From assembly GCF_030389965.1 (NCBI RefSeq), contig NZ_CP128400.1, forward strand, positions 2,046,001-2,110,000: DNA of 64,000 bases. The letters are read 5' to 3'. Numbering within the stretch: the stretch's first letter is position 1; each line of letters opens with the position of its first letter. This document shows positions 1 through 64,000 of this stretch, piece after piece. The stretch is from Candidatus Chlorohelix allophototropha (GTDB lineage Bacteria > Chloroflexota > Chloroflexia > Chloroheliales > Chloroheliaceae). The translations under genes were made by a program, and so were the position numbers. The notes under the pieces were generated by a model. That model was not told the DNA's origin, searched no databases, and worked only from the letters and a program-made list of their open reading frames with translations.

Positions 1-322
1 TCAGGTGTTCGCCCAAACGCTGCCCCTGATAGTCCACATCTACCGCCAGCGAGCGCACTTCCGCTAAATCTTCCCAGAAAATATGCAGCGAGCAAGTGCC
101 GATCACTTTGTCGCCGTCCGCCGCCACGATAAAGTCGCGCACGTACTCGTAAAGCTCGCTCATGCTGCGGGGTAACAGATTATTCTTGAGACGCGCCATC
201 TGATTTACCAAATTAAAAATCTGCGGCACATCCTTCATGCGAGCGCGTCTGATTACAATTGCCCCATTTTTGCCCAACGCTTCCGAGGTGTGGTTCATTT
301 CATCTTCGACTTCGGTAATCAC
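1..322 (-). CDS. GNAT N-acetyltransferase, ArgA-like (partial, runs off the left edge)
   Basis: I translated this minus-strand frame directly. It begins with GTG at 322, preceded by an AAGGAT/AGGG ribosome-binding stretch, and is open to base 1. An upstream ATG in the same frame meets a stop two codons later, which excludes it. The protein starts VITEVEDEMNH and continues with IRRARMKDVPQIFNLVNQMA, SLHIFWEDLAEVRSLAVD and YQGQRLGEHL, which is the acetyl-CoA binding segment of GNAT enzymes (Q/RxxGxG/A type). The pattern resembles the stand-alone GNAT domain of N-acetylglutamate synthases (arginine biosynthesis), but substrate cannot be assigned from half a domain. It lies downstream of the DUF1385 gene, separated by a terminator. 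Confidence 0.75.
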   Translation of the reverse strand, partial: MITEVEDEMNHTSEALGKNGAIVIRRARMKDVPQIFNLVNQMARLKNNLLPRSMSELYEYVRDFIVAADGDKVIGTCSLHIFWEDLAEVRSLAVDVDYQGQRLGEHL

Positions 323-344
323 TTCCCTATCCTTTCATGCGATA

Positions 345-373
345 AACTTAAAAAGCAGCCCTTGCGGCTGCTC
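345..373 (-). terminator. Intrinsic terminator after the DUF1385 gene
   Basis: Read on the minus strand, GCAGCC and GGCTGC form a 6-bp GC stem (355-360 with 366-371) around a 5-nt loop. A T tract follows. It lies about 40 bp past the stop codon of the DUF1385 gene. Confidence 0.7.
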
Positions 374-413
374 TGACAATATACTGCTAACTAAATAAAT
401 AGTGTTCAGTTTC

Positions 414-1400
414 TCAGGCAGCCGCTCCACTGTTCCCCCGCACTGGTTGTGCGGGGCGCACGGGGAGTCGAAGCCGCCGAGCTTCATATTCTTCCTGAGA
501 AATAATGCCGTCCGCTGCCAAAACATGCTCTAACGCCACGATGGCAATTTCAAGCATCGGCAACTCAGGCTGGCGAGTGGTCATCTTTTGTAGGGCAAGA
601 CCGGGCGCAGCCAACCAACGCACCACCCGGAAGCGATAATTTGCGGCAGTAAAGCGCAGAAATTCGTAAGCCCCTGTCGCGACCAACGGAATAATGAAAA
701 TTCGGGAAACCAACTTCCAGATAAAGGATAAATCGCCCATAAACACGAAAATGACGCTGGCTACCACCAGCACCACCAGCAAAAAGCTTGTGCCGCAACG
801 GGTGTGAACGGTGGTAAAGGTTTGCACTGTTTCCGGTTCGAGTTTCGCGTCCGCTTCGTAGGCGTTGATAGTCTTGTGTTCTGCCCCGTGATACATAAAG
901 ACCCGGCGCACATCCGGCATTTTGCCCATCAACCACAGATAACCCATGAATATGGCAAGGCGGATAACCCCTTCAGCGATGTTCACCGCTATATGTTGGT
1001 CAGTCCAGCTAAAGGCGAGAGTGGCGATGAAAGGCGGCGCGGCGAAAAACAAGCCAATCGCGAATAGCAATGAGAATGCCATCGTACTCCACAAAGCCCA
1101 ACCGCTGATTTGCTCGGTATCAACATTTTGTTCAGAGCCTTGCGGCGCATCGGGGTCGAGCATGGCAACGTTGGCGGAGAAAAAGAGGGTTTGCGTTCCA
1201 AGTACCAGCGCGTCCCACAGCGAAACCAGCCCCCGCATAAAGGGCAGTCGCCAGAGTTTCGAGGTATATATTTTCGATTGCAGCGGCTCGGTTTTGAGGA
1301 TGATTTCGCCGTTCGGCGCGCGCACCGCCACCGCCATATGGCGCTGACCCCGCATCATTACTCCCTCTAAAACTGCCTGTCCACCGTAATTAAACTTCAA
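414..1400 (-). CDS. DUF1385 family membrane protein (YqhQ-like)
   Basis: A 328-aa protein with the signature start of DUF1385 proteins, a GGQAVLEGVMMRG motif at residues 6-18 and a later YHGAEHKTINAYE motif near residue 170. Four or five hydrophobic segments in the middle indicate an integral membrane protein. The family is widespread in Firmicutes and Chloroflexota and its biochemical role is not established. The C-terminal tail (about residues 275-328) is hydrophilic. The length is normal for the family. It is a single-gene unit that ends at the terminator at 345-373. Confidence 0.9.
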   Translation of the reverse strand: MKFNYGGQAVLEGVMMRGQRHMAVAVRAPNGEIILKTEPLQSKIYTSKLWRLPFMRGLVSLWDALVLGTQTLFFSANVAMLDPDAPQGSEQNVDTEQISGWALWSTMAFSLLFAIGLFFAAPPFIATLAFSWTDQHIAVNIAEGVIRLAIFMGYLWLMGKMPDVRRVFMYHGAEHKTINAYEADAKLEPETVQTFTTVHTRCGTSFLLVVLVVASVIFVFMGDLSFIWKLVSRIFIIPLVATGAYEFLRFTAANYRFRVVRWLAAPGLALQKMTTRQPELPMLEIAIVALEHVLAADGIISQEEYEARRLRLPVRPAQPVRGNSGAAA

Positions 1401-1543
1401 TTTTCGCTCCCGGACTAAATAAATTACTGTGCTATTCTACAAACAATTATACTCTATTGCAATACATGAGCTTGCTTTTTGCCCCGAACGCTTCTCGAAG
1501 GGTAACATACCCGCCCTCCCCTAAAAATAAACCCCTATAAAAG

Positions 1544-1576
1544 CAAAAAAAACACAGCGCGGGCTGTGCCTTTTTT
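1544..1576. terminator. Bidirectional terminator-like hairpin
   Basis: CACAGC (1553-1558) and GCTGTG (1563-1568) form a stem flanked by an A tract on the left and a T tract on the right, so it would work in both directions. It is the only structure I see in the gene-poor stretch 1401-1856, which is otherwise AT-rich. Confidence 0.55.
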
Positions 1577-1856
1577 ATTACTACTTCACTGCAAACCCCT
1601 TCCGAGGATTAGGTGTCTTCCGACAGTACCCCTTTTTTAGGGCTTCCCAATGCTATGAAAAATGGCACTTTTCCCGATTTACTGAGAATTTATCATTCCT
1701 TAATCAAGTGTATTATTCATTTTACATAGACTTTACATTGGAACACTGTCAAAAAGATTATAACTTAGCCCTCTTTACTTTGCAACAGTTGGCGCGAGGC
1801 AAATTTTCCTGCGCTTTGTTTACCCTAAAAAGGTTTCTTGCAACTGCCCTGCTTGC

Positions 1857-2690
1857 TCACAAAGTCTCAGGATCTATGCCCAATTCCCGCAAACGCGCCC
1901 ATGCTTTCTCCTTCGCCGCTTGCTCGGCTTCTTTTGCCGCTCGTTCGGCTTCTTTCGCTGCCTGCTCGACTTCTTTCGCTGCTTGCTCGGAATCCGCTCT
2001 CCGGCGTTCGGCTTCTTTTGCCGCTCGTTCAGATTCGGCGCGCCAACGTTCCATTTCCTTTGCGGCGCGTTCGGCTTCAACTCCGGTTAGGCGCAAATTG
2101 CCCGCAGCATCGTACAGCCGCAAATAACGCCCATCTGCCGCCAACCAGCTTTCCAATTCCTCACTCCACAAACGCCCCTGCGCGTCCGACTCAATCCGTT
2201 GCGCTTCCCGCTCGGCGTTGTAGCGCCAACCGTACAAACGCGCGGCGTACTTCTTGCGCAAAACTGGCTCGTGCGGATCATAGGCGAAATACTCCTTCAC
2301 CCCCAACCGCGCATACTTCTCCGGCTTCTCCTCTATATCATCGGTAATGGTCTCTTCTGAGCAAACCTCGAAAACCATGCTCGGCGCAGGACGTTCGGGC
2401 AGCAGCATTTTCCAACTTCTAACCCCGCTATGGGGCGGTTGTACTCCCTTGAAAACCGCTACATCGGGCGCAAGCGGGTATTCTAGGTGGTCTTTGGTGT
2501 TGTAGATATTAAGATTGGAGACAACAAACCAATTTTCGGCACGATATAGCCAGAGCAATACATCCACCAAATAGCGGATAAGCTCCGATTGAGAAGTGCT
2601 TTCGCCCATCAAATCCTCGCGAGTGGGGTGAGTATCATAATAATAGTCAAGCGTAAGATTGAAAGCCTGATCCTGCTTGCGAAGCGCCAT
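1857..2690 (-). CDS. Uma2 family (DUF820) endonuclease-like protein with a C-terminal coiled coil
   Basis: A 277-aa protein. The N-terminal ~190 residues follow the Uma2/DUF820 pattern: APDVAVFKGV, PSMVFEVCSEETITDD and KPEKYARLGVKEYFAYDP. This is the PD-(D/E)xK-like nuclease fold with the D...ExxS...K arrangement. Residues ~205-265 are a highly charged AAKEAE-type heptad repeat, a typical tail of these proteins in cyanobacteria and Chloroflexota. The family is much expanded in filamentous bacteria. Nuclease activity is inferred from the fold, and the biological role is unclear. The minus-strand start at 2690 has an AGGAGG-like site just upstream (near 2698-2704). Confidence 0.85.
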   Translation of the reverse strand: MALRKQDQAFNLTLDYYYDTHPTREDLMGESTSQSELIRYLVDVLLWLYRAENWFVVSNLNIYNTKDHLEYPLAPDVAVFKGVQPPHSGVRSWKMLLPERPAPSMVFEVCSEETITDDIEEKPEKYARLGVKEYFAYDPHEPVLRKKYAARLYGWRYNAEREAQRIESDAQGRLWSEELESWLAADGRYLRLYDAAGNLRLTGVEAERAAKEMERWRAESERAAKEAERRRADSEQAAKEVEQAAKEAERAAKEAEQAAKEKAWARLRELGIDPETL

Positions 2691-2854
2691 TACTCTTGCA
2701 CCTCCTTAGCTGTTAAACTGAACACTACGTCAAAACCATGTTAGCATATTCGGTCAAGGCGTAACTACTCAGCGCCATTAAACCTGCCTATTAATCTGTG
2801 CTATACTAGGCGCGGTTAGCTCAAAGCATTCTAGCTAGGAAACAGAAAGTAGCA

Positions 2855-3457
2855 ATGTGGTACAGGCTCGATAAAAATATAACCGCTGTTATACTAATCG
2901 CTTTTGTCTTTGCGCTGGCAACCGCGCTGGTAGCGAAATTGTGGGTTGAGCCTGCTTATAGCGGCACAGGCAGCATCCCTTTCTGGCTCTATAGCAACGG
3001 CAAATCGCTCACCCTGCTGGCGGGCATCATCAATTTCCTACTCATTTTCCCCGCTCTCATCGCCATAGTCTTCTATCCTGCCCCCAAACCCGATTTAATC
3101 TTTGTGCGTCCGGCGTTGTGCTTTATAGGCATCGTTTGTTTTTTCATCGGCACAGGCGCATACACCGGACAGGGTACGTTGGCATACGATTTCAGCACGA
3201 CCGACCACGCCTACCGAATCGAATCGCTCATCAATTATAACGGGGTGATGGGAGCATATTCGCTGAACAACAAGCTAGAGGTAAAGCTGTGGGAGTGCGA
3301 TAGCGGCGGCGAGTGGTGCAGCATCAAAGAAAGTTACAAGTGGGACAACTTGCCGCCCCCCGATAAAGGCAAACCGCTCTACGAATTCGACAAATACCAG
3401 AAGCAAGTGCTGATAACGGTGGGGAGTGAGCAGTTCGGAAAGTTCAACCTACCCTAA
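2855..3457 (+). CDS. Hypothetical membrane protein with three transmembrane segments
   Basis: A 200-aa protein I do not recognise. Hydrophobic segments lie at about residues 10-30, 48-75 and 82-105, followed by a soluble domain of ~95 residues with two cysteines close together (WECDSGGEWCS). By the positive-inside rule, the soluble domain is probably outside the cell. It sits 37 bp upstream of the MocA-like gene, so co-transcription is possible. No enzyme motif is visible. Confidence 0.6.
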   Translation: MWYRLDKNITAVILIAFVFALATALVAKLWVEPAYSGTGSIPFWLYSNGKSLTLLAGIINFLLIFPALIAIVFYPAPKPDLIFVRPALCFIGIVCFFIGTGAYTGQGTLAYDFSTTDHAYRIESLINYNGVMGAYSLNNKLEVKLWECDSGGEWCSIKESYKWDNLPPPDKGKPLYEFDKYQKQVLITVGSEQFGKFNLP

Positions 3458-3494
3458 GTAAGGGTGCATCGGTTCTCTGAGAAAAGAGGCAACG

Positions 3495-4115
3495 ATGGAA
3501 CAGGTAAGCGCGGTAGTGCTGGCAGCAGGCGCGGCGCGGCGCTACGGTAAACCCAAACAACTGGAACGCTACCCGGCGGACGGCGCAACCTTGCTGGAAC
3601 GAGCAGTTTCGCTGGCGTTGCTATCTGGCGCGGGCGAAGTGATTGTGGTGCTAGGCAACGCGGGGCTAGAAGCGTTGGAAATTCTCAACAACTATATCAG
3701 ACCACCCGACACAAAGAATGTGCTATTGCAAATAGCCTACAACCCGCGTTGGGCGGAAGGGCAGGGCTTTTCGGTGGCGACAGGCGTGGAGGCGCTTGAC
3801 CCCCAAAGTCGAGGCGCGCTCTTTCTCCTTGCCGATCAACCCCGTGTAAAGCCCGAAACGGCGCGTAACCTAATTGCCCATTTCCTAAACCTGCCCGACT
3901 CGGCTAATAAAATCATCTTCCCCACCTTTAACCGCAAGCGCGGCAACCCGGCATTATTCGGACGCGGCTTCTTCCCCGAACTGGCAGCCCTGCAGGGCGA
4001 TAGCGGCGGACGCGAAGTAGTGAAGGCGCATCCGCAAGCGGTTATTGAGCTTGCGGTGGATGATCCCGGCATACATGAGGACATTGATACACCCGAAGAT
4101 TTGGCGCGGTTGTAG
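3495..4115 (+). CDS. MocA-like molybdopterin nucleotidyltransferase
   Basis: A 206-aa protein of the MobA/MocA nucleotidyltransferase family. It shows the nucleotide-binding start VVLAAGAARRYGKPKQL (residues 7-23), the ADQPRV metal/nucleotide motif (near 114), GDSGGR (near 174) and the DIDTPEDL end motif. MocA enzymes transfer CMP to molybdopterin to make the cytosine-dinucleotide cofactor of xanthine-dehydrogenase/CO-dehydrogenase-type enzymes. No molybdenum hydroxylase genes are nearby, so the family is clear but CTP use is inferred. The gene precedes a HAD phosphatase and an EamA transporter on the same strand, with a REP-like array in between. Confidence 0.8.
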   Translation: MEQVSAVVLAAGAARRYGKPKQLERYPADGATLLERAVSLALLSGAGEVIVVLGNAGLEALEILNNYIRPPDTKNVLLQIAYNPRWAEGQGFSVATGVEALDPQSRGALFLLADQPRVKPETARNLIAHFLNLPDSANKIIFPTFNRKRGNPALFGRGFFPELAALQGDSGGREVVKAHPQAVIELAVDDPGIHEDIDTPEDLARL

Positions 4116-4252
4116 TAGGGGCGCATTCCGATGCGCCCGCGTGTGGTTGGTTTTAATTGGTAGGGGCGCGGCTCGATGCGCCCGCGTTGAATAGGTTCAA
4201 TTCGAGGGGGTTTCGCAAAGGACGCTTCCGCTACGCCCCTAGACAAGGACTA
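4112..4252 (+). repeat. REP-like palindromic array (family 1)
   Basis: Successive stem-loops of the type GTAGGGGCGCATTCCGATGC, with the variants GGCGCGGCTCGATGCGCCC and a final CTACGCCCCTA. The first copy overlaps the stop codon of the MocA-like gene. The same family recurs many times in the window. Confidence 0.8.
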
Positions 4253-4255
4253 ACT

Positions 4256-4909
4256 ATGATGAATCTTTCCACGATTCTGTTTGATTTCGATGGTACGCTG
4301 GTACAGTCGCTACCGAAATGGCTGGAAACGTATCGTTACACCTTCAGTTTCTACGATAAAGAGTTAGCAGACGAACGCGCATTTATAAAATACTGGTATC
4401 AGCCCTTGCCCGAAACGATAGCGCAAGTGGGCGCACCTTCCTTTGGAGAGTTTGCCGGACATATGGAGAAGGGCTTTCTAAAAGCGTTCGCCACGCTAGA
4501 ACTTTACCCCGGCGCAAGAGAAATGCTGGAAGCATGCCATCAAAAGAAGCTGACAATGGGGTTGGTCACTTCCTCGCCGCGAGAGGCGCTGGCTTATACG
4601 CTAGGTCGGCTGAAGATTGAGCATTATTTCGACACGATTATTACCAGCACCGATATCAAAAAGCCCAAACCGCACCCGGAGTCGGTGCTGATAGCGCTGT
4701 CAAAGCTAGGGAAAGCGGCAGGCGAAACCCTATTCGTGGGCGATTATATCTACGATGTGGCGGCGGGACAGGAAGCAGGCACATACACCGGGCTTTTCCT
4801 ACCCCCGGCAAATAGCCCTTACTACGATTTCGAGGAATTACGCGCCAGCCGCCCCGATTTTACCTTCGCGGGCTACGAAGAGTTGGTGGCTTATCTCGGT
4901 TTAAGTTGA
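4256..4909 (+). CDS. HAD-superfamily phosphatase (phosphoglycolate/pyrophosphatase-like)
   Basis: A ~217-aa haloacid-dehalogenase hydrolase. Motif I is LFDFDGTLV right at the N-terminus, motif II is GLVTSSP, the lysine of motif III lies in KKPKPHPES, and motif IV is VGDYIYDVAAGQEAG. The ~75-residue insert after motif I is a helical C1 cap, as in phosphoglycolate phosphatase and PpaX. I chose ATG at 4256 because AAGGA lies 8 nt upstream. Extending the frame further upstream only translates the REP repeat. The physiological substrate is not predictable from sequence. Confidence 0.85.
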   Translation: MMNLSTILFDFDGTLVQSLPKWLETYRYTFSFYDKELADERAFIKYWYQPLPETIAQVGAPSFGEFAGHMEKGFLKAFATLELYPGAREMLEACHQKKLTMGLVTSSPREALAYTLGRLKIEHYFDTIITSTDIKKPKPHPESVLIALSKLGKAAGETLFVGDYIYDVAAGQEAGTYTGLFLPPANSPYYDFEELRASRPDFTFAGYEELVAYLGLS

Positions 4910-4925
4910 GAAAGCGAGCTACGCC

Positions 4926-5879
4926 TTGACCGTTAAAGCCGATTCAGCCCCATTACACAGCCACGCACAAGACTACCGAACGGGCTTGCTGTGGGCTTTC
5001 GGAGGGACGGCGGTTTGGTCTAGCACCGCCCTTTTTATAGAAGTGCTGAACCGCGATTTCGGCATGACGACGGTGGAACTGGCTTTCTGGCGCACCTCTA
5101 TCATTACGCTAGTATTGGGCGTGGTGGTGCGGAAACGCTATCCCGGCAGCGCGTTGCTGATCTCTCGGCGCGAGATGGGCGTGTTTTTTCTGGCGGGTCT
5201 GGTGGGCATCGCCATTTTCGCGCTGCTCTTTAACGGCTCGGTGCAAGAAAACGGCGGAGCGGTTGCCACCACCCTGATATTCTGCTCACCCGTTTTCGTG
5301 GCGTTGGGCGGGGCGTTGTGGCTGAACGAAAAGGTGACGCTGGCGCAAGTCATCGCGATTGTGGTAATCCTGCTCGGCTGTGGGTTGGTGGCTGGCATCA
5401 CCGACCCAACCGCGCTGATAAAAAGTCCGCTCGGCGCGATAATGGGATTGGGCAGTGGGCTGGTTTTCGCAATCTACATTCTAATAGGAAAGGTGGTGGC
5501 ACGTACCGAGCGCAGAGGCGGTTTGATAAACCTATTCTACTACTTTTTGTCCGCCACGCTGGTACTAACTCCCCTCGGTTTAATTCAAGAAGGCTTCCGG
5601 CTGTTCACTCCCGCCCTGAACTGGAACGGTTGGTTTCTGCTCATCACCCTTTCGCTCATTTCGCTGTGCGGTTACGCCTTTTTCAATGCCAGCCTGAAGT
5701 ATTTGCCCGCCGCCATCAGTAGCCTGATTCAAACCCTCGAACCCTCTATGACGGGCGTACTCTCGCTGATATTTCTAGGACGCACCATGAGCGGGTTGCA
5801 ATGGGGCGGCACGCTGCTGATAATTTCGGGCGTGGTGGGTCTGCAACTGCGCGACTTACGCTCCCGCAAGTTGGGCTGA
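4926..5879 (+). CDS. EamA/DMT family transporter
   Basis: A 317-aa protein with ten predicted transmembrane segments in two EamA halves (about residues 18-150 and 165-305). The typical AFGGTAVWSSTALFIE and AAISSLIQTLEPSMTGVLSLIFLG segments are present. The drug/metabolite transporter superfamily exports amino acids, nucleotides or small metabolites. The substrate is unknown. The start is a TTG at 4926, 16 nt after the HAD stop, and no better ATG exists before the first membrane helix. It is likely co-transcribed with the HAD gene. Confidence 0.85.
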   Translation: MTVKADSAPLHSHAQDYRTGLLWAFGGTAVWSSTALFIEVLNRDFGMTTVELAFWRTSIITLVLGVVVRKRYPGSALLISRREMGVFFLAGLVGIAIFALLFNGSVQENGGAVATTLIFCSPVFVALGGALWLNEKVTLAQVIAIVVILLGCGLVAGITDPTALIKSPLGAIMGLGSGLVFAIYILIGKVVARTERRGGLINLFYYFLSATLVLTPLGLIQEGFRLFTPALNWNGWFLLITLSLISLCGYAFFNASLKYLPAAISSLIQTLEPSMTGVLSLIFLGRTMSGLQWGGTLLIISGVVGLQLRDLRSRKLG

Positions 5880-5969
5880 TGCCACTATCCTCTTACCCCT
5901 CTTCTCATCCTCTTTTCATCGTGGGGATATGTCCCTATCGCCGGGTTACACCCATCCACCAGCCCGAAT

Positions 5970-5998
5970 CAAAACAAGGGGCGGTGAAACCCCTTGTC
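5970..5998 (-). terminator. Intrinsic terminator after the NHL-repeat gene
   Basis: CAAGGGG (5975-5981) pairs with CCCCTTG (5990-5996). On the minus strand the hairpin is followed by TTTTG. It lies 25 bp past the stop of the NHL-repeat gene. The same CAAGGGG/CCCCTTG hairpin recurs as a terminator at 8631-8652 and 56295-56316. Confidence 0.7.
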
Positions 5999-6021
5999 TG
6001 TGTTAATAAATTCCTATTAAA

Positions 6022-8406
6022 CTAACTTGCCGCTACTACCGACAGGATGTTCACTTGCGTCACTTCCGAGCGGTTGCCGTAGCCCACCACTGCGTAATCG
6101 CCCGCTAATCCCGCCGTGTCCACCGCGATGGTCACTTCCCCGTTCGCGTTCGCCAGTTGCATCCCGAGGCTCACGCTCTTTCCGTCCGGCGCGGTGTACC
6201 ACTCCGAGACCCATTCGTTGGCTAGGTAGCCCTTCTGCACGATGCTCACCTTCTCGCCCGCTTTCGCGCTTACCGCTGCCCCGGGTTGCACCGCCCCTTT
6301 GCTCTCGTCAAGGTTGCTCTCCGCTTCCCCGTACACAAAGCCTTGGCTGTTGCTGTTCACTCGCATTCCGCTTCCCGTGTCATCATCATATATCAACGTG
6401 TAGTGCGTCTCGATTTCAGTTCCCACTACCGCGTTTGAGTTCGGGCGGAACACCACTGTACCGCTCGCTTCCTGATTCTGCTCCAGTTTTGGCAGCGCAA
6501 TTGTCACGCTGGTGGCGGTCACTTGCGTTACCCACACCCCCGCGCTTGCCCCATCGAGGTAGCCCACATCTAGCCCTTGCGGGATCGGCATTTCCACCAA
6601 GATTTTATTGGCGTTGCCCGCCCCGATATTCTTCACCTTGAAGCTGAACGAGACGAGGTTCTCTGGGTTGGTAGCCACCACCCGATCAGGGCTAACCCGA
6701 AATTGCGGCACTATTTCGGAAGGTCTTGCCACATCGAAAGGAGTGCTATCAACTGAAGGCAAGCCGGTGGCGGAAGCGGTCAGCACATAGCCCGACCCAC
6801 TCTTATCAATCTGCAAATCGGTGAAGGTAGCCACACCATTCACGGCATTGACCGTGAGCGTACCGCCGAGAATTGCGCCCGGAGTGCCTGTGCCGCTCTT
6901 GATAGCGATAGTCACTGCGCCGTTGTAGCTCGAAACGAAGTTGCCGTTCACATCTTTCGCCGTCACTACCGATTTAGTGGAGAAGGTACTATTAGGCGCT
7001 GCGCCACTCGGTTGGGTAGTGAATTCCAAGTAGAGAGCAGGAAAGGCGAATTTCACTACCCGGTTGTTGTTGTCATCAGCCACATAGAGACCACCTTGCC
7101 CATCCACCGCTACCCCAGAGGGAAAATATAGGCTGTCGGCGGTGGGGTAGCGAAGAGGAATAAGAAGATTGGTAGCGACGCCGCCTTTGTTCTCAGTAGC
7201 GGTGGTAAAATCCCCACCTTGCCCGTACACCTGCGTGGCAGTGGTGGAACCCGCCGGGTAGTACAACACCCGATGGTTGCCGCTATCAGCCACATAGAGA
7301 CCGCCCTGCCTATCTATCGCAAGTCCGTAGGGACCACCCAGGTTGTCGGCGGTGGGTAAAGACCCACCCTGTCCGTCATTGGCACCGCCTTTATTCAAAG
7401 TATTAGTGGTAAAATCCCCGCCTTGCCCGTACACCCGTGTGGCGGTGGTAGAACCCGCCGGGTAGTACACCACCCGGTTGTTGCCGCCATCAGCCACATA
7501 GAGACCGCCCTGCCTATCCACCAATACCTCAGCGGGCCTATATAGGCTATCGGCGGTGGGGTAGTAAGGAGGAATTAAAAGATTGGTAGCGACGCCGCCT
7601 TTGTTCTCAATATTAGTGGTAAAATCCCCGCCCTGCCCGTACACCCGCGTGGCAGTGGTAGAACCCGCCGGGTAGTACACCACCCGGCTGTTGAAAGGAT
7701 CAGCCACATAGAGACCGCCCTGCCCATCCACCGCTACCCCAAAGGGCATATCTAGGCTGTCAGCGGTTGGGAAAACTTCGTCCTGTCGTACACCATGGGC
7801 ACCGCCTTTGTTCCAAGTAGCGGTGGTAAAGTCCCCGCCTTGCCCGTACACCCGCGTGGCGGTGGTGGAACCCGCCGGATAGTACACCACCCGGCTGTTG
7901 CCGCCATCAGCCACATAGAGACCGCCCTGCCCATCCAGCGCAATTCCGTAGGGACTATACAGGCTGTCGGCGGTGGGGTAGCGAGGAAGAAAAGGAAGAT
8001 TGGCAGGGACCCCGCCTTTGTTCGCAATATTGGTGGTAAAATCCCCGCCCTGCCCCCAAACCTTGGTGGGGGTGGTGGAACCCGCCGGGTAGTACAACAC
8101 CCGGCTGTTGCCTCTATCAGCCACATAGAAACCGCCCTGCCTATCAACCAATACCCCGTTGGGCAATGCTAGGCTATCGGCGGTTGGTAAATTCCCGCTC
8201 AGTCCGTCAAAGGTGCCGCCTTTGTTCAAAGTATTAGTGGTAAAATCCCCGCCCTGCCCCCAAACCTTGTCGGCGGTGGAATCGGGTGGGGTATAGGCGG
8301 CGAAGGACGAGGTGATCAGCCCTAGCAGCAACGCAATACCAGCCAAAGCTGCCAGCCCCCGCGCCGTTATGTGCCTTTTCTTTCTTTCTCTAACTTGATT
8401 AAGCAT
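6022..8406 (-). CDS. Secreted NHL-repeat protein with C-terminal Ig/DUF11-like domains
   Basis: A 794-aa protein. Residues 1-37 form a signal peptide (basic start, hydrophobic core, cleavage after SFA). Six NHL-type units of ~68 residues follow (about residues 45-455), each running from VxGQGGDFTT through GxYVAD..N.RV to YYPAGSTT, so they should build a six-bladed propeller. The later part has an invasin/Ig-like segment (about 465-570), a DUF11-like domain of secreted proteins (about 575-700) and a final small beta domain. There is no sortase or PEP-CTERM anchor. It is predicted to act outside the cell as a binding or scaffold protein. The start is the ATG at 8404-8406. Confidence 0.85.
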   Translation of the reverse strand: MLNQVRERKKRHITARGLAALAGIALLLGLITSSFAAYTPPDSTADKVWGQGGDFTTNTLNKGGTFDGLSGNLPTADSLALPNGVLVDRQGGFYVADRGNSRVLYYPAGSTTPTKVWGQGGDFTTNIANKGGVPANLPFLPRYPTADSLYSPYGIALDGQGGLYVADGGNSRVVYYPAGSTTATRVYGQGGDFTTATWNKGGAHGVRQDEVFPTADSLDMPFGVAVDGQGGLYVADPFNSRVVYYPAGSTTATRVYGQGGDFTTNIENKGGVATNLLIPPYYPTADSLYRPAEVLVDRQGGLYVADGGNNRVVYYPAGSTTATRVYGQGGDFTTNTLNKGGANDGQGGSLPTADNLGGPYGLAIDRQGGLYVADSGNHRVLYYPAGSTTATQVYGQGGDFTTATENKGGVATNLLIPLRYPTADSLYFPSGVAVDGQGGLYVADDNNNRVVKFAFPALYLEFTTQPSGAAPNSTFSTKSVVTAKDVNGNFVSSYNGAVTIAIKSGTGTPGAILGGTLTVNAVNGVATFTDLQIDKSGSGYVLTASATGLPSVDSTPFDVARPSEIVPQFRVSPDRVVATNPENLVSFSFKVKNIGAGNANKILVEMPIPQGLDVGYLDGASAGVWVTQVTATSVTIALPKLEQNQEASGTVVFRPNSNAVVGTEIETHYTLIYDDDTGSGMRVNSNSQGFVYGEAESNLDESKGAVQPGAAVSAKAGEKVSIVQKGYLANEWVSEWYTAPDGKSVSLGMQLANANGEVTIAVDTAGLAGDYAVVGYGNRSEVTQVNILSVVAAS

Positions 8407-8627
8407 TAATAGTTCCTTTCCTTCTAATTTCCGCTAGTTGGAAGCTACTATATCAATTATTCGGGTTCTACACCCATCAAGTTTATTAATGTATTTATTA
8501 AATATTACGAAACAACACTATTATTATATAGATAAATAGTTAAACAATAAAGTATTATTAATAATAAGACAGTGAATAGAATAACCATCAAATAGGGGCG
8601 TAACTTTACTCTGAACAACCCGAATCA

Positions 8628-8654
8628 AAACAAGGGGCGGTGAAACCCCTTGCT
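8628..8654 (-). terminator. Intrinsic terminator after the prenyl synthase gene
   Basis: CAAGGGG (8631-8637) and CCCCTTG (8646-8652) form the same hairpin as at 5975-5996, including the flanking CCCGAATCAAAA sequence. On the minus strand a TTTTG tract follows. The rest of 8407-8688 is AT-rich and must hold the promoter of the NHL-repeat gene. I cannot assign its boxes. Confidence 0.65.
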
Positions 8655-8688
8655 CTTCTCTCCTTATCGTGGGGATATGTAGTGCCGA

Positions 8689-9789
8689 TTAGGCAGGGAC
8701 AACCAAGTGCTGACGCAGTAGCCAGAGCAAATCCCGATGTTCCGGCTTTTCCAGCGTAGGGTCAAGCTGCCGCAACGCTTCTTCAGCCTGATCAATGTAG
8801 TGATTGATTAGCTCTAGCGTTTGCCGATAAGCCGCTTCCCACGGCAATATCGCTTTAAAAGCCGGCAAATATTCCGCCGATTCTAAGCTTTGCGCCCACA
8901 ATTGCAGAAATGCCTGTTTCTCAGCCGCACCCGGTTGATTCTCATACAGGTAGATTAATGGAAGGTTGAAAACGCCCGTGCGGTAATCCCGGCATTGCTC
9001 GATACCGTCCGCCCCGCCGCCCGCATAATCGTATAAGTCGCTCATCAGGTTCAAGGCGATGCCCGCCCGGTAGCCAAACTGTCGATACCATTGCAACTCG
9101 GCGGCGTTTGCGCCCCCCAAAATTGCCCCTAACCCCGCTAAAAAGGAAAAGCGTGAACCGGATTTGAGCGCAATTTTCGCGATATACTGCTCAATGTCCA
9201 CTTCCCTAAGCGGGAGCGGCTGTTTAGTTTCCTGCGTATCCAGCAATTGTCCGCGCAACGCGCCCCCGATAGCCCGGTTTAGCTCAACCACAACGCCCAA
9301 ATAATCGGTCTGAGTGTGCCGTTGCTCTGCCAGTTGAGCAAGGTTACAGACAAGAATCTCCTGACCGCGATTGAGCATAAGCAGCGCCAGATTTAGTGCG
9401 GTGGAGACATCCAGCACTTTATCCAGCGAGGTCTCCCGGTCGCCATCCTGAATATCATCCAATATCGAACTGGCTTGCTGGATTAAAAATACTCCTGCCA
9501 GCGCGGGAATAATCTCGCGGAAGCCTCTACCGCTTGCGCCACAGGTCAAACCCACCAGTTCCGAGCTAAGAAATGCCATTTTCGACTTGGTGCAAGCGTA
9601 GGAAGATTGGTCACAATCCTGCGAAGCCTCCAACCCTAACGCAAGCTGAATTTGCTCCTGCAAGGGATAACGCTGAAAACTGTTTAGCACGCGCCCATTC
9701 AAGGCGGGGATATTGCCCCGAAACTCAAACAAATTCCCTTCAAAATTAGCCAGCAGTTCATGTTCAATCAGCGCATGTAGTGCATCCAT
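8689..9789 (-). CDS. Class I polyprenyl synthase family protein with an altered second Asp motif
   Basis: A 366-aa all-helical protein of the isoprenyl diphosphate synthase fold. The first Asp-rich motif is intact (SILDDIQDGDRE, near residue 112). The second motif reads NLMSDLYDYAGGGADG where canonical enzymes have DDxxD, so its first Asp is Ser. The downstream DYRTGVFNLPLIYLYE matches the usual KxxTLPxI region. Altered second motifs occur in ComQ-like and other specialised members. Normal prenyl chain elongation would be weakened, so it may modify a special substrate or have a regulatory role. It is a monocistronic unit ended by the terminator at 8628-8654. Confidence 0.75.
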   Translation of the reverse strand: MDALHALIEHELLANFEGNLFEFRGNIPALNGRVLNSFQRYPLQEQIQLALGLEASQDCDQSSYACTKSKMAFLSSELVGLTCGASGRGFREIIPALAGVFLIQQASSILDDIQDGDRETSLDKVLDVSTALNLALLMLNRGQEILVCNLAQLAEQRHTQTDYLGVVVELNRAIGGALRGQLLDTQETKQPLPLREVDIEQYIAKIALKSGSRFSFLAGLGAILGGANAAELQWYRQFGYRAGIALNLMSDLYDYAGGGADGIEQCRDYRTGVFNLPLIYLYENQPGAAEKQAFLQLWAQSLESAEYLPAFKAILPWEAAYRQTLELINHYIDQAEEALRQLDPTLEKPEHRDLLWLLRQHLVVPA

Positions 9790-9908
9790 AAATCAAATAC
9801 CCTTTACAAATTTAATACTATTACCGACAAGGTTGTCTTGTATATTATAAGGGTTTTTTGGAAAGCATGGGAGAGGGTTATTATCCTCAATATGCGCCTT
9901 GCCGCTGT

Positions 9909-9980
9909 GCTGCGCCTATCGCGTTTTTCCCGCCATAATGTAACGGTAGTTTAGCAATGGTTTAACCTGCGTTTTAGCCA
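9909..9980 (+). promoter_or_regulatory. Orphan copy of the STAND-gene promoter module
   Basis: A -35-like CTGCGC (9910-9915), an 18-bp spacer and CATAAT (9934-9939), then TTTAGCAATGGTTTAACCTG and CGTTTTAGCC. This is nearly identical to the regions upstream of the STAND genes at 21296-21382, 29336-29422 and 59329-59416. Here no gene follows. A REP-like array begins almost at once. Confidence 0.7.
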
Positions 9981-9994
9981 TCCGCACCCATCCT

Positions 9995-10108
9995 AACATC
10001 AAGGGCGCATCGGAACGAGGCGGTTTTAATTCGTAGCCCGCGATGGGTGGCACGGGATAAAGGGCGATTCGCACCCTCTACGGGGTGCAGGCGAATCGCC
10101 CCTACAAA
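9995..10108 (+). repeat. REP-like palindromic array (family 1)
   Basis: Contains GGGCGCATCGGAACGAGGCG, CCCGCGATGGGTGGCACGGG and a long hairpin with GGGCGATTCGCACC and its reverse complement, ending in CGCCCCTAC. It lies just past the biotin carboxylase stop and follows the orphan promoter. Confidence 0.7.
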
Positions 10109-10132
10109 AACAAATTCCAAAAAAAACGCGGA

Positions 10133-11470
10133 TTAAGCTTTGAGAAGCCCGGTATTGTAATTGCCGCTGACGAAAGCGGGATCGTCCAGCAAGCGCAAAT
10201 GTAGCGGCAGGTTGGTTTTGAGACCCTCGATTTGGAACTGCGAAAGAGCCACCCGACTGCGCTCCAACGCCTCGGCGCGATTCTCACCCCACACCACCAG
10301 CTTGGCAATCAGCGGATCGTAATGTGGCGTAATCGCATCGCCCTTGCCGTAGCCGCTATCGAGGCGCACAAACTCGCTCAATTCGGGCGGTTGGTACAGA
10401 CTGATAGTGCCGGGCTGCGGCAGAAAACTCACCGGGTCTTCCGCGTAGATGCGAAACTCGATGGCGTGACCCTTCGGCGCAAACTCGGCTTGCTTGAGCG
10501 GCAACGGCTCACCCGCCGCCACGCGCAACTGCAACTCCACCAAATCCAGCCCTAGCGTCATCTCGGTAACGGGATGCTCTACCTGCAAGCGCGTATTCAT
10601 TTCGAGGAAATAGAACTCGCCGTTCTCTCCCAAAATAAACTCCACCGTTCCGGCGTTGCGATAGCCCACCGCTGCCGCCGCCTGTAACGCCGCTTGCGTC
10701 ATGCGCTGCCGCAACTCCGGGTTATTCACCAGCGCGGGCGAGGGCGTTTCCTCAATCACCTTCTGGTAACGGCGTTGCACGCTGCACTCGCGTTCGTACA
10801 GATGCACCCCCTGACCGTGCGCGTCAAACAGCACTTGCACTTCCACATGGCGCGCCCCCGGCACATAGCGTTCGATGAAAACCGAATCGTCGCCAAAAGC
10901 GCGTTGGGCGCGACTTTGCGCGGTTTTGATACCCTGCCGCAATTTGTCGGCGTTATTGGCAATGGTCATGCCGATACCGCCGCCACCCGCGCTCGGCTTC
11001 ACCAGCACCGGATAGCCGATTTCTTCTGCCAACGCCACCGCCAGTTCAATATCGCTGATCGGCTCGGACGTGCCGGGGGCGACAGGCACTCCCGCCTTAC
11101 GCATCAGTTCGCGCGCCGCCACCTTCTCGCCCATCGCCGCCATCGCTTCGGGCGAGGGTCCTATAAACACCATCCCCAACTCTTGACAACGATCGGCGAA
11201 CATCGGGTTTTCTGCCAAAAAGCCGTAGCCGGGATGAATCGCCTCGCACTCGGCTTGTTGCGCCACCTCCAGAATGATTTCCATATTCAAATAGCTGGCG
11301 TGAGCAGGGGCAAGCCCGATTAGGATAGCGTAAGTGGCTTCGTTCACAAAGGGCAGCATCATATCGGCATCGCTGTGTACTGCCACGGTTTCAATGCCCA
11401 TCCGCTTGCAAGTGCGGATGATACGGCGGGCAATTTCGCCTCGATTTGCAATCAATATTCTATTAAACAT
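10133..11470 (-). CDS. accC: Biotin carboxylase subunit (acetyl-/acyl-CoA carboxylase)
   Basis: A 445-aa protein matching biotin carboxylase over its full length. It starts MFNRILIANRGEIARRIIRT, has the glycine-rich ATP-grasp loop PSAGGGGIGM (residues ~160-170), ERECSVQRRYQKVIEE and the active-site EMNTRLQVEHPVTEM. It carboxylates biotin with ATP and bicarbonate. The carrier gene lies 5 bp upstream on the same strand. No carboxyltransferase genes are in the window, so the acceptor (acetyl- or propionyl-CoA) is not shown. Confidence 0.93.
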   Translation of the reverse strand: MFNRILIANRGEIARRIIRTCKRMGIETVAVHSDADMMLPFVNEATYAILIGLAPAHASYLNMEIILEVAQQAECEAIHPGYGFLAENPMFADRCQELGMVFIGPSPEAMAAMGEKVAARELMRKAGVPVAPGTSEPISDIELAVALAEEIGYPVLVKPSAGGGGIGMTIANNADKLRQGIKTAQSRAQRAFGDDSVFIERYVPGARHVEVQVLFDAHGQGVHLYERECSVQRRYQKVIEETPSPALVNNPELRQRMTQAALQAAAAVGYRNAGTVEFILGENGEFYFLEMNTRLQVEHPVTEMTLGLDLVELQLRVAAGEPLPLKQAEFAPKGHAIEFRIYAEDPVSFLPQPGTISLYQPPELSEFVRLDSGYGKGDAITPHYDPLIAKLVVWGENRAEALERSRVALSQFQIEGLKTNLPLHLRLLDDPAFVSGNYNTGLLKA

Positions 11471-11475
11471 GGCGA

Positions 11476-11688
11476 TTATTCCAGCACCACCAGAACGTCA
11501 CCCTGATTCACAAACCTGCCCGGCTCGACTAGAATTTCGCTAACCGTGCCGGAGATAGGCGCACTTACCGGGATTTCCATTTTCATGGACTCAAGGATTA
11601 TCAAATCTTCTTCTTCTTCCACCGCTTGTCCTACTACCGCCGGTACTTGCCAAACTGTACCCGATATCGGGGCTTTCACCTCGGTCAT
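11476..11688 (-). CDS. Small biotin carboxyl carrier protein
   Basis: A 70-aa biotinyl domain on its own. It has the biotinylation motif ESMKMEI (lysine at residue 36) and the two-fold barrel repeat APISGTV at both ends. It lacks the N-terminal region of typical AccB (~150 aa), so it is a minimal carrier like those used by acyl-CoA carboxylases. It is the first gene of a two-gene unit with accC, 5 bp apart, with a GGAGG-like site upstream of ATG 11688. Confidence 0.88.
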   Translation of the reverse strand: MTEVKAPISGTVWQVPAVVGQAVEEEEDLIILESMKMEIPVSAPISGTVSEILVEPGRFVNQGDVLVVLE

Positions 11689-11825
11689 TCGTATTCCTCC
11701 TTGTTATATAGGATGAGTCCATAATGCATTTAGAGAGCATGTTATCAAGTTCAAAGCCGCTTGACAAATTTGTTAGATTTAGCCACTTTATCCTATAATA
11801 ACGCCACAATAAGGAGGGAATACAG

Positions 11826-12368
11826 ATGGGTTTTGAGTTTGGTAAGTTCTGGCGCAAAGATAACATCCCCAACAACGAACGCATCACCGTCAGGCAAGGA
11901 CGCAACACGCCGGAAGACCGCGAGGCAGCGCGGGCGTTGATGCAGGAAACCTTCGATTACCACGAAAAGCTAGGCATGGGTGAACCGGGACTAACCTTCA
12001 AGCCTGCGTCGCAAGCCAGCTACATGGAAGAATGTATTAGCGCGTTGCTCTACGGTGATAACGAATCGGTACGCGCCTTGCTGGCGTTCAGGGGCAAACA
12101 AGCGGTGGGCTTTGCGCTGGTGCGCATCATGAGTGATTACTATTATACCCTCGACCACTACGGCTACATCGAGCAACTAATCGTAACCGAACAAGCGCGG
12201 CAGCAGGGCGCGGGCGCAATGTTGCTGGAAGCCTGCTACGATTGGCTGAAATCGCGCCGCATCCACAGCGCCACCCTCAAGGTGTACGGCACGAACCGCG
12301 CTGCACTGCGCTTCTACGAACGCGAGGGCTTTTCGCACCTGCGCTACGAGCTAATCAAACATTTCTAG
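11826..12368 (+). CDS. GNAT family N-acetyltransferase
   Basis: A 180-aa protein with a GNAT core at about residues 20-175. IEQLIVTEQARQQGAGAMLLE is the acetyl-CoA binding segment (Q/RxxGxG/A), and YGTNRAALRFYEREGF is the typical C-terminal motif. The substrate is unknown. AAGGAGGG lies 7 nt upstream of ATG 11826. It is divergent from the biotin carrier gene. Confidence 0.85.
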   Translation: MGFEFGKFWRKDNIPNNERITVRQGRNTPEDREAARALMQETFDYHEKLGMGEPGLTFKPASQASYMEECISALLYGDNESVRALLAFRGKQAVGFALVRIMSDYYYTLDHYGYIEQLIVTEQARQQGAGAMLLEACYDWLKSRRIHSATLKVYGTNRAALRFYEREGFSHLRYELIKHF

Positions 12369-12382
12369 ACCTGTGTAACTAA

Positions 12383-12601
12383 GTGGGGTTCTCAGGGGTG
12401 CAACCCCTGTGCGGGGTGGCATACCCCATACGGGGCACAGGTGGGTGTCCCCTTGAACTCACCCGCCCTCTTTCCCCCCTTGAGGGAACTAACGGAATCG
12501 GAGCGGGGTGCTCAGGGGTGCAACCCCTGTGCGGGGTCGCAAGGGGTGTCCCCTTGAACTCACCCGCCCTCTTTCCCCCCTTGAGGGGGTTAGGGGGTGT
12601 G
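12383..12601 (+). repeat. Family 2 intergenic repeat (two tandem units)
   Basis: Two units with GGGGTGCAACCCCTGTGCGG, GGGTGTCCCCTTGAACTCA and CCCTCTTTCCCCCCTTGAGG. The same blocks occur at 15243-15374 and, in reverse sense, at 30630-30837 and 57000-57287. The units are full of short GC-rich inverted repeats (GGGGTGCAACCCC and GGGGTGTCCCC). Confidence 0.75.
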
Positions 12602-13131
12602 AATAGTTACTAATAATCAATCCTATTCAATATTGAATTTATGCTTGACTTCTTATTAATTCTATTCTAATATTTAGCTATTGCTTCAGTTTTTATGGGT
12701 TGTTAAAGAGCCTTTCCTTATCTAGCTGTAAAAGCTGAATGTGCCCGGAACAGTGTTATTACTTCCCAACAATTTACTAAATTAGCAGACACTTAGTTAT
12801 ATTTCAGTTGGGTTTTTAAAACCGTAGTTCGCCAACGGAAACAGTCTTAATGAATTAGTGACGAGCTACAGAATTCCAAAAATCTCAAGCCAACGACTAA
12901 TCTAGTTGCTAAGAGCGTTTTAACCTACTTAAACTAAGTCAACCTAAAAGCAAATGGCTTTAGGCGGTTTATTAAGCTTGTGCAAATTTACCGCAACTTT
13001 TGTTAAGGCTGTTAAACGCTTTCCTAATTAGATAGGGAACAGTTTGTTGCTTCAGAGGCTGAACCAATTTTAACTTTAAGTATGCCACATTATAAGGTAG
13101 AGTCTACTTATGCCGCAGGAGAATAAATTGA
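12602..13131 (+). other. Gene-free leader region
   Basis: About 530 bp, AT-rich, with no plausible coding frame and no strong hairpin. It should contain the promoter of the secreted protein at 13132. AGGAG lies 9 nt before that ATG. I see nothing else to assign. Confidence 0.5.
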
Positions 13132-15111
13132 ATGTTCAATTATTTACATAATCACAAGAGGGCTGCTCGCTTTCAGCTACTTGTTGTGCTCACCACCCTA
13201 TTAGCCTTAGTTTTAGGCGTATTCGATTTATCTACCACCCTTGTTGCAAGTGCCGCCGGAGATGGCTATGCACGCCTGATTGCAAGCGGTGGTACGGCGA
13301 ATTTTCGTGTAACCGCAGATGGTAGTGATAATTACCAATTCCCCGAACTTGCCACCGATCCTCGTGGCGCTGCCGAAGGTGGTGGCAGTGGGGTTACGCC
13401 TACTCCGCGCCTTGCCAGCCAGTTGACCAACAGAAGCCTGACCCAAAGCAAGGGGAATTACAAGGCTGAAGGAAATGACGATGATAAGGGCGCACCGAAA
13501 GCCAAGTTGAATACCAGTTTCAATGGCTTGAATCTGCGTAACCAACGTCTCGCCAACGGTGGCAATCAGTTTACAGTAGAACCGCCCGACCAAGGAATGT
13601 GTTCTAATGGTACTTACGTAATGGAATCGGTCAATGATGTTCTGCGGGTTTATGATAGTGCTGGTAATGCGCTGAATGCTGTAACCGACTTGAACAGCTT
13701 TTACGGTTACACCGCTGCAATCAATCGTACTACCGGCGCGCGCGGTCCGTTTGTTACCGACCCAAGTTGCTTTTACGATGCGCCGACTCAACGGTGGTTC
13801 CAGGCTGTATTGACCCTAGACGTGAACCCGGTAACCGGGACTTTCACCGGAGCAAACCATCTTGATGTAGCAGTTAGCACGACTTCTAATCCTCTTGGTA
13901 GCTGGAATATCTATCGAATTCCTGTACAGGACGATGGTACGGACGGTACGCCGAATCACGGTTGTAGCTATGGCCCGTGCATCGGTGACTATCCTCATAT
14001 CGGCGCCGATAAGAACGGTTTCTATATCACCACCAACGAATATTCACTCTTCGGACCTGAATTCATCGGCGCGCAAGTTTACGCTTTTTCCAAGAAAGCG
14101 CTGGCTGCCGGGGCTTCGAGTATAACCGTTGTCCAGTTCAATACAGCGGGTGCGGTAGCCGGAAATCCGGGCTTTACTGTCATCCCGGCAATTTCGCCCG
14201 ATTCACAATACGAAAATGATGGTGGCGGTACTGAATATTTCTTGAGTTCGATGGCTGCTCCCGAAGCTAATGGCACAGGCGTAGATAATCGGCTGGCTGT
14301 TTGGGCTTTAACCAATACCAGTTCATTGAACAGTAGCGCACCGAATTTGAAACTGGGCAATAACGTTATAAAGGTTAAGTCTTATAGTATTCCGCCCGCC
14401 GCCGATCAAAAAGCCGGGGACTTCCCGTTGGGGCAATGTATAAACGATACTACAACGCCCACACCTTTTGGACCGGGTTGCTGGCAATACTTTTTCGTGG
14501 GCGAACCTGCTCACACTGAAGTCGAGTCTACGCTCGATAGCAGTGATTCCCGAATGCAGCAGGTTTACTTCTCACAACATAAGTTGTGGGGTGCGTTAGG
14601 TACAGGTTTAAATGTGGGCGGCGCGACTAAAGCCGGAATCGCTTACTACATTATTGAACCAGCCCTTTCCAAAGGTGGCGTGAAGGCAGAATTAGCACGG
14701 CAAGGACAGTTCGGGCTGGCTAACAACAACCTAACTTATCCGGCTATGGCAGTTACCGCTCAAGGTAAAGCTGTTATAAGCTTCACCCTAACCGGACAGG
14801 ATTACTTCCCCTCTGCTGCCTTTGCGACATTGAATCAAGAAGATGGCGCAGGTAAAATTCAAATCGCCGCCGCGGGACTAGGACCACAGGATGGTTTTAG
14901 CGGTTACAACGCCTTCGGCAATCCACCCCGCCCACGCTGGGGTGATTACGGAGCGGCGGTAGCAGTTGGCAACAAAATCTGGATTGCCAGTGAATATATC
15001 GGGCAAACCTGTACTCTGGCTCAATATACCACAGGGGCGATCGGTAGCTGCGGTGGAACTAGGGTTTCGCTAGGCAACTGGTACACTCGTATTAGCCAAG
15101 TGACACCATAA
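13132..15111 (+). CDS. Large secreted protein of unknown function
   Basis: A 659-aa protein with a signal peptide (residues ~1-42, cleavage near ASAA). A polar linker (~45-135) precedes a globular region, probably a beta-propeller, judging from repeated aromatic blade-like segments (CFYDAPTQRWFQAVLTLD, IGADKNGFYITTNEYSLFG, WGDYGAAVAVGNKIWIASEY). Scattered cysteines (for example CSYGPCIGDYPH) may form disulfides. Similar secreted proteins occur in Chloroflexota and Actinobacteria without known function. It is monocistronic and has its own terminator. There is no membrane anchor, so it is probably released. Confidence 0.75.
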   Translation: MFNYLHNHKRAARFQLLVVLTTLLALVLGVFDLSTTLVASAAGDGYARLIASGGTANFRVTADGSDNYQFPELATDPRGAAEGGGSGVTPTPRLASQLTNRSLTQSKGNYKAEGNDDDKGAPKAKLNTSFNGLNLRNQRLANGGNQFTVEPPDQGMCSNGTYVMESVNDVLRVYDSAGNALNAVTDLNSFYGYTAAINRTTGARGPFVTDPSCFYDAPTQRWFQAVLTLDVNPVTGTFTGANHLDVAVSTTSNPLGSWNIYRIPVQDDGTDGTPNHGCSYGPCIGDYPHIGADKNGFYITTNEYSLFGPEFIGAQVYAFSKKALAAGASSITVVQFNTAGAVAGNPGFTVIPAISPDSQYENDGGGTEYFLSSMAAPEANGTGVDNRLAVWALTNTSSLNSSAPNLKLGNNVIKVKSYSIPPAADQKAGDFPLGQCINDTTTPTPFGPGCWQYFFVGEPAHTEVESTLDSSDSRMQQVYFSQHKLWGALGTGLNVGGATKAGIAYYIIEPALSKGGVKAELARQGQFGLANNNLTYPAMAVTAQGKAVISFTLTGQDYFPSAAFATLNQEDGAGKIQIAAAGLGPQDGFSGYNAFGNPPRPRWGDYGAAVAVGNKIWIASEYIGQTCTLAQYTTGAIGSCGGTRVSLGNWYTRISQVTP

Positions 15112-15168
15112 CTTATTAAGGAAGGTGATAACGGCGGAGGCTAATACCGCGCTCACTGTATAAAAATC

Positions 15169-15200
15169 AAGCCGGAGGGTTAAGCGCCCCCGGCTTTTTC
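15169..15200 (+). terminator. Intrinsic terminator after the secreted protein gene
   Basis: AGCCGG (15170-15175) pairs with CCGGCT (15190-15195) within a longer GC stem, followed by TTTTC. It is 58 bp past the stop codon. Confidence 0.75.
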
Positions 15201-15242
15201 TTTGCCTATATTGTGGCTACCAGCGCAAGGGCTTCTCCCTCC

Positions 15243-15374
15243 TGCTCCCCACTTGAGGGAATCCGAGTGGGGGTTCTCAGGGGTGCAACTCCTGTGCGGG
15301 GTGGCATACCCCATACGGGGCACAGGTGGGTGTCCCCTCGAACTCCTCTCTCCTACTCCCCACTTGAGGGGGTA
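15243..15374 (+). repeat. Family 2 intergenic repeat
   Basis: One unit, closely matching 12383-12601: GGTGCAACTCCTGTGCGGGG, then CATACCCCATACGGGGCACA and CCCCACTTGAGGG. It lies between convergent genes. Confidence 0.7.
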
Positions 15375-15389
15375 ATAGTTACCATATAT

Positions 15390-15432
15390 AAAACCTCCCA
15401 TTTTATACCAGACCGGAAAAATGGGAGGTTTT
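15390..15432. terminator. Strong bidirectional terminator between convergent genes
   Basis: AAAACCTCCCATTTT (15390-15404) pairs with its near-perfect reverse complement at ~15417-15432, giving a long stem with T tracts on both strands. It ends the subtilisin transcript on the minus strand and backs up the + strand terminator at 15169-15200. Confidence 0.75.
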
Positions 15433-15480
15433 ATTTTCAATTATCGTTAGCAAAAAACCTTACGCGAACAGAAATACCAG

Positions 15481-17250
15481 CTATTGGCTATTTCTGCCGT
15501 TGTATTTCTTGCTCTCCAGAATTGCCCCAAGCGCATTTACCAACCCTGCGCCGTAAGCTTCACGGTCAGAGATGGCTTTGCCGCCAAGGTGGCAATATCC
15601 GGTGGGACACAGCAAGCCAGTTCGGTCACCAGCAGACGTGTCGGTAGCGCTCAATGGTTGAGTGGCGTTACCAGAAATATTGGTCGCGCCCGCTTTAACT
15701 GCGGCTACCAATTTGGCAGGATTGTGCCGGATAGCCGGGTTGTAGCTTGCCACCAGCGCAATAACGGCTGAGACATGCGGTGTAGCCATTGAAGTACCCT
15801 GAATGGTGGAGTAACACTCATTCTGATAGAAATTGGGGTCACCAATTAAAAAGCAAGGAATTTGCGTTGCCCAGTTTGAAGTGATACTGAATTCTTCCCA
15901 CGCGGTTGTTCCATCCACCGCAGTATAGGGGAAACCGCCTGTACCGCCTCTATCCGCATTTGGCAAGTTGAACTCACGCGCGCCTCCGGGAGCGGCAATA
16001 TCAATGCGAGGCCCGTAGTTGCTATAGTAAGTGAGTTGATTCTTCTTCCCAGCTCCGGCTGGCTGGTGCGCGTCACTGCTAGGCTTACAGGTAGCATCAC
16101 TACTTTCAAAAGTTCCAGTAGGGCAAGAAGCGGAGGATTTATTAACTACATTGCCGGTTGCTGAAACATTAACCACGTGCTTAATACCACCGGGTGTCTC
16201 ATACTGACCATAGTAGTCAACAAATGGGTCGCCGGGTATTGTCAGAGGACCATGGCTGAGGACTTTGCCGCCATCGCCAATCCGAAGATGTTCATTACCG
16301 GCGGCTGCAACAATCACAGTACCCTTATTCCAAGCATAATTGACTACATCTTCGTAGGCTTTATAAATAGCATCCTGCTGTGGGTCGCTGCGATCTAGAT
16401 AGCCACCGAAGGAGATGCTCACCACGTCAATACCATGATCGGCAGCATAAATGAAGGCGTTAAGAATGGATGAGTCATAAGCGGAACCACACCACTCAGA
16501 AATTTTCAGAGCAACAAGTTTTGTATTTGGGGCAATGCCGTTAATACCCACTTTGTCCAAAGCTCCGGCAATATTGCCGCCAATCCAAGAACCGTGACCG
16601 TTCCAATCACCATTTACAGGGGCAATATCGGGAGAGACACCGAAATAAGCAGGCAACTCCGAGTCGGAAAGACCATAGTAGTCTTTGCAAAGTGTAGGAT
16701 CGGTTAAATCCACTACGTCTAACACCTGATTCTTCAACTCACTGTGGGTATAATCCAGACCAGTATCGGCTACGCCTACTATAACCGAGGATTTACCGGT
16801 CGTATATTTCCAAGCTTCTTGGGTATGGATGCGGTCAAGGTTCCACATCAAACCGGGATTGGAGGAAGCCGGGTCAGCCTTAACCCGAGTTCTTTCAGGC
16901 AATTTACCCTGCTTAAGCGCGGTAACAGTTTGCATACCTTCAGGCTGAATTAGAGTCCGCACTTGGTCTTTGGCAAGGCTTTCCAAATGCAAGCTGCCGG
17001 ATAACTGGACTTGCGAATCGGCAGAAGCTTGCACCACTAAAGTGTTTAGCTCTGGCAAATCCGATACAATTTTTGCTCCAGATTTTGTAGCCTCATCACG
17101 AAGTGCCGTATAATCTGCTGCACTCTTCGCCTTGGCTATGTAACGCCCTGCTTGCCCCTTAGCACTTACAGTAGTTGCAAAGCTTGCTGTCAATACAAGT
17201 GAAAGCATTATCCATATAGATAATGATAAACCCAACTTTTTCGATCTCAC
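15481..17250 (-). CDS. Secreted subtilisin-like serine protease (S8)
   Basis: A 589-aa preproprotease. The signal peptide covers residues 1-30. An inhibitor-I9-like propeptide (about 35-125) precedes the S8 domain. The catalytic triad is visible: Asp in VGVADTGLD, His in WNGHGSWIGG and Ser in GTSMATPHVSA, plus the oxyanion Asn in AAAGNEH. The domain is interrupted by loops carrying cysteines. It is exported and self-activated by family analogy, probably for extracellular protein degradation. It is monocistronic and ends at the bidirectional terminator at 15390-15432. Confidence 0.92.
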   Translation of the reverse strand: MRSKKLGLSLSIWIMLSLVLTASFATTVSAKGQAGRYIAKAKSAADYTALRDEATKSGAKIVSDLPELNTLVVQASADSQVQLSGSLHLESLAKDQVRTLIQPEGMQTVTALKQGKLPERTRVKADPASSNPGLMWNLDRIHTQEAWKYTTGKSSVIVGVADTGLDYTHSELKNQVLDVVDLTDPTLCKDYYGLSDSELPAYFGVSPDIAPVNGDWNGHGSWIGGNIAGALDKVGINGIAPNTKLVALKISEWCGSAYDSSILNAFIYAADHGIDVVSISFGGYLDRSDPQQDAIYKAYEDVVNYAWNKGTVIVAAAGNEHLRIGDGGKVLSHGPLTIPGDPFVDYYGQYETPGGIKHVVNVSATGNVVNKSSASCPTGTFESSDATCKPSSDAHQPAGAGKKNQLTYYSNYGPRIDIAAPGGAREFNLPNADRGGTGGFPYTAVDGTTAWEEFSITSNWATQIPCFLIGDPNFYQNECYSTIQGTSMATPHVSAVIALVASYNPAIRHNPAKLVAAVKAGATNISGNATQPLSATDTSAGDRTGLLCPTGYCHLGGKAISDREAYGAGLVNALGAILESKKYNGRNSQ

Positions 17251-17818
17251 ACGAAACCTCCCGCGTAGCTAAATCGAACACAAACGCAAATGATGCTATA
17301 GGTGATTGTTTTGTTGTAAAAGTTTTAGCCATTCTTAATTTGGGTAAAACAATACAAGAAGCAGTAGAAGTAAAGCTGCTCCTAGTTGAATTCTGTCTTA
17401 CCCTATTAACAAAGGTATAATTTTTAGTTGCGTAAAATTATCTTGCTACCAAAAGTAGCCAAGAGTTAAAGAAAATTTCCTTTAAACCCTATCAAGATAA
17501 AACGAAACAAAAAATTTTACTTGTAGCTAATTTGGCAAACAACAAAACCTAAATTAATTTACTGGCTTGTAGAGATATAGAAGTAAGACAAACTTTGTAC
17601 AATCCTCTGTTCATATTAACTTAATTTAATCATAGCGACTAAAAGTTGTCAAGGTAGCTAAGCTAGAGTTTTAAAATGGTTTATCCAAGCTCAAAACAGG
17701 GTACAACTTTGTCGAAGTAGCGCCAGCGCATCCGGCTGATATTGCGCCCTGAACCAAGCCTTAAAACAAGCGGTTTTAGCAACGAGGCGTGTCGAGCCAC
17801 GCCCCTGTGCAAGGTTGT
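17251..17818. other. Gene-free AT-rich region with one REP-like hairpin
   Basis: About 570 bp with no coding frame I trust. It must contain the promoter of the subtilisin gene on the minus strand. Near 17785-17808 is GGCGTGTCGAGCCACGCCCC, a variant of the family 1 REP hairpin also seen near 47065 and 59278. Nothing else stands out. Confidence 0.5.
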
Positions 17819-18277
17819 CTAAGCTTTTCCCTCCAATTTTCGGTAAAACTCCTCGACCAGAGGGAAGGTGTAACGGGCGACTTGGTCGGGATGTGCCGGA
17901 TGACCATTGATAGCCGTGTCTATAACCTCCGCTTGCGCCGGGTAGCCGCCCACGGTGGCAAACACCCAATCTTCCACCTGCGGTAGCGTCTCCACACCGG
18001 ACGCTAGAGTTGCCTCCACCGCCCTGCCGCGCCCGTCTTCCAACACCACCTTGCCGTCAAGCACTTGCCGCACCGCTAGATAGTGCCAGCGATAGACAAC
18101 TTCGGGGATAGCCGGGTTCAAATCCAGCGCCACCAGTTGACCGGGAAAGATTTTGATGTTTTTCTGTACCGGCGCGGAGTAGCGTACTGTGAGCTTCTCT
18201 CCGCTTTCGACCAGTTCTATTTGGCACTCTTCCGGCGAACATTCCAACGCTATTGCCAGAGTTAAATTCATCGACAT
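17819..18277 (-). CDS. Hypothetical protein, 152 aa
   Basis: I do not recognise this protein. It is soluble with no signal peptide. It looks like a small beta-rich domain (residues 1-100, including a VRYSAPVQKNIKIFPGQLVALD stretch that suggests a barrel) followed by a helical tail. The start at ATG 18277 is supported by AAAGGAG with an 8-nt spacing. Two terminator-like hairpins lie directly upstream, so its expression may depend on an internal promoter or on readthrough. Confidence 0.65.
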   Translation of the reverse strand: MSMNLTLAIALECSPEECQIELVESGEKLTVRYSAPVQKNIKIFPGQLVALDLNPAIPEVVYRWHYLAVRQVLDGKVVLEDGRGRAVEATLASGVETLPQVEDWVFATVGGYPAQAEVIDTAINGHPAHPDQVARYTFPLVEEFYRKLEGKA

Positions 18278-18297
18278 AGGTTAACTCCTTTTAAAAT

Positions 18298-18398
18298 AAA
18301 AAAGCCCGAACGTTTGCTCACGTTCGCGGCTGTACAAATTAAAAAAGCCGCTCCCACTCGAACGGCTCTACCTTACCTATCCGGGTTTTGAACCGGAT
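18298..18398 (-). terminator. Two tandem terminator-like hairpins plus a third hairpin upstream of the 152-aa gene
   Basis: Reading the minus strand there is first a hairpin ATCCGG/CCGGAT (18398-18379). Next is AGCCG/CGGCT followed by six T (18367-18341). Last is GCCGCGAACGT/ACGTTCGGGC followed by six T (18331-18298). The gene at 18277 begins about 20 bp later. They could end the STAND transcript arriving from 18962, or form an attenuating leader. Confidence 0.55.
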
Positions 18399-18584
18399 GC
18401 TCTAGCGAATAAACCTTCGAGGTCGTGATATGGTGTTATTTATCTCTAAGTTGCGCCAAGCAACTGGGAACATATTGCACCCCTCCCTAAGTTGAGATTT
18501 GGTAAAAAGGTTTATCCATTCAGAATATATCACAGCGGGGTCAGCCACACAAGGCTTATCGCACCGAACCGCGCCACCCATCGC

Positions 18585-18966
18585 CCCCGTTCGGGTATCC
18601 CCCGTTCGGGGGACAGGTGGGCGCATTCCGATGCGCCCGGTTTTAACCCATCCGAAGGGCGTATTCAAATACGCCCCTACCCGAATCTCGCCTGTTCGCG
18701 CCTTTGCCAATTTCCCCGATTGTGCCAACCCAACGTATCATTGCACCGTCCGGGTATCCCCCATCCGGGGGACAGGGGGGCGCATTCCGATGCGCTCGGT
18801 TTTAACCCATCCGAAGGGCGTATTCAAATACGCCCCTACGGGAATCTTACGTGTTCGCGCATATGCCCCAATTCCCCCGATTGCGCCACCCATTGTATAT
18901 TTGCACCGTTCGGGTTGGGTAGGGGCGCATTCCGATGCGCCCGGTTTTAACCCAACGCCCCCTACG
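18585..18966. repeat. REP-like array (family 1), three units, overlapping the end of a STAND gene
   Basis: Tandem copies of GGGCGCATTCCGATGCGCCC, GGTTTTAACCCATCCGAAGG and GGGCGTATTCAAATACGCCC, spaced by GTGTTCGCGCATATGCCCC-like text. The proximal end supplies the stop codon of the STAND gene at 18962 (coding TCGTAGGGGGCG). The same composite unit flanks the RAYT gene at 25816-26319. Confidence 0.85.
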
Positions 18967-21295
18967 AACCCGAACCACGCACAACCTCCAAGGCATCCGC
19001 CACGACCTTGATGTTGGGATGGGTGGGGGGCAAGGCGCGTTTGAATATGTCCAACGCGCGTTCCAGCAACCGCTCTGCCTCTGCCCGTTGCCCCATTTGG
19101 TACAACAACACCCCCATGTTGTTGCAACCAAGCGCAACCTGTGGATGGTCTGCGCCAAGTTGCTTTTCCCAAATGGCAAGGGCGCGTTGGTATAGGGGCA
19201 GGGCGGCGGGTAAATCTCCCATCGCCTTTAGCAAGCCCCCCATGTTGTTGAGGTCAATCGCCACGTCAGGATGCTCCGAGCCTAACGCCTTTTCATCAAT
19301 GGCAAGGGCGCGTTGGAAGAGGGGCAGGGCGGCGGGTAAATCTCCCATCGCCTTTAGCAAGCTCCCCATGTTGTTGCAGCCAGTCGCTACTTGGGGATGG
19401 TCTGCGCCAAGTTGCTTTTCCCAAATGGCAAGGGCGCGTTGGAAGAGGGGCAGGGCGGCGGGTAAATCTCCCATCGCCTTTAGCAATAACCCCATGTTGT
19501 TGAGGCGGGTAGCAACCGTAGGATGGTCAGACCCTAGCGTCTTCTCGCTAATGGCAAGGGCGCGTTGGAAACAACCTAACGCCTGCCCATAGTCCGCCCG
19601 CGCATATTGCAGATACCCTGCAATCTGGTTGTACAGGTAGCTTGTCGCTTCCAATGCCGCGCCCCGCTCCTCGGCGTAGCCCGCCACCGCCAGCCCCGCT
19701 TCCCGCAATCGCCCGCACTCCTCCCACACCTCTATTTTCCCGCTTATATCCCCAGAAGGGTAAGCCGCCCGCAACAGCCCTGCCGCTTGCTCTAGCCGTG
19801 CGGTGTCCGTGCCTTGCGCCGTGCGCAGCGCCAGCCCCACCAAGCGGTGCAGCGTCAGCCCTTCCCCGCTCAACTCCGCCAGCGAGTAGCGTTTTATCGC
19901 CCCGATTGCCTCGTCCCACTCCAGTTCATCCCCCGCCGTTGCCGCCAACCGCTCCGGCAATTCCTCGGCATGCTCAAGGAACAGGCTGAAGGGGATAGGC
20001 TCGGTACCAAGCCACGCGCACAACTCCAGCAACTCCGCGCCTGCCGGGTTCGCCTCCCCCAACGCCTTGAAGGAAATATCCCAAGTGGTGGCAACCTTAT
20101 CGTTGTGGTAGCCCTCCGGCGCATTGCCCTTCTTGAACAATTCCATTCTCCGCTCCTTGAACAAGCGCAAGTAATCCGCCCCGCTCTTGGATTTCGCAAT
20201 AATGTAGGCGGCAGCTTGCTCCAACGCAAGCGGCAAGCCCCCCAACTCTCGCGCCAACTCCCCGAAAGCGGGGTCAGCCCTTCCCACGCGCTTTTCGAGG
20301 AACTGCACGCTCTGGCTTTGCTCCCATATTCCAGCGGTCAGGGGCTTGATGCTTTTGCCCCAATCGCCGTTGTAGCGCGAGGTAATCAGGGTTTGCCCGT
20401 TGCCCCCTCCCGGCAGGTAGGGCAGCACATCGGCGGGATGCTCTACGTTGTCCAGCACCAACAGCCAGCGTTCGGGGCAGGTGCGCAGGTAATGGAGGGC
20501 GTTGGCAATCGCCTCTTGTTGTTCGGTTGCGCCTTGCTTTGCCAAGCCTAGCTTGAAAGCGAGGTCGGCAAGGTCGGAGCGCAAGGAGTTCTTGAACTCA
20601 GCGTTCACCCACCACACCAACTCGAAAGTATGGGCAAAGCGGAAAGCATATTCCACCGCGGTTTGGGTTTTGCCCACCCCGCCCAAACCCGCTACCGCTT
20701 GGGTGATGGCAGAGGTTTGCGCCTTTTCGAGGTCGGTCAGCAAATCCTCGCGCCCGGTGAAATAGGCGTTGCGCAGATGGGTAATATTCCAGATGGGGGG
20801 GAACGTGCCGGGATAGCGCGGGGCATCGCCGGATTTGGGGAAGGGCGGGGCGGTAGTGGGCTTGCCCGTTTCCGCCAACACTTTACGAATTTCTTCGAGC
20901 AATTCTTCCCGCGCAGACGCTTCCTCTTTGCCCACCAAATTGATGCGGGCAATTGCCTTGAGCAAGCCGAGCTTATTCGGGTCGCACTCTGCCACCTTCA
21001 CGGGGATAATCAGCCGCTGCCGTCCGGTGGGGTCATCGGCGAAAAAAGCCGCCCACTCCGGCAGGGTGTAAAGCGAGTTCAGATAATTATCGGAGAGGAT
21101 GGCGATAATGCGCTGCGAGGAAATAATCGCGTTGTGCATATACCCTACGAAATTTGTTCCCGCCAGCGATTCCCACGCTTGAATGGTGAGAGAATAGCCC
21201 GCCGCTTCCAGATACCAAGCGACCCATTCCGCCCAACTCTTGTCGGCTTTGTTGTAGCTGATAAAGAAATCTTTTTTAGGTTCGTTCTGACTCAT
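18962..21295 (-). CDS. TIR / NB-ARC / TPR STAND protein
   Basis: A 777-aa signal-transduction ATPase. Residues 8-140 form a TIR domain (DFFISYNKADKSWAEWV, candidate NADase glutamate E80 in LPEWAAFF). A proline-rich linker follows to ~165, then the NB-ARC from FTGRED (179) with P-loop GLGGVGKT (203-210), Walker B LLVLDNVE and TSRYNGDWG. A winged-helix/arm region comes next. The C-terminal ~200 residues hold four complete kinesin-light-chain-type TPR units of 42 residues with nearly identical DNA. Such proteins oligomerise on sensing a trigger, and TIR then consumes NAD in known antiphage relatives. The role here is inferred. The promoter module is at 21296-21382. Confidence 0.9.
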   Translation of the reverse strand: MSQNEPKKDFFISYNKADKSWAEWVAWYLEAAGYSLTIQAWESLAGTNFVGYMHNAIISSQRIIAILSDNYLNSLYTLPEWAAFFADDPTGRQRLIIPVKVAECDPNKLGLLKAIARINLVGKEEASAREELLEEIRKVLAETGKPTTAPPFPKSGDAPRYPGTFPPIWNITHLRNAYFTGREDLLTDLEKAQTSAITQAVAGLGGVGKTQTAVEYAFRFAHTFELVWWVNAEFKNSLRSDLADLAFKLGLAKQGATEQQEAIANALHYLRTCPERWLLVLDNVEHPADVLPYLPGGGNGQTLITSRYNGDWGKSIKPLTAGIWEQSQSVQFLEKRVGRADPAFGELARELGGLPLALEQAAAYIIAKSKSGADYLRLFKERRMELFKKGNAPEGYHNDKVATTWDISFKALGEANPAGAELLELCAWLGTEPIPFSLFLEHAEELPERLAATAGDELEWDEAIGAIKRYSLAELSGEGLTLHRLVGLALRTAQGTDTARLEQAAGLLRAAYPSGDISGKIEVWEECGRLREAGLAVAGYAEERGAALEATSYLYNQIAGYLQYARADYGQALGCFQRALAISEKTLGSDHPTVATRLNNMGLLLKAMGDLPAALPLFQRALAIWEKQLGADHPQVATGCNNMGSLLKAMGDLPAALPLFQRALAIDEKALGSEHPDVAIDLNNMGGLLKAMGDLPAALPLYQRALAIWEKQLGADHPQVALGCNNMGVLLYQMGQRAEAERLLERALDIFKRALPPTHPNIKVVADALEVVRGSGS

Positions 21296-21382
21296 AGCAA
21301 TATCCCTGGCAAGGCTAAAACGCAGGTTAAACCGTTGCTAAACTACCGTTACATTATAGCGGGAAAAGCGCGATTGGCACAA
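21296..21382 (-). promoter_or_regulatory. Conserved STAND promoter module
   Basis: On the minus strand TTGTGC (21382-21377) and TATAAT (21358-21353) are separated by 18 bp, followed by TTTAGCAACGGTTTAACCTG. Almost the same ~90 bp precedes the STAND genes at 29335 and 59417, and stands alone at 9909. Confidence 0.7.
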
Positions 21383-21463
21383 GCACAAATTTCAGGGGAT
21401 ACGTGCTACCCCCTACCAAAAAGGGTTTGACAATAAAAAATCGTTATGGTATTTTGAGGTTGA

Positions 21464-23446
21464 TTGATAGTTAAGAATCTCCCCCTGAAAACGAAAGTTA
21501 TTGTCTTGCTTAAAAAACCTCTCTTTCTAGCGCTTGCTTTCGTTTTGGTTGTTGTAGCCATCGCCCTCCTATTTGAGTTTACTTATTCGCAAAACCCCAA
21601 GCTAACCATAGATTTAAATAAAGAGCAGCAACCCGCCTTAGGGCTTTTGAACTTGGAGAAAACGGGCTTTTTCACCAAAGAGCAAAACACAAGTTTTGGC
21701 TTTTACCGCTGGACAAAGCCCCAATTCTCCCTGAACCTGCCCTATCTCGCCAAAGCCGATTATAAATTGCGCCTGTGGTTGTATCCGCCCGACTCGGCTG
21801 CGCCTGCTCCCTTAGCCATCCGCGCTAATGGTAAAAAGGTTACTAGCATTGGCACGCTTACCAAAGGCTTGCATCAATACGAAGTGGTTGTGCCTGCCCC
21901 CTTAATTGAGGATGGAAAACTCAATTTCCAATTCGAGGTTGCCCCCTTTGAGGTGAAAAGTGACAGGCGCGGTCAGTTGGGGGTTATTGTTACCAAAATT
22001 GAGCTAGAAAGAATAGCGGGCGGGTTGCCGATACCCCCTCGCGCTTTGTTTATTTCGGTGGGTCTGCTGCTACTGCTGTGGGCGTTGCTAATCGTGGGGG
22101 TATATCCGCATCCGCGCCGCTGGCAATTCTGGGCAGCTTTTCTCACGATCGCCCTTGCGCAATCGCTGTGGCTGGCGCTTCAGTATGCGTCCGACCCACT
22201 AAGCCTCAGCCCTGCCCTAGATAACTTTTTCTATAACTTTAACCGCTTGGCGTTAATCGAGTACGCGCTGGTGATTAGCGTACTCATTGCCCGCTTACTT
22301 ATGAGAGGGGCAGTTAAAAAGCAAAACCCTTCTGAAAATGAAATCGTGGCGGGTGGCAAAAACGAGATTCGCCCCCTCTCTAGCCTACGCTTTATTGCCG
22401 CTTTCATGGTGCTAATTTTTCACATTTCGCTTTTTCTTGAGCTTGACCCAGATTTGCCGCCCGCCTTAAACAATCTAACGCTCAACGGTTTTATTGGGGT
22501 AAGCCTCTTTTTTGTGCTGAGCGGTTTTATCCTTTGCTATACTTACTATCCAAATTTTGAAAAGGGCTTGAAGGGGAAGCTGTGGAACTTTTGGGTAGCC
22601 CGCTTTGCCCGTATCTACCCCATGTATCTGCTAACTTTCCTGCTTAGCCTGTTCTTTGTAAACGACTTTGAGAAAGCAGGCGCATTTTATAGCCTTGTAC
22701 ATCTGGTAGGTCTCCAATCTTACATATTCGACCCCAATTACTTTTGGTTTTTCAACATCCCTTCGTGGAGTGTAAGCACGGAAGTATTCTTTTATATGCT
22801 CTTCCCCTTCCTGCTATACCTAGTTATACGCTATCTCAAAACTGTGCCTCAATTGCTATTCGCGGGCGTAGGCTTATTGGCAATCCAATTCGGTTTGATG
22901 ACCTTAGCCAGCGGGTGGAGTTACAGCGACCAATATCTTGTTTTTTACAGGTTAGGACCCGGTAGGCTGTGCGAGTTTCTGATGGGCATTCTGGCGGGGA
23001 AATTATTCTTGCTGTGGCGACAGCGTCCGGTGAGCAAAATAGAGCGGCGTTGGGTTTCGGTGCTGGCGTTAATTTCACTGCTTGGCGTGATGGGAATAAT
23101 GACGGTAGATAAAACTGTGCTGCAAATCTACCGTTTTGGCGCAATTTACGCCCTCCCCTTTGCCATAATAATTTTCTGGCTGGCGCGTTACGACACCCGT
23201 ACCAGTAAGTTGCTGTCCGCCCCCGTTTTTGTGCTGATGGGAGAAGCGAGTTATAGCTTCTATCTCTTGCAAAATGCGGTCATTCTGTTTATGGGCAATA
23301 ATTTTGTCTCTTCCGTTTCAGGGGTAACGGATTACGCCCTGTACGGCTCAATAATCATTATCACCTCTACTCTTTCCATTATTCTTTTCCAATGGTACGA
23401 AACTCCGGCGCGTGTCTTTTTAAGAAAGCGTCTCTTGCGGAAATAA
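21464..23446 (+). CDS. Membrane acyltransferase (acyltransferase-3/OafA-YrhL family)
   Basis: A 660-aa protein. The N-terminal helix (residues 14-35) and an extracytoplasmic beta-rich domain (about 45-190) precede a few helices. Then comes an acyltransferase-3 domain (about 300-655) of ten transmembrane segments starting RPLSSLRFIAAFMVLIFH, with the histidine of that motif as the expected catalytic residue. This family O-acylates surface polysaccharides or lipids. The start is TTG 21464 with GAGG about 9 nt upstream. No nearer ATG exists. Confidence 0.85.
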   Translation: MIVKNLPLKTKVIVLLKKPLFLALAFVLVVVAIALLFEFTYSQNPKLTIDLNKEQQPALGLLNLEKTGFFTKEQNTSFGFYRWTKPQFSLNLPYLAKADYKLRLWLYPPDSAAPAPLAIRANGKKVTSIGTLTKGLHQYEVVVPAPLIEDGKLNFQFEVAPFEVKSDRRGQLGVIVTKIELERIAGGLPIPPRALFISVGLLLLLWALLIVGVYPHPRRWQFWAAFLTIALAQSLWLALQYASDPLSLSPALDNFFYNFNRLALIEYALVISVLIARLLMRGAVKKQNPSENEIVAGGKNEIRPLSSLRFIAAFMVLIFHISLFLELDPDLPPALNNLTLNGFIGVSLFFVLSGFILCYTYYPNFEKGLKGKLWNFWVARFARIYPMYLLTFLLSLFFVNDFEKAGAFYSLVHLVGLQSYIFDPNYFWFFNIPSWSVSTEVFFYMLFPFLLYLVIRYLKTVPQLLFAGVGLLAIQFGLMTLASGWSYSDQYLVFYRLGPGRLCEFLMGILAGKLFLLWRQRPVSKIERRWVSVLALISLLGVMGIMTVDKTVLQIYRFGAIYALPFAIIIFWLARYDTRTSKLLSAPVFVLMGEASYSFYLLQNAVILFMGNNFVSSVSGVTDYALYGSIIIITSTLSIILFQWYETPARVFLRKRLLRK

Positions 23447-23605
23447 CATGTCTTGCCACTGCCTATCTATCACCGTGTTGGGCTGGAAAAAGGGGATGAA
23501 ATAAAGTAAACTGAGCAGGAAAGCTATTACTGATGTTGGTATTTCTTTAGCGCTTACCAAGGCAAAGACACTTTAGAATTTCGGTGATTTGAAAGGAACC
23601 TGCCA

Positions 23606-24181
23606 ATGGTGCAGCCTGCCAGACAAAATTATACCCCCGAAGAATATTTGCGTCTTGAGGAAAGCTCGCTTGAAAAGCACGAGTTTTATAAGGGTGATAT
23701 TTTCTTGATGGCAGGAGCTACCGAATCTCACAACCTGATTGCCGCTAACGCCATTATTGAACTGGGCAGCGGATTACGTGGAAAACCCTGTAAAGTTTAC
23801 AGCAGCGATATGCGGATACAGGTGCAATCTAACGGTCTTTACACTTATGCAGATGTGAGTGTGGTGTGCGGGCAAGTTGAGTTTGCCACAAGCCGTACCG
23901 ACACTATTACCAATCCCATTCTGATAATAGAGGTTTTATCTCCTTCCACCGAAAAATATGACCGAAGTCAAAAATTTGAGTTATACCGAGCTTTAACTAG
24001 TCTGGAAAACTATCTAGTAATAGATCAAGCCCGGATATATGTGGAATATCATCGGCGGGTGGAAGGAACAAAATGGCTTATGGAAACTTACAGCCGTCTG
24101 GATGAGGTTATCAAGTTACCTTGGTTTAACCTGCAAATACCGCTGGTTAATTTGTACGACAAAACAGATCTGGTTATCTAA
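23606..24181 (+). CDS. Uma2 family endonuclease-like protein
   Basis: A 191-aa DUF820/Uma2 protein with the full core: YTPEEYLRLEESS at the start, YTYADVSVVCG (Asp), ILIIEVLSPSTEKYDR (Glu) and KFELYRALTSLENYLVID (Lys/Tyr). It lacks the coiled-coil tail of the copy at 1857-2690. ATG 23606 has AAAGGAA upstream. The function of the family is unsettled. The PD-(D/E)xK fold is the known part. Confidence 0.87.
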   Translation: MVQPARQNYTPEEYLRLEESSLEKHEFYKGDIFLMAGATESHNLIAANAIIELGSGLRGKPCKVYSSDMRIQVQSNGLYTYADVSVVCGQVEFATSRTDTITNPILIIEVLSPSTEKYDRSQKFELYRALTSLENYLVIDQARIYVEYHRRVEGTKWLMETYSRLDEVIKLPWFNLQIPLVNLYDKTDLVI

Positions 24182-24282
24182 CCCAAAGCCCAACAAGTAG
24201 GTGGAATAATTCTCATGGAATTGGCGCAAACGGGCGAAGGGCGTATTCATGTACTTTAAGAAATAAATCCGTATAGGTGAGA

Positions 24283-24395
24283 TTTCCGAAGGGCGGTTCG
24301 CCTGCGCCCCGTAGAGGGTGCGAACCGCCCCTACGAACCAAATCTCATGAGAACCGATTTGTAGGGGCGCATCGCGATGCGCCCTCGTTTGATGG
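24283..24395. repeat. REP-like palindromes (family 1 variants)
   Basis: CGAAGGGCGGTTCGCCTGCG with its inverted partner GGTGCGAACCGCCCC, then GTAGGGGCGCATCGCGATGC. It lies between convergent genes (Uma2 and SDR). Confidence 0.7.
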
Positions 24396-24473
24396 TAAAA
24401 TCTGGTGGATTTACCCCTATCCTCGTTTTACGGATTTAATTGTTAATCTTCATAAATGCGCCCCGCGATTTGG

Positions 24474-25238
24474 CTAGAGCGCCATCCAACCGCCATCGGC
24501 AGTTATCAACGCGCCGTTTATGTAACGCGACTCGTCCGAAGCAAGGAAAAGAGCTAAGGTGGCGATATCAATCGGGTCGAGGAACGCCGGAATCAGCGCG
24601 GCGAACGCGCCTGCCCGTTGTGCGCCTGTGGGGTCGAGCCGATCCTGCGGCATTGTTTCGGCGATGTTGGTTTTAGTGCCGCCCGGCAGAATGGCATTAC
24701 AGCGGATACCTCTGGTGGCGTACATCCAAGCGGTGCTACGAGTCAAGCCCACCAGCGCATGCTTGGAAGATGTATATGCCGCACCCGCCGCGCCGCCACT
24801 AAGTCCGGCAGTAGAGGAAACGTTGATGATTGAGCCGCTACCCTGTTTGAGCATTTGCGGAACAGCACGGCGACAGGTAAACATGGGCCCGTCCAGATTA
24901 ATGCCCAGAACACGCCGCCAAATGTCATCCGAAAGCTCGCCCACGCCCTGCATATAATCCATCACGCCCGCATTGTTTACCAATACGTCAATGCGCCCGT
25001 AGTTGCTGATTGCCAAATCAACCAGCCCTTCTGCGGAAGCCTTATCGGCGATATTGCCGTTTACACCCGTAATCGTGCCGCCGCTACTTTGGATGGCGCT
25101 AACTGCCTCAGTAAGCCGCTGCTCATTCCAGTCGCCCGCTACAACCGATGCGCCTTCACTCGCAAATAGAGTTGCAATAGCCAACCCCATACCAGAAGCT
25201 GCTCCAGTTACTACTGCCACTTTTCCCTCAAGTCTCAT
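24474..25238 (-). CDS. Short-chain dehydrogenase/reductase (SDR)
   Basis: A 254-aa classical SDR. The cofactor motif is TGAASGMG near the N-terminus, with NNAGV near residue 85. The catalytic Ser-Tyr-Lys set is INVSSTAG, then YTSSK. The acidic residue after beta-2 (GDWN) favours NAD over NADP. The substrate is not predictable. I chose ATG 25238 (MRLEGKV) because AAAGGAGG lies 5 nt upstream. The frame extends nine codons further without a ribosome site. Confidence 0.88.
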   Translation of the reverse strand: MRLEGKVAVVTGAASGMGLAIATLFASEGASVVAGDWNEQRLTEAVSAIQSSGGTITGVNGNIADKASAEGLVDLAISNYGRIDVLVNNAGVMDYMQGVGELSDDIWRRVLGINLDGPMFTCRRAVPQMLKQGSGSIINVSSTAGLSGGAAGAAYTSSKHALVGLTRSTAWMYATRGIRCNAILPGGTKTNIAETMPQDRLDPTGAQRAGAFAALIPAFLDPIDIATLALFLASDESRYINGALITADGGWMAL

Positions 25239-25596
25239 GATTGCCTCCTTTGGCTGAATTATCATTGCTAAATCTTGTGAGTTTCGTGTACTGCATTAAT
25301 AAATTTAGGGGGGGAGAAGTAAAACTAACCGATACTAAAACAATATGACAAACCTCCGCAAGCGACTGTGCTTACGGAACGAGTATGAGTTTCACTTTAG
25401 GAATGGGTAGCGGCTTTTAATGAGCCAAAAGCTTCGCCACTTTTACTATATTTGTGTGGCAGCTTGCTTACTTTACTATTACTTGAACAGCTTGGTCAAG
25501 TCTGAACGCTCAGGCAAATAGGGCTGAATTAAAACAAGGGGTTTGTAAACTTCGAGAAATAAATCGCCGATATTATCGAGAGCAATAGACAAACGA
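25239..25596. other. Gene-free region
   Basis: About 350 bp with no convincing coding frame. AAAACAAGGGGTTTGTAAAC near 25530 resembles half of the CAAGGGG terminator hairpin but lacks the second arm. It presumably holds the SDR promoter. Confidence 0.4.
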
Positions 25597-25813
25597 AAGG
25601 CGCATTCCGATGCGCTCGCGATGGGGTGGCGTTGTTCGTGGGATGGGCGCAACGCACGAACAGGTGAGATTCGGGTAGGGGCGCATTCCGATGCGCTCGG
25701 TTTTAACCCATCCGAAGGGCGTATTTGAATACGCCCCTACGAATTAAAACCGCCTCGTTCGGATGTGGTTCGGGTTGGTTCGGGTAGGGGCGCATTCCGA
25801 TGCGCTCGGTTTT
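25597..25813. repeat. REP-like array downstream of the RAYT gene
   Basis: Three copies of GCGCATTCCGATGCGCTCG, plus GGGCGTATTTGAATACGCCC and CGGTTTTAACCCATCCGAAG. It ends 3 bp before the stop of the RAYT gene. Confidence 0.85.
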
Positions 25814-25815
25814 GA

Positions 25816-26319
25816 TTATCCCCAACTCTTATTTAAATCTGCTTCCGAATTTGCCGGATTGTTTGTAATGTATTCCCTGATACGCGCTAAATCTGCCTCA
25901 TCTCGAACGACATGCTCGTAATAATTACGTTGCCAAACGGACGCGCCCGGAGTTTCCCTTAATATATTGATTTTTTTCCCAGATACAGACTTCATCGCTT
26001 TAACAATATGTCCCAAAGTTTTGATTTCAGGTTTGCTGTTATTATCGAATGCGCCTTCCAGAAAAAGCAAGCCATGAAAATGGTCGGGCATTACCACGCA
26101 AATATCAAGTTCCAGCGAGGGGTATTGTAGGGGTAACCATTCCCACGTTTCCTGTACAATTTCACCGAATCGGTTCAGCTTTGTCGTAGTATCCACGACC
26201 TCACCAAATAACTGCTCACGTTGGTAAGTACAAATCGTCAGGAAAAAAAGACCCTGCCTATAATCGTATCCTTGCAAGCGAATTGAACGTCGGTGGTGTT
26301 TTTCGGGGTCGTATCGCAA
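25816..26319 (-). CDS. REP-associated tyrosine transposase (RAYT, Y1 family)
   Basis: A 167-aa HUH-type single-strand transposase. It shows YFFLTICTYQR-like beta-1 (here LFFLTICTYQREQLFGE), the metal-binding HxH in VVMPDHFHGLL (HFH near residue 82) and the C-terminal YYEHVVRDEADLARIREYI segment with the catalytic tyrosine. RAYTs are domesticated IS200/IS605 relatives that act on REP palindromes. Both sides of this gene are REP arrays of the same type that flank the STAND genes, so it is the likely agent of their spread. It appears complete. Confidence 0.9.
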   Translation of the reverse strand: MRYDPEKHHRRSIRLQGYDYRQGLFFLTICTYQREQLFGEVVDTTTKLNRFGEIVQETWEWLPLQYPSLELDICVVMPDHFHGLLFLEGAFDNNSKPEIKTLGHIVKAMKSVSGKKINILRETPGASVWQRNYYEHVVRDEADLARIREYITNNPANSEADLNKSWG

Positions 26320-26363
26320 GAGATTTGCCTCCTCTCGTAACCTTGCGCGGTTGTTTTAATTCG

Positions 26364-26756
26364 TAGCATTCCGATGCGCCCGGCGTTGGTTTGGTAAATA
26401 CGGGGGGGTTGTGGCAACAAACGAAACCAAATCCGGGCGTATTCAAATACGCCCCTACGGGAATCTTACGTGTTCGCGCATATGCCCCAATTCCCCGTGT
26501 TTGCGCCACCCATCGTATATTTGCACCGTTCGGATTGGTAGGGGCGCATTCCGATGCGCCCGGTTTTAACCCATCCGAAGGGCGTATTCAAATACGCCCC
26601 TACGGGAATCTTACGTGTTCGCGCATATGCCCCAATTCCCCGTGTTTGTGCCACCCAACGTATATTTGCATCGTCCGGGTATCCCCCATCCGGGGGACAG
26701 GGGGGCACATTCCGATGCGCCCGGTTTTAACCCAACGCCCCTACGAACCCGAACCC
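26364..26756. repeat. REP-like array between RAYT and a STAND gene
   Basis: Three composite units with GGGCGCATTCCGATGCGCCC, GGGCGTATTCAAATACGCCC and ACGTGTTCGCGCATATGCCC, nearly identical to 18585-18966. The end nearest 26756 overlaps the 3' end of the STAND gene and supplies its stop region. Confidence 0.85.
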
Positions 26757-29335
26757 CTCACAACCTCCAACGCATCTGCTGTACCTTTTATATAGGGATG
26801 GGCGGGGGGCAACGTCCGTTTGAATATGTCCAACGCGCGAGAAAGCAACCGCTCTGCCTCCGCCCGTTGCCCCATCTGATACAACAACACTCCCATGTTG
26901 TTGAGGCGAAGGGCAACTGTAGGATGGTCAGACCCTAGCGTTTTCTCTCCAATTTCTATGGCGCGTTGGAGGAGGGGCAGGGCGGCGGGTAAATCTCCCA
27001 TATCCTGTAGCAAGCTCCCCATGTTGTTGAGGCGGGTAGCAACCGTAGGATGGTCAGACCCTAGCGTCTTCTCGCTAATGGCAAGGGCGCGTTGGTATAG
27101 GGGCAGGGCGGCGGGTAAATCTCCCATATCCTGTAGCAAGCTCCCCATGTTGTTGAGGTCTGTTGCAACTCCCGGATGCTCTGAGCCTAGCGTTTTCTCG
27201 CTAATGGCAAGGGCGCGTTGGTAGAGGGGCAGGGCGGCGGGTAAATCTCCCATATCCTGTAGCAAGCTCCCCATGTTGTTGAGGCGGGTAGCCACAGTGG
27301 GATGGTCAGAACCTAGCGTTTTCTCGCTAATAGCAAGGGCGCGTTGGTAGAGGGGCAGGGCGGAGGCGTATTCTCCCATCGCCTTTAGCAACCCACCCAT
27401 GTTGTTGAGGCTTTGCGCCACATCGGGATGGTTCTCACCCAACTGCTGCTCTCGGATGGCAAGGGCGCGTTGGTAGAGGGGCAGGGCGGAGGCGTATTCT
27501 CCCATATCCTGTAGCAATAACCCCATGTTGTTGAGTCCGGTGGCTAGGGTGGCGTGTTCCGCCCCATATATCTGCTCTTTGAGTTTCAGCCCACGCTCGT
27601 AACAGCCCTTCGCCTGCCGATAGTCCGCCCTTGCATTTTTCAGGTACAAGCCAATCTGATTGTACAGTCCATCTGCCGCTGCCAGCGCCGCGCCCCGTTC
27701 CTCGGCGTAGCCCGCCACCGCCAGCCCACTTTCCAGCAGCCGCCCGCACTCCTCCCACGTACTAATGTCATCACTATCGTAAGGGTAAGCCGCCCGCAGC
27801 AGCCCTGCCGCTTGCTCTAGCCGTTCGGTGTCTGTGCCTTGCGCCGTTCGCAGCGCCAGCCCCACCAAGCGGTGCAGTGTCAGCCCTTCCTCGCTCACTT
27901 CTGCCAGCGAGTAGCGTTTTATCGCCGCTATCGCCTCGTCCCACTCCAGTTCATCCCCTGCCGTTGCCGCCAATCGCTCCGGCAACTCCTCGGCATTCTC
28001 AAGGAACAGGCTGAAGGGGATAGGCTCGGTACCAAGCCACGCGCACAACTCCAGCAACTCCGCGCCTGCCGGGTTCGCCTCCTCCAACGCCCGAAACGAA
28101 ATCTCCCAAGTGGTGGCAACCTTATCGTTGTGGTAGCCCTCCGGCGCATCGCCCTTCTTGAACAATTCCATTCTCCGCTCTTTGAACAGGCGCAAGTAGT
28201 CCGCCCCGCTTCTGGATTTCGCGTTCATGTAGGCGGCAGCCTGTTCCAGCGCAAGGGGCAAGCCCCCCAATTCTCGCGCCAACTCCTCGAAAGCGGGGTC
28301 AGCCTTTCCCACGCGCTTTTCGAGGAACTCCACGCTGAAAGCCTGCTCCCATATTTGAGCAGGTAGGGGTTTGATGCTCTTGCCCCAATCGCCGTTGTAG
28401 CGCGAGGTAATCAGGGTTTGCCCGTTGCCGCCGTTCGGCATGTAATGCAGGATGTCGGCGGGTTCTTCCACGTTGTCCAGCACCAACAGCCAAGGTTTGG
28501 GGCAAGTGTGCAGATAGCGCAGGGCGAGGTCAATCGCTTCTGCTTGTTCGGTTGCGCCGGGAGTCGCCAGCGTCAGTTCAAAAGCGAGGTCGGCAAGGTC
28601 AGAGCGCAGGGAAGTGGCGAACTCAGCGTTCACCCACCACACCAACTCGAACCGCTCTTTATTGCGGTAGGCATATTCCACCGCCGTTTGGGTTTTGCCC
28701 ACCCCGCCCAAACCCGCCACCGCTTGCGTAATCGCGCTCGTCTGCGCCTTTTCGAGGGCATCCAGCAAATCCTCGCGCCCGGTGAAATACTCGTTGCGCC
28801 GATGCGGGATATTCCAGATGGGCGGGAACGTGCCGGGGTAGCGCGGGGCAGGGCTAGAACCGTTGGCGGTTTGCGCCGCTACGCCCTGACCGGGAAAGCG
28901 CGGGGCAATGGTGGGCTTGGTACGCACCCGCTTGATTCCATCCAGTAGCGCCTGTGCTGCCGTATCTTCCTGCTCTTTGGTCAGGTCAATGTACACCAAC
29001 GCTCGCAACAAGCCGTCCGGTTTGCAATCGCGCACCTTGACCGGAACGAGTAGCCCCTTTTCCCCGGTGGGGTCGTTGGCGAAGAAAGCCGCCCATTCGG
29101 GCGCGGTGAACATCGAGGTGAGGTAATCGGAGGAGAAGATGGCAATCAGGCGTTCGCATCCGCCGGCGGCGCGTTGCATATCCAGCACGAAATTGCCGCC
29201 CTTTTTGAAATCCCACGCCTGAATAACGGTGGTGTACTTGGCTGCTTCTAATTGCCAAGCGACCCATTCCGCCCAACCCTTGTCGGCTTTGTTGTAGCTG
29301 ATAAAGAAATCTTTTTGCGGCTCGTTCTGGCTCAA
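26741..29335 (-). CDS. TIR / NB-ARC / TPR STAND protein (six TPR units)
   Basis: An 864-aa paralogue of the protein at 18962-21295. The TIR domain covers residues ~8-135 (DFFISYNKADKGWAEWV, with E in APEWAAFF). The NB-ARC follows from FTGRED with GLGGVGKT, LLVLDNVE and TSRYNGDWG. The tail has six complete 42-residue TPR units (LNNMG...AL..L.RAL) against four in the sister gene. The TIR domains are clearly more diverged than the ATPase parts. It starts with TTG (TTGAGCCAG) at 29335, the same start codon context as 59417. The inferred role is a sensor with an NAD-consuming effector. Confidence 0.9.
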   Translation of the reverse strand: MSQNEPQKDFFISYNKADKGWAEWVAWQLEAAKYTTVIQAWDFKKGGNFVLDMQRAAGGCERLIAIFSSDYLTSMFTAPEWAAFFANDPTGEKGLLVPVKVRDCKPDGLLRALVYIDLTKEQEDTAAQALLDGIKRVRTKPTIAPRFPGQGVAAQTANGSSPAPRYPGTFPPIWNIPHRRNEYFTGREDLLDALEKAQTSAITQAVAGLGGVGKTQTAVEYAYRNKERFELVWWVNAEFATSLRSDLADLAFELTLATPGATEQAEAIDLALRYLHTCPKPWLLVLDNVEEPADILHYMPNGGNGQTLITSRYNGDWGKSIKPLPAQIWEQAFSVEFLEKRVGKADPAFEELARELGGLPLALEQAAAYMNAKSRSGADYLRLFKERRMELFKKGDAPEGYHNDKVATTWEISFRALEEANPAGAELLELCAWLGTEPIPFSLFLENAEELPERLAATAGDELEWDEAIAAIKRYSLAEVSEEGLTLHRLVGLALRTAQGTDTERLEQAAGLLRAAYPYDSDDISTWEECGRLLESGLAVAGYAEERGAALAAADGLYNQIGLYLKNARADYRQAKGCYERGLKLKEQIYGAEHATLATGLNNMGLLLQDMGEYASALPLYQRALAIREQQLGENHPDVAQSLNNMGGLLKAMGEYASALPLYQRALAISEKTLGSDHPTVATRLNNMGSLLQDMGDLPAALPLYQRALAISEKTLGSEHPGVATDLNNMGSLLQDMGDLPAALPLYQRALAISEKTLGSDHPTVATRLNNMGSLLQDMGDLPAALPLLQRAIEIGEKTLGSDHPTVALRLNNMGVLLYQMGQRAEAERLLSRALDIFKRTLPPAHPYIKGTADALEVVRGSGS

Positions 29336-29422
29336 GGCATTATCCCCGACAAGGCTAAAACGCTGGTTAAACCGTTCCTAAACTACCGTTACATTATAGC
29401 GAAAAAATCGCGACAGGCGCAA
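29336..29422 (-). promoter_or_regulatory. Conserved STAND promoter module
   Basis: On the minus strand TTGCGC (29422-29417), an 18-bp spacer and TATAAT (29398-29393), then the conserved TTTAGGAACGGTTTAACCAG and CGTTTTAGCCTTGTCGGGGA leading to the TTG start. Confidence 0.7.
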
Positions 29423-29633
29423 GCACAAATCTCATGGGATGGGGCGCACCCATAGCAAGCAAGGGGGACGCATTTCTTATACACGTTTCTTCTTGATATT
29501 GAGGAAGGCATGGCATTATAATAATAAGGATAATTGCAGGGTAACTGTCTTTGACGATAAAAGACAAAATAGTTTTGATTTTTGAGCAGTAATTAATACG
29601 ATATTAAATTTGCCGCCGGGTAAACGTCTTTTG

Positions 29634-29663
29634 TTCATTCCATTAGGCCCTTGAAGGAATGAA
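29634..29663 (+). promoter_or_regulatory. Inverted repeat upstream of the PNPOx-like gene
   Basis: TTCATTCC (29634-29641) and GGAATGAA (29656-29663) form an 8-bp inverted repeat with a 14-bp spacer, 38 bp before the ATG. It could be an operator. The binding protein is unknown. Confidence 0.4.
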
Positions 29664-29701
29664 TATTAGGCGTTTTATTTTTTTACGAAATAGAGGTCTA
29701 T

Positions 29702-30202
29702 ATGTTTAGAGAAATGCGTCGCAAAAAACAGATTTTGTCCTTAGAGGAGAGTATTGCAGTTCTTAATAATGGAACATCCGGCGTGCTGGCGGTATCCGGG
29801 GATAATGATTATCCCTATGCTGTGCCACTCAGCTATGTATATCACGATTCTAAAATCTTTTTTCATAGCTCCAAAACCGGCTATAAATTAGATGCTATTG
29901 CAAGAAATAATAAAGTCTCCTTTTGTGTTATTGATCAAGACAACGTAGTGCCAGAAGAATATACTACTTATTTCCGAAGTGTCATTGTCTTTGGAAAAGC
30001 GCGTATTTTAGAGGATGAAGTAGAAAAGAGAAGCGCTCTTGAAATATTAGCGGCGAGATATTCGCCTGACCATGAGCAAGGACGTTTGCAGGAAATTGAC
30101 GACCTGTTCAAACCGGTATGCGTTGTAGAGTTAGCCATTGAGTATATGAGCGGTAAAGAAGCCATTGAGTTGGTTAGAAAAAAGCAAGGGCAAAATAATT
30201 AG
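29702..30202 (+). CDS. Pyridoxamine 5'-phosphate oxidase family protein (NimA-like)
   Basis: A 166-aa flavin-binding split-barrel protein. MRRKKQILSLEESIAVLNNG at the start, GDNDYPYAVPLSYVYHDSKI and IFFHSSKTGYKLDAI match the nitroimidazole-reductase-like group of the PNPOx superfamily, which binds FMN (or heme/F420 in relatives). The actual substrate is unknown. It is a stand-alone gene with an inverted repeat upstream. Confidence 0.82.
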   Translation: MFREMRRKKQILSLEESIAVLNNGTSGVLAVSGDNDYPYAVPLSYVYHDSKIFFHSSKTGYKLDAIARNNKVSFCVIDQDNVVPEEYTTYFRSVIVFGKARILEDEVEKRSALEILAARYSPDHEQGRLQEIDDLFKPVCVVELAIEYMSGKEAIELVRKKQGQNN

Positions 30203-30257
30203 GCAATCACTCTAACAACCAAAAGGTGCGCCAGTAGGTATTTTAACAACAGAAAAT

Positions 30258-30298
30258 GGGTTCGAGGCATATACTCGAACCCTCTCTAGGCTTTTTTC
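30258..30298 (+). terminator. Terminator-like perfect hairpin
   Basis: GGGTTCGAG (30258-30266) pairs with CTCGAACCC (30274-30282). A CTTTTTT tract follows about 9 nt later. It lies between the PNPOx-like gene and the convergent small gene. Confidence 0.55.
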
Positions 30299-30337
30299 TC
30301 TGTCACTTGCCACCTTTTATAGCTTGCACTAATGGTA

Positions 30338-30559
30338 TTATTCAAACACAAACTGTTGGGCATTATCGTAGCTGGAAGCCCAACGCGCTTCGCACTGGTA
30401 ATTCCAGTCGTCACCCCAGTGGTATTGGCTTTCGTTCACCTTTGCCACCTTTCGAGCTTCTTCAATCTTCTCAAAGGGACCATCAATTATGCCTACCGGA
30501 TTTACCTCACCGCTTAGTGTATCCTGCCGAAAAGATACCGCATACCACATAATTTTCAC
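30338..30559 (-). CDS. Small hypothetical protein, ~70-73 aa
   Basis: An acidic, aromatic-rich small protein I do not recognise (WYAVSFRQDTLSG, EARKVAKVNESQYHWGDDW). The start is either GTG 30559 or, better, ATG 30550 with AGGGTGA about 6 nt upstream. No domain or membrane segment is visible. The codon pattern and ribosome site make it plausible as a real gene. Confidence 0.5.
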   Translation of the reverse strand: MKIMWYAVSFRQDTLSGEVNPVGIIDGPFEKIEEARKVAKVNESQYHWGDDWNYQCEARWASSYDNAQQFVFE

Positions 30560-30629
30560 CCTACCCGGATATTGCCGCCGAGTCCGGCACTACATTGACT
30601 CCTTGCGTCCTCTGTATAGGAGGAGGGGT

Positions 30630-30837
30630 GGTGGTGAGTTCAAGGGGACACCCCTTGCCACCCCGTCAGGCGTTCCCCCTGTACCCCCCAAATTGAGGAG
30701 GTGGGGTGTGAATTCAAGGGGACACCCCTTGTGACCCCGTCAGGCGTTCCCCCTGCACCCCCCAAGTTGAGGGGGAGGGGTGGTGAGTTCAAGGGGACAC
30801 CCCTTGTGACCCCGTCAGGCGTTCCCTCTGTACCCCC
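30630..30837. repeat. Family 2 intergenic repeat, three tandem units
   Basis: Three units of TTCAAGGGGACACCCCTTG, then ACCCCGTCAGGCGTTCCCCC and a run of C. It lies directly downstream of the last gene of the nif-molybdenum operon. The CAAGGGGACACCCCTTG core is a perfect inverted repeat, so it may also stop transcription. Confidence 0.8.
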
Positions 30838-30839
30838 GT

Positions 30840-31205
30840 TTATTGAACAAATTCGGGGTGGTTTAGTAGCCGCCCCTCTAGAAACTCAGTAATCGCGCGG
30901 TCAATATTCGCCACTTCGGTTAAGATGACTCTGTACTTGGCTTGCTGCAAAAACCACAGCATCCCCCCACCCATGCCGCGTGAAATTACCACCTTGCAAT
31001 CGGCTAGATGGTCGGTATTGTGTTTGGGGGTATTCGCCTCGTCCTCAGCAAAGCCGAGCGCAGCAGCGGCAGAAGGCACGCTGCGATCGCGCAATTCTCG
31101 CGCTACCTCCTTGCCCTCATCCACCGTCACCACCATAAAATATTGCGATTTTCCGAAATGCACGCTGATGGTTTTACCGTCATTAGTAGCTACTGCGATT
31201 TTCAA
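30840..31205 (-). CDS. NifX/NafY-type dinitrogenase iron-molybdenum cofactor family protein
   Basis: A 121-aa protein with the NifX/NifY-like fold: MKIAVATNDGKTISVHFGKSQYF at the start, then a loop and ISRGMGGGMLWFLQQA. This family carries or protects nitrogenase cofactor precursors (NifB-co, FeMo-co) between NifB and NifDK. As NifEN is absent here and the local NifB has no NifX domain, this stand-alone protein is a good candidate for the cofactor carrier. It overlaps the upstream 109-aa gene by ATGA, indicating translational coupling. Confidence 0.82.
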   Translation of the reverse strand: MKIAVATNDGKTISVHFGKSQYFMVVTVDEGKEVARELRDRSVPSAAAALGFAEDEANTPKHNTDHLADCKVVISRGMGGGMLWFLQQAKYRVILTEVANIDRAITEFLEGRLLNHPEFVQ

Positions 31206-31531
31206 ATGCCCGCCTCCTGAACTATTAACACAGGCAATCCAGCGTTCCCCTCAGGTTTGTTTGTCAGGCAAAGCTTTTCATGCCCTATCCCCGGATTCGT
31301 GGTGAACAACTCGATCAACACGTTTCGCTGTTGTAGCAATTCTGCTAAGGCTTGTTGTCGCGCCGCGAAGGTTAGGGCTGAATTGGGGCTTAATACAAAC
31401 ACTTTGGTTTTGGGATTATAAAGCAGCCGATTGGCTTGATTGTGCCAAGGGGCAGGGATTTCAATGCTATGGTAGCCGTTTATCCCATCAAAACCGGGTA
31501 TATGTTTGCAATCAGGGTTTTCACATGCCAT
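31202..31531 (-). CDS. Unknown 109-aa protein in the nif-molybdenum operon
   Basis: I do not recognise a family. It is soluble, starts MACENPDCKHIPGFDG with two cysteines in CxxxxxC-like spacing, and has a middle region LSPNSALTFAARQQALAELLQQRNVLIELF and a later NPGIGHEKLCL with a third cysteine. The position 16 bp after moeA and the ATGA overlap with the NifX-like gene tie it to cofactor handling. A metal or cluster-binding accessory role is a guess from the cysteines. Confidence 0.65.
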   Translation of the reverse strand: MACENPDCKHIPGFDGINGYHSIEIPAPWHNQANRLLYNPKTKVFVLSPNSALTFAARQQALAELLQQRNVLIELFTTNPGIGHEKLCLTNKPEGNAGLPVLIVQEAGI

Positions 31532-31547
31532 ACAGGAACTCCAGAAT

Positions 31548-32846
31548 TTATATCTCGGTACAATTCAAAAGAACGGCAGTCATATAAGAACCGACTTTGA
31601 CCGCGTGAGGGTCGGGCGATAAGCGCAAAAGGGCGTTTGCTTCCAACATAGACATCAAGCGGCTGCTGTTTTGCGCCCCGGTAGTACGAGCGGTGAAAGT
31701 GTAGCTTCTAGTTTCAGGGTCGAATTGCTGGCTCACGATTGCCCGCACGTATTCATTCCTATCCGCAGCATGGGCAATGTCATGCTCGGCTTGAACCTGA
31801 ATGGTGGGACGATGCCGCTTTGCGCGACCACCCATTTTCAGAACAGCCGGACGCACAAACAATTCAAAAGAGACGAGGCTGGAAACGGGCGAACCGGGCA
31901 AGCCAAAGATGGGTTTGCGCTTCCCATTGATTTCTGCGGTCACAAAGGTAAAGGGTTTGCCCGGTTTAAGGTTGACCCTACCAAAATGGATAGTCCCAAG
32001 CTCTTCTAACAGGTCTTTTACTATATCCGTTTTGCCAACCGAAAGGCTGCCGCTTGTCACCACGCCATCATAAATTTCGAGCGCATCCATTATCATGGTA
32101 CGCAAGCCCTCTTTACTGGCGGGCGCAATTCCCAAAGGAATGGCTTCGGCATAGGCATCAGTGAGGGCAGCGGCAAGGCTGAAACGGTTAGAATCGTAAA
32201 CTGCTTCTGGTTTTGACAAATCCCCCGGCTCGGCAATTTCGTCACCTACCGAAATAACGCCCAAGCGAGGACGGCGATAGGCTCTGAAGCTCGCCCGGTT
32301 TACCATTGCCACCAAGCCTAATTCGGGCGCACCCATCACCGTGCCAGCCTTTAGCACCAGTTGCCCCTTTTTTATATCCTGCCCGATGTGCCGAATATTA
32401 TCGCCCGCTTTAACCGGAATGGATAAGCTCAACACGTTATCCGTTTCGTTGGTAAATTCCACCATTACCACCGAATTTGCGCCCTCCGGCAAGGGTGCGC
32501 CGTTCATAATGCGTATTGCCGTACCCGCTTCTACCCGCAGATAGCCCATTTCCCCGGCGAGATGCTCACCGATTACCTGCCATTCTTGCCTGCCCTCTTC
32601 GGCGAAAAGGGCATAGCCATCAATGGGAGTAGTATCAAAAGTGGGTATGTTAACGGTTGAGTAAATATCCTCTGCCAGTACCCGCCCTTTTCCGACAATA
32701 AGCGCGACCGTTTCGGTATCGCTAAGCGCGGGTGAAGCTACGTTTTCCGCAATCAGGCGGGTGGCTTCTTCCGGCTCTATCATTGGGAAGGGAGAGGCTT
32801 TCATTTTTCTGCCGCGCTCTACTACGGCGTTTTGTACTGGAGGCAT
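31548..32846 (-). CDS. moeA: Molybdopterin molybdenumtransferase MoeA
   Basis: A 432-aa MoeA/gephyrin E-domain protein. It has TFDTTPIDGYAL near the N-terminus, the RIMNGAPLPEGANSVVMVE segment, GVISVGDEIAEPG, and the MoCF-binding GSLSVGKTD and FGLPGSPVSSLV motifs. It inserts molybdate into adenylated molybdopterin. The context is unusual: it sits downstream of nifK and mop, so it may serve molybdenum supply during diazotrophic growth, although FeMo-co itself does not contain molybdopterin. AGGAG lies 7 nt before ATG 32846. Confidence 0.92.
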   Translation of the reverse strand: MPPVQNAVVERGRKMKASPFPMIEPEEATRLIAENVASPALSDTETVALIVGKGRVLAEDIYSTVNIPTFDTTPIDGYALFAEEGRQEWQVIGEHLAGEMGYLRVEAGTAIRIMNGAPLPEGANSVVMVEFTNETDNVLSLSIPVKAGDNIRHIGQDIKKGQLVLKAGTVMGAPELGLVAMVNRASFRAYRRPRLGVISVGDEIAEPGDLSKPEAVYDSNRFSLAAALTDAYAEAIPLGIAPASKEGLRTMIMDALEIYDGVVTSGSLSVGKTDIVKDLLEELGTIHFGRVNLKPGKPFTFVTAEINGKRKPIFGLPGSPVSSLVSFELFVRPAVLKMGGRAKRHRPTIQVQAEHDIAHAADRNEYVRAIVSQQFDPETRSYTFTARTTGAQNSSRLMSMLEANALLRLSPDPHAVKVGSYMTAVLLNCTEI

Positions 32847-32871
32847 AACTTACTCCTCAATCTTTTAATGC

Positions 32872-33081
32872 TTATTCTTTACCGATCATAACCTCGGTGG
32901 ATTTGATGACGGCGGCAACCGTATCGCCAACCTTTAAATCCAAGCTTACCGCCGAATTGCGGGTAATAACCGACACCAGTTCTTCGCCTGTCGCCAGTTC
33001 GACCAATATTTCAGCCATAATCGCCCCTAGCTTAACCTCTTTAACCGTACCTTTTAATTGATTGCGTGCGCTGATTTTCAT
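32872..33081 (-). CDS. mop: Molbindin (Mop), molybdate-binding TOBE-domain protein
   Basis: A 69-aa single Mop/TOBE domain: MKISARNQLKGTVKEVKLG, AEILVELATGEELVSVITRNSA and VGDTVAAVIKSTEVMIG. Such molbindins form hexamers that store molybdate in the cytoplasm and are known beside nif genes (for example in Clostridium). It is 25 bp upstream of moeA and 113 bp downstream of nifK, with a hairpin in the gap. Confidence 0.9.
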   Translation of the reverse strand: MKISARNQLKGTVKEVKLGAIMAEILVELATGEELVSVITRNSAVSLDLKVGDTVAAVIKSTEVMIGKE

Positions 33082-33120
33082 TATTTTCTACCGTTTAATT
33101 GATATTGTTCTGAAAATAAG

Positions 33121-33154
33121 AGGATTTCCGAGCGCGTTCTTGCCCGGAAATCCT
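33121..33154 (-). terminator. Hairpin between nifK and mop (possible attenuator)
   Basis: AGGATTTCCG (33121-33130) and CGGAAATCCT (33145-33154) form a perfect 10-bp stem. On the minus strand CTTATTTTC follows, a weak T tract. It could partially stop transcription after nifK, giving less mop-moeA mRNA, or protect the upstream mRNA from exonucleases. Confidence 0.5.
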
Positions 33155-33194
33155 TACCTGTGCCCCGTATGGGGTATTTGCAAGAAGGTTGGTT

Positions 33195-34547
33195 CTATTT
33201 AAATTCAAGCAGGGTGTTGCTTACCAGTGCGCCTTTCTTGGCGAGTAGGGCGTTGGTAATTTTGTCCACCAGATAAACGCCACCCTTGTAGCCCACCACC
33301 GAACGGCGATGATAGCCATAGCGATCTTCCACCGGGAAACCGGCGCGGATGAGCGGGACTTTTTCCTCGTCAGCAATGTACTTGCCTTTGGAGTGACCGA
33401 TTAACAAGTCCACCGGATGCGCCTTCATCTTTTTATGGATAGCGTAGAGGTCGGTTTTAGGCATGATTTCCATATCCAGATTGAATTCTTCCGACAGAGC
33501 CATCAAATCAGTGGGCCAAGTTTTGGAGTCGGTGGCGGTTGCCACATACTTCGGCTCCATACCCATTTCCACTACCAGCCTTACCAAACCTTCTACCAAA
33601 TCAGGGTCACCGTAGATTGCGACCTTTGCGCCAGTAGTAATCATATGGGTATCCACGATTGCATCCAGCATACGGGCGCGTGCCGACTGGAGTTCAGCCG
33701 ATACGGGCTTTCCGGTTATTTCAGACAGGGTTTTGATGAAGCGATCGGTATTTGCCATACCAATCGGCATCGGCAGAACGTGAGCCGGAACGCCATAACG
33801 CCGTTTGTAAACCCGCGCCGCTTCTCCACCCACATGCTTTTGCAAAGCGATTGTGCCGAGCGCATTAGCCGAGTCCTTGATTTCGTCAAGGCTAATGCCA
33901 CCCTTCGGGAAATGGGGACGAGGCGAATACAAACCGCCGTCCAGCGTATCCGAATAATCGGTTAGCACCAGCCCATCAATCTGCATCTCGCTCAAGATTT
34001 CTTTAATCTCGCGAATGTCGCCGGGATTAACCCAACCGGGGATAATGTTAACCCGTTTGTTGGGGCGAGTCTTGCGAGGTAACGCCAACGCCAACTCTTT
34101 CAAGAAATTATCAAAGCCGGTGATATGCGTACCTACATAGGATGGAGATTTTACCGCCAATATCGGAATATCTATTTCTGGATTCAGCCCTTTGAACTCG
34201 TCAATGAACGCGGGGATGTCATCGCCGATGGTTTCGGATAAGCAGGTGCTGCAAACCGTAATCATCGTAGGGTTGAAGCGTTCATAGACGTTCTTTATGG
34301 CTGCCAGCAAGTTCTCACGTCCACCGTAGATGGTGGTACTCTCGGTCAGCGAACTGGTCGCCACTTCCACCGGTTCGCGGAAATGACGCGCCATTTGGTG
34401 ACGGGGATAAGTAGCACAACCTTGAGAGCCGTGATTGATGGTAAGCGCGCCATGTATGCCGAAGGTAGCCAGCATAGCGCCGATTGGTGCGCAAGCGCGT
34501 AGCGGATTAATCGAAACCGCTCTTTCTTGTTTAACAACTGTGCTCAC
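33195..34547 (-). CDS. nifK: Nitrogenase beta subunit NifK (short form)
   Basis: A 450-aa component of the dinitrogenase, which with NifD reduces N2 to ammonia. P-cluster cysteines are C19 (PLRACAP), C44 (GSQGCATYP) and C102 (CSTCLSE). HFREPVEVATSSLTESTTIYGG is typical of NifK. It lacks the ~50-residue N-terminal extension of Azotobacter NifK (523 aa), as in Anf/Vnf and Roseiflexus-type proteins. The start is GTG 34547, overlapping the nifD stop by one base (TAGTG), so translation is coupled. Confidence 0.95.
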   Translation of the reverse strand: MSTVVKQERAVSINPLRACAPIGAMLATFGIHGALTINHGSQGCATYPRHQMARHFREPVEVATSSLTESTTIYGGRENLLAAIKNVYERFNPTMITVCSTCLSETIGDDIPAFIDEFKGLNPEIDIPILAVKSPSYVGTHITGFDNFLKELALALPRKTRPNKRVNIIPGWVNPGDIREIKEILSEMQIDGLVLTDYSDTLDGGLYSPRPHFPKGGISLDEIKDSANALGTIALQKHVGGEAARVYKRRYGVPAHVLPMPIGMANTDRFIKTLSEITGKPVSAELQSARARMLDAIVDTHMITTGAKVAIYGDPDLVEGLVRLVVEMGMEPKYVATATDSKTWPTDLMALSEEFNLDMEIMPKTDLYAIHKKMKAHPVDLLIGHSKGKYIADEEKVPLIRAGFPVEDRYGYHRRSVVGYKGGVYLVDKITNALLAKKGALVSNTLLEFK

Positions 34548-35944
34548 TATGCCACTTCCTCTTCTAGCCCACCCGGTACGGGCTGCGCCATATCTTTTAC
34601 CAGTTTCCAGACCGGAGCGGACAATGCTTTGTCCATATCACGGGCGAAGTTGACCATACCGGAGAAGCCTGCGTAGGGCCCTGTTTCGTAGGTGTGACCG
34701 TTTACAAATGGTACGCCCAACTTGTATGCCACATACTTCTCTTTGTTGCCGGAAATAAACAGGTCAGGTTTCAGGGTAAGCAGGATTTCTTCCAGTTCAG
34801 GCACGTTCGGGTTATCAATGATGAACGCGCCATCATTGACCTTTTCGTAAATCTTCTGATAATCGTCAGCGTGACCGAAGGTGGTAGCCGCGCCGATGGT
34901 TTCCATGCCAAGTTCCGCCAGCAACTCGGGCCAGTGCCAAGCGCGAGGGCCGCCCTGATAGATGAACACTTTCTTCCCGGCAAGGCGTTTGCGGTAATAC
35001 TCAATCTTCGGCATAACCTTAGCCACTTCGCGCTTGATGACCTTTTCTGCCTCATGTTCTAGCCCAAAGAAGGCAGCGGTATCGCGCAAAGCTTTGGACA
35101 TATTCTCAATGCCCCACAAGGTTACGTTAATGGAAGGAGTGCCGTATTTAGTTTCCATCATATCGGCAACATAGGTGGCAGAACGGGCGCAGTGGATTAC
35201 ATTGAGCTTGGCGCGGTGCATCACCTTCAGCTCGTCCACTTTGACGTTGCCGGTGAAGCGAGCGACTATATTCAAGCCGATTGCTTCGAAAAGCGGTTCA
35301 AAAGTGCGTAAGTCGCCTTTGATGTTGTAATCGCCCAAAATGTTGATGGAGTAAGCCGAGTCTTCTTCCGGCTCTGCTGTTCCTACCAGATTCTTGAAGA
35401 TGGTTTCGTTGCCTACGTGGTGTCCGGCGGATTGGCTAACGCCCCGGAAACCTTCGCAAGGGAAGAAAACTACGGGCTTGCCGATTTTCTCGGTGGCAAT
35501 TTTAGCTACGTCCTTGCCATCGTCACCGATTAGGGCGGTGGTGCAGGTGTTGTAGATGAAAACGCCTTTGGCTTCGGGGAAGGCTTCGTTTGCTTCGATA
35601 ATGGATTGCAAAAGCTTTTTCTCACCGCCGAATACTACGTTTGATTCGTCCATATCGGAAACGAAGGTGTATTTCATGTGGAAATCGCTATCGGCGATGT
35701 GCGGGCGATAACCCCATGAGAAGAAAGCACAACCGATAGGCCCGTGGGTAAGCTGGATGGCATCTTGCACGGGCCCGCCCACCACACCGCGACATCCGGC
35801 GTAGGTACAACCGCGCTCGGTCATATCACCGGGGGTTGTAGCGGAGTTACAGGCTATCGAACATTTACCGTCCTGTCCCTCCCCTTTGATAAGTATATGT
35901 TTATCCCTTTCGGGGATAGTTGCATCGCATTTCAAAACTGCCAT
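34547..35944 (-). CDS. nifD: Nitrogenase alpha subunit NifD
   Basis: A 465-aa protein carrying the cofactor. P-cluster cysteines are C46, C72 and C134. The cofactor ligands are Cys252 (VIHCARS) and His417 (NGHTYETGPY). Gln171 and His175 of GVSQSAGHH, which shape the active site, are present. The region GGPRAWHWPELL and the spacing HTYETGPYAGF (one residue shorter than HSWDYSGPYHG of Azotobacter) look closer to Anf/Vnf and uncharacterised nitrogenase types. No AnfG/VnfG gene is present, so a molybdenum enzyme is the likelier choice. It lies 3 bp after nifB. Confidence 0.95.
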   Translation of the reverse strand: MAVLKCDATIPERDKHILIKGEGQDGKCSIACNSATTPGDMTERGCTYAGCRGVVGGPVQDAIQLTHGPIGCAFFSWGYRPHIADSDFHMKYTFVSDMDESNVVFGGEKKLLQSIIEANEAFPEAKGVFIYNTCTTALIGDDGKDVAKIATEKIGKPVVFFPCEGFRGVSQSAGHHVGNETIFKNLVGTAEPEEDSAYSINILGDYNIKGDLRTFEPLFEAIGLNIVARFTGNVKVDELKVMHRAKLNVIHCARSATYVADMMETKYGTPSINVTLWGIENMSKALRDTAAFFGLEHEAEKVIKREVAKVMPKIEYYRKRLAGKKVFIYQGGPRAWHWPELLAELGMETIGAATTFGHADDYQKIYEKVNDGAFIIDNPNVPELEEILLTLKPDLFISGNKEKYVAYKLGVPFVNGHTYETGPYAGFSGMVNFARDMDKALSAPVWKLVKDMAQPVPGGLEEEVA

Positions 35945-35947
35945 CAG

Positions 35948-36877
35948 TTACACCTTCTTTCTGGGTTGCAGGTTCATCGGAGCTTGGTCGTTCAAAAACT
36001 TGGGAGTACAGGAATTGTCAGTTGAGCAATCCTCTTCACCCGGTACGCCTACAGCATCGGCGCGACATTGCCTGCAATTCATAAACTGCTTAATATGTTT
36101 CTCGCACTCGGTACGGATAGCCGCCAATTCCGCCGGAGTGGGAGGGATTACATCTTTGAACTTTGCCTGTGGGATTAAGGGCATGATGTTCATTACATAA
36201 GCCCCTAACGCGCTGACGACTCGCGCAATTTCCACCATATGTTGGTCGTTTACGCCGGGAATAAGCACCGAATTGACTTTTACCACCATACCCAACCGCA
36301 CCGCTTCTTTAAGCCCTGCCAATTGGTTCGCGCTTAAAATCTCGAAAGCTTCACGGTCACGGTAGGTTTTGCCCTGATAACGTACATGCGTGTAAATGTG
36401 CTGACCTACTTCTGGGTCAACGGCGTTGATGGTGATGGTGAGCGCGGTTACGCCCGCCTTGTGCAGTTCTTCCACTCGTTCGGGCAAAGCCAGCCCATTG
36501 GTGGATACACACTTGACCAACCCCGGAAACTCTTCTTTTGCCAGCAGAAAGGTTTCGAGAGAAGCCGAATTAGCCAGCGGGTCGCCGGGACCTGCGATGC
36601 CGAGAACGGTCATTCGCGAGTCGGCTTTCATCGCCTGACGAATCGTGGTTAACGCCTGTTCCGGGCTAACCACCTTAGTGGTAACACCGGGGCGATTTTC
36701 GTTCGGGCAATCATACTTCCGCACGCAGTAACCACACTGGATATTGCATTTTGGCGCTACCGGCACATGGATACGTCCAAACCGGAAGTGGGCAGCTTTG
36801 CCATAGCAGGGATGAGCCGCAACTTTTGCGGACAAATCTGGTTGTAGCTGGGAATCCAGCGCAGTGGTAAAAGTCAT
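35948..36877 (-). CDS. nifB: Nitrogenase cofactor biosynthesis protein NifB (radical SAM, no NifX domain)
   Basis: A 309-aa radical-SAM enzyme that makes NifB-co, the 8Fe-9S-C core of FeMo-co. The SAM cluster motif is C44, C48 and C51 (APKCNIQCGYC). HPCYGKAAHFRFGRIHVPVA before it and RQCRADAVGVPGEEDC near the end are diagnostic. Many bacterial NifB proteins carry a C-terminal NifX domain. This one does not. It lies between nifI2 and nifD, as in Roseiflexus-type operons where nifB is inside the structural operon. Confidence 0.94.
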   Translation of the reverse strand: MTFTTALDSQLQPDLSAKVAAHPCYGKAAHFRFGRIHVPVAPKCNIQCGYCVRKYDCPNENRPGVTTKVVSPEQALTTIRQAMKADSRMTVLGIAGPGDPLANSASLETFLLAKEEFPGLVKCVSTNGLALPERVEELHKAGVTALTITINAVDPEVGQHIYTHVRYQGKTYRDREAFEILSANQLAGLKEAVRLGMVVKVNSVLIPGVNDQHMVEIARVVSALGAYVMNIMPLIPQAKFKDVIPPTPAELAAIRTECEKHIKQFMNCRQCRADAVGVPGEEDCSTDNSCTPKFLNDQAPMNLQPRKKV

Positions 36878-36889
36878 AAATCTAACTCC

Positions 36890-37252
36890 TTACAGAATAG
36901 CCCTGTCGCCAGTTTCTTTTGTTCTAACCCGTATTGCGTCCTCCACCGGGCAGATAAAGATTTTTCCATCACCGATATTGCCGGTCTGGTTGGCTTTTAT
37001 AATAGTCTCCACTACTTCCTGAACATGATCATCCGTCACCAGCAACATTAGCAATCGCTTGGGAATGTAATGGATGCGGGGACTTTCGGTAAACTGGGGC
37101 CCACTATCCCCCTCTAATTCGTACTGAAGCCCTTTTTGTTTACCGCGACCTAGCACATTTTTCACGGTCATTGCGTAATGACCTTTTTCAGCCAGCGCAT
37201 CACGGGTGTGCTGGACTTTGTTCATTCTCAGAACCGCGACTATTTCCTTCAT
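36890..37252 (-). CDS. nifI2: PII-family nitrogenase regulator NifI2
   Basis: A 120-aa PII-like protein. MKEIVAVLRMNKVQHTRDAL, GRGKQKGLQYE, the basic YIPKRLLMLLV and GKIFICPVEDAIRVRT are the PII core. Its partner NifI1 lies 2 bp upstream. In methanogens and some bacteria the NifI1-NifI2 complex binds NifDK and switches off nitrogenase when ammonium is present, relieved by 2-oxoglutarate. This implies post-translational control rather than NifA/DraT control here. Confidence 0.92.
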   Translation of the reverse strand: MKEIVAVLRMNKVQHTRDALAEKGHYAMTVKNVLGRGKQKGLQYELEGDSGPQFTESPRIHYIPKRLLMLLVTDDHVQEVVETIIKANQTGNIGDGKIFICPVEDAIRVRTKETGDRAIL

Positions 37253-37254
37253 GG

Positions 37255-37572
37255 TTATAGCCCCTCTTCTCCGGTACGGATTGTATAGGCAGTATCGACC
37301 GGGGTTACTAAAATCTTGCCATCGCCGTAGTAGCCGGTCAAAGCGGAAACTTGGATAATGCTGGTTACTTTGCTGACGTTTTCGTCCTCAACCACAATCA
37401 TCAGCAGGCTTTTCGGCAATTCCTCATATTTGATAGAATCAAACGAGATGCCTTTTTGCTTGCCCCGTCCATATACATCCATGCGGGTTAGAGCCGGGAA
37501 ACCGGCTGCCGCCAAGGAGGAGGCTACCACTTCGGCTCTTTCAGGTCTTACAATAGCGCGGATCATTTTCAT
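37255..37572 (-). CDS. nifI1: PII-family nitrogenase regulator NifI1
   Basis: A 105-aa PII-like protein with MKMIRAIVRPERAEVVASSL, DVYGRGKQKGI, ELPKSLLMIVV and GDGKILVTPVDTAYTIRTGE. It is shorter than NifI2, as usual. It follows nifH by 61 bp and precedes nifI2 by 2 bp. It acts with NifI2 on nitrogenase activity in response to nitrogen status, by family knowledge. Confidence 0.92.
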   Translation of the reverse strand: MKMIRAIVRPERAEVVASSLAAAGFPALTRMDVYGRGKQKGISFDSIKYEELPKSLLMIVVEDENVSKVTSIIQVSALTGYYGDGKILVTPVDTAYTIRTGEEGL

Positions 37573-37633
37573 CGTTTTTGTCTCCTACCTTCTCAGGCAA
37601 TGTAGTAGGCGCAGTCAGTTGCGCCCGGCGCGA

Positions 37634-38944
<1,311 letters not shown>

Positions 38945-39035
38945 GGGTTCGGGTGTGAAAACCGGGCGCACGCCCCTACCAGAACGGGTTCGGGTTCGTA
39001 TACCCCATTCGTGGTGCAGGCGAGTCGCCTTCATG
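38945..39035. repeat. REP-like element
   Basis: CCGGGCGCACGCCCCTACC, GGGTTCGGGTTCGTATACCC and CATTCGTGGTGCAGGCGAGT belong to family 1. It separates the nif leader from the TIR-FGE genes. Confidence 0.6.
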
Positions 39036-39064
39036 CGTTGCTCAGAGTCCAGAGGATTCAGAGT

Positions 39065-40507
39065 TCAGAGGGGCGCGTTAGCGACACACACCACCAACCG
39101 AAAACCGAAAAAGTTGAGATCGTTGCGAGGAAGGTTGAAGTAGCGGTACACGCAGGACGCATTAGCTTGACTGACGAGGAAAGACCCGCCCCGCAGCACA
39201 CGATACTTACCGCTCGCGTCCACCGCCACTTCCTTAGGCTTCTCGTACTTGTTCTGGCACCACTCCCACACGTTCCCGCCCATGTCCATTGCCCCGCATG
39301 CTGCGGCCCCTTGCGGGTACATCCCCACTGCCGTTGTTCGACCCAAACCGGCTTCATCCGTATTGGCGTAACCCTTTTGCCACGCGCCCCACGGATATTT
39401 GCGCTGTTGGCTGCCCCCTTGCGCCGCCCATTGCCATTCCCATTCGGTTGGCAAGCGCACCTCCGCGTTCTCCCCGATTATCAATGGACTGCCGCTACCG
39501 CCCGGATTCGGCAATTGCCAGCCCTGCATGCACTGAGTGAGCCAACGCCCAAACGCTACCGTCTGATACCACGACATGTTATCTCGCGGCATGTTCAAGC
39601 CTTTCTGCCTTTGCTCACTCAGTGTTTGCGGCTGGTATTCTCTCGGGAAGCCCTGCCACCACTCCCGGTTGTTATATCCGTCCGCCGCTTTCACAAAGGC
39701 TTCGTACTGGGCAAAGGTTATTTGGTATTGCGCAATGTAAAAGGGTTGTACCTCAAAGTTTTGTTTCTCAATTTCCAGCTTACCACCCGGCGCTACCGCT
39801 AGCCACTCTATGTCCGGGATACCGTCCGGGCGCAAGCCCACCCCTCGCCGCGTGTCACCGATTTCGCTCAAGCGGTCGCCGATTTCCATACGGCGTTGGT
39901 GCGTGGTAGTAAGGTCGCCGATTTCATCTAGCAACCGCTCAGCATCATTTTCAGAAGGCGCGGGTTTCGGCTCTGCCGCCTTTGCTACGGGCGGGGCTGG
40001 TTGTGGAACTGCAACGGGCGGGACGGGCGGCTTTTCGACAGGGGGAGTAGCAACAGGCGGTTCGGGTATTACAATGCCGAAATTCTTGGCATGGAGGCGC
40101 AACCCTTTCAACAGCATTTCGCGCCCACGCTCATCATAGAACCGCGCCGCTTGCCATTTGCTCAACCTTCGTGGAATTTCGCACTCCGCCAGTTTCAAGG
40201 GGATGATATTGCTCAACCCTTCCGGCATATACTTGGCATAGTAAAGCGCGGTTTCTATCTCTGCCTGTACATAGCCAATTTTTGCCACCGATTCGGGCGT
40301 AAGACACACCAAGATGATGTGACTTTCTTCCAATGCCTTCTCAATGGCGTACTGCCAAGGCTGTCCCGGATATAGTTCTTCCTCGTCCAGCCATGGCTCA
40401 AGCCAGTGGCTTTCAGCTTTCAAACGCTGGTACAATTCGCGCACTATGGGCTTATCCCCGGAGGAGTGGCACAGAAACACTTTCAGTTTGGGGGGTACGT
40501 TGGGCAT
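39065..40507 (-). CDS. TIR-FGE protein A (variable C-terminal lectin-like domain)
   Basis: A 480-aa protein. The TIR domain spans residues ~8-140 (LKVFLCHSSGDKPIVRELY, candidate catalytic E in GYVQAEIETAL). A Pro/Ala-rich linker follows, then an FGE-sulfatase/C-type-lectin-like domain (about 215-480) with EWLAVAPGGKLEI, PFYIAQYQITFAQYEAFV, VRLPTEWEWQWAAQGG, YPWG and the closing VLRGGS...GFRLVVC. The catalytic Cys pair of true FGE is absent, so the domain probably binds a ligand. I chose ATG 40507 (MPNVPPKLKVF) because it matches the starts of the two paralogues. The last variable segment is described separately. Confidence 0.88.
   Translation of the reverse strand: MPNVPPKLKVFLCHSSGDKPIVRELYQRLKAESHWLEPWLDEEELYPGQPWQYAIEKALEESHIILVCLTPESVAKIGYVQAEIETALYYAKYMPEGLSNIIPLKLAECEIPRRLSKWQAARFYDERGREMLLKGLRLHAKNFGIVIPEPPVATPPVEKPPVPPVAVPQPAPPVAKAAEPKPAPSENDAERLLDEIGDLTTTHQRRMEIGDRLSEIGDTRRGVGLRPDGIPDIEWLAVAPGGKLEIEKQNFEVQPFYIAQYQITFAQYEAFVKAADGYNNREWWQGFPREYQPQTLSEQRQKGLNMPRDNMSWYQTVAFGRWLTQCMQGWQLPNPGGSGSPLIIGENAEVRLPTEWEWQWAAQGGSQQRKYPWGAWQKGYANTDEAGLGRTTAVGMYPQGAAACGAMDMGGNVWEWCQNKYEKPKEVAVDASGKYRVLRGGSFLVSQANASCVYRYFNLPRNDLNFFGFRLVVCVANAPL
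39107..39181 (-). other. Hypervariable segment of TIR-FGE A (DGR-type variable region candidate)
   Basis: 25 codons between RGGS and GFRLVV. Compared with the three other copies, the flanks are almost nucleotide-identical while inner codons differ at positions 1 and 2. Examples are GTC here against CAC, AAC and GGC in the other copies, and AGT against TAT, AAT and GAT. Confidence 0.65.
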
Positions 40508-40586
40508 TGTTTGCGCTCCGGCGTAGGGTTTATCGGTAGGCGATTGCAGTTTAATTATACCCAAACGGGCAAAGTTCCGCTACCGT
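40508..40586 (-). promoter_or_regulatory. Shared promoter region of TIR-FGE A
   Basis: On the minus strand TATAAT (40559-40554), preceded by TTTGCCCGTTTGGG and followed by TAAACTG and CGCCGGAGCGCAAACA before the ATG. The same text precedes TIR-FGE B and C. The -35 is not clear. Confidence 0.6.
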
Positions 40587-40632
40587 TGCTTACCGAGAGG
40601 CGTTAGGATGTGGATGAATGCGCTCGGCGGTT

Positions 40633-43281
40633 TCAAAGACCCGCGATAGGAGACGACACCACCAACCGAAAACCGATAAGGTTGCCAACGTGGCTCGGAA
40701 GACTGAGGCTACGGTACGCACAGGAAAAAGTTTGATTGTTATAGAAAGACCCACCCCGCACCGCCCGCTGCATACCGTCCACCGCCACATTCTCCGGTAG
40801 CTCATACTTGTTTTGACACCACTCCTCCACGTTACCACTCATATCCATTGCGCCGCATGCTGCTGCCCCTTGCGGGTACATGCCCACCGCCGTTGTTCGT
40901 GCCAAACCTGCTTCATACGTGTTGGCGTAGCCTTCTTTCCATTCTCCCCAAGGATATGCCCGCTTTTGGTTACCCGCTTGCGCTGCCCATTGCCATTCCC
41001 ATTCAGTTGGCAAGCGCACCTGCGCGTTCTGCCCCACCACCAACGGGTTATTCCCACCGCCCGGACTCGGCAATTGCCAGCCCTGCATGCGCCTGTTCAG
41101 CCAACGCCCAAACGCCACGCTCTGATACCATGAGATGTTATCGCGCGGGTTGTTCAAGCGCATTTGCTTCTGCCCTTTAAGTGTTTGCGGCTGGTATTCT
41201 TTGGGGAAGCCCTGCCACCACTCGCGGTTGTTATAGCCGTCTTTTGCTTGCACAAAAGCTTGGTATTGCGCAAAGGTTATTTGGTATTGGGCGATATAGA
41301 AAGGCTGTACCTTAAAGGTCTGTTTCCTACGAGGATAATTTTCAATATCTAGATTGCCGCCCGGCGCAACCGCCCGCCACTCTATGTCGGGGATACCATC
41401 CTTGCGCACGCCCACGCCTTGCCGTGTGTCGCCGATTTCGCTCAATCTGTTGCCGATTTCCATGCGGCGCTGGTGCGTAGTGTTGGGGGCGGCAATTTCA
41501 TCAAGCAATCGTTCCGCTTCGGTTTTGGTAGGCGCAGGTTTTGGTGCTGCTGCCTTTGCTACGGGAGTAGGCGCAGATTGGGGCGCGTTAGCGGAACACA
41601 CCACCACCCGAAAACCATAATAGTCGAGATCGCGGTACGGATCGTTGTACGTGCCGTATGAGCAGAACGCAAGATCATGATAGTGGTAGTAAGACCCGCC
41701 CCGCAACACTTGACTATCAAGACTTGCTCCCAGACTCAACCCCCTGTACTGACACCACTCCCACAGGTTTCCGTTCATGTCCAACGCCCCGCATACTGCC
41801 GCCCCCTGCGGGTACATCCCCACCGCCGTTGTTCGACCCAAGCCCGCTTCATCCGTATTGGCGTAACCCTTTTGCCACGCGCCCCACGGATATTTGCGCT
41901 GTTGGCTGCCCCCTTGCGCTGCCCACTGCCATTCCCATTCATGCGGCAAGCGCACCTGCGCGTTCTCCCCGATTATCAATGGACTGCCGCTACCGCTCGG
42001 ACTCGGCAATTGCCAACCTTGCATGCGCTTATTCAACCACCGCCCGAACGCCATCGCTTGATACCACGATATACTATCACGCGGGTTACTTGCGCATTTC
42101 TGTCTTTGTTCATGCAGCTTTTGCAGTTGGTACTCCTTTGGAAAGTCCTGCCACCATTCCGGGTTCTGGTAGCCGTCTTTTGCCTGTACAAACGCCTCGT
42201 ATTGGGCAAAGGTTATTTGGTATTGCGCAATGTAAAAGGGTTGCACTTCAAAGGTTTGTATGTCAATTTTCAGCTTGCCGCCCGGCGCAACCGCCAGCCA
42301 CGCTATATCGGGTAGACCGTCCGGGCGCACGCCTACACCCTTACGCGGGTCGCCCATCTCGCTCAACCTGTCGCCGATTTCCATACGGCGTTGGTGCGTG
42401 GTTTTAAACTCGCCGATTTCGCGCAACAAGCGGGTTTGCTCGCTTTCGGGTACAGACGAAACGGGCGTGGGTTGTGGCGCTGCCGCTTTTACTATGGGCG
42501 GGGCTACTGGCGCGGGTTTTGGCGTAGCAACGGGCGGTTTTTCGGCAGGGGGAGTGGCAACGGGCGAAATAGGAGAGGCAACCTGAGCAGCCAACACGCG
42601 CTTTTCCAGAATAGTTATTTCCTTACGCGCATCTTCAAGCTGGATTATCAAGTGAGGGGGCGCGTTAAGACTACCGAATTGCGCGTACTGCAACTCCAGC
42701 ACCGTCAGTCGGCGTTTAGTTTCAACTAACAGTTTTTGCAAAATCTCCAAGTCGGTTATCGCATTGGATGACGTTTCGTTGAATGGAGCTGAGACGGGCG
42801 GCGCGGGCGGCTTTTCGATAGGGAGAGCAGCAATCGGCGTTTCGGGTATGACGATGCCGAGCTTTTCGGCACGCATCCGCAACGCCCGCAGCAAATGCTC
42901 GAATCCATCCTCCTCGAAATGATCTACCCAATGCCATTGGCTCAACTGCTCTGGCACTTCGCACTCTTCCAAGCGCAAAGGTATCATGTAGATAGTACCT
43001 TCCGGTTTCTCCTGAGCTACATCCAGCGCATCACCAATCTCTTTTTGAACATAGCCTTCCCGATTGATGGAGTTCCGCGAGAGACACGCCACCACAATTT
43101 CGCTTTGCCGAATTGCTTTGGGAATTTCCACCCGCCAGTTCTGTCCCGGAATCAAATCCTTTTTATCCAGCCACGGCTTTACCCACGATAATATAGAAAG
43201 TCGCTCATATAGCCGGATTACCGCAGGCTTATCCGGTGAGGCGTGGCACAGAAAGACTTTCAGTTTGGCGGGGTCGGGCAT
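40633..43281 (-). CDS. TIR-adaptor-FGE-FGE protein B (two variable lectin-like domains)
   Basis: An 882-aa protein. TIR covers residues ~7-145 (KVFLCHASPDKPAVIRLY, E81 in GYVQKEIGDAL). A helical hairpin adaptor lies at ~178-232 (LELQYAQFG, NAPPHLIIQLEDARKEI). A Pro/Ala-rich linker, FGE-type domain 1 (about 300-565), a second linker and FGE-type domain 2 (about 610-882) follow. Each FGE domain ends in its own RGGS...GFR variable segment. The adaptor hairpin is shared with the STAND protein at 59417. The tandem arrangement probably arose by fusion of two TIR-FGE genes with loss of the second TIR. Confidence 0.88.
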   Translation of the reverse strand: MPDPAKLKVFLCHASPDKPAVIRLYERLSILSWVKPWLDKKDLIPGQNWRVEIPKAIRQSEIVVACLSRNSINREGYVQKEIGDALDVAQEKPEGTIYMIPLRLEECEVPEQLSQWHWVDHFEEDGFEHLLRALRMRAEKLGIVIPETPIAALPIEKPPAPPVSAPFNETSSNAITDLEILQKLLVETKRRLTVLELQYAQFGSLNAPPHLIIQLEDARKEITILEKRVLAAQVASPISPVATPPAEKPPVATPKPAPVAPPIVKAAAPQPTPVSSVPESEQTRLLREIGEFKTTHQRRMEIGDRLSEMGDPRKGVGVRPDGLPDIAWLAVAPGGKLKIDIQTFEVQPFYIAQYQITFAQYEAFVQAKDGYQNPEWWQDFPKEYQLQKLHEQRQKCASNPRDSISWYQAMAFGRWLNKRMQGWQLPSPSGSGSPLIIGENAQVRLPHEWEWQWAAQGGSQQRKYPWGAWQKGYANTDEAGLGRTTAVGMYPQGAAVCGALDMNGNLWEWCQYRGLSLGASLDSQVLRGGSYYHYHDLAFCSYGTYNDPYRDLDYYGFRVVVCSANAPQSAPTPVAKAAAPKPAPTKTEAERLLDEIAAPNTTHQRRMEIGNRLSEIGDTRQGVGVRKDGIPDIEWRAVAPGGNLDIENYPRRKQTFKVQPFYIAQYQITFAQYQAFVQAKDGYNNREWWQGFPKEYQPQTLKGQKQMRLNNPRDNISWYQSVAFGRWLNRRMQGWQLPSPGGGNNPLVVGQNAQVRLPTEWEWQWAAQAGNQKRAYPWGEWKEGYANTYEAGLARTTAVGMYPQGAAACGAMDMSGNVEEWCQNKYELPENVAVDGMQRAVRGGSFYNNQTFSCAYRSLSLPSHVGNLIGFRLVVSSPIAGL
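40675..40746 (-). other. Hypervariable segment 2 of TIR-FGE-FGE B
   Basis: 24 codons between RGGS and GFRLVV, one codon shorter than copies A and B1. The downstream flank (SSPIAGL, the stop and ~50 bp beyond) is nearly identical to that of TIR-FGE C, as expected for a conserved initiation site of mutagenic homing. Confidence 0.65.
41617..41691 (-). other. Hypervariable segment 1 of TIR-FGE-FGE B (internal)
   Basis: 25 codons, rich in Tyr, His and Asp (YYHYHDLAFCSYGTYNDPYR). The flanks CGGGGCGGGTCTT and GGTTTTCGG match copy A. Its CSANAP end matches the CVANAP end of A. The position inside the protein means the variable surface is not restricted to the C-terminus. Confidence 0.65.
42586..42750 (-). 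other. Helical-hairpin adaptor shared with the STAND protein at 59417
   Basis: Residues ~178-232 of protein B and residues ~8-62 of the 59417 protein share the pattern L..L...A.FG..N.PxH....Q..D..KEI..LE. It is predicted to form two helices joined by a short FG-N-P turn. A homotypic interaction is inferred. Confidence 0.6.
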
Positions 43282-43360
43282 GTTTGCGCTCCGGTGTAGG
43301 GTTTAGCTCTAACGCAACTACAGTTTAATTATACCCAAACGGGCAAAGTTTCGCTACTGC
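43282..43360 (-). promoter_or_regulatory. Shared promoter region of TIR-FGE-FGE B
   Basis: TATAAT on the minus strand (43333-43328) in the same ~80-bp context as for A and C (TTTGCCCGTTTGGGTATAAT). The conserved block continues into the 3' flank of gene C. Confidence 0.6.
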
Positions 43361-43407
43361 TGCTTCACCGAGAGGCGTTAGGATGTGGATGAATGCGCTC
43401 GGCGGTT

Positions 43408-44847
43408 TCAAAGACCCGCAATAGGGGACGATACCACCAACCGAAACCCGCAATCGAAATATCCGTCTAGTGGAAGACCATAGCCATAACGAAACATGCA
43501 CGCTGCCCCAACCTGATCGCCATAGCAAGAGCCACCCCGCAGCACTCGACTGTTCCTGCTCTCGTCCACCGCTACCTCGTCCGGCTTTTCCCACTTGTTC
43601 TGACACCACTCCCACAGATTGCCGCTCATATCCATTGCCCCGCATTTCGCCGCCCCTTGCGGGTACATGCCCACTGCCGTTGTTCGCTTCAAACCCGCTT
43701 CGCTGGTATTAGCACAACTCTCTTGCCACACGCCCCACGGATATTTGCGCTGCTCTGCCCCACCCTGCGCCGCCCATTGCCACTCCCGTTCCAAAGGCAA
43801 CCGCACCTGCGCGTTATTGCCCACTATTAACTGATTACCTCCACCGCCCGGATTGGGTAACTGCAAACCCCGCATATACCGATTCAACCAACGCCCAAAC
43901 GCCACGCTCTGATACCACGACACATTGTCCCTCGGATTGTTCAATCTCATTTGCTTCTGCCCTTTAAGTGCTTGTGGCTGGTATTCTTTCGGGAAGCCTT
44001 GCCACCACTCCCGATTCTGGTAGCCGTCTTTTGCCTGCACAAAGGCTTCATATTGGGCAAAGGTTACTTGGTATTGGGCGATGTAGAAGGGCTGTACTTC
44101 AAAAGTCTGTTTCGCTACTTCCAACCTACCGCCCGGCGAAACCGCCAACCACGCTATGTCGGGTAGCCCATCCTTGCGCAAGCCCACGCCACGCCGCGGG
44201 TCGCCGATTTCGCTCAACCTGTCGCCGATTGCCATGCGGCGTTGGTGCGTGGTGTTGGGGGCGGCAATTTCATCGAGCAATCGTTCCGCTTCGGTTTTTG
44301 TAGGCGCGGGCGTGGGTTTCGGTTCTGCCTCTTTTCTAACGGGCGGGGCTACTGGCGCGGGTTTTGGCGTAGCAACGGACGGTTTTTCGACATGGGAAGC
44401 GGCAACAGAGGAAATTGACACACCCACTTGCCCGGCGCGTTTCTTGAACGACTTCAACAACCGCGCATAACTACCCGCCTCGAAATAATCAACCCAATGT
44501 AAATGCCCCAACCGCTCTGGAACTCGACACTCTTCCAATTTGAGCGGAACGAGAAATATAGCTCCTTCCGGTTGCTGGTCTGCCACATCCAGCGCAAGTT
44601 TAATTTCTTTGTGGACATACCCGGCAGCATCGGTAGCATTAGGCGACAAGCACACAATTACTATGTGGCTCTGACGCACCTCTTTGGGTATTTCTAGCTC
44701 CCAATTGTCACCCGGTGTCAGGTCTTCCTTGTCCAGCCAAGGTTGAATCCAGCCCTCATTCTGTAGCTGCTGATAGAGTTCATACACTCTGTGCTTATCT
44801 TTATGCGAGTGGCACAGAAACACTTTCAGTTTGGCGGGGTCGGGCAT
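43408..44847 (-). CDS. TIR-FGE protein C (variable C-terminal lectin-like domain)
   Basis: A 479-aa protein. TIR spans residues ~7-140 (LKVFLCHSHKDKHRVYELY, E in GYVHKEIKLAL). A linker rich in Pro/Ala (about 150-195) follows, then the FGE-type domain (about 205-479) with DIAWLAVSPGGRLEV, PFYIAQYQVTFAQYEAFV, VRLPLEREWQWAAQGG, YPWG and GNLWEWCQNKWEKP. It ends in the variable segment and GFRLVVSSPIAGL. It is the first gene of the three-gene array, with its own promoter module. The inferred role is a TIR effector gated by a variable recognition domain. Confidence 0.88.
   Translation of the reverse strand: MPDPAKLKVFLCHSHKDKHRVYELYQQLQNEGWIQPWLDKEDLTPGDNWELEIPKEVRQSHIVIVCLSPNATDAAGYVHKEIKLALDVADQQPEGAIFLVPLKLEECRVPERLGHLHWVDYFEAGSYARLLKSFKKRAGQVGVSISSVAASHVEKPSVATPKPAPVAPPVRKEAEPKPTPAPTKTEAERLLDEIAAPNTTHQRRMAIGDRLSEIGDPRRGVGLRKDGLPDIAWLAVSPGGRLEVAKQTFEVQPFYIAQYQVTFAQYEAFVQAKDGYQNREWWQGFPKEYQPQALKGQKQMRLNNPRDNVSWYQSVAFGRWLNRYMRGLQLPNPGGGGNQLIVGNNAQVRLPLEREWQWAAQGGAEQRKYPWGVWQESCANTSEAGLKRTTAVGMYPQGAAKCGAMDMSGNLWEWCQNKWEKPDEVAVDESRNSRVLRGGSCYGDQVGAACMFRYGYGLPLDGYFDCGFRLVVSSPIAGL
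43450..43527 (-). other. Hypervariable segment of TIR-FGE C
   Basis: 26 codons between RGGS and GFRLVV, with one extra codon relative to A. Examples of the pattern are GGC, GAT and GTT at the columns where the other copies have AAC/CAC/GTC, AAT/TAT/AGT and ACT/GAT/GCT. Confidence 0.65.
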
Positions 44848-44927
44848 TGTTTGCGCTCCGGTGTAGGGTTTAGCTCTAACGCAACTACAGTTTAATTATA
44901 CCCAAACGGGCAAAGTTTCGCTACTGC
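44848..44927 (-). promoter_or_regulatory. Shared promoter region of TIR-FGE C
   Basis: TATAAT on the minus strand (44900-44895). The region is nearly identical to 43282-43360. Confidence 0.6.
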
Positions 44928-44956
44928 GGGTTCAACGCCACGCCGCCAACGGAGCG

Positions 44957-45496
44957 TTATTTTGTTGGAGTGGCGGTTGCTAGCCGACTCACAATCCAGT
45001 TGCAGTCTTTTTGCCCATCCCCGTAGGGGTCACGGCAGTAAAACAGAAAATCTTTGTAGCCCTGCCACGGCACTAAGAATCTCAAAGCGCCCTTTCCGTA
45101 CATTGCCTCGTAACCTTCTACCGAGGGATAGATAAAATACACATCATCTATCAAAAGAGCAGGGTCATTAAGCACTGGTAGGGTATTGATATTATTTGAA
45201 ACAACAATCAGACCTGTGCCCAGATAAATAAAGGCAAGCCAATACTTGTTCCTTTGCGTGTTTGTAACATCCAGCACCGCACCGGCTTCTACATAGTCAG
45301 GTGTCCCAAAATTGGCGACTACCTCGCTCAACTTGAAGCGGGCGGTAAAGTTAGGGCGCACGCTGTACAGGCTCTGGCTTCCTTTCTTAAACTGCATAAT
45401 ACTTCTGCCACTCTTAGTAAACCAATCCCAACCGATCTCCTCTATTTCAGTTCCTTCATAGTAGGTAACATCCGTAAAAAGGGGATTATTTTTCAT
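44957..45496 (-). CDS. C-terminal part of a lipoprotein split by an in-frame stop
   Basis: A 179-aa segment that aligns with residues ~95-276 of the intact lipoprotein at 45781-46611 (compare NNPLFTDVTYYEGTEIEEIGWDW with NPLVSAVSIGYFEGDAYGFIAWDW, and FLVPWQGYKDFLFYCRDPYGDG with FIVPWEGFKDFRYYCRMTDKG). It is in the same frame as the fragment at 45500-45769 and is separated from it by one TGA and one sense codon. ATG 45496 could allow re-initiation, but this part would then lack the signal peptide. Confidence 0.65.
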   Translation of the reverse strand: MKNNPLFTDVTYYEGTEIEEIGWDWFTKSGRSIMQFKKGSQSLYSVRPNFTARFKLSEVVANFGTPDYVEAGAVLDVTNTQRNKYWLAFIYLGTGLIVVSNNINTLPVLNDPALLIDDVYFIYPSVEGYEAMYGKGALRFLVPWQGYKDFLFYCRDPYGDGQKDCNWIVSRLATATPTK

Positions 45497-45499
45497 TTG

Positions 45500-45769
45500 T
45501 CACAGCGTTTCCTGAACATCAAGCTGAGGCAGGTTCAGTCCTTCCCAGCAAGGCAGACGGCATGGAATATTCTTGAGCCAGTGCGCTTGCCAATCTTGCG
45601 CCGGATTAGGGCTTGGGGAGGTGGTAGACGCAATTGCAGAGGTCGGGGGAATGGTAGCGGGAATGGTTGGGGTAGAGCTACTGTCCCCACAACCCGCTAA
45701 AACCAGCACACAGATTGAGATAATAACGCCCATACCAATCCGGAAACCTTTAGCATACATCAGGCGCAC
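45500..45769 (-). CDS. N-terminal part of the split lipoprotein
   Basis: An 89-aa fragment with a lipoprotein signal (VLVLAGC lipobox near residue 27), a Thr/Pro/Ser-rich spacer and the start of the mature domain (HWLKNIPCRLPCWEGL, matching RWLQDTSCTLPCYEGI of the neighbour). It ends at an in-frame TGA (45500-45502). Together with 44957-45496 it equals one ~270-aa paralogue of the 45781 gene, so the pair is probably a recent pseudogene or is read through. Confidence 0.65.
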   Translation of the reverse strand: MRLMYAKGFRIGMGVIISICVLVLAGCGDSSSTPTIPATIPPTSAIASTTSPSPNPAQDWQAHWLKNIPCRLPCWEGLNLPQLDVQETL

Positions 45770-45780
45770 GCCCTCCTGAC

Positions 45781-46611
45781 TTATTTGCGTTTCCCGTTGG
45801 GGTAAGCATCCAGAACACTATCGCATTTCACTATTTGACCTTTATCGGTCATACGACAATAGTAGCGAAAATCCTTGAAGCCCTCCCACGGTACGATAAA
45901 GCTTGGGTCGGCAGGAAAGCCATAGAGCTTTTGTTGGCTACTAATATAATCAGGGTTTACAATGCTTAGCTTTCCAAAGCTAATATCTTCATTTATGGGC
46001 GGCTCTTTGGTATAGTACTTATTATAAAGTATCAAACCTTGTGGCTGGTAAATCAGGTACAGGTAGTAGTAGAGTGAACGTCCGGCGTCTTCCCAGCTAA
46101 AAGGTGCGATAACGTGCGTGGGATAGCCGTATCTCTTGATGACTTCTTTCAATGGTACTTGAGGAAGAGCGGGACTAATAGAATAAATTGTTCTGGTAGG
46201 TTTTGTGGCATCGTATTGTATATAACCGCCCGTTCCAATGCTACCGTCTGCTCTCTTTTTCGCATCTACCCAATCCCACGCAATAAAGCCATAAGCATCT
46301 CCTTCAAAATAGCCTATTGACACCGCTGAAACCAGAGGATTTTGCTGGAGTAGCGTCATTGCTTCTTCGGCGGAAGTTTTACCGGGTGTAATACCCTCAT
46401 AACAGGGGAGGGTGCAACTTGTATCCTGAAGCCAACGAAACTCCCAGCCGGGTGCAGGTTTAGGTTTGGGTGGTACAGGCACTTGGATGGTGAAGGTGGG
46501 AGTCGTAGCTGGAATGGTGGGGGTAGGTGGATACAGCGTGGCAGCCTCTCCGCACGCGCCCAGCAACAATGACAGACCGAATAATAGAATTAGCGCCAAG
46601 CTTACCCGCAT
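45781..46611 (-). CDS. Lipoprotein of unknown function (intact paralogue)
   Basis: A 276-aa lipoprotein. The signal ends in the lipobox LLGAC (Cys near residue 20), followed by a Pro/Thr spacer (25-55) and a domain with the conserved CTLPCYEGITPGKTSAEEA, which may hold a disulfide, then VPWEGFKDFRYYCR near the end. I know similar Chloroflexota lipoproteins only as hypothetical. It is attached to the outer face of the membrane. It lies 11 bp upstream of the split copy, so the two form a tandem duplication. Confidence 0.75.
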   Translation of the reverse strand: MRVSLALILLFGLSLLLGACGEAATLYPPTPTIPATTPTFTIQVPVPPKPKPAPGWEFRWLQDTSCTLPCYEGITPGKTSAEEAMTLLQQNPLVSAVSIGYFEGDAYGFIAWDWVDAKKRADGSIGTGGYIQYDATKPTRTIYSISPALPQVPLKEVIKRYGYPTHVIAPFSWEDAGRSLYYYLYLIYQPQGLILYNKYYTKEPPINEDISFGKLSIVNPDYISSQQKLYGFPADPSFIVPWEGFKDFRYYCRMTDKGQIVKCDSVLDAYPNGKRK

Positions 46612-46681
46612 AAATCCTCCTTTTTTCCGGCTACTATATTATATAACCCATTATAACGGCAAAAAATTACAGGCACACGCC

Positions 46682-46966
46682 GTTTACTGCCGGACACACC
46701 AGCGCGGAAGCGTTTACCGCAGGGCTGTCGCCGAATTTACCGCTTCAGCCTCACGTGTGGTATGCGATAAACGCGCTAGACTCAAAAAAGGGCGACTATA
46801 GGCAATTTTCGTGTGGTATGCGGTAAAGAATTGAGGCGAACACGCATGCTATGGTGTGGTATGCGGTAAAGATCATGCCGTAAAGTTTTGCACATGCTGA
46901 ACGTGCGTGTGGTATGCGGTAAAGAGTAGTGTGAATAATTTACCGCTACGTGTGGTATGCAGTAAA
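46682..46966. repeat. Iteron array 1 of a putative replication origin
   Basis: Direct copies of GTGTGGTATGCGGTAAA or one-base variants at 46755, 46811, 46854, 46907 and 46950, a partial copy at 46875, and degenerate inverted copies at about 46683, 46713 and 46737. Start-to-start distances of 56, 43, 53 and 43 bp are close to whole helical turns. This looks like binding sites for a replication initiator. Confidence 0.8.
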
Positions 46967-47025
46967 GATTTGAGCGGGATATGTGGCACATCCCCAAATA
47001 ATTGCGCCATTTCCGTTCCCGTAGA

Positions 47026-47115
47026 GGGTATTTGAATACGCCCTTCGTGCGTTAAAACCGGGCGCGTCGAGCCACGCCCATACTGCCTGTACCCTGAAAG
47101 GGTATCCCCGAATGG
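47026..47115. repeat. REP-like element between the iteron arrays
   Basis: GGGTATTTGAATACGCCC, CCGGGCGCGTCGAGCCACGC and CCTGAAAGGGTATCCCCG, all family 1 components. It lies between the two iteron clusters. Confidence 0.55.
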
Positions 47116-47303
47116 GGTATACCAATCCGAACCCCCCTCCCCTGCCACATCCCTAAGAAATACGCCATCTCATCACGGGGATATGTCCCTATCGTGCGGT
47201 TGCACAAATCCCCCCCAATTGCCCCTTCTATAAAAAGGATTGACAAACTTTCCAAAGCGGGTTATAACATTTAGTAATAGAACATTTGTGCTTTACTTTT
47301 TTG

Positions 47304-47364
47304 GTGTGACATGCAGTAAACATCTGTGTGGTATGCAGTAAGTACATGCGCACCATGCAGTAAA
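47304..47364 (+). repeat. Iteron array 2, three copies with 22-bp spacing
   Basis: GTGTGACATGCAGTAAA (47304), GTGTGGTATGCAGTAAG (47326) and GCGCACCATGCAGTAAA (47348). The exact 22-bp period is two helical turns and is classic for iteron plasmids. The AT-rich stretch 47385-47440 just after could be the unwinding element. Confidence 0.8.
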
Positions 47365-47516
47365 CGATTCAGGTTCAGAATCGCGTGCTATAAAGTATTA
47401 ATACATGAGTATAGTTATGTAATCTAGTAAAGGCGCTTGCCCACCCACCCGGCGCACTTTATTATTACATTCAGAATATTGTGTATCACTCTTTGTATTA
47501 GCCTGAACCCGACAAG

Positions 47517-49004
47517 ATGGCACGAGTGAGTAAAAACGGACTACAACAACCTGATTCTCTTAGGGAGGGCGGCGCATCGGCGCGGCAACCTGCTTTTGTG
47601 TTTGGCGGCTTCGGCAGTCAAAACCGCTATGCCGTGTTGGATGAAGTGACCGACCACCTGATGGCGCACCTGAGCGAAGCCGAGTTCAAGGTGCTTCATT
47701 ATATTATTCGGCGCACCCTCGGTTTCCACAAGCCCGCCGATGCCATCTCACTCCAGCAATTCTGCAACGGGATTCGCCGCCGCGATGGTACTATCCTCGA
47801 TTGCGGCACAGGCTTGGCGAAAACCACCGTCCTGCGCGGAATTGATGGGCTACTGAGCAAGGGCATCATCTGGGAACAGACGCAAGATAACCCCTATCAA
47901 CCCGGCAACCAACCCAAAATCTACGGCTTGAGCTTTGCCACCGCCGATACGCTATCGCCAACCTCCTACTCTGATAAAAACTATTCAGAGAATGAATACT
48001 CTCCTGAGAGTAAAGGTAGTAGCAATTTGATACCACCTGTTCCGCTAGATAGTAGCGCCACGCTACCGGGTAGTAGCAATTTGATACCACCCCCAAGCGA
48101 GCCGCCAAACATTTCGCCTACCATCGCCGCGACTATTTCTAAGAGTAGCTTGCCGATTCCCGCTTTTGCCCCCTTAGATAGTAGCGTGGCGATACCGGGT
48201 AGTAGCAATTTGATACAGGGGGTAGTAGCAAATAAGCACCGAGAGGGGTTTCAAAATGATACTGGGGTAGTAGCACAAAGCTACCCACAACATGACAGTA
48301 AACAACTAATTAGACAAATAAAAGATAACAACAACATGTTGTTGCCGCCTACGTCTGATAATTTAGCACGTAAGCTTGAGCCGGAACTGGAGGCAGAACT
48401 TGAGCGTTTGGGCTACGAGCGCAAGACCCTTGAACGTTTGCTAGGCGCATACCCTCACGCTTATTTGCGCGAAAAGCTGGCTTTGCTATACGAGCGCGTG
48501 CGCCGCGAACAGGTAGCTAACCCGGCGGGTTTTTTGCTCAAGGCGTTGGAGGCGGATTATCGCGCCCCCGCTCTGTCGGTTGTGCCGCCCGCTAAGCCGA
48601 CTTTTCCCTACGTTAGCGCGTTGCTAGAGGAGCGCCGCCGCTTGTCGCAGGAAACGCCTTTGCCGCTTGAAGAAAGTAGTCCACCCCAAGACGATTTGCC
48701 CGAAGCTGTTACCGGAGGACACACCAACGGTAAAGTTTTGCTGCCGGAGTCGCTTATCGACTCGACCGAGCTTTTCAAAGGTGCGCTGGAAGAACTGGAC
48801 GGGCCGCTAAACCGCCCCGATCTTGCCGCGCACTTGCGGTCAGGCACTTTGGAATTGCTAGAGGCGCGCGCGGACATGCTTGAGTTTGCGCTGCACCTGC
48901 AAGAACGTTGGCGCATCGCACAGCTTAGCCAATCGGACATCGCGCTGCTGCGGATGGCGCTACGGCGTTGCGCGGATCGCCCCTGTTCGCTCACACTGGC
49001 ATAA
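47517..49004 (+). CDS. Replication initiator-like protein (phage O/plasmid Rep winged-helix type)
   Basis: A 495-aa protein. Residues ~30-145 match the winged-helix DNA-binding region of phage replication protein O and related plasmid initiators (LSEAEFKVLHYIIRRTLGFHKP, KTTVLRGIDGLLSKGIIWEQ). Residues ~165-260 form a low-complexity linker with three GSSNLIP repeats. The C-terminal half is helical, with no helicase motif. Lambda O binds iterons and loads DnaB, so this protein is the natural partner of the iterons directly upstream. The start ATG is at 47517, 152 bp after the last iteron. Confidence 0.78.
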   Translation: MARVSKNGLQQPDSLREGGASARQPAFVFGGFGSQNRYAVLDEVTDHLMAHLSEAEFKVLHYIIRRTLGFHKPADAISLQQFCNGIRRRDGTILDCGTGLAKTTVLRGIDGLLSKGIIWEQTQDNPYQPGNQPKIYGLSFATADTLSPTSYSDKNYSENEYSPESKGSSNLIPPVPLDSSATLPGSSNLIPPPSEPPNISPTIAATISKSSLPIPAFAPLDSSVAIPGSSNLIQGVVANKHREGFQNDTGVVAQSYPQHDSKQLIRQIKDNNNMLLPPTSDNLARKLEPELEAELERLGYERKTLERLLGAYPHAYLREKLALLYERVRREQVANPAGFLLKALEADYRAPALSVVPPAKPTFPYVSALLEERRRLSQETPLPLEESSPPQDDLPEAVTGGHTNGKVLLPESLIDSTELFKGALEELDGPLNRPDLAAHLRSGTLELLEARADMLEFALHLQERWRIAQLSQSDIALLRMALRRCADRPCSLTLA

Positions 49005-49092
49005 GGGTTGGCTTGTTCTTATAGTTTTATGTAAGCGGGTAGTCACTAAGAAATCGGTTGCCGAGGATGGCATAGCAGTTTGGCACAAGAGC

Positions 49093-49152
49093 GGGTTACT
49101 ATACAGGTCTTATGATTTTTGCTCTGCAAAGCTTGCGCCTGTATAGTAACCC
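49093..49152. other. 15-bp perfect inverted repeat downstream of the initiator gene
   Basis: GGGTTACTATACAGG (49093-49107) and its exact reverse complement (49138-49152), spaced by 30 bp. There is no T tract, so a simple terminator is unlikely. It could be a partition, resolution or recombination site. Confidence 0.5.
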
Positions 49153-49168
49153 CTACTAATGTAGCTCA

Positions 49169-49465
49169 CTAACATACGTTTGCCTGCTTTCCCTTCAGGC
49201 TGTTATCCACGATCAGCATCAGTGGGGGGCGTTGCACCCCTTCCGAGGGGGGGGCAGGCTGGTCTTCAAGGTGTCCTATTGTCTGCCTAGCCTCTTTCAA
49301 GTGTTGTACCGCTTGGAGAAGCGCCTGCTGCACCACCTGAAAATCAGTTTCCTTCAAATTTTTAGCCGATCCGCACATTTCCATTGTTAAGGAAGCTACC
49401 AACAACTGGTTAGCCAGCGCATGCCATTGCTCATGAAGTTCTTCTAGCATTACTTGCGTTTTCAT
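49169..49465 (-). CDS. Small helical hypothetical protein, 98 aa
   Basis: A soluble protein, largely helical in residues 1-70 (EELHEQWHALANQLLVAS, VVQQALLQAVQHLKEARQTI), with a polar tail. I do not recognise it. It is not a convincing match to the DGR accessory protein Avd, and no ParB-like motif is visible. It lies convergent to the initiator gene. Confidence 0.55.
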   Translation of the reverse strand: MKTQVMLEELHEQWHALANQLLVASLTMEMCGSAKNLKETDFQVVQQALLQAVQHLKEARQTIGHLEDQPAPPSEGVQRPPLMLIVDNSLKGKQANVC

Positions 49466-49672
49466 ATACGTTTCCCCCTATCAAGCCCGCACCCTGTTCT
49501 AATAATTTTGGCAGATACCCCTCAAGTCAGACCTCTGTGAAAAGGTTCGCTTGGTTTGAGCGTTCGGTAGAAGTTTTTTGCTTCTACCTTCTTACAAGAT
49601 TAATTTTAGAAGGTTAAGCGGGAAATTGGGGGGAAAAAGTTCCCATGTTTTGGGTGAGGGGAAAGGGAATTA

Positions 49673-52066
49673 TTAGGCGGGGGACTTTGCCAGTGCCGCT
49701 GCTAGACGATGGTCGTTGGCATACTTCACCGCTTCGGCGCGTCGGTTTCTATTGGTATTGTCGCTCTCTACCCCGATTTTGCTGTAAATCTCGGTCAATT
49801 TGTTGCTGATATACTTGTTGCTGAAATTCAATCGCTCGGCTATATCAACCGTCTTTAGCCCTTGCGCCAGCAGGCACAAAATATTCACTTCCAGTTCGGT
49901 TAGCCCGTTCGGGTATTTGGTAGGCTTGCGCTTCTTCTCCATCAGTTCGCGCTTAACAAAATCCTCAAGCTCGTCCAGCCGAAGATTGCGCCCCTGTTCC
50001 AGCCGCTTGGCAAAGCTCTCCTCGCCTAAAAGCTCTTTCAGACGCTGGTAGTAGTCGTTGTAACGACTTTCGGCAGTGCCTTGTAAAGGAATGTTAAACT
50101 CTTGCCTGATGGCTTGTTCCAACCCAAAGAGTTGGCTAGCAATTTCAGCATATCCCATATCTACGGCGATTACCGCAAACTCTCCAACGCAATCAGCCAT
50201 ACTGTTGTTATCTTTTAGCAATAGGGAAGTAGCAAAACTTTGCCGGATATATTCAAGCGCGCCTTCATATTTTTTCAGCTTTCCATCTAATCGCCCCAGA
50301 TTTAAGCGGCAAATAGCCACATTGCTAATATCGCCAAGCTGTTCGAAAAGCTGCCCACTTCTTTCAAAATATTTCTGAGCTGCTTCAAGTTGTTGAAGTT
50401 GTAGTGAGGCTAATCCCAGATTGTTGCAGTCCATTGCAATACTACTTATATCTCCAATGGTTTCGCTTAATTTCAAACTTTGTTCGAAGTATTCTTTGGA
50501 GGAAAGGTGATTGCCCGAAAAAGCTTCAGTAACGCCTAAATTGCCTAAGACATTGGAAATACCTTTGTCGCATTTTTGAAGTTGTGCCCGTTCCTCAGCC
50601 GTTTGAAGGTTTAAGGTCTCTTTTGCCCTCAGCCAGAATTGTTGGCTTTTTAGGAAATAAGTTCTGGCAGCAGCATAATCCCTCCGTGTCAATGCCATTG
50701 CGCCTGCCCCGTTTAAAACCATCGCGCCCACTTCAAACTGTTGGGAAGAGTTTTCCGATGGCTGTTCTAATAAATTTACCGCCTGTCTGAACCATAAATT
50801 GCCTTCTTCTAGTAAACTTCTGAAATGCCAGAAACGCCATAATACCGCGCAGAGGTTTATAAATAGCGCGGCGTTATTATGCTGTGACCAATTTAAGGCG
50901 GCTCTAAGATTGCCCTGTTCCCCCGCTAAGGTTTCCAACCATTCGCCTTGCCTTGCTCCCGAAAGCCCCTCTTTGGCTTTGGTAGCTAAATTAAGGTAGT
51001 AGGTAGCATGTTTAAGCCGGAAAACGTTCTCTTCGCCTGCCTCGTTCAGTATCTCTATCGCGAATTCACGGATGGTTTCAAACATTCTAAAACGTATGCC
51101 CGAGGGGGTTTCTTTAAGCTGTAGCATGCTGCAATCTGCCAGCGCTTGTAACTCGTCCAGAATATTCAGCGTCTCATTCGCCGCTTTACCTACTTCTTCC
51201 GCCGCCGCCGCCGTGAAGCCATCCACAAATACCCCCAACCGCCGAAAAAGTTTTCGCTGTTGCGCGTTTAATAAATGATAGCTCCATTCAATGGTGCGCC
51301 GCATATTTTGTTGGTGTTCGGGCAAATCCCGATTGCCGTAGCCTAAAATGTAAAGGCTGCGGTTCAGGTTTTGTTCCAGATATTCCAGCCCGAAAGCTCG
51401 TACCCGTACCGCCGCCAACTCCAGCGCGAGGGGCAAGCCATCCAATTTCTTGCATATTTGGGCGATGGTCAGGGCGTTTTGGGGAGTCAAATCTACTTGG
51501 GGGGAGGAAGCTCGCACCCTTTCCAAAAAAAGTCGGATAGAGGGAAAGCGTGCCAGTTGGTCAAGGGGCGGCAGTTTATCCGGTTCGGGATAAGGCAACG
51601 GTTGTAAATCTAGGTGAGTTTCTTCTTTTATCCGCAAAAGCTCACGACTGGTGATAATCACTTTAAGGAGGGGGCAAGCCTGTATTAAAGCCTTTACATC
51701 CTTAACCGCTTCCAGCACTTGCTCAAAGTTGTCCAGTATTAGCAAATATGCTTTATCTTCAAGTTTTTTTCTTAGCTGGCTGCTTAACGACTTTTCCCCG
51801 TTTTCATTTTCCTCCGCAATGCCTAAAGCCTGCGCGATGGCAGAAAGTACCAGTTCGGGTTGACTGACAGGGGTGAGGGAAACGAAATAAACATTATTAG
51901 AAAACTCAGCTAAATAATCCCCCGCCAGTTGAACTGCAAGTCGCGTCTTACCCACTCCTGCCGGACCTTTCAGGGTCAATAGCCTAGTTCTGGTGAGCAG
52001 CGTTTTAGCCAGAGCCAGTTCGGTTTCGCGCCCGATAATGAAAGTGGATTGGAGCGGTATGGTCAT
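49673..52066 (-). CDS. LuxR-family STAND regulator (NB-ARC, TPR, LuxR HTH)
   Basis: A 797-aa MalT-like regulator. The ATPase begins at FIIGRETELALAK with P-loop GPAGVGKT (~35-42), Walker B LLILDNFEQVL (~105-115) and TSRELL. The middle carries TPR-like helices (about 420-640). The C-terminus (~725-790) has the LuxR helix-turn-helix GLTELEVNILCLLAQGLKTVDIAERLN. It probably activates transcription after ligand-driven oligomerisation. The target is unknown. Its ATPase is not closely related to the TIR STAND group. It is divergent from the C39-like pair. Confidence 0.87.
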   Translation of the reverse strand: MTIPLQSTFIIGRETELALAKTLLTRTRLLTLKGPAGVGKTRLAVQLAGDYLAEFSNNVYFVSLTPVSQPELVLSAIAQALGIAEENENGEKSLSSQLRKKLEDKAYLLILDNFEQVLEAVKDVKALIQACPLLKVIITSRELLRIKEETHLDLQPLPYPEPDKLPPLDQLARFPSIRLFLERVRASSPQVDLTPQNALTIAQICKKLDGLPLALELAAVRVRAFGLEYLEQNLNRSLYILGYGNRDLPEHQQNMRRTIEWSYHLLNAQQRKLFRRLGVFVDGFTAAAAEEVGKAANETLNILDELQALADCSMLQLKETPSGIRFRMFETIREFAIEILNEAGEENVFRLKHATYYLNLATKAKEGLSGARQGEWLETLAGEQGNLRAALNWSQHNNAALFINLCAVLWRFWHFRSLLEEGNLWFRQAVNLLEQPSENSSQQFEVGAMVLNGAGAMALTRRDYAAARTYFLKSQQFWLRAKETLNLQTAEERAQLQKCDKGISNVLGNLGVTEAFSGNHLSSKEYFEQSLKLSETIGDISSIAMDCNNLGLASLQLQQLEAAQKYFERSGQLFEQLGDISNVAICRLNLGRLDGKLKKYEGALEYIRQSFATSLLLKDNNSMADCVGEFAVIAVDMGYAEIASQLFGLEQAIRQEFNIPLQGTAESRYNDYYQRLKELLGEESFAKRLEQGRNLRLDELEDFVKRELMEKKRKPTKYPNGLTELEVNILCLLAQGLKTVDIAERLNFSNKYISNKLTEIYSKIGVESDNTNRNRRAEAVKYANDHRLAAALAKSPA

Positions 52067-52088
52067 TCCTTAACTTTCTAAACCTTTA

Positions 52089-52355
52089 TTACCCTTTTAT
52101 TATGTATCCGCCATCTCCACTTGCGTCCGTAGTAAGGACAAGGGCAAAACATGTTGGGTCACCTTCGACACGAAGCAGATTAAATAGCTCTAGAGCTTTA
52201 TTTCTGCTCATTTTTTTTACTGCGAATATCTTGATACCGTCCGGATTTGCGGCATCGCCCTCCTTGCGAAACTCTGCTATAAACTTACGATTAGGAATGC
52301 CACCCTCTCTTACAGGTTTTTTTGCATCCTCGATGTTTACTAGTTCTAATGCCAT
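52089..52355 (-). CDS. Small hypothetical protein, 88 aa
   Basis: A charged small protein (VREGGIPNRKFIAEFRKEGD, DASGDGGYIIKG) that I do not recognise. ATG 52355 has AGGAGG upstream. It lies 22 bp before the LuxR-STAND gene on the same strand and is probably co-transcribed with it. The C-terminal Gly-Gly could be a protease site for the C39-like neighbour, but the divergent orientation makes that speculative. Confidence 0.6.
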   Translation of the reverse strand: MALELVNIEDAKKPVREGGIPNRKFIAEFRKEGDAANPDGIKIFAVKKMSRNKALELFNLLRVEGDPTCFALVLTTDASGDGGYIIKG

Positions 52356-52618
52356 TCTGCGCCTCCTAGCTTGGCTGACTAAACTAATACAAATGTGATT
52401 CTATATAGTTACACCTTGTGGTGTCTCTATCGGCATTAACGGGAGCATTTATTTTGGTATTTGTTTAAATCTGAAAGTGTGAGTGACTTCTCTATACTTA
52501 GTAATAATTTTACACCAATTGCAAAGCATATCAAGCACTAAAGATTGAGTATTTTATAAACCATGCTAAAATTAAAATAGAACCTTTGAGTATTTATTGT
52601 TATATAAGCGGAGGATAT

Positions 52619-53422
52619 ATGACAGTTTATAGCTCTTTTGAAATTCCAGTGGATTATCACCGCCAAAGCGATGCAATTTATTGCGGGTCTGCCTGTGTTC
52701 AAATGATTTTATCCACAGTAGTAGGCGATTTAGAAGCGGGTGATATAGAAAAGTGGTGGGTACAAGAAACTATTGATAATGGTCTACTTTACCAAGAAAA
52801 GAAAATCTATGGAGAGGATACTACTTTAGAAGCCCCCCCCAAAGCAGTTGCTAAATATCTCAATCAAAAGATTCGCCAAAAACGGCATCCGCAAATCAAC
52901 AATTCAATCGCGGATTTAAAAGAATATACTGTAAGCGATGCTTTGGACTCAACCAGAGAGGCTTTGGTGCGTAAGATAGCTTGGACACTTAGCCAGTGCA
53001 AATACCCTGTACCGATCTTGCGCTACCTTGTAGAGATAAAAGATGATACACAGGAAACAAAAAAAAAGACCACGCATTGGGTTGTGATAAAAGGTTATCT
53101 GGCAAATAAGGAAATAGAAAGTATTGAAGATACCGCTTTTCAAGTCAAAGCATTTTTTGTATATGACCCAAACCCCAAATTAGCCATTACTGAAGAAGAG
53201 CGCCAGAAAGGCATCACGCCATATGTAGGCGATCCCCATGTTGCGGAGGATTGTGCGCAATTTCTGGATATAAAAGCTCAAAATGGGCTTTTTGTCCCTG
53301 AATATTCTGCCTCGCCTCAAGACTTGCTAGGTTACTACACATGGTCAGCCGGGAACTGGGATTTCAATATTTGTGTAATTTTGCCTGATTTTGAAGCTAC
53401 CCTGATTACTTCAAATAAGTAA
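52619..53422 (+). CDS. C39-like papain-fold cysteine peptidase
   Basis: A 268-aa protein with the peptidase C39-like pattern: Gln and Cys in YHRQSDAIYCGSACVQMIL (residues ~13-31), His in KTTHWVVIKGY (~152) and Asp/Asn in FVYDPNP (~185). No transporter domain is attached, unlike bacteriocin exporters, and there is no signal peptide, so it acts in the cytoplasm. I chose ATG 52619 because GGAGG lies 5 nt upstream. A TTG-initiated extension lacks a ribosome site. It is followed 26 bp later by a partner gene. Confidence 0.7.
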   Translation: MTVYSSFEIPVDYHRQSDAIYCGSACVQMILSTVVGDLEAGDIEKWWVQETIDNGLLYQEKKIYGEDTTLEAPPKAVAKYLNQKIRQKRHPQINNSIADLKEYTVSDALDSTREALVRKIAWTLSQCKYPVPILRYLVEIKDDTQETKKKTTHWVVIKGYLANKEIESIEDTAFQVKAFFVYDPNPKLAITEEERQKGITPYVGDPHVAEDCAQFLDIKAQNGLFVPEYSASPQDLLGYYTWSAGNWDFNICVILPDFEATLITSNK

Positions 53423-53448
53423 GCCTGCAAAGTAAAGGAGACTGTCGG

Positions 53449-54024
53449 ATGACACCTCACGAGCCGGAAAGCCAAGCTCTAATTACTTCTAATGAGGCGC
53501 AAAAGCTTTCAGCGCAACTGCTAATGGAGGTTGAGTTAACCCGAAGACCGGGCTGGAACAAAGCAGACCCTGAATTATTGGGAAACCCGGTATCGGTGCA
53601 TCAACTTGCTCCTACTGATTTAGTTTATTACATTACCTGTTTTAAGGTAATTATTAATGGTGAACCGCTTGAAGCTGTCGTAAGAATAAATGCGTTACAG
53701 CAGGCAGAAGGCGACCGTTATTTGCAAAGCGTGCTCCTTCCTAGCGGCGCTACTTCGATTTACTTGGCAGAGTCTAGAAAGAGAGTTCTTTCAAAATTTA
53801 AAAAACCAGAAAATGCACAACTTGTATGGGAATTTAATAGTGATTCGCTTTCCCCGCTTCTTCCCTACTACCAATTGGAAGAAGATGGGCAAGTTGAGCG
53901 TTTAAGAATTGATGGTTTCCGTTTCCTTGCCCGTAGGGATTTCGGAGATCAATTAAAAGGTAAGGATATTATAAGCGACCCTAAAAGAGATAGTATTGAC
54001 TCTATTGTAAAGAAGAACCATTAA
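53449..54024 (+). CDS. Hypothetical protein, partner of the C39-like peptidase
   Basis: A 191-aa soluble protein of unknown family, start ATG 53449 with AAAGGAG upstream. It has an alpha/beta appearance (DLVYYITCFKVIINGEPLEAVVRI) and no catalytic motif I can point to. Tight spacing to the peptidase gene suggests a two-gene operon, perhaps a substrate, inhibitor or toxin-immunity partner. Confidence 0.6.
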   Translation: MTPHEPESQALITSNEAQKLSAQLLMEVELTRRPGWNKADPELLGNPVSVHQLAPTDLVYYITCFKVIINGEPLEAVVRINALQQAEGDRYLQSVLLPSGATSIYLAESRKRVLSKFKKPENAQLVWEFNSDSLSPLLPYYQLEEDGQVERLRIDGFRFLARRDFGDQLKGKDIISDPKRDSIDSIVKKNH

Positions 54025-54318
54025 CCAACTTGAGCCACATTTGAGCGAAAATTAACCGGGACAAATAAAGAGTAGGGAGTTAAAGGGAAAGCATTTTGCA
54101 TTCATATATATGGGCTTTCCCTTTTCTATGCCCATAAACCTTGAGTAACCCGATTTTGCGCTATTCGCCCGCCTCAAAGCTTCATTGACCACTGTCATAT
54201 CAGGTTAGGAAACTTTAATGCCGCTGTTGCGTAAATATAGCCGTAACATACAATAATTTGGTGCTATACTGGCTATATACTGGTTAATTCTCAGACATTG
54301 GAAGGAGTATCCGGCACA
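54025..54318 (+). other. Intergenic region upstream of the TPM-like pair
   Basis: GGGAAAGC (54084-54091) and GCTTTCCC (54111-54118), followed by TTTTC, form a plausible terminator for the peptidase operon. Further on, TATACTGGCTATATACTGG near 54264-54282 is a short direct repeat around a possible -10. Confidence 0.5.
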
Positions 54319-55296
54319 ATGAAAAGGATCGGGCGAAAAGGAATATTTTCTCTCTTGGGCGTGTTTGCGCTGGTATTTATGCTGTTCGCGAGTCTGGGCG
54401 TTGCCAGCGCGGATGATTCTACCATTATGCTCAACGGCTTGAGTAAGGACGGCTATTATATCTCGGACGCCGCTTCCAAGCAGTTGAAGGATGTAAACGG
54501 GGCGCGTGTTACGCTGGCGAATGCGGCAAAAGCTTTGAAAGATCGCAAACGAACGGTTTATTTGGCATTGGTGGATGATGCCACCATGCCTACCGAGTGC
54601 AAAGCCTCTACCTCAATGTTCAACTGTGCCGGGTTTGTGCGCAGTAAGCTAAGCGGCGCGGAAGCGGTTGTCCTTGTGAATTTGCCCGCCACCAGCAGCG
54701 GTTTGAGTATAGACCCTAGCTTGGTGTCGGCGAGTGATGCAAACGCGCTGCTGCCCACTTCCAAAGCCAGCTTCTATAATGATAGTATCGCGCAGAACCT
54801 TGCCGATTTGGGCAAGAATACCGCCGATAAGATTGACGCTACGGTAAAGACGGCTACTGCCACCGCGCAGGCTCAGGTCAAGAAGGATGAGCAAGCCTCG
54901 ATGGTGGTGCCGTTGATTATTATAGCGGTGGTGATTTTGGTAGTGTTGGGCGCGTTCTTCTATTTAATGAATACCACCAAAACCGTGTGGCGCAAGAAGG
55001 TGGAAACGCTGGAGAAAAGCGCCAGCGAGGTGAGCGATTTGGTGTATCGCCTGAGTATGGAAGTGGAGTTTTTGCCCGATAATATCCGGGAAGAGGCGAA
55101 ACAAACCTTTGCGCAGGGTACAATGCAGGTGACGAAAGCCAACGAGGCTGCCCGCGAAATCAAAAGCGCCAGCACCTTTACCCTGTTGTTCAAGTGGGGG
55201 CAATTCAACGTGAAGCAGCAGGAAGCCGTAGCTCAGATGAATTCGATTAGCAGCACTTTGCAAAGAGTTGACCGAACGGTTAAGCAAAACCTGTAA
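54319..55296 (+). CDS. TPM-like envelope protein with a cytoplasmic helical tail
   Basis: A ~325-aa protein. A signal peptide (1-32) is followed by an extracytoplasmic domain (about 35-195, with a probable disulfide C/C in TECKASTSMFNCAGF), one transmembrane helix (about 202-224) and a helical cytoplasmic tail. The layout resembles TPM-domain proteins used for membrane quality control or photosystem repair in other bacteria. The similarity is by architecture only. I chose ATG 54319 because GGAAGGAG lies upstream. It lies 32 bp before the next gene, so they form an operon. Confidence 0.7.
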   Translation: MKRIGRKGIFSLLGVFALVFMLFASLGVASADDSTIMLNGLSKDGYYISDAASKQLKDVNGARVTLANAAKALKDRKRTVYLALVDDATMPTECKASTSMFNCAGFVRSKLSGAEAVVLVNLPATSSGLSIDPSLVSASDANALLPTSKASFYNDSIAQNLADLGKNTADKIDATVKTATATAQAQVKKDEQASMVVPLIIIAVVILVVLGAFFYLMNTTKTVWRKKVETLEKSASEVSDLVYRLSMEVEFLPDNIREEAKQTFAQGTMQVTKANEAAREIKSASTFTLLFKWGQFNVKQQEAVAQMNSISSTLQRVDRTVKQNL

Positions 55297-55328
55297 TTTG
55301 CCCGGAGTAAAAAGGAGTATTTCAAATT

Positions 55329-56267
55329 ATGACTAATATTTTGGTGAAAACTAAAAAGGGTTGGCTGGCGGGTGCGCTGGCGTTGTTGGTGGGTTGGCTG
55401 TTGCTTCTCCCTATGAGCAACATATATGCCGCTGGCGTTCTTACCTTTGAAGACCCGCTGAATCTGTTCAGCGCAGCAGACCGTAGCGCATTGACGGCGC
55501 AGGTGAAAAGCCTGCCCTTTGATGTGTACATTGTTACCAGCAATCAGTACAGCAATAAAACCAGCTTTAAAACTTACATAGTGAACAAAACCGGCGCGAC
55601 CACCACGCTGACCATCGGTATTTCCAACCGCACCGATGCTACCTCGCGCCTGCAAACGGTGGTGGTGGATCCGGGTTCGGCGATGGGTATCACTGCCACC
55701 GAATCAACCAATATCGAAGAGGCGGCAGCGGTGGTGTTGCGTACCAACTCAAGTCAGTGGAGTGGCGCGGTAACAGCGGCTATCAATGCGGCAAAGAATG
55801 CCAGCAGTATAAGCAGCGGCGCGGGTAGCTTTGTCGGCTTTGTAATCTTCGGCGGTATCCTGCTGGTGATTGTTTTCTTAGTGATTGCGGCGCGGCGGCG
55901 AATGGGTCCTCGCGGGGTGCAGCCTCAGTATGTGCAGCCGCAATATCCGCAGCCCCAATATCCCCAATACCCGCAACAACCCGGCTACGGTCCGGGTCCC
56001 GGTTACTATCCCCCGCAACAGCAGCAGGGCGGTGGTATCGGTAACGCGCTGTTGGGTGGCGTAATCGGTTACGAAATCGGCAGGGCGTTGGGCGGCGGCA
56101 ATCAAGGTGGTTGGGGCGGCGGCGGCAACCAAGGCGGTTGGGGCGGCGGCGGCTCTAGCGATGGTAATGATGCCGGCTCTGGCGCAGACTTTGGCGGTGG
56201 TGGCGGTGGTGATTTCGGCGGCGGCGGCGGCGACTTCGGTGGCGGCGGCTCAGGCGGCGATTTCTAA
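55329..56267 (+). CDS. TPM-like membrane protein with a Gly-rich tail
   Basis: A 312-aa protein. The signal peptide (1-35) precedes a TPM-like domain (about 40-160; LFSAADRSALTAQVKSLPFDVYIVTS matches the start of TPM phosphatase-like domains), a transmembrane helix (about 172-195), a Pro/Gln/Tyr-rich stretch (PQYPQ repeats) and a C-terminal Gly-rich tail with GGGGGDFGGG. The arrangement TPM domain, helix, Gly-rich tail is common in YgcG-like proteins. It partners the gene at 54319. Confidence 0.8.
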   Translation: MTNILVKTKKGWLAGALALLVGWLLLLPMSNIYAAGVLTFEDPLNLFSAADRSALTAQVKSLPFDVYIVTSNQYSNKTSFKTYIVNKTGATTTLTIGISNRTDATSRLQTVVVDPGSAMGITATESTNIEEAAAVVLRTNSSQWSGAVTAAINAAKNASSISSGAGSFVGFVIFGGILLVIVFLVIAARRRMGPRGVQPQYVQPQYPQPQYPQYPQQPGYGPGPGYYPPQQQQGGGIGNALLGGVIGYEIGRALGGGNQGGWGGGGNQGGWGGGGSSDGNDAGSGADFGGGGGGDFGGGGGDFGGGGSGGDF

Positions 56268-56294
56268 ACGCTAGAATTAATAGATTAGTTCAAA

Positions 56295-56322
56295 CAAGGG
56301 GTTTTCTCGCCCCTTGTTTTGA
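56295..56322 (+). terminator. Intrinsic terminator after the TPM-like operon
   Basis: CAAGGGG (56295-56301) pairs with CCCCTTG (56310-56316) and is followed by TTTT. It has the same stem as at 5975 and 8631. Confidence 0.8.
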
Positions 56323-56367
56323 TTCGAGGCGAGGGGCTAGTGTTCCCTTCTGAGCGTTTGCCGTAAC

Positions 56368-56940
56368 CTACGCTCTTGCTGTTCGGCGGGGATACCAACT
56401 GAAGAACAGAACGAGCGGTAGTGTGACAACTATAGCTGCTAACCAGCCCAACGCCACCAATTGGGTTAAACTATCCTTGCGCTTTTCCACTTCTCGCAGC
56501 GAGCGACCCGCCAACACGAAGCCCGAATCCTTGCCGCTGAAGTGCACCAACACTGCCGCGCTTCGCACGCCCGATTGCGGCTGCCAAGTGAACCGTAACT
56601 CGCCTTTGCTTTTGCCATCGGGGAAGACGCCCGAAGGTGGCAGCGGAGTTTGCCCGTCCAGTGTGGCGGAGGAGGAAAGAACCTTGCCGCTATCGTCAAA
56701 AACGATCAGGTAGGGGGCGAGGCTTTTCGCCATGTCAATTTTGTCGAGCAATTGGGGGGCTGTGCCGTTGGCAAGGTTGGCGGCGACATCTTCCGCCATC
56801 TGAATTTGCGGGTCGTTGGCGTTGCTTCTCAGGTTGTTTTGCGCCACCACGTACACCAGCGCACAAAAAACTGTGGTGAGCGCCACCAGCGGTAGCCAAT
56901 ATTTCGTTACTTCCCAAAACAGGTTAAACTTCTTTCCCAT
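56368..56940 (-). CDS. Membrane protein with an extracytoplasmic sensor-like domain
   Basis: A 190-aa protein with two transmembrane helices (about 13-34 and 161-182) enclosing a ~125-residue extracytoplasmic domain with the PAS/CHASE-like text APYLIVFDDSGKVLSSSATLDGQTPLPP. It looks like a sensor module without a kinase. No output domain follows, so it may work with another protein. The ATG at 56940 has no strong ribosome site. Confidence 0.65.
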   Translation of the reverse strand: MGKKFNLFWEVTKYWLPLVALTTVFCALVYVVAQNNLRSNANDPQIQMAEDVAANLANGTAPQLLDKIDMAKSLAPYLIVFDDSGKVLSSSATLDGQTPLPPSGVFPDGKSKGELRFTWQPQSGVRSAAVLVHFSGKDSGFVLAGRSLREVEKRKDSLTQLVALGWLAAIVVTLPLVLFFSWYPRRTARA

Positions 56941-56999
56941 GCGCTAATTATAGCATTCCTTTCAAGCTTTGCTCTTACTTCTAAACTGCTACGCCTACC

Positions 57000-57287
57000 G
57001 GAGAGAAGGAGAGAGAGGGAGTGAGTTCAAGGGGACACCCCTTGTCACCCCGGCAGGCTTTCCACCTGCACCCCCCATCGCTTTTGCCCTTACTTCTAAA
57101 CTGCTACGCCTACCGGAGAGAAGGAGAGTGAGTGAGTTCAAGGGGACACCCCTTGTCACCCCGGCAGGCTTTCCACCTGCACCCCCCATCGCTTTTGCTC
57201 TTACTTCTAAACTGCTACGCCAACCGGAGAGAAGGAGAGTGAGTGAGTTCAAGGGGACACCACCTGCACCCCCCTCACCGCTTTTGC
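57000..57287. repeat. Family 2 repeat, three tandem units of ~115 bp
   Basis: Each unit holds CTTCTAAACTGCTACGCC, CGGAGAGAAGGAG, AGTTCAAGGGGACACCCC and GGCAGGCTTTCCACCTGCAC. The third unit is truncated in the middle. This is a near-perfect tandem array, so copy number may vary between strains. Confidence 0.8.
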
Positions 57288-57289
57288 GC

Positions 57290-59110
57290 TTACTTCAAGC
57301 TGGCGGGAATCAGACGGATTTGGTATTGCGCCGCGCGGGTGTCGCTGATTTTCTCCAACGAAATAACCCAATTCCCAGTGGGCGAGGCGTAATAGCCAAA
57401 CAGTAGCGGCTTATCCTTACTGACTTTAGGCGCAGTGGTGGGCGTGGGTATCGGCTTGAGGGTGGGCAAGGGCGTAAGGTCGGGCGCAAGCGGTGTAAGC
57501 GCAGAACCGGAGGAAGTGGTCACTACCACCGTCACGATATTGGAAGAAGGCGCGGGTGTGACGCTGCCAGTGGTGGTCGGTGCAGGGCTTGCCGCGTTAG
57601 TGGGTGCAGGAGTCGCGGCAGGGCTTGCGGTGGTGCTGGCGCTTGCACTGGTGCTGGTTTGAACCTGAAAGCCGTACACCGAACCTTCCAGCAAGCTAGA
57701 ATTGAGTGTGGGGGTAGCGGTGGGCTTGGGCTGAATCGCGCTCACCGTCAACGGCTTGCCGTCCAGAAACAAACGCGCCCCGCCTCCTTCCGGCACAAAA
57801 CTATAGAAATAATGCCCGCCCGGTAGCCACATCAGGCTGACGACTTTGCCGCCCGCCGCGTTTTCCACCAATTGGGTGAGCTTGCCATCGCTGACAGTTC
57901 CGCTCAGGATGCGCTCGGCGGTTTGCAAACCCACGTTGGGACGCGGCACGTAGCGCAACGCGGTTGTCAGAAAGTGGTTGCCATCGGGCGCAAAAAAGAT
58001 GTTGCTGGTTTGGGCGGTACTGGCTTGCACTCCCTGACAGCCTAACTTGCCAAGCACCGGGTCGCAATTGGGATTCGATTTGGTGAGGTTGCGGGCAATC
58101 TTAAGTTTAGCGGGGTCTGCCAAGTAAAAATCGTAGGTGTAGGAAACCGTCCAATCGGAAGTTAAATTGCGTAGAATCAGGTACTTGCTATCGGGTGTCC
58201 AATCCACGGGCGCAACCGGGCGATCATTGCGATCTAGCACATCGAATTTGCGCGTTTCTAGGTTGAGGAAACCGATTTCGCCGATGGGCGTTTTCGCGCT
58301 TAGGCTGGTCTGCAAGCCGAACATGGCAACGCTTTTACCGTCAGGTGAGGGAAGGGCGCGCGCCACCAACGAAAGGGCAATGGGTGAACCGGGGAAACGC
58401 CCTTGCTCGTCCAGCTTGAAAATGCTTTCGGGCGCGTTCTTGCCAGAAGTATCGAGCAGATAGACTGCGTTGCCACACGCTGCCACCACTTTGCCCGAAC
58501 CAACCCATTGCGCCCCGGTGCATGGGCCCTTGAACAACTCAAGGGCTTGATAGGCAATCCCCTCGGTGTCAATCAGCTTCACCGCGCCTGCGCCACCGTC
58601 CGCATCTTGCTGAATATAGCTCAGGTAGCGGTTGTCGGGCGACCACTGGAAAGTGGAAAATGCCGAGCGACTGAGCTTGTAGCTGGCAACTACGCTGGCG
58701 GGAGGGCGCACCAGAAAGTAAAAGGCGAGGGGGTTGTTGGGGCTACCCGCTTGCAGCAGGAACATTGTGCCGTTGGGCGACCAACTGATTTGGGTGTCAC
58801 TCCACTCGGCGATGCCCAAATCATCCCCGCTCAAGGTTGCTTCACGCGGGGCGGTGGGCGTAGGCGGAACGATGGGCGTGGGCGGTACGGTAGTGGGCGT
58901 GGCAGTGGGGGGCGCTACGCTTGCGCCGTTGTTGGCTTGCAAATCGGGTGTGGGCGTAAGGTTCGAGGCGGCGGCGAAGGGCGGCAACACGGTGGGCGTG
59001 GGGGTCTGGAAGCTAAAGCCGGGCGAGCCAGAACTTTCGCTACCGCACGCCGCCAGCAAAATCAGCAAAACCAGCGTTAGCCCTTTCAGCCGTTTGAGAA
59101 GATTTTTCAC
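57290..59110 (-). CDS. Lipoprotein with a WD40/TolB-like beta-propeller
   Basis: A 606-aa lipoprotein (lipobox LLAAC, Cys near residue 22). A Thr/Pro-rich spacer (35-90) leads to a propeller-like domain (about 95-455) with blade motifs such as ISWSPNGTMFLLQ, FQWSPDNRYLSYIQQ and VDWTPDSKYLILRN. A second Thr/Ala/Ser/Pro-rich region (475-580) and a short final strand follow. It is bound to the outer face of the membrane and may interact with proteins or glycans. No enzyme motif is visible. It ends next to the family 2 repeat. Confidence 0.8.
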   Translation of the reverse strand: MKNLLKRLKGLTLVLLILLAACGSESSGSPGFSFQTPTPTVLPPFAAASNLTPTPDLQANNGASVAPPTATPTTVPPTPIVPPTPTAPREATLSGDDLGIAEWSDTQISWSPNGTMFLLQAGSPNNPLAFYFLVRPPASVVASYKLSRSAFSTFQWSPDNRYLSYIQQDADGGAGAVKLIDTEGIAYQALELFKGPCTGAQWVGSGKVVAACGNAVYLLDTSGKNAPESIFKLDEQGRFPGSPIALSLVARALPSPDGKSVAMFGLQTSLSAKTPIGEIGFLNLETRKFDVLDRNDRPVAPVDWTPDSKYLILRNLTSDWTVSYTYDFYLADPAKLKIARNLTKSNPNCDPVLGKLGCQGVQASTAQTSNIFFAPDGNHFLTTALRYVPRPNVGLQTAERILSGTVSDGKLTQLVENAAGGKVVSLMWLPGGHYFYSFVPEGGGARLFLDGKPLTVSAIQPKPTATPTLNSSLLEGSVYGFQVQTSTSASASTTASPAATPAPTNAASPAPTTTGSVTPAPSSNIVTVVVTTSSGSALTPLAPDLTPLPTLKPIPTPTTAPKVSKDKPLLFGYYASPTGNWVISLEKISDTRAAQYQIRLIPASLK

Positions 59111-59202
59111 TGTGCCAAGTCGTCCTCAGCGATATATCTCGCCTGTATGCCCATGCGTGGACAATAACAAAACTTGCGGCGCATGTCAACATTATTGGGG
59201 GA

Positions 59203-59312
59203 ATGCGCCCTCGTGTGGGTTGGCGCAAACACGGGGATTTGGTATAGGTGCGAACGGGTGAGGTTCGCGTTGGTAGAGGCGTGGCTCGACACGCCCGCGA
59301 TGGGTGGCACAT
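59203..59312. repeat. REP-like element upstream of the third STAND gene
   Basis: GGCGTGGCTCGACACGCCCG and CGCGATGGGTGGCACATTCC with GAATGCGCCCTCGTGTGGG are family 1 variants. It directly precedes the promoter module. Confidence 0.65.
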
Positions 59313-59328
59313 TCCATGAGATTTCCCG

Positions 59329-59416
59329 CTTGTGCCAATCGCGCTTTTCCCGCTATAATGTTTGCGTAGTTTAGCAACGGTTTAACCTGCGTTTTAGCCT
59401 TGTCGGGGATAATGCC
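59329..59416 (+). promoter_or_regulatory. Conserved STAND promoter module
   Basis: TTGTGC (59330-59335), an 18-bp spacer and TATAAT (59354-59359), then TTTAGCAACGGTTTAACCTG and CGTTTTAGCCTTGTCGGGGA to the TTG start at 59417. It matches the modules at 21296 and 29336. Confidence 0.72.
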
Positions 59417-61831
59417 TTGAGCGATAACTTTTCCGAGCGCGATTCTTATAAAAGACAGCTTGAAAACCACCGAAAGAACCTTGCCACCCTTCAGGTACAG
59501 TTAGCCGGATTCGGGCAATTTAATGTCCCTGCTCATATTCCCCTCCAAATTGGCGACATCGAAAAAGAGATTGAGCGACTGGAAAGCTTGTTGGCGTTGC
59601 CCTCGTCTGAAAATCGTATTTTTCAGGTGCCGCATCAGCGCAACGCCTTTTTCACCGGACGCGAGGATTTGTTGGCTGACCTCGAAAAGGCGCAGACTTC
59701 CGCCATCACTCAGCAAGCGGTGGCTGGCTTGGGCGGTGTTGGCAAAACCCAAACGGCGGTGGAATACGCCTACCGCAATAAAACATGTTTCGAGTTGGTG
59801 TGGTGGGTCAACGCCGAGTTCGCGACTTCTCTGCGCTCTGACCTTGCCAACCTCGCCTATGCCCTCAAGCTGGCGACCCCCGGCGCAACCGAACAAGAAG
59901 AAGTGATTGCCCTCGCCCTCCAACACCTACGAACCTGCCCCACCCATTGGCTGTTGGTGCTGGACAACGTGGAAGAACCCGCCCATATTCTGCCCTATCT
60001 ACCCGGTAGCGGCAACGGGCAAACCCTGATTACTTCGCGCTACAATGGCGATTGGGGCAAGAGCATCAAGCCTTTGCCAGCCCAAATATGGGGGCAGAGT
60101 CAAAGCGTGCAGTTTCTGGAAAAGCGCGTGGGAAGAGCTGACCCCGCTTTCGAGGAGTTGGCGCAGGAGTTGGGGGGCTTGCCGCTTGCGCTCGAACAGG
60201 CAGCCGCCTACATGAACGCGAAATCCAAGAGCGGGGAATCGTACCTAGAGCTGTTCAAGAAGCGGAGGCTGGAATTGCTGAAGCGGGGCAATGCGCCGGA
60301 GGGCTACCACAACGACACGGTTGCCACCACATGGGAGATTTCGTTCAAGGCGTTGGGGGAGGCAAACCCGGCAGGCGCGGAATTGCTAGAGTTGTGCGCG
60401 TGGCTAGGAGTGGCGGAAATCCCCTTTAGCCTGTTCCTTGAGCATGCGGACAAGTTGCCGGAGCGATTGGCGGCAGCAGCAGGGGATGAACTGGATTGGG
60501 ACGAGGCAATTGGGGCGATAAAACGCTATTCGCTGGCGGAGGTGAGCGAGAAAGGGCTGACGCTGCACCGCTTGGTGGGGCTGGCGCTGCGGACGGCGCA
60601 AGGCACGGACACCACCCGACTGGAACAAGCGGCGGGGCTGCTGCATGCCGCTTACCCCTCTGGGGATTTGAGTAAGAAAATAGAGCTGTGGGAGGAATAC
60701 GGACAGTTGCTGGAAGCGGGGCTGGCGGCGGCGGGCTACGCGGAGGAACGGGGCGTGGCTTTGGCAGATGCCAGTTATCTGTACAACCAGATTGGGACTT
60801 ATATATACGGTGCGAGAGCGGATTACCGACAGGCGCGGAACTATTTCCAATGCGCCCTTGCTATTCGGGAAAAGTCGCTCGGTTCAGAACATCCGGATGT
60901 GGCTGAAAGCCTGAACGACTTGGGAATGGCGCTACAGGCGATGGGTGACCTGCCCGCTGCCCTGCCTTTGTACCAACGCGCCCTTGCTATTCGGGAAAAG
61001 TCATTCGGTTCGGAACACCCTGATGTGGCGCAAAGCCTCAACAACCTTGGGATGTTGCTAAAGGCGATGGGCGACCTGCCCGCCGCCCTGCCGCTTCTCC
61101 AACGCGCCCTTGCCATTTTTGAGAAGCAGTTGGGCGAGTTCCATCTTTCTTTGGCGACAGGCTTCGCCAGCCTTGGGAGCTTGCTAAAGGCGATGGGCGA
61201 CCTGCCCGCCGCCCTGCCCCTTCTCCAACGCGCCCTTGCCATTTTTGAGAAGCAGTTGGGCGAGTTCCATCCCGATGTGGCGACCAGCCTCAACAACCTT
61301 GGGAGCTTGCTACAGGCGATGGGAGATTTACCCGCCGCCCTGCCTCTCTTCCAACGCGCCCTTGCCATTTGGGAAAAGCAACTTGGCGCAGACCATCCTA
61401 ACGTGGCAAGTTGCTGCAACAACATGGGGTTATTGCTACAGGCGATGGGAGAATACGCCTCCGCGCTGCCGCTTTTCCAACGCGCCCTTGCCATTTGGGA
61501 AAAGCAACTTGGCGCAGACCATCCACAGGTAGCGACTGGTTGCAACAACATGGGGTTATTGCTACAGGCGATGGGCGACCTGCCCGCCGCGCTGCCGCTT
61601 TTGCAACGCGCCCTTGCCATTCGGGAGAAGCAGTTGGGCGAGTTCCATCCCGATGTGGCAAACAGCCTCAACAACCTTGGGGCGTTGCGGTATGAGATGG
61701 GGGAACGGGCGGAGGCGGAGCGGTTGTTCTCCCGCGCTCTGGAGATTTTCACCAAGAAGCTCGGTTCACAACATCCTTCTACCCAAATCACGAAGAGATG
61801 GTTGGCGCAGGTGCGGGGTTCGGGTTCGTAG
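59417..61831 (+). CDS. NB-ARC / TPR STAND protein with a helical adaptor instead of TIR
   Basis: An 804-aa protein. Residues ~8-62 form a helical hairpin (LQVQLAGFGQFNVPAHIP, DIEKEIERLES) in place of TIR. From FTGRED (79) onward it matches the two TIR STAND proteins: P-loop GLGGVGKT (~104-111), LLVLDNVE and TSRYNGDWG, a winged-helix/arm region and seven complete TPR units of 42 residues. The adaptor recurs in the TIR-FGE-FGE protein at 40633-43281. Its own effector is missing, so it probably recruits one. The start is TTG in the same context as 29335. The stop lies in a REP-like sequence. Confidence 0.9.
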   Translation: MSDNFSERDSYKRQLENHRKNLATLQVQLAGFGQFNVPAHIPLQIGDIEKEIERLESLLALPSSENRIFQVPHQRNAFFTGREDLLADLEKAQTSAITQQAVAGLGGVGKTQTAVEYAYRNKTCFELVWWVNAEFATSLRSDLANLAYALKLATPGATEQEEVIALALQHLRTCPTHWLLVLDNVEEPAHILPYLPGSGNGQTLITSRYNGDWGKSIKPLPAQIWGQSQSVQFLEKRVGRADPAFEELAQELGGLPLALEQAAAYMNAKSKSGESYLELFKKRRLELLKRGNAPEGYHNDTVATTWEISFKALGEANPAGAELLELCAWLGVAEIPFSLFLEHADKLPERLAAAAGDELDWDEAIGAIKRYSLAEVSEKGLTLHRLVGLALRTAQGTDTTRLEQAAGLLHAAYPSGDLSKKIELWEEYGQLLEAGLAAAGYAEERGVALADASYLYNQIGTYIYGARADYRQARNYFQCALAIREKSLGSEHPDVAESLNDLGMALQAMGDLPAALPLYQRALAIREKSFGSEHPDVAQSLNNLGMLLKAMGDLPAALPLLQRALAIFEKQLGEFHLSLATGFASLGSLLKAMGDLPAALPLLQRALAIFEKQLGEFHPDVATSLNNLGSLLQAMGDLPAALPLFQRALAIWEKQLGADHPNVASCCNNMGLLLQAMGEYASALPLFQRALAIWEKQLGADHPQVATGCNNMGLLLQAMGDLPAALPLLQRALAIREKQLGEFHPDVANSLNNLGALRYEMGERAEAERLFSRALEIFTKKLGSQHPSTQITKRWLAQVRGSGS

Positions 61832-62018
61832 GGGCGTTGGTTAATACCGGGCGCATCGGAATGTGCCCTGCTGCCTGTACCCTGAAAGGGTATGCCCCGG
61901 ATGGGGGATACCCCGAACGGCGCAATGATACGTTGGTTTGGCACAAACACGGGGATTGTGGCACACACACGAACCGATGAGATTCGGGTTCGTAGGGGCG
62001 TATTTGAATACGCCCTCT
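61828..62018. repeat. REP-like array at the end of the third STAND gene
   Basis: It begins with the stop codon (TTCGTAGGGGCG) and continues with CGGGCGCATCGGAATGTGCC, CCTGAAAGGGTATGCCCC and GGGCGTATTTGAATACGCCC. Confidence 0.8.
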
Positions 62019-62081
62019 GGTCTATTTACGAATTAATTTCTTAAAGTTCCCTAGTCCCTTGTCTCCGAGGTAGGTTCGTGG

Positions 62082-62657
62082 TTAGGAGGCGCGAACCTCA
62101 GCCTCGACTATCACCTTACCGGCTTTCTCAAAGTTCAGTGTCACGGACACTTTCTGACCAACCGTTAGTGGTTGCTTGACTCCGATTAACATGATGTGCA
62201 GACCGCCGGGAGCAAGCGTCAGCGAACCGTTCGCCGGTACGGGCGCAGTTTCGGCAAGCACCATTTTTGAATTGACAAAGGTGTGAACTTCAACCGCATC
62301 GGCAATGCTGGTTTGTCCGCCCAATAGCTTGTCGGCTTCTGCGCCACTGTTATTGATGGTCAAAAACATCCCGGTCGAGACCATCGCGCTTGCGCCGGGA
62401 GTACCCATCGCCATTGTGGTGGCGGCAGCGGTGGTAGCCATTCCACCCGCCATTGTGGTAGTAGCCGGTTTGGGAGCGTTGATATACGCGCCGCTAACCT
62501 GAATCTTTCCGGCAGCAGCGGCAGTGGTTGCGCCAGCGGCAGTAGTGGCAGCCGCAGTAGTGGCGGCAGGCACCGGAGTAGCAGTATTATCACCGCAAGC
62601 CGCCAGCACTAAAAGTAATACCATGAAAAATGAACCTGTTTTGAAAAAGCGCATCAA
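62082..62657 (-). CDS. PCu(A)C-family copper-binding lipoprotein
   Basis: A 191-aa lipoprotein (LAAC lipobox near residue 21) with an Ala/Thr-rich spacer (25-50) and a PCu(A)C domain. Copper-ligand candidates are a His in VEVHTFV and the His-Ile-Met of GGLHIMLIG, with Met-rich insertions (TTMAGGMATT) in the middle. PCu(A)C proteins deliver Cu(I) to cytochrome oxidase on the outer face of the membrane. The domain matches well. No Sco or oxidase gene is nearby. Confidence 0.85.
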   Translation of the reverse strand: MMRFFKTGSFFMVLLLVLAACGDNTATPVPAATTAAATTAAGATTAAAAGKIQVSGAYINAPKPATTTMAGGMATTAAATTMAMGTPGASAMVSTGMFLTINNSGAEADKLLGGQTSIADAVEVHTFVNSKMVLAETAPVPANGSLTLAPGGLHIMLIGVKQPLTVGQKVSVTLNFEKAGKVIVEAEVRAS

Positions 62658-63006
62658 AAACCTCCAACTAGTAATTGTAACTTTGCATCAACATATTTAT
62701 ATCGATGATGGACTTCATAAAGGCAGAAAAATCCATCGTAATGCCACGTGGGTAAGTACAAACAGGCGCATTATTGCTAATCCTACAGGCTAAGTTTAGC
62801 CCAAAGTTTCACAACCCCTTAAATTGTAAAATTGAATACATTTTAGAGCTATAGTACAAATTATAAAAAAGAACTATAAAAGAACTATTTGTGAATACTA
62901 ATGGGCTAGATATTTACGTTTATGAAATCCGTCACAAATAATGGAATAATTCCATCATTAATGGCGGAATTGCCTTAGTACACGGTTGCGCTTATAATCT
63001 TACTCG
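62658..63006. other. Intergenic region between divergent genes
   Basis: About 350 bp, AT-rich. It contains the promoters of the copper lipoprotein and of guaD, plus the palindrome at 62941-62955. No further gene or RNA is visible. Confidence 0.45.
62941..62955. promoter_or_regulatory. 15-bp palindrome upstream of guaD
   Basis: ATGGAATAATTCCAT is a perfect inverted repeat about one central base, 52 bp before the guaD start. It could be an operator for a dimeric regulator. Confidence 0.45.
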
Positions 63007-63477
63007 ATGAAACAACATGAACTTTACATGCGCGAGGCTCTTTGCCTAGCGGAAGAAAGCGTGCGAGAGGGCGGCGGTCCCTTTGGGGCAGTGATAGTGC
63101 GCGATGGCGAAATCATCGCGGCTAGCGCAAATTCGGTTACGCTCACCCACGACCCCACCGCTCACGCCGAGGTTAACGCCATCCGTCTCGCCTGTGCCAA
63201 CCTACAAACCCATAACCTATCGGGCTGTGTCATTTATACTTCCTGCGAACCCTGCCCAATGTGCTTGGGCGCAATCTACTGGGCGCGTTTGGGCGCGATT
63301 TACTACGCTAACACCCGCACCGATGCTCAGGCTATCGGTTTTGACGACTCCTTTATCTATGATGAAATAGCGCGTCCGCTAGAGCAGCGCAAAATCCCCA
63401 TGACCCAACTCTTGCGCCAAGAGGGGTTAGAGGCATTCGAAGAATGGCGCTTGAAAGCGGACAAAAGCGAGTATTAG
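63007..63477 (+). CDS. guaD: Guanine deaminase (cytidine-deaminase-fold type)
   Basis: A 156-aa nucleoside-deaminase-fold enzyme. The zinc site is HAEVNAI (His/Glu) and SCEPCPMCLGAIYWARL (two Cys). GGPFGAVIVRDGEIIA and GFDDSFIYDEI, followed by a C-terminal EEWRLKADKSEY, closely match Bacillus guanine deaminase rather than tRNA-adenosine deaminase. It converts guanine to xanthine in purine salvage. It is a single gene with a palindrome upstream. Confidence 0.88.
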   Translation: MKQHELYMREALCLAEESVREGGGPFGAVIVRDGEIIAASANSVTLTHDPTAHAEVNAIRLACANLQTHNLSGCVIYTSCEPCPMCLGAIYWARLGAIYYANTRTDAQAIGFDDSFIYDEIARPLEQRKIPMTQLLRQEGLEAFEEWRLKADKSEY

Positions 63478-63774
63478 CTCTGGTGCAACCTGCTACTGTT
63501 GGCGAACTCCTAAATATTTCTATTTTCTCCAATTTAGGTCAAAAACCGAGCATTTTTATTGCTTTTTGCCTTAAATCGCTCCAAAAAGTGCTATTTTCAA
63601 ACCCTTTTCATAGGTAAAATTAGTTCGCCAACGGTATCAAAAGTGGGACAGAACCAATTTTTACCCTTACTTTGCTTACACTCCAGTGTGACCTGATTTG
63701 CAATATTTTGGTTTATGATGTATATACATCATAAGTTACAAGTATATATCAAAGGAAAGGATAAGTTCTACTAT
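63478..63774 (+). other. Intergenic region upstream of the PLP decarboxylase
   Basis: About 300 bp. It contains ACACTCCAGTGTGACC and the 22-bp palindrome at 63713-63734. A likely promoter lies in the AT-rich 63700-63760. No gene is visible. Confidence 0.45.
63713..63734. promoter_or_regulatory. 22-bp perfect palindrome (candidate operator)
   Basis: The half-site TTATGATGTAT is followed directly by its reverse complement. It ends 40 bp before the decarboxylase ATG. The ATGTATATACAT core resembles operators of GntR/MerR-like dimers, so the gene is probably controlled by a regulator outside the window. Confidence 0.55.
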
Positions 63775-64000
63775 ATGATCTCGTCACCTGATCCCAATTC
63801 TGTATTTTCTGAAGATATAATCGAGCAAACCCTCGATCCTGAAAACTGGGAAGATCTAAAAAGTCTGGGTCACCAGATGCTTGATGACATGTTCGATTTT
63901 CTCCAGAATGTCAGGGAACGCCCGGTCTGGCAGCCCGTTCCGGCAGAGGTCAAACAAAAACTAAAGGCTCCTTTACCCTTGGCGGCTGAAGCGGCTGGTG
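63775..64000 (+). CDS. PLP-dependent amino-acid decarboxylase (partial, runs off the right edge)
   Basis: I translated the frame from ATG 63775 to the window end (75 codons). LDPENWEDLKSLGHQMLDDM and FDFLQNVRERPVWQPVPAEV match the N-terminal segment of aromatic-L-amino-acid/tyrosine decarboxylase-type enzymes (group II), where this part forms the dimer interface. The catalytic lysine lies beyond the window, so the substrate remains open. AAAGGAAAGG lies further upstream than usual (~15 nt). Confidence 0.75.
   Translation, partial: MISSPDPNSVFSEDIIEQTLDPENWEDLKSLGHQMLDDMFDFLQNVRERPVWQPVPAEVKQKLKAPLPLAAEAAG

Follow-up and report, generated by a model that had tools for sequence, protein, structure and literature searches.

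This locus raises the question of whether a short, predicted helical hairpin carried by two proteins, namely a TIR protein with two FGE stretches (protein B) and a STAND NTPase, is a private link between the two or a more general docking module. Both are coded within a single 64,000-nucleotide stretch of the 'Ca. Chlorohelix allophototropha' genome (hereinafter the window), in which the relevant features are:

40633..43281, minus strand: protein B, TIR (residues 9–131), hairpin (178–232), FGE and FGE (Pfam)
42586..42750, minus strand: hairpin of protein B, putative adaptor, residues 178–232 (pairwise score against shuffles; profile)
59417..61831, plus strand: STAND protein, hairpin, NB-ARC-type NTPase and TPR array (Pfam; paralog comparison)
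59417..59602, plus strand: hairpin of the STAND protein, putative adaptor, residues ~1–62 (pairwise score; profile; AlphaFold2 model)

A preliminary description of this DNA claimed that the two segments are similar; this similarity is real, and residues 178–232 of protein B correspond exactly to 42586–42750 as given there. They align without gaps to residues ~2–57 of the protein coded by 59417–61831 with a BLOSUM62 local score of 87, as against 30 ± 4.5 for shuffles scored against the whole of protein B (maximum 66 in 500). A family profile, whose rows include both window copies, detects each of them with E ~1e-21 (3.6e-21 for the B copy), and the best of 6255 shuffled frames reaches only E = 1.9 against it. 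The hairpin of protein B lies within a Pro-rich linker, with the TIR domain (TIR_2, 6.6e-25 in Pfam) on one side and the first FGE (FGE-sulfatase, 9.9e-68 over two stretches) on the other. In the STAND protein, for which the called start codon is TTG, Pfam detects TPR_12 with 4.9e-126 and NB-ARC with 8.6e-05, the latter slightly below the cut-off.

For the STAND segment, AlphaFold2 predicts two helices (3–31 and 40–60) separated by a turn (mean pLDDT 85.4, pTM 0.69, from an input alignment of 17 sequences). The family is thus predicted to be a small, non-enzymatic, all-helical domain of ~55 residues, with a turn signature of the form FG-x(3-4)-P-x-H, in which the proline is almost invariant. 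No family in Pfam or NCBIfam covers the segment, no enzyme family gives a credible match, and a sequence search of the PDB returned generic helical hairpins alone, with no solved relative. So minimal a fold, with just two helices, may provide for the simple dimerization of each host protein. It could be a self-oligomerization coiled coil by which each host protein dimerizes or clusters itself with no cross-recruitment, and both the plain antiparallel form of the hairpin and a Foldseek search yielding generic helical hairpins alone (none at E ≤ 0.001) are consistent with this. The conserved turn (G, P and frequently H and Q) looks more specific than helix packing needs, which favors another explanation, namely that the hairpin docks on a third, shared surface, such as an NTPase domain, a membrane or nucleic acid.

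The effector-associated domains (EADs) of prokaryotic conflict systems offer a further precedent. They are recognized as small, helical, non-enzymatic domains that are terminally placed on both core and effector proteins, often in adjacent genes, are more closely related when they share a genome, and can trade places with effector domains (Kaur et al. 2020, PMC7159879; Kaur et al. 2021, PMC8195603). The last of these features can be seen within the window, where the STAND protein has two paralogs:

18962..21295, minus strand: paralog 1, TIR, NB-ARC and TPR, with the TIR at the hairpin position (Pfam; comparison)
26741..29335, minus strand: paralog 2, TIR, NB-ARC and TPR, with the TIR at the hairpin position (Pfam; comparison)

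As claimed earlier, the STAND protein bears its hairpin where both these paralogs have a TIR domain: homology to either sets in immediately past the hairpin or TIR, with 74–78% identity over the bodies. Hence, in the TIR-bearing relatives an effector domain sits directly on the core protein, a swap that self-oligomerization alone does not predict. If the hairpin is a docking module, the cis-fused TIR of the paralogs would do the same job as an effector recruited through the hairpin. The presence of a TIR in cis and of a hairpin on near-identical STAND bodies in one window thus offers a clean natural experiment on trans effector recruitment, a model that, in the literature covered, rests on comparative genomics. 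The window also codes for a STAND regulator resembling MalT that has no hairpin (AAA/NB-ARC, TPR and a LuxR-type GerE domain; 49673–52066, minus strand).

Protein B is itself flanked by two related genes:

39065..40564, minus strand: protein A, TIR and FGE without hairpin, 68 bases downstream of B (Pfam)
43408..44847, minus strand: protein C, TIR and FGE without hairpin, 126 bases upstream of B (Pfam)

The TIR-FGE genes C, B and A are consecutive on the minus strand (39065–44847, gaps of 126 and 68 bases) and probably form one transcript. The C-terminal loops of their FGE domains are flanked by conserved sequence but themselves diverge strongly, a pattern like that of variable lectins. Variation driven by a diversity-generating retroelement (DGR) was considered and rejected, since the genome yielded no reverse transcriptase of the DGR type: all RVT_1 matches over the cut-off are HNH-ended ORFs of 561 or 623 aa of the group II intron type, with the 561-aa form also having GIIM. 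Beside these genes, two minus-strand genes (44957–45496 and 45781–46611) code for proteins sharing a C-terminal FxVPWxGxKDFxxYCR motif, one with a lipoprotein-like signal. Elsewhere in the window, a tandem repeat with a 111-base unit (56968–57272; 2.7 copies, 94% matches) lies between two minus-strand genes. PADLOC models match the window proteins over their TIR or TPR regions only.

The hairpin is not confined to these two proteins. The genome codes for 13 proteins with a strong hairpin match and one with a weak copy, i.e., 11 more carriers than B and the STAND protein, plus the weak case. Four further genomes from its family lack the hairpin altogether. At the class level it is found in 48 of 115 genomes, with up to 15 matches per genome; two Anaerolineae genomes have 34 and 28. 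Outside these it is rare, with a few cyanobacterial and planctomycete carriers: it was detected in 3 of 291 genomes of the phylum of a Calothrix locus and in 1 of 292 of that of a Schlesneria locus. A plasmid search with the family consensus gave no matches, and a scan of genome contigs with an alignment of the B-type hairpin gave no confirmed match; the contig scan succeeded with the commoner hairpin subtype as query. That some genomes have a single match only is in keeping with self-oligomerization. In some genomes of the class, the matches come from one zinc-ribbon/FHA-like protein that bears two weak copies in tandem. Such proteins, which additionally show Pro-rich segments, occur in class-mate genomes (L228, L229 and L231), where their two weaker tandem hairpins resemble the family and lie outside obvious conflict systems.

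The architectures within the genome include TIR-hairpin-FGE-FGE (B), hairpin-NB-ARC-TPR, hairpin-TIR, DUF4062-like-hairpin-FGE, hairpin-TPR, hairpin-TPR-FGE, three successive hairpin-WD40 proteins, hairpin-TM-vWA-like, winged-helix-like carriers and others, the DUF4062-like, vWA-like and winged-helix-like labels being our reading of the sequence without a Pfam match. The three consecutive hairpin-WD40 genes (L035:3037-8170), with hairpins 57–71% identical, are apparently recent tandem duplicates. In other genomes, Pfam identifies NB-ARC, NACHT, nSTAND1, Roc-COR, TIR, SIR2, CHAT, SAVED, trypsin-SAVED, PNP, FGE, TCAD9, EAD2 (in two proteins) and EAD7 as partners. The EAD2 and EAD7 matches cover a different part of these proteins from the hairpin, and such direct fusions are not predicted by self-oligomerization alone. 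Altogether, 35 of 50 scanned hairpin proteins have a Pfam domain, which in all but ~4 of the 35 is one usual in conflict systems by our raw count. Some copies are on proteins that show no link to conflict systems, namely the zinc-ribbon/FHA-like, EAL, beta-helix and response-regulator-like (L263) proteins. To our knowledge, no phage or immune phenotype has been described for any of these hairpin proteins.

Copies on NTPase or core proteins and copies on effector or signaling domains occur together in a single genome or locus. The former comprise fusions to STAND, NACHT, nSTAND1 and TCAD9 and the latter those to TIR, CHAT, SIR2 and SAVED, with same-locus cases at L218, L220, L216 and L219. The Calothrix locus couples a hairpin-NB-ARC-TPR protein with a hairpin-CHAT protein at most 5.4 kb away, and that of the planctomycete Schlesneria has four hairpin genes, including those for an nSTAND-HD protein and a TIR/SEFIR protein. 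Copies in each of several neighboring genes are again not predicted by self-oligomerization alone.

The proposal in the preliminary description that the hairpin could bring protein B to the STAND protein is not supported as a dedicated link between the two. A dedicated pair of this kind, coupling FGE recognition to NTPase amplification, draws some plausibility from the two hairpin carriers being at most 17 kb apart and from published STAND-FGE-EAD systems, which suggest a lectin-to-STAND route (PMC10907252, PMC8195603). However, identity between their hairpins is just 29%, which ties for the lowest of the 12 in-genome comparisons of the STAND hairpin, while each has a better-matched partner; their genes are non-adjacent and on opposite strands; and at least 11 other hairpin proteins would compete. 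The closest hairpin to that of the STAND protein is in a two-domain hairpin-TIR protein located elsewhere (C2:931392, 47–49% identity), and those closest to the hairpin of B are in the DUF4062-like-hairpin-FGE (67%) and hairpin-TPR (58%) proteins, both 50–60 kb away. Sequence similarity has been argued to predict adaptor partners among EADs (PMC7159879, PMC8195603). If this applies here, the natural effector of the STAND protein would be the hairpin-TIR protein, with B belonging to another sub-group. On this basis of hairpin similarity, we rejected the dedicated pair as the leading reading and consider it very improbable. The combination of TIR, hairpin and FGE, presented earlier as unfamiliar, recurs in one chain (hairpin-TIR-FGE) in L236, a genome of the Anaerolineae; B is thus not unique in combining them, and this recurrence would sit well with a dedicated pair.

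Across genomes, the hairpin shows the statistical hallmarks of EADs. It is terminal in 60 of 76 copies as against 17.3 expected (simulated maximum 32). Excluding pairs homologous outside the hairpin, identity is 33.3% within genomes and 30.5% between them, a modest difference that is nevertheless beyond shuffling, being reached in only 6 of 2000 label shuffles; the nearest neighbor comes from the same genome for 22 of 72 hairpins as against 5.9 expected. That the hairpins of otherwise unrelated proteins are more alike when coded in one genome is likewise not predicted by self-oligomerization alone, an alternative that we regard as unlikely. The likeness to EADs noted in the preliminary description was thus borne out: the hairpin is a mobile, terminal, multi-copy module that is carried by effectors as well as NTPases, can stand in the place of TIR, and occurs in fusions with EAD2 and EAD7. 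By displaying this published EAD pattern, it lends support to the adaptor idea.

The parallels with EADs hence extend to a small, helical, non-enzymatic module with a terminal position and many copies per genome, its presence on NTPase hubs and effector or signaling domains and in neighboring genes, the effector swap, and genome-specific similarity (PMC7159879, PMC8195603). In contrast, the hairpin falls below the cut-off of every catalogued EAD, is a separate module where fused to EAD2 or EAD7, and is mostly found in Chloroflexota. In a Pfam comparison of 33 family members at E ≤ 10, it matched none of EAD1–EAD11 other than EAD9, nor bDLD or TRADD-N, among the best 25 of 45 families. EAD9 (PF19962) had the most weak matches of any family (4 of the 33 members, best E 0.066), and the STAND hairpin is weakly colinear with positions 7–58 of the 62 of its profile (E 0.19, 12 bits). 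All these fall short of the 25 bits that Pfam sets as its curated cut-off, and we rejected membership in EAD9 on score; further, the EAD9 copies read lack the FG..P.H turn. No EAD9 over the cut-off is present in the genome itself, and the matches in class-mates are mostly coiled coils matching by chance, only two or three being EAD9-like. In adjacent paralogous AAA-like/FGE genes (L171:3798-9324), the middle adaptor is an FG..P.H hairpin in one and an EAD9-like hairpin at the same place in the next, with flanks 41% and 69% identical.

With its two helices, the hairpin differs from the Death fold, which is a bundle of six. The bacterial Death-like domains and TRADD-N resemble the hairpin in being proposed homotypic adaptors that join STAND or ternary systems to effectors (PMC8195603). 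The STAND-EAD8-FGE systems with diversity-generating retroelements likewise combine an adaptor, a STAND NTPase and an FGE lectin with a trans-recruited effector (PMC10907252), but the present genome lacks a retroelement reverse transcriptase, and its FGE variation is between paralogs. So far as the libraries and papers show, the hairpin is an EAD-type adaptor family missing from Pfam and NCBIfam, i.e., a new family of a known kind; an earlier description may exist, the literature covered being mostly that outside subscription journals and preprints.

Its wide distribution, mostly on immune-type sensor, switch and killer domains, argues for a docking module rather than a private B–STAND link. 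We posit that the hairpin is probably a small docking module of the EAD kind through which an oligomerized NTPase gathers hairpin-bearing effectors by homotypic contact. Accommodating the copies on both membrane proteins and sensors besides effectors is a strength of docking on a third surface; nonetheless, the multi-copy adaptors of this class have been proposed to be homotypic (PMC7159879), and we hold this alternative to be quite unlikely. Under the homotypic docking mechanism, copies on STAND/NACHT NTPases would mark the switch or hub, those on TIR, SIR2, CHAT, SAVED, trypsin, PNP and similar domains the effectors or signal components, and those on FGE, WD40, TPR and membrane proteins the likely sensors or scaffolds. 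Upon sensing an invader, the NTPase might oligomerize to display a ring of hairpins, which would collect hairpin-bearing effectors by hairpin–hairpin contact, leading to their activation by proximity. The likeliest effector partner of the STAND protein in this genome would be the hairpin-TIR protein, with protein B as one among several possible clients.

More tentatively, and with some doubt, a single hairpin "currency" could wire a genome-wide immune network in Chloroflexota, with a dozen to ~30 proteins per genome, specificity arising from small sequence differences, and double-adaptor proteins linking it to the EAD2 and EAD7 networks. If true, this network would span lectin-like sensors, NLR-like NTPases and TIR, SIR2, CHAT and SAVED effectors via one two-helix contact. 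As a docking module of the EAD kind, the hairpin would bring an uncatalogued, heavily expanded adaptor family into the EAD repertoire and provide a sequence handle for new immune genes of the Chloroflexota.

What the first reader, a model, noticed from the sequence alone, without database searches (positions are those of the whole stretch)
46682..49152. Iteron-type replication origin with a lambda-O-like initiator
Eight clear copies of GTGTGGTATGC[G/A]GTAAA-type iterons lie just upstream of a 495-aa winged-helix initiator gene. Array 1 has spacings of 43, 53 and 56 bp and several inverted degenerate copies. Array 2 has an exact 22-bp period. An AT-rich stretch follows. This indicates a plasmid or secondary-chromosome origin next to nif and conflict genes. 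The initiator's low-complexity linker with GSSNLIP repeats is unusual. No parA/parB pair is visible nearby.
Basis: partly seen in the sequence, partly recalled or inferred. Interest (0 to 1): 0.8.

Follow-up and report, generated by a model that had tools for sequence, protein, structure and literature searches.

The report
Lambda-like origin on a bacterial chromosome
This stretch looks like a working DNA replication start site of a type known from phage lambda and plasmids, but it sits on a main chromosome of a photosynthetic bacterium that seems to carry several such start sites on one chromosome, which bacteria are normally thought not to do.

Summary
The window lies on a 2,453,413-bp contig matching "chromosome 2" of Ca. 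Chlorohelix allophototropha, which has no dnaA. Two upstream iteron arrays (GTGTGGTATGCRGTAAA) precede a lambda-O-like initiator gene. Four other genomes of the family keep the motif, the two-array layout and the 22-bp period. The GSSNLIP linker is a second iteron array inside the gene, followed by an AT-rich stretch: the layout of phage lambda's origin. Copies occur in two reading frames, and 0 of 5000 synonymous shuffles match. The C-terminus is a KH-like domain resembling DnaA domain I.

A polar 9-mer (ACATATCCC) reports fork direction. It was picked on C2, then tested out of sample. On chromosome 1 (39 sites, no exceptions) it flips at dnaA and at the only lambda-O-like paralogue. In a sister genome it flips at the orthologous iteron locus. 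On C2 it flips at three initiator loci, this one included. Best reading: a bidirectional chromosomal origin, one of three on C2. Caveats: this locus has the weakest skew of the three, one other motif disagrees nearby, and replicon fusion or misassembly is not excluded. Decisive test: marker-frequency sequencing.

The parts
46755..46966 (+). Upstream iteron array 1: five 17-bp direct iterons GTGTGGTATGCRGTAAA at 46755, 46811, 46854, 46907, 46950 (spacings 56, 43, 53, 43); probable handcuffing/copy-control or auxiliary origin array
   Evidence: same irregular-spacing array in four orthologous loci; function inferred
46683..46943 (-). Inverted partial iterons (GCRGTAAA cores) at 46683, 46713, 46736, 46939
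46976..47302 (.). About 300-bp segment between the two arrays, absent from relatives (37-69 bp there); holds fragments of a dispersed repeat and two minus-strand copies of the polar 9-mer (46976, 47178)
47240..47268 (+). Candidate sigma-70 promoter TTGACA-17 bp-TATAAC reading through array 2 into the initiator gene
   Evidence: sequence; not listed by the consensus scanner; weak
47304..47364 (+). Upstream iteron array 2: three copies at exact 22-bp period (47304, 47326, 47348), next to an AT-rich stretch
   Evidence: 22-bp proximal array conserved in four orthologous loci
47361..47440 (.). AT-rich stretch between array 2 and the gene (candidate unwinding element)
47517..49004 (+). Initiator gene, 495 aa: lambda-O-like winged-helix N-terminus (aa 43-121), repeat-encoding linker, C-terminal KH-like domain resembling DnaA domain I (about aa 420-495)
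48017..48285 (+). Intragenic iteron array TAGTAGCNNNNNGMTACC: 48017, 48050, 48071, 48143 (degenerate), 48179, 48200, 48223 (partial), 48268, in two reading frames; lambda-type core origin
48281..48345 (.). AT-rich stretch immediately 3' of the intragenic iterons (about 30% GC over 60 bp), ending in the palindrome CAACAACATGTTGTTG; candidate duplex-unwinding element

Best explanation
The locus is a bidirectional replication origin with its own initiator, on chromosome 2 of Ca. Chlorohelix. Inferred mechanism: the lambda-O-like winged-helix domain of the 495-aa protein binds dyad iterons inside its own gene (48017-48285). This opens the adjacent AT-rich stretch (48281-48345), as in phage lambda. 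The C-terminal DnaA-domain-I-like module then recruits the replicative helicase, in the role played for lambda by protein P. The two upstream arrays are bound by the same protein through GGTA-type half-sites. The 22-bp-period array by the promoter assists opening and autoregulation, and the irregular array limits firing by handcuffing, as the control arrays of iteron plasmids do. Shown by computation: the anatomy, its conservation, DNA-level selection on the linker repeats, and the switch of strand polarity. Inferred: binding, melting, helicase loading, division of labour between arrays, and in vivo firing. It is most likely one of three origins on this chromosome.
For: (a) Iterons far above chance and confined to this locus. 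(b) In four same-family genomes orthologous genes carry the same iteron and the same irregular-plus-22-bp layout; three of these loci lie beside parA-parB-parS and near core genes, with the cumulative GC-skew minimum of the fetched DNA in, or 41 bp from, the iteron array. (c) The linker repeats are selected as DNA: two reading frames, 0 of 5000 synonymous shuffles, the same in many homologues and in lambda O itself, with an AT-rich flank. (d) No dnaA on C2; the one full-length dnaA is on C1, and relatives carry dnaA on other contigs. (e) Skew: an unbiased search for three origins on C2 returns 450/1150/2125 kb; the initiator positions 462/1160/2093 beat all 4000 random triples. (f) Polar 9-mer ACATATCCC: C2 50 of 50 sites, C1 39 of 39 (out of sample) with a flip at the lambda-O paralogue, and sister genome contig C77 flips across the orthologous locus. 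(g) C-terminal domain: 27.3 bits to this genome's DnaA domain I, and a homologue (L207) scores above both the Phage_rep_O and DnaA_N cut-offs.
Against: Of the three C2 loci this one has the broadest skew minimum (1960-2150 kb; nearer 2075-2100 in three of four tracks once a prophage is masked, 2280 in the fourth). A second polar motif, CTTTACATAA, disagrees at 2132, 2139 and 2239 kb and would put the switch near 2.25 Mb. The 9-mer interval here is 58 kb wide and also holds parABS, so it does not single out the iterons. The 9-mer was chosen on C2 by its fit to the three-origin model, so only C1 and the sister genome are independent tests. No DnaA-box cluster, no lambda-P-like gene next door, no binding or read-depth data.
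Confidence: 0.8

Rival explanations
1. Relic of an integrated plasmid or chromid: the iterons and initiator once replicated an autonomous element now fused into chromosome 2, and the locus no longer fires; the chromosome replicates from the 1.16-Mb locus only.
For: The deepest skew minimum is at 1,160 kb, beside another parAB plus HTH_36 initiator; the stretch 2.00-2.22 Mb is GC-richer than the rest; an insert splits the two arrays.
Against: Intact ORF, intact iterons in both arrays and in the gene, and polarity reversed at the locus. In relatives the locus is syntenic with parAB, hisS, nrdR and nrdJ, and rpoC lies nearby here, so it is not a recent plasmid.
Confidence: 0.1
2. The origin is real but C2 is not one molecule: two or three replicons, each with one origin, were joined by misassembly or by a recent fusion.
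For: Near-identical IS copies are concentrated in the predicted terminus regions. Nanopore reads averaged 2.1 kb. Natural replicon fusions are known in Vibrio and Agrobacterium.
Against: The longest identical repeat pairs between terminus regions are inverted, so a mistake there would flip a segment rather than join circles. The authors report closed circles. C1 shows the same multi-origin pattern.
Confidence: 0.15
3. The reversals come from inversions, not from extra origins; the iteron locus is a regulatory array or phage leftover beside a breakpoint.
For: Inversions flip strand polarity and can make false skew minima; CTTTACATAA is disordered around 2.13-2.24 Mb. Homologues occur on viral contigs.
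Against: It needs inversion endpoints at initiator genes again and again: three on C2, one on C1, and four testable loci in a sister genome. The reversals also appear in strand-corrected third-codon skew, which takes long to form.
Confidence: 0.07

Closest known systems
Phage lambda origin (ori-lambda inside gene O) with initiator O
   Same: Winged-helix initiator of Pfam Phage_rep_O; iterons with hyphenated dyad symmetry inside the initiator gene's linker, then an AT-rich stretch. Lambda O passes the same synonymous-shuffle test.
   Different: Chromosomal, not phage; additional upstream iteron arrays; no P gene next door; C-terminus resembles DnaA domain I; different iteron sequence.
Iteron plasmids of the P1/F (Rep_3) kind, with origin and inc control arrays
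   Same: A regular 22-bp-period array near the initiator gene plus a second, irregularly spaced array (comparison with P1/F is from general knowledge).
   Different: Initiator is not Rep_3 (no such Pfam match); iterons also inside the gene; no DnaA-box cluster.
Vibrio chromosome 2 origin (RctB, iterons)
   Same: Secondary chromosome with its own iteron-binding winged-helix initiator and no dnaA (analogy; PMC6090056, not read in detail).
   Different: No sign of an RctB homologue by Pfam; architecture is lambda-like.
Naturally fused two-origin chromosomes (V. cholerae NSCV1, Agrobacterium isolates)
   Same: More than one origin active on one bacterial chromosome.
   Different: Those are strain-level fusions; here polarity and third-codon skew have formed around each origin and the locus is shared by several genera of a family.
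Miltoncostaea oceani 815-kb plasmid replication protein (WP_217924731.1)
   Same: Only plasmid-collection match to the N-terminus, 37% identity over 97 aa.
   Different: Followed by an AAA ATPase and a DnaB-like helicase gene; here neither is adjacent.

Membership tests
Lambda O-type origin/initiator | N-terminal Phage_rep_O winged-helix domain | tested here: met
   31.5 bits, cut-off 28.7, aa 43-121; nine orthologues and homologues also above cut-off
Lambda O-type origin/initiator | Iterons inside the initiator gene, selected as DNA | tested here: met
   6 copies with 0-1 mismatch of an 18-mer; copies in two frames; 0 of 5000 synonymous shuffles; lambda O as positive control
Lambda O-type origin/initiator | AT-rich unwinding stretch directly 3' of the iterons | tested here: met
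   Lowest-GC 60 bp of the gene, 30% against 55% for the gene
Lambda O-type origin/initiator | Helicase-loader gene P adjacent | tested here: not met
   Next ORFs are on the minus strand and not loader-like; filed as 'works like', not as a member
Iteron plasmid with Rep_3-type initiator | Rep_3/RepE-type initiator domain | tested here: not met
   Only Phage_rep_O matches in Pfam
Iteron plasmid with Rep_3-type initiator | Direct iterons upstream of the initiator gene | tested here: met
DnaA-oriC | dnaA on the replicon and a DnaA-box cluster at the locus | tested here: not met
   dnaA only at C1:664; two scattered one-mismatch boxes in 4 kb
DnaA domain I (C-terminal part of the initiator) | Sequence and fold similarity to DnaA domain I | tested here: inconclusive
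   Family profile hits C1 DnaA at 27.3 bits; homologue L207 has DnaA_N at 36.0 bits; AF2 model pLDDT 91, DnaA domain I among the top folds but other KH-like folds rank with it and no E below 0.001; the window protein alone does not match DnaA_N
Functional chromosomal origin | Strand-polarity reversal at the locus | tested here: met
   Switch between C2:2,093,186 and 2,150,939, and between 98,603 and 120,510 on the sister contig; one other motif disagrees
Functional chromosomal origin | Copy-number peak and bidirectional forks in vivo | not testable with these tools
   Needs reads from growing cells
repABC / parAB-linked origin | parA-parB adjacent to the initiator | tested here: not met
   Orthologous parAB and a parS-like site are 47 kb away here, but 2-4 kb from the iterons in relatives

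The most novel reading that the evidence does not exclude
Ca. Chlorohelix and its family have stably multi-origin chromosomes: chromosome 2 fires from three loci (two parAB plus HTH_36 modules and this lambda-type iteron locus) and chromosome 1 from dnaA-oriC plus a second lambda-O-type origin almost exactly opposite it, each with a different initiator and forks meeting roughly between them, as in archaea.
Probability: 0.6. Interest if true: 0.95.

Novelty: new variant of a known kind. Interest (0 to 1): 0.86.

Why it matters
One origin per bacterial chromosome is close to a rule; [quoted passage not shown] Here a phage-lambda-style origin, with its iterons inside the initiator gene and a DnaA-like tail, appears to be a resident chromosomal origin across a family of phototroph-related Chloroflexota. 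Whether bacteria can keep several origins with unrelated initiators on one chromosome over evolutionary time becomes testable by one sequencing experiment on a cultured organism.

Tried and rejected
(1) Iteron locus as the sole C2 origin: rejected, the deepest minimum is at 1,160 kb. (2) Recently integrated plasmid: GC is higher at 2.00-2.22 Mb but tetranucleotides match the rest of C2, and relatives show chromosomal synteny. (3) DnaA-dependent origin: no box cluster at this locus or at 1,160 kb. (4) Canonical parS clusters as origin markers: only single sites beside parB. (5) C3 skew with its two HTH_36 loci: too noisy. (6) HTH_36 at C1:1,815 kb as an origin: not at a polarity switch. (7) The 9-mer as a phylum-wide signal: at background in Chloroflexota of other families, so no test there. 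(8) DnaA_N in the window protein by Pfam: none. (9) Rfam RNA at the locus: none.

Full report
Where it is. The window is C2:2,046,001-2,110,000 of a 6,086,194-bp genome in five contigs. C2 is 2,453,413 bp and C1 is 2,961,161 bp, matching the published two circular chromosomes (2.96 and 2.45 Mb), 375-kb chromid and two plasmids of Ca. Chlorohelix allophototropha L227-S17 (PMC10972752). The one full-length dnaA is at C1:664; the only C2 match is a 32-bit hit shared, at the same score, by eight other places across the replicons, which looks like an IS-borne ATPase (my reading).

The observation. Both upstream arrays exist as described. Shuffled windows give 0.21 matches on average against 9 observed, and 7 of 8 near-matches in the genome are here. 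The initiator's N-terminus matches Pfam Phage_rep_O above its cut-off (31.5 against 28.7 bits) and PHROG O-like initiators.

The missed part. The 'GSSNLIP' linker is an iteron array inside the gene: TAGTAGCNNNNNGMTACC at 48017, 48050, 48071, 48179, 48200 and 48268 with 0-1 mismatch, one degenerate copy at 48143 and one partial at 48223. The TAGTAGC copies lie in two reading frames, so protein selection cannot explain them. None of 5000 synonymous codon shuffles reached the observed repetition. Right after the array comes the lowest-GC stretch of the gene (30% against 55%). This is the layout of ori-lambda, described as four 18-bp hyphenated inverted repeats and an adjacent 39-bp AT-rich region inside gene O (PMC6022878; annotated in NC_001416). 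Lambda O run through the same test also exceeds all shuffles, as do many homologues, including the C1 paralogue, each with its own repeat sequence; a substantial minority of homologues, some short or cut, show no repeats.

Conservation. Four genomes of the same family carry orthologues (36-46% identity) with the same upstream motif (10-13 copies within 4 mismatches), in the same order: an irregular array (for example 54, 43, 51, 45, 31) and then an exact 22-bp array before the gene. Homologues outside the family lack the upstream motif but often have intragenic repeats. In the window a segment of about 300 bp separates the arrays (37-69 bp in relatives) and carries fragments repeated elsewhere on C2. 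In Chloroflexi bacterium 54-19, RYN_336 and isolate 14 the locus sits beside parA-parB, with a parS-like site after parB, and the flanks include genes that read as hisS, nrdR and nrdJ where the fetched DNA reaches them (names from translations). The cumulative GC-skew minimum of the fetched 15-21 kb falls within the iteron array in two of them and 41 bp before it in the third. In Ca. Chlorohelix the orthologous parA (75% identity) and parB with a parS-like site lie at C2:2,140.7-2,142.4 kb.

The protein. The C-terminal profile of the family hits DnaA domain I in the PDB weakly (E = 0.01) and the DnaA of this genome at 27.3 bits over 84 residues. One homologue, L207, carries Phage_rep_O (29.5 bits) and DnaA_N (36.0 bits), both above cut-off, in one chain. 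The AF2 model of the window's C-terminus (pLDDT 91, helices and strands in the order a-a-b-b-a-a-b) matches KH-like folds; DnaA domain I is among the leading hits but not unique and no hit is below E 0.001. I infer a helicase-recruiting tail, since DnaA domain I does this in DnaA (general knowledge).

Is it an origin of this chromosome? Whole-C2 skew is weak and not V-shaped around one point. Two other initiator modules exist on C2: parAB plus HTH_36 at 458.6-463.3 kb and at 1,154.8-1,160.5 kb. Coding-strand-corrected third-position keto skew has its sharpest minima at 462 and 1,160 kb and broad minima around 2.07-2.15 Mb. With termini at midpoints, the three initiator positions score 0.568; the best of 4000 random triples is 0.513; an unbiased grid search picks 450/1150/2125 kb. 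Fitted minima are 460, 1160 (90% CI 1155-1165) and 1985 kb (1960-2150); fitted terminus switches 790, 1690 and 50 kb compare with midpoints 811, 1626 and 52. Masking a prophage-like region at 1,996-2,021.5 kb, a choice made after seeing the curve, moves the third minimum to 2075, 2100 and 2100 kb in three tracks and 2280 in the fourth.

Independent test. The most strand-biased 9-mer on C2 relative to that model, ACATATCCC, is in excess (50 against 18.3 expected), and none of its one-base variants shows comparable polarity (50:0 against at most 14:7; the 50:0 uses termini placed after seeing the sites). On C2 it switches from minus to plus only at 458-480, 1,156.8-1,161.2 and 2,093.2-2,150.9 kb; these intervals make up 3.4% of C2 and hold all three initiators. 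C1 was not used to find it: 39 sites, no exceptions, minus-to-plus switches across dnaA and in the 9.6-kb interval 1,479,847-1,489,415, which contains the only lambda-O-like paralogue and a ParB gene. An HTH_36 locus at C1:1,815 kb is not at such a switch, a useful negative. In 54-19 (G083) the 9-mer (with a 5' G) reads minus at 98,594 and plus from 120,510 to 492,240 on contig C77, which spans the orthologous iterons and gene at 117.8-120.2 kb. Lambda-O/HTH loci on C32, C41 and C66 also fall in minus-to-plus intervals. In Chloroflexota of other families the 9-mer is at background. One other C2 motif, CTTTACATAA, agrees at the first two origins but not around 2.13-2.24 Mb.

Judgement. The locus is most likely a working bidirectional origin (0.80). 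That it is one of three on a single chromosome is likely but less sure (0.6), because termini are rich in IS copies, reads averaged 2.1 kb, and fused replicons are known in nature. What works like ori-lambda is clear; strict membership fails on the missing P gene, so it is filed as a new variant.

Noticed in passing
C1:1,479,847-1,489,415 (L018, L145): Chromosome 1 has a second origin-like locus: the only C1 lambda-O-like initiator (1,481,770) with a 21-bp-period intragenic repeat TTTAGACC and a ParB gene, almost exactly opposite dnaA (50.04% of the circle), at a strand-polarity switch. Termini at 901-1132 and 1785-2204 kb lie nearer to it, as if it fired later than oriC.
   Followed up: partly
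whole genome; in the window at 5924, 8672, 46976, 47178: ACATATCCC is a perfectly strand-polarised, over-represented 9-mer on C1 and C2 (89 sites) and is enriched in a sister genome but not in other families; it looks like an FtsK-guiding or other fork-oriented motif.
   Followed up: partly
C2:458,584-463,340 and C2:1,154,820-1,160,530: Two further parA-parB plus HTH_36 initiator modules at the other two C2 skew minima; the second lies about 6 kb from a gene that reads as mnmG (gidA).
   Followed up: partly
L185, L189, L191, L197: Some distant homologues carry two tandem lambda-O-like winged-helix domains in one open frame.
   Followed up: no
C2:1,998-2,021 kb: Prophage-like gene run with strong GC skew that disturbs origin calling on C2.
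   Followed up: partly
C2 50-213, 555-798, 1,659-1,665 kb: Near-identical IS copies concentrate around the predicted replication termini.
   Followed up: partly
window 39065-44847 and C2:1,978-2,147 kb: Several TIR plus FGE-sulfatase-like proteins in tandem, with more TIR-like copies across 1.98-2.15 Mb; possibly conflict or signalling proteins.
   Followed up: no
window 33198-36877: Two nitrogenase-component-1-type proteins and a radical SAM protein; nif or another nitrogenase-like set was not told apart.
   Followed up: no
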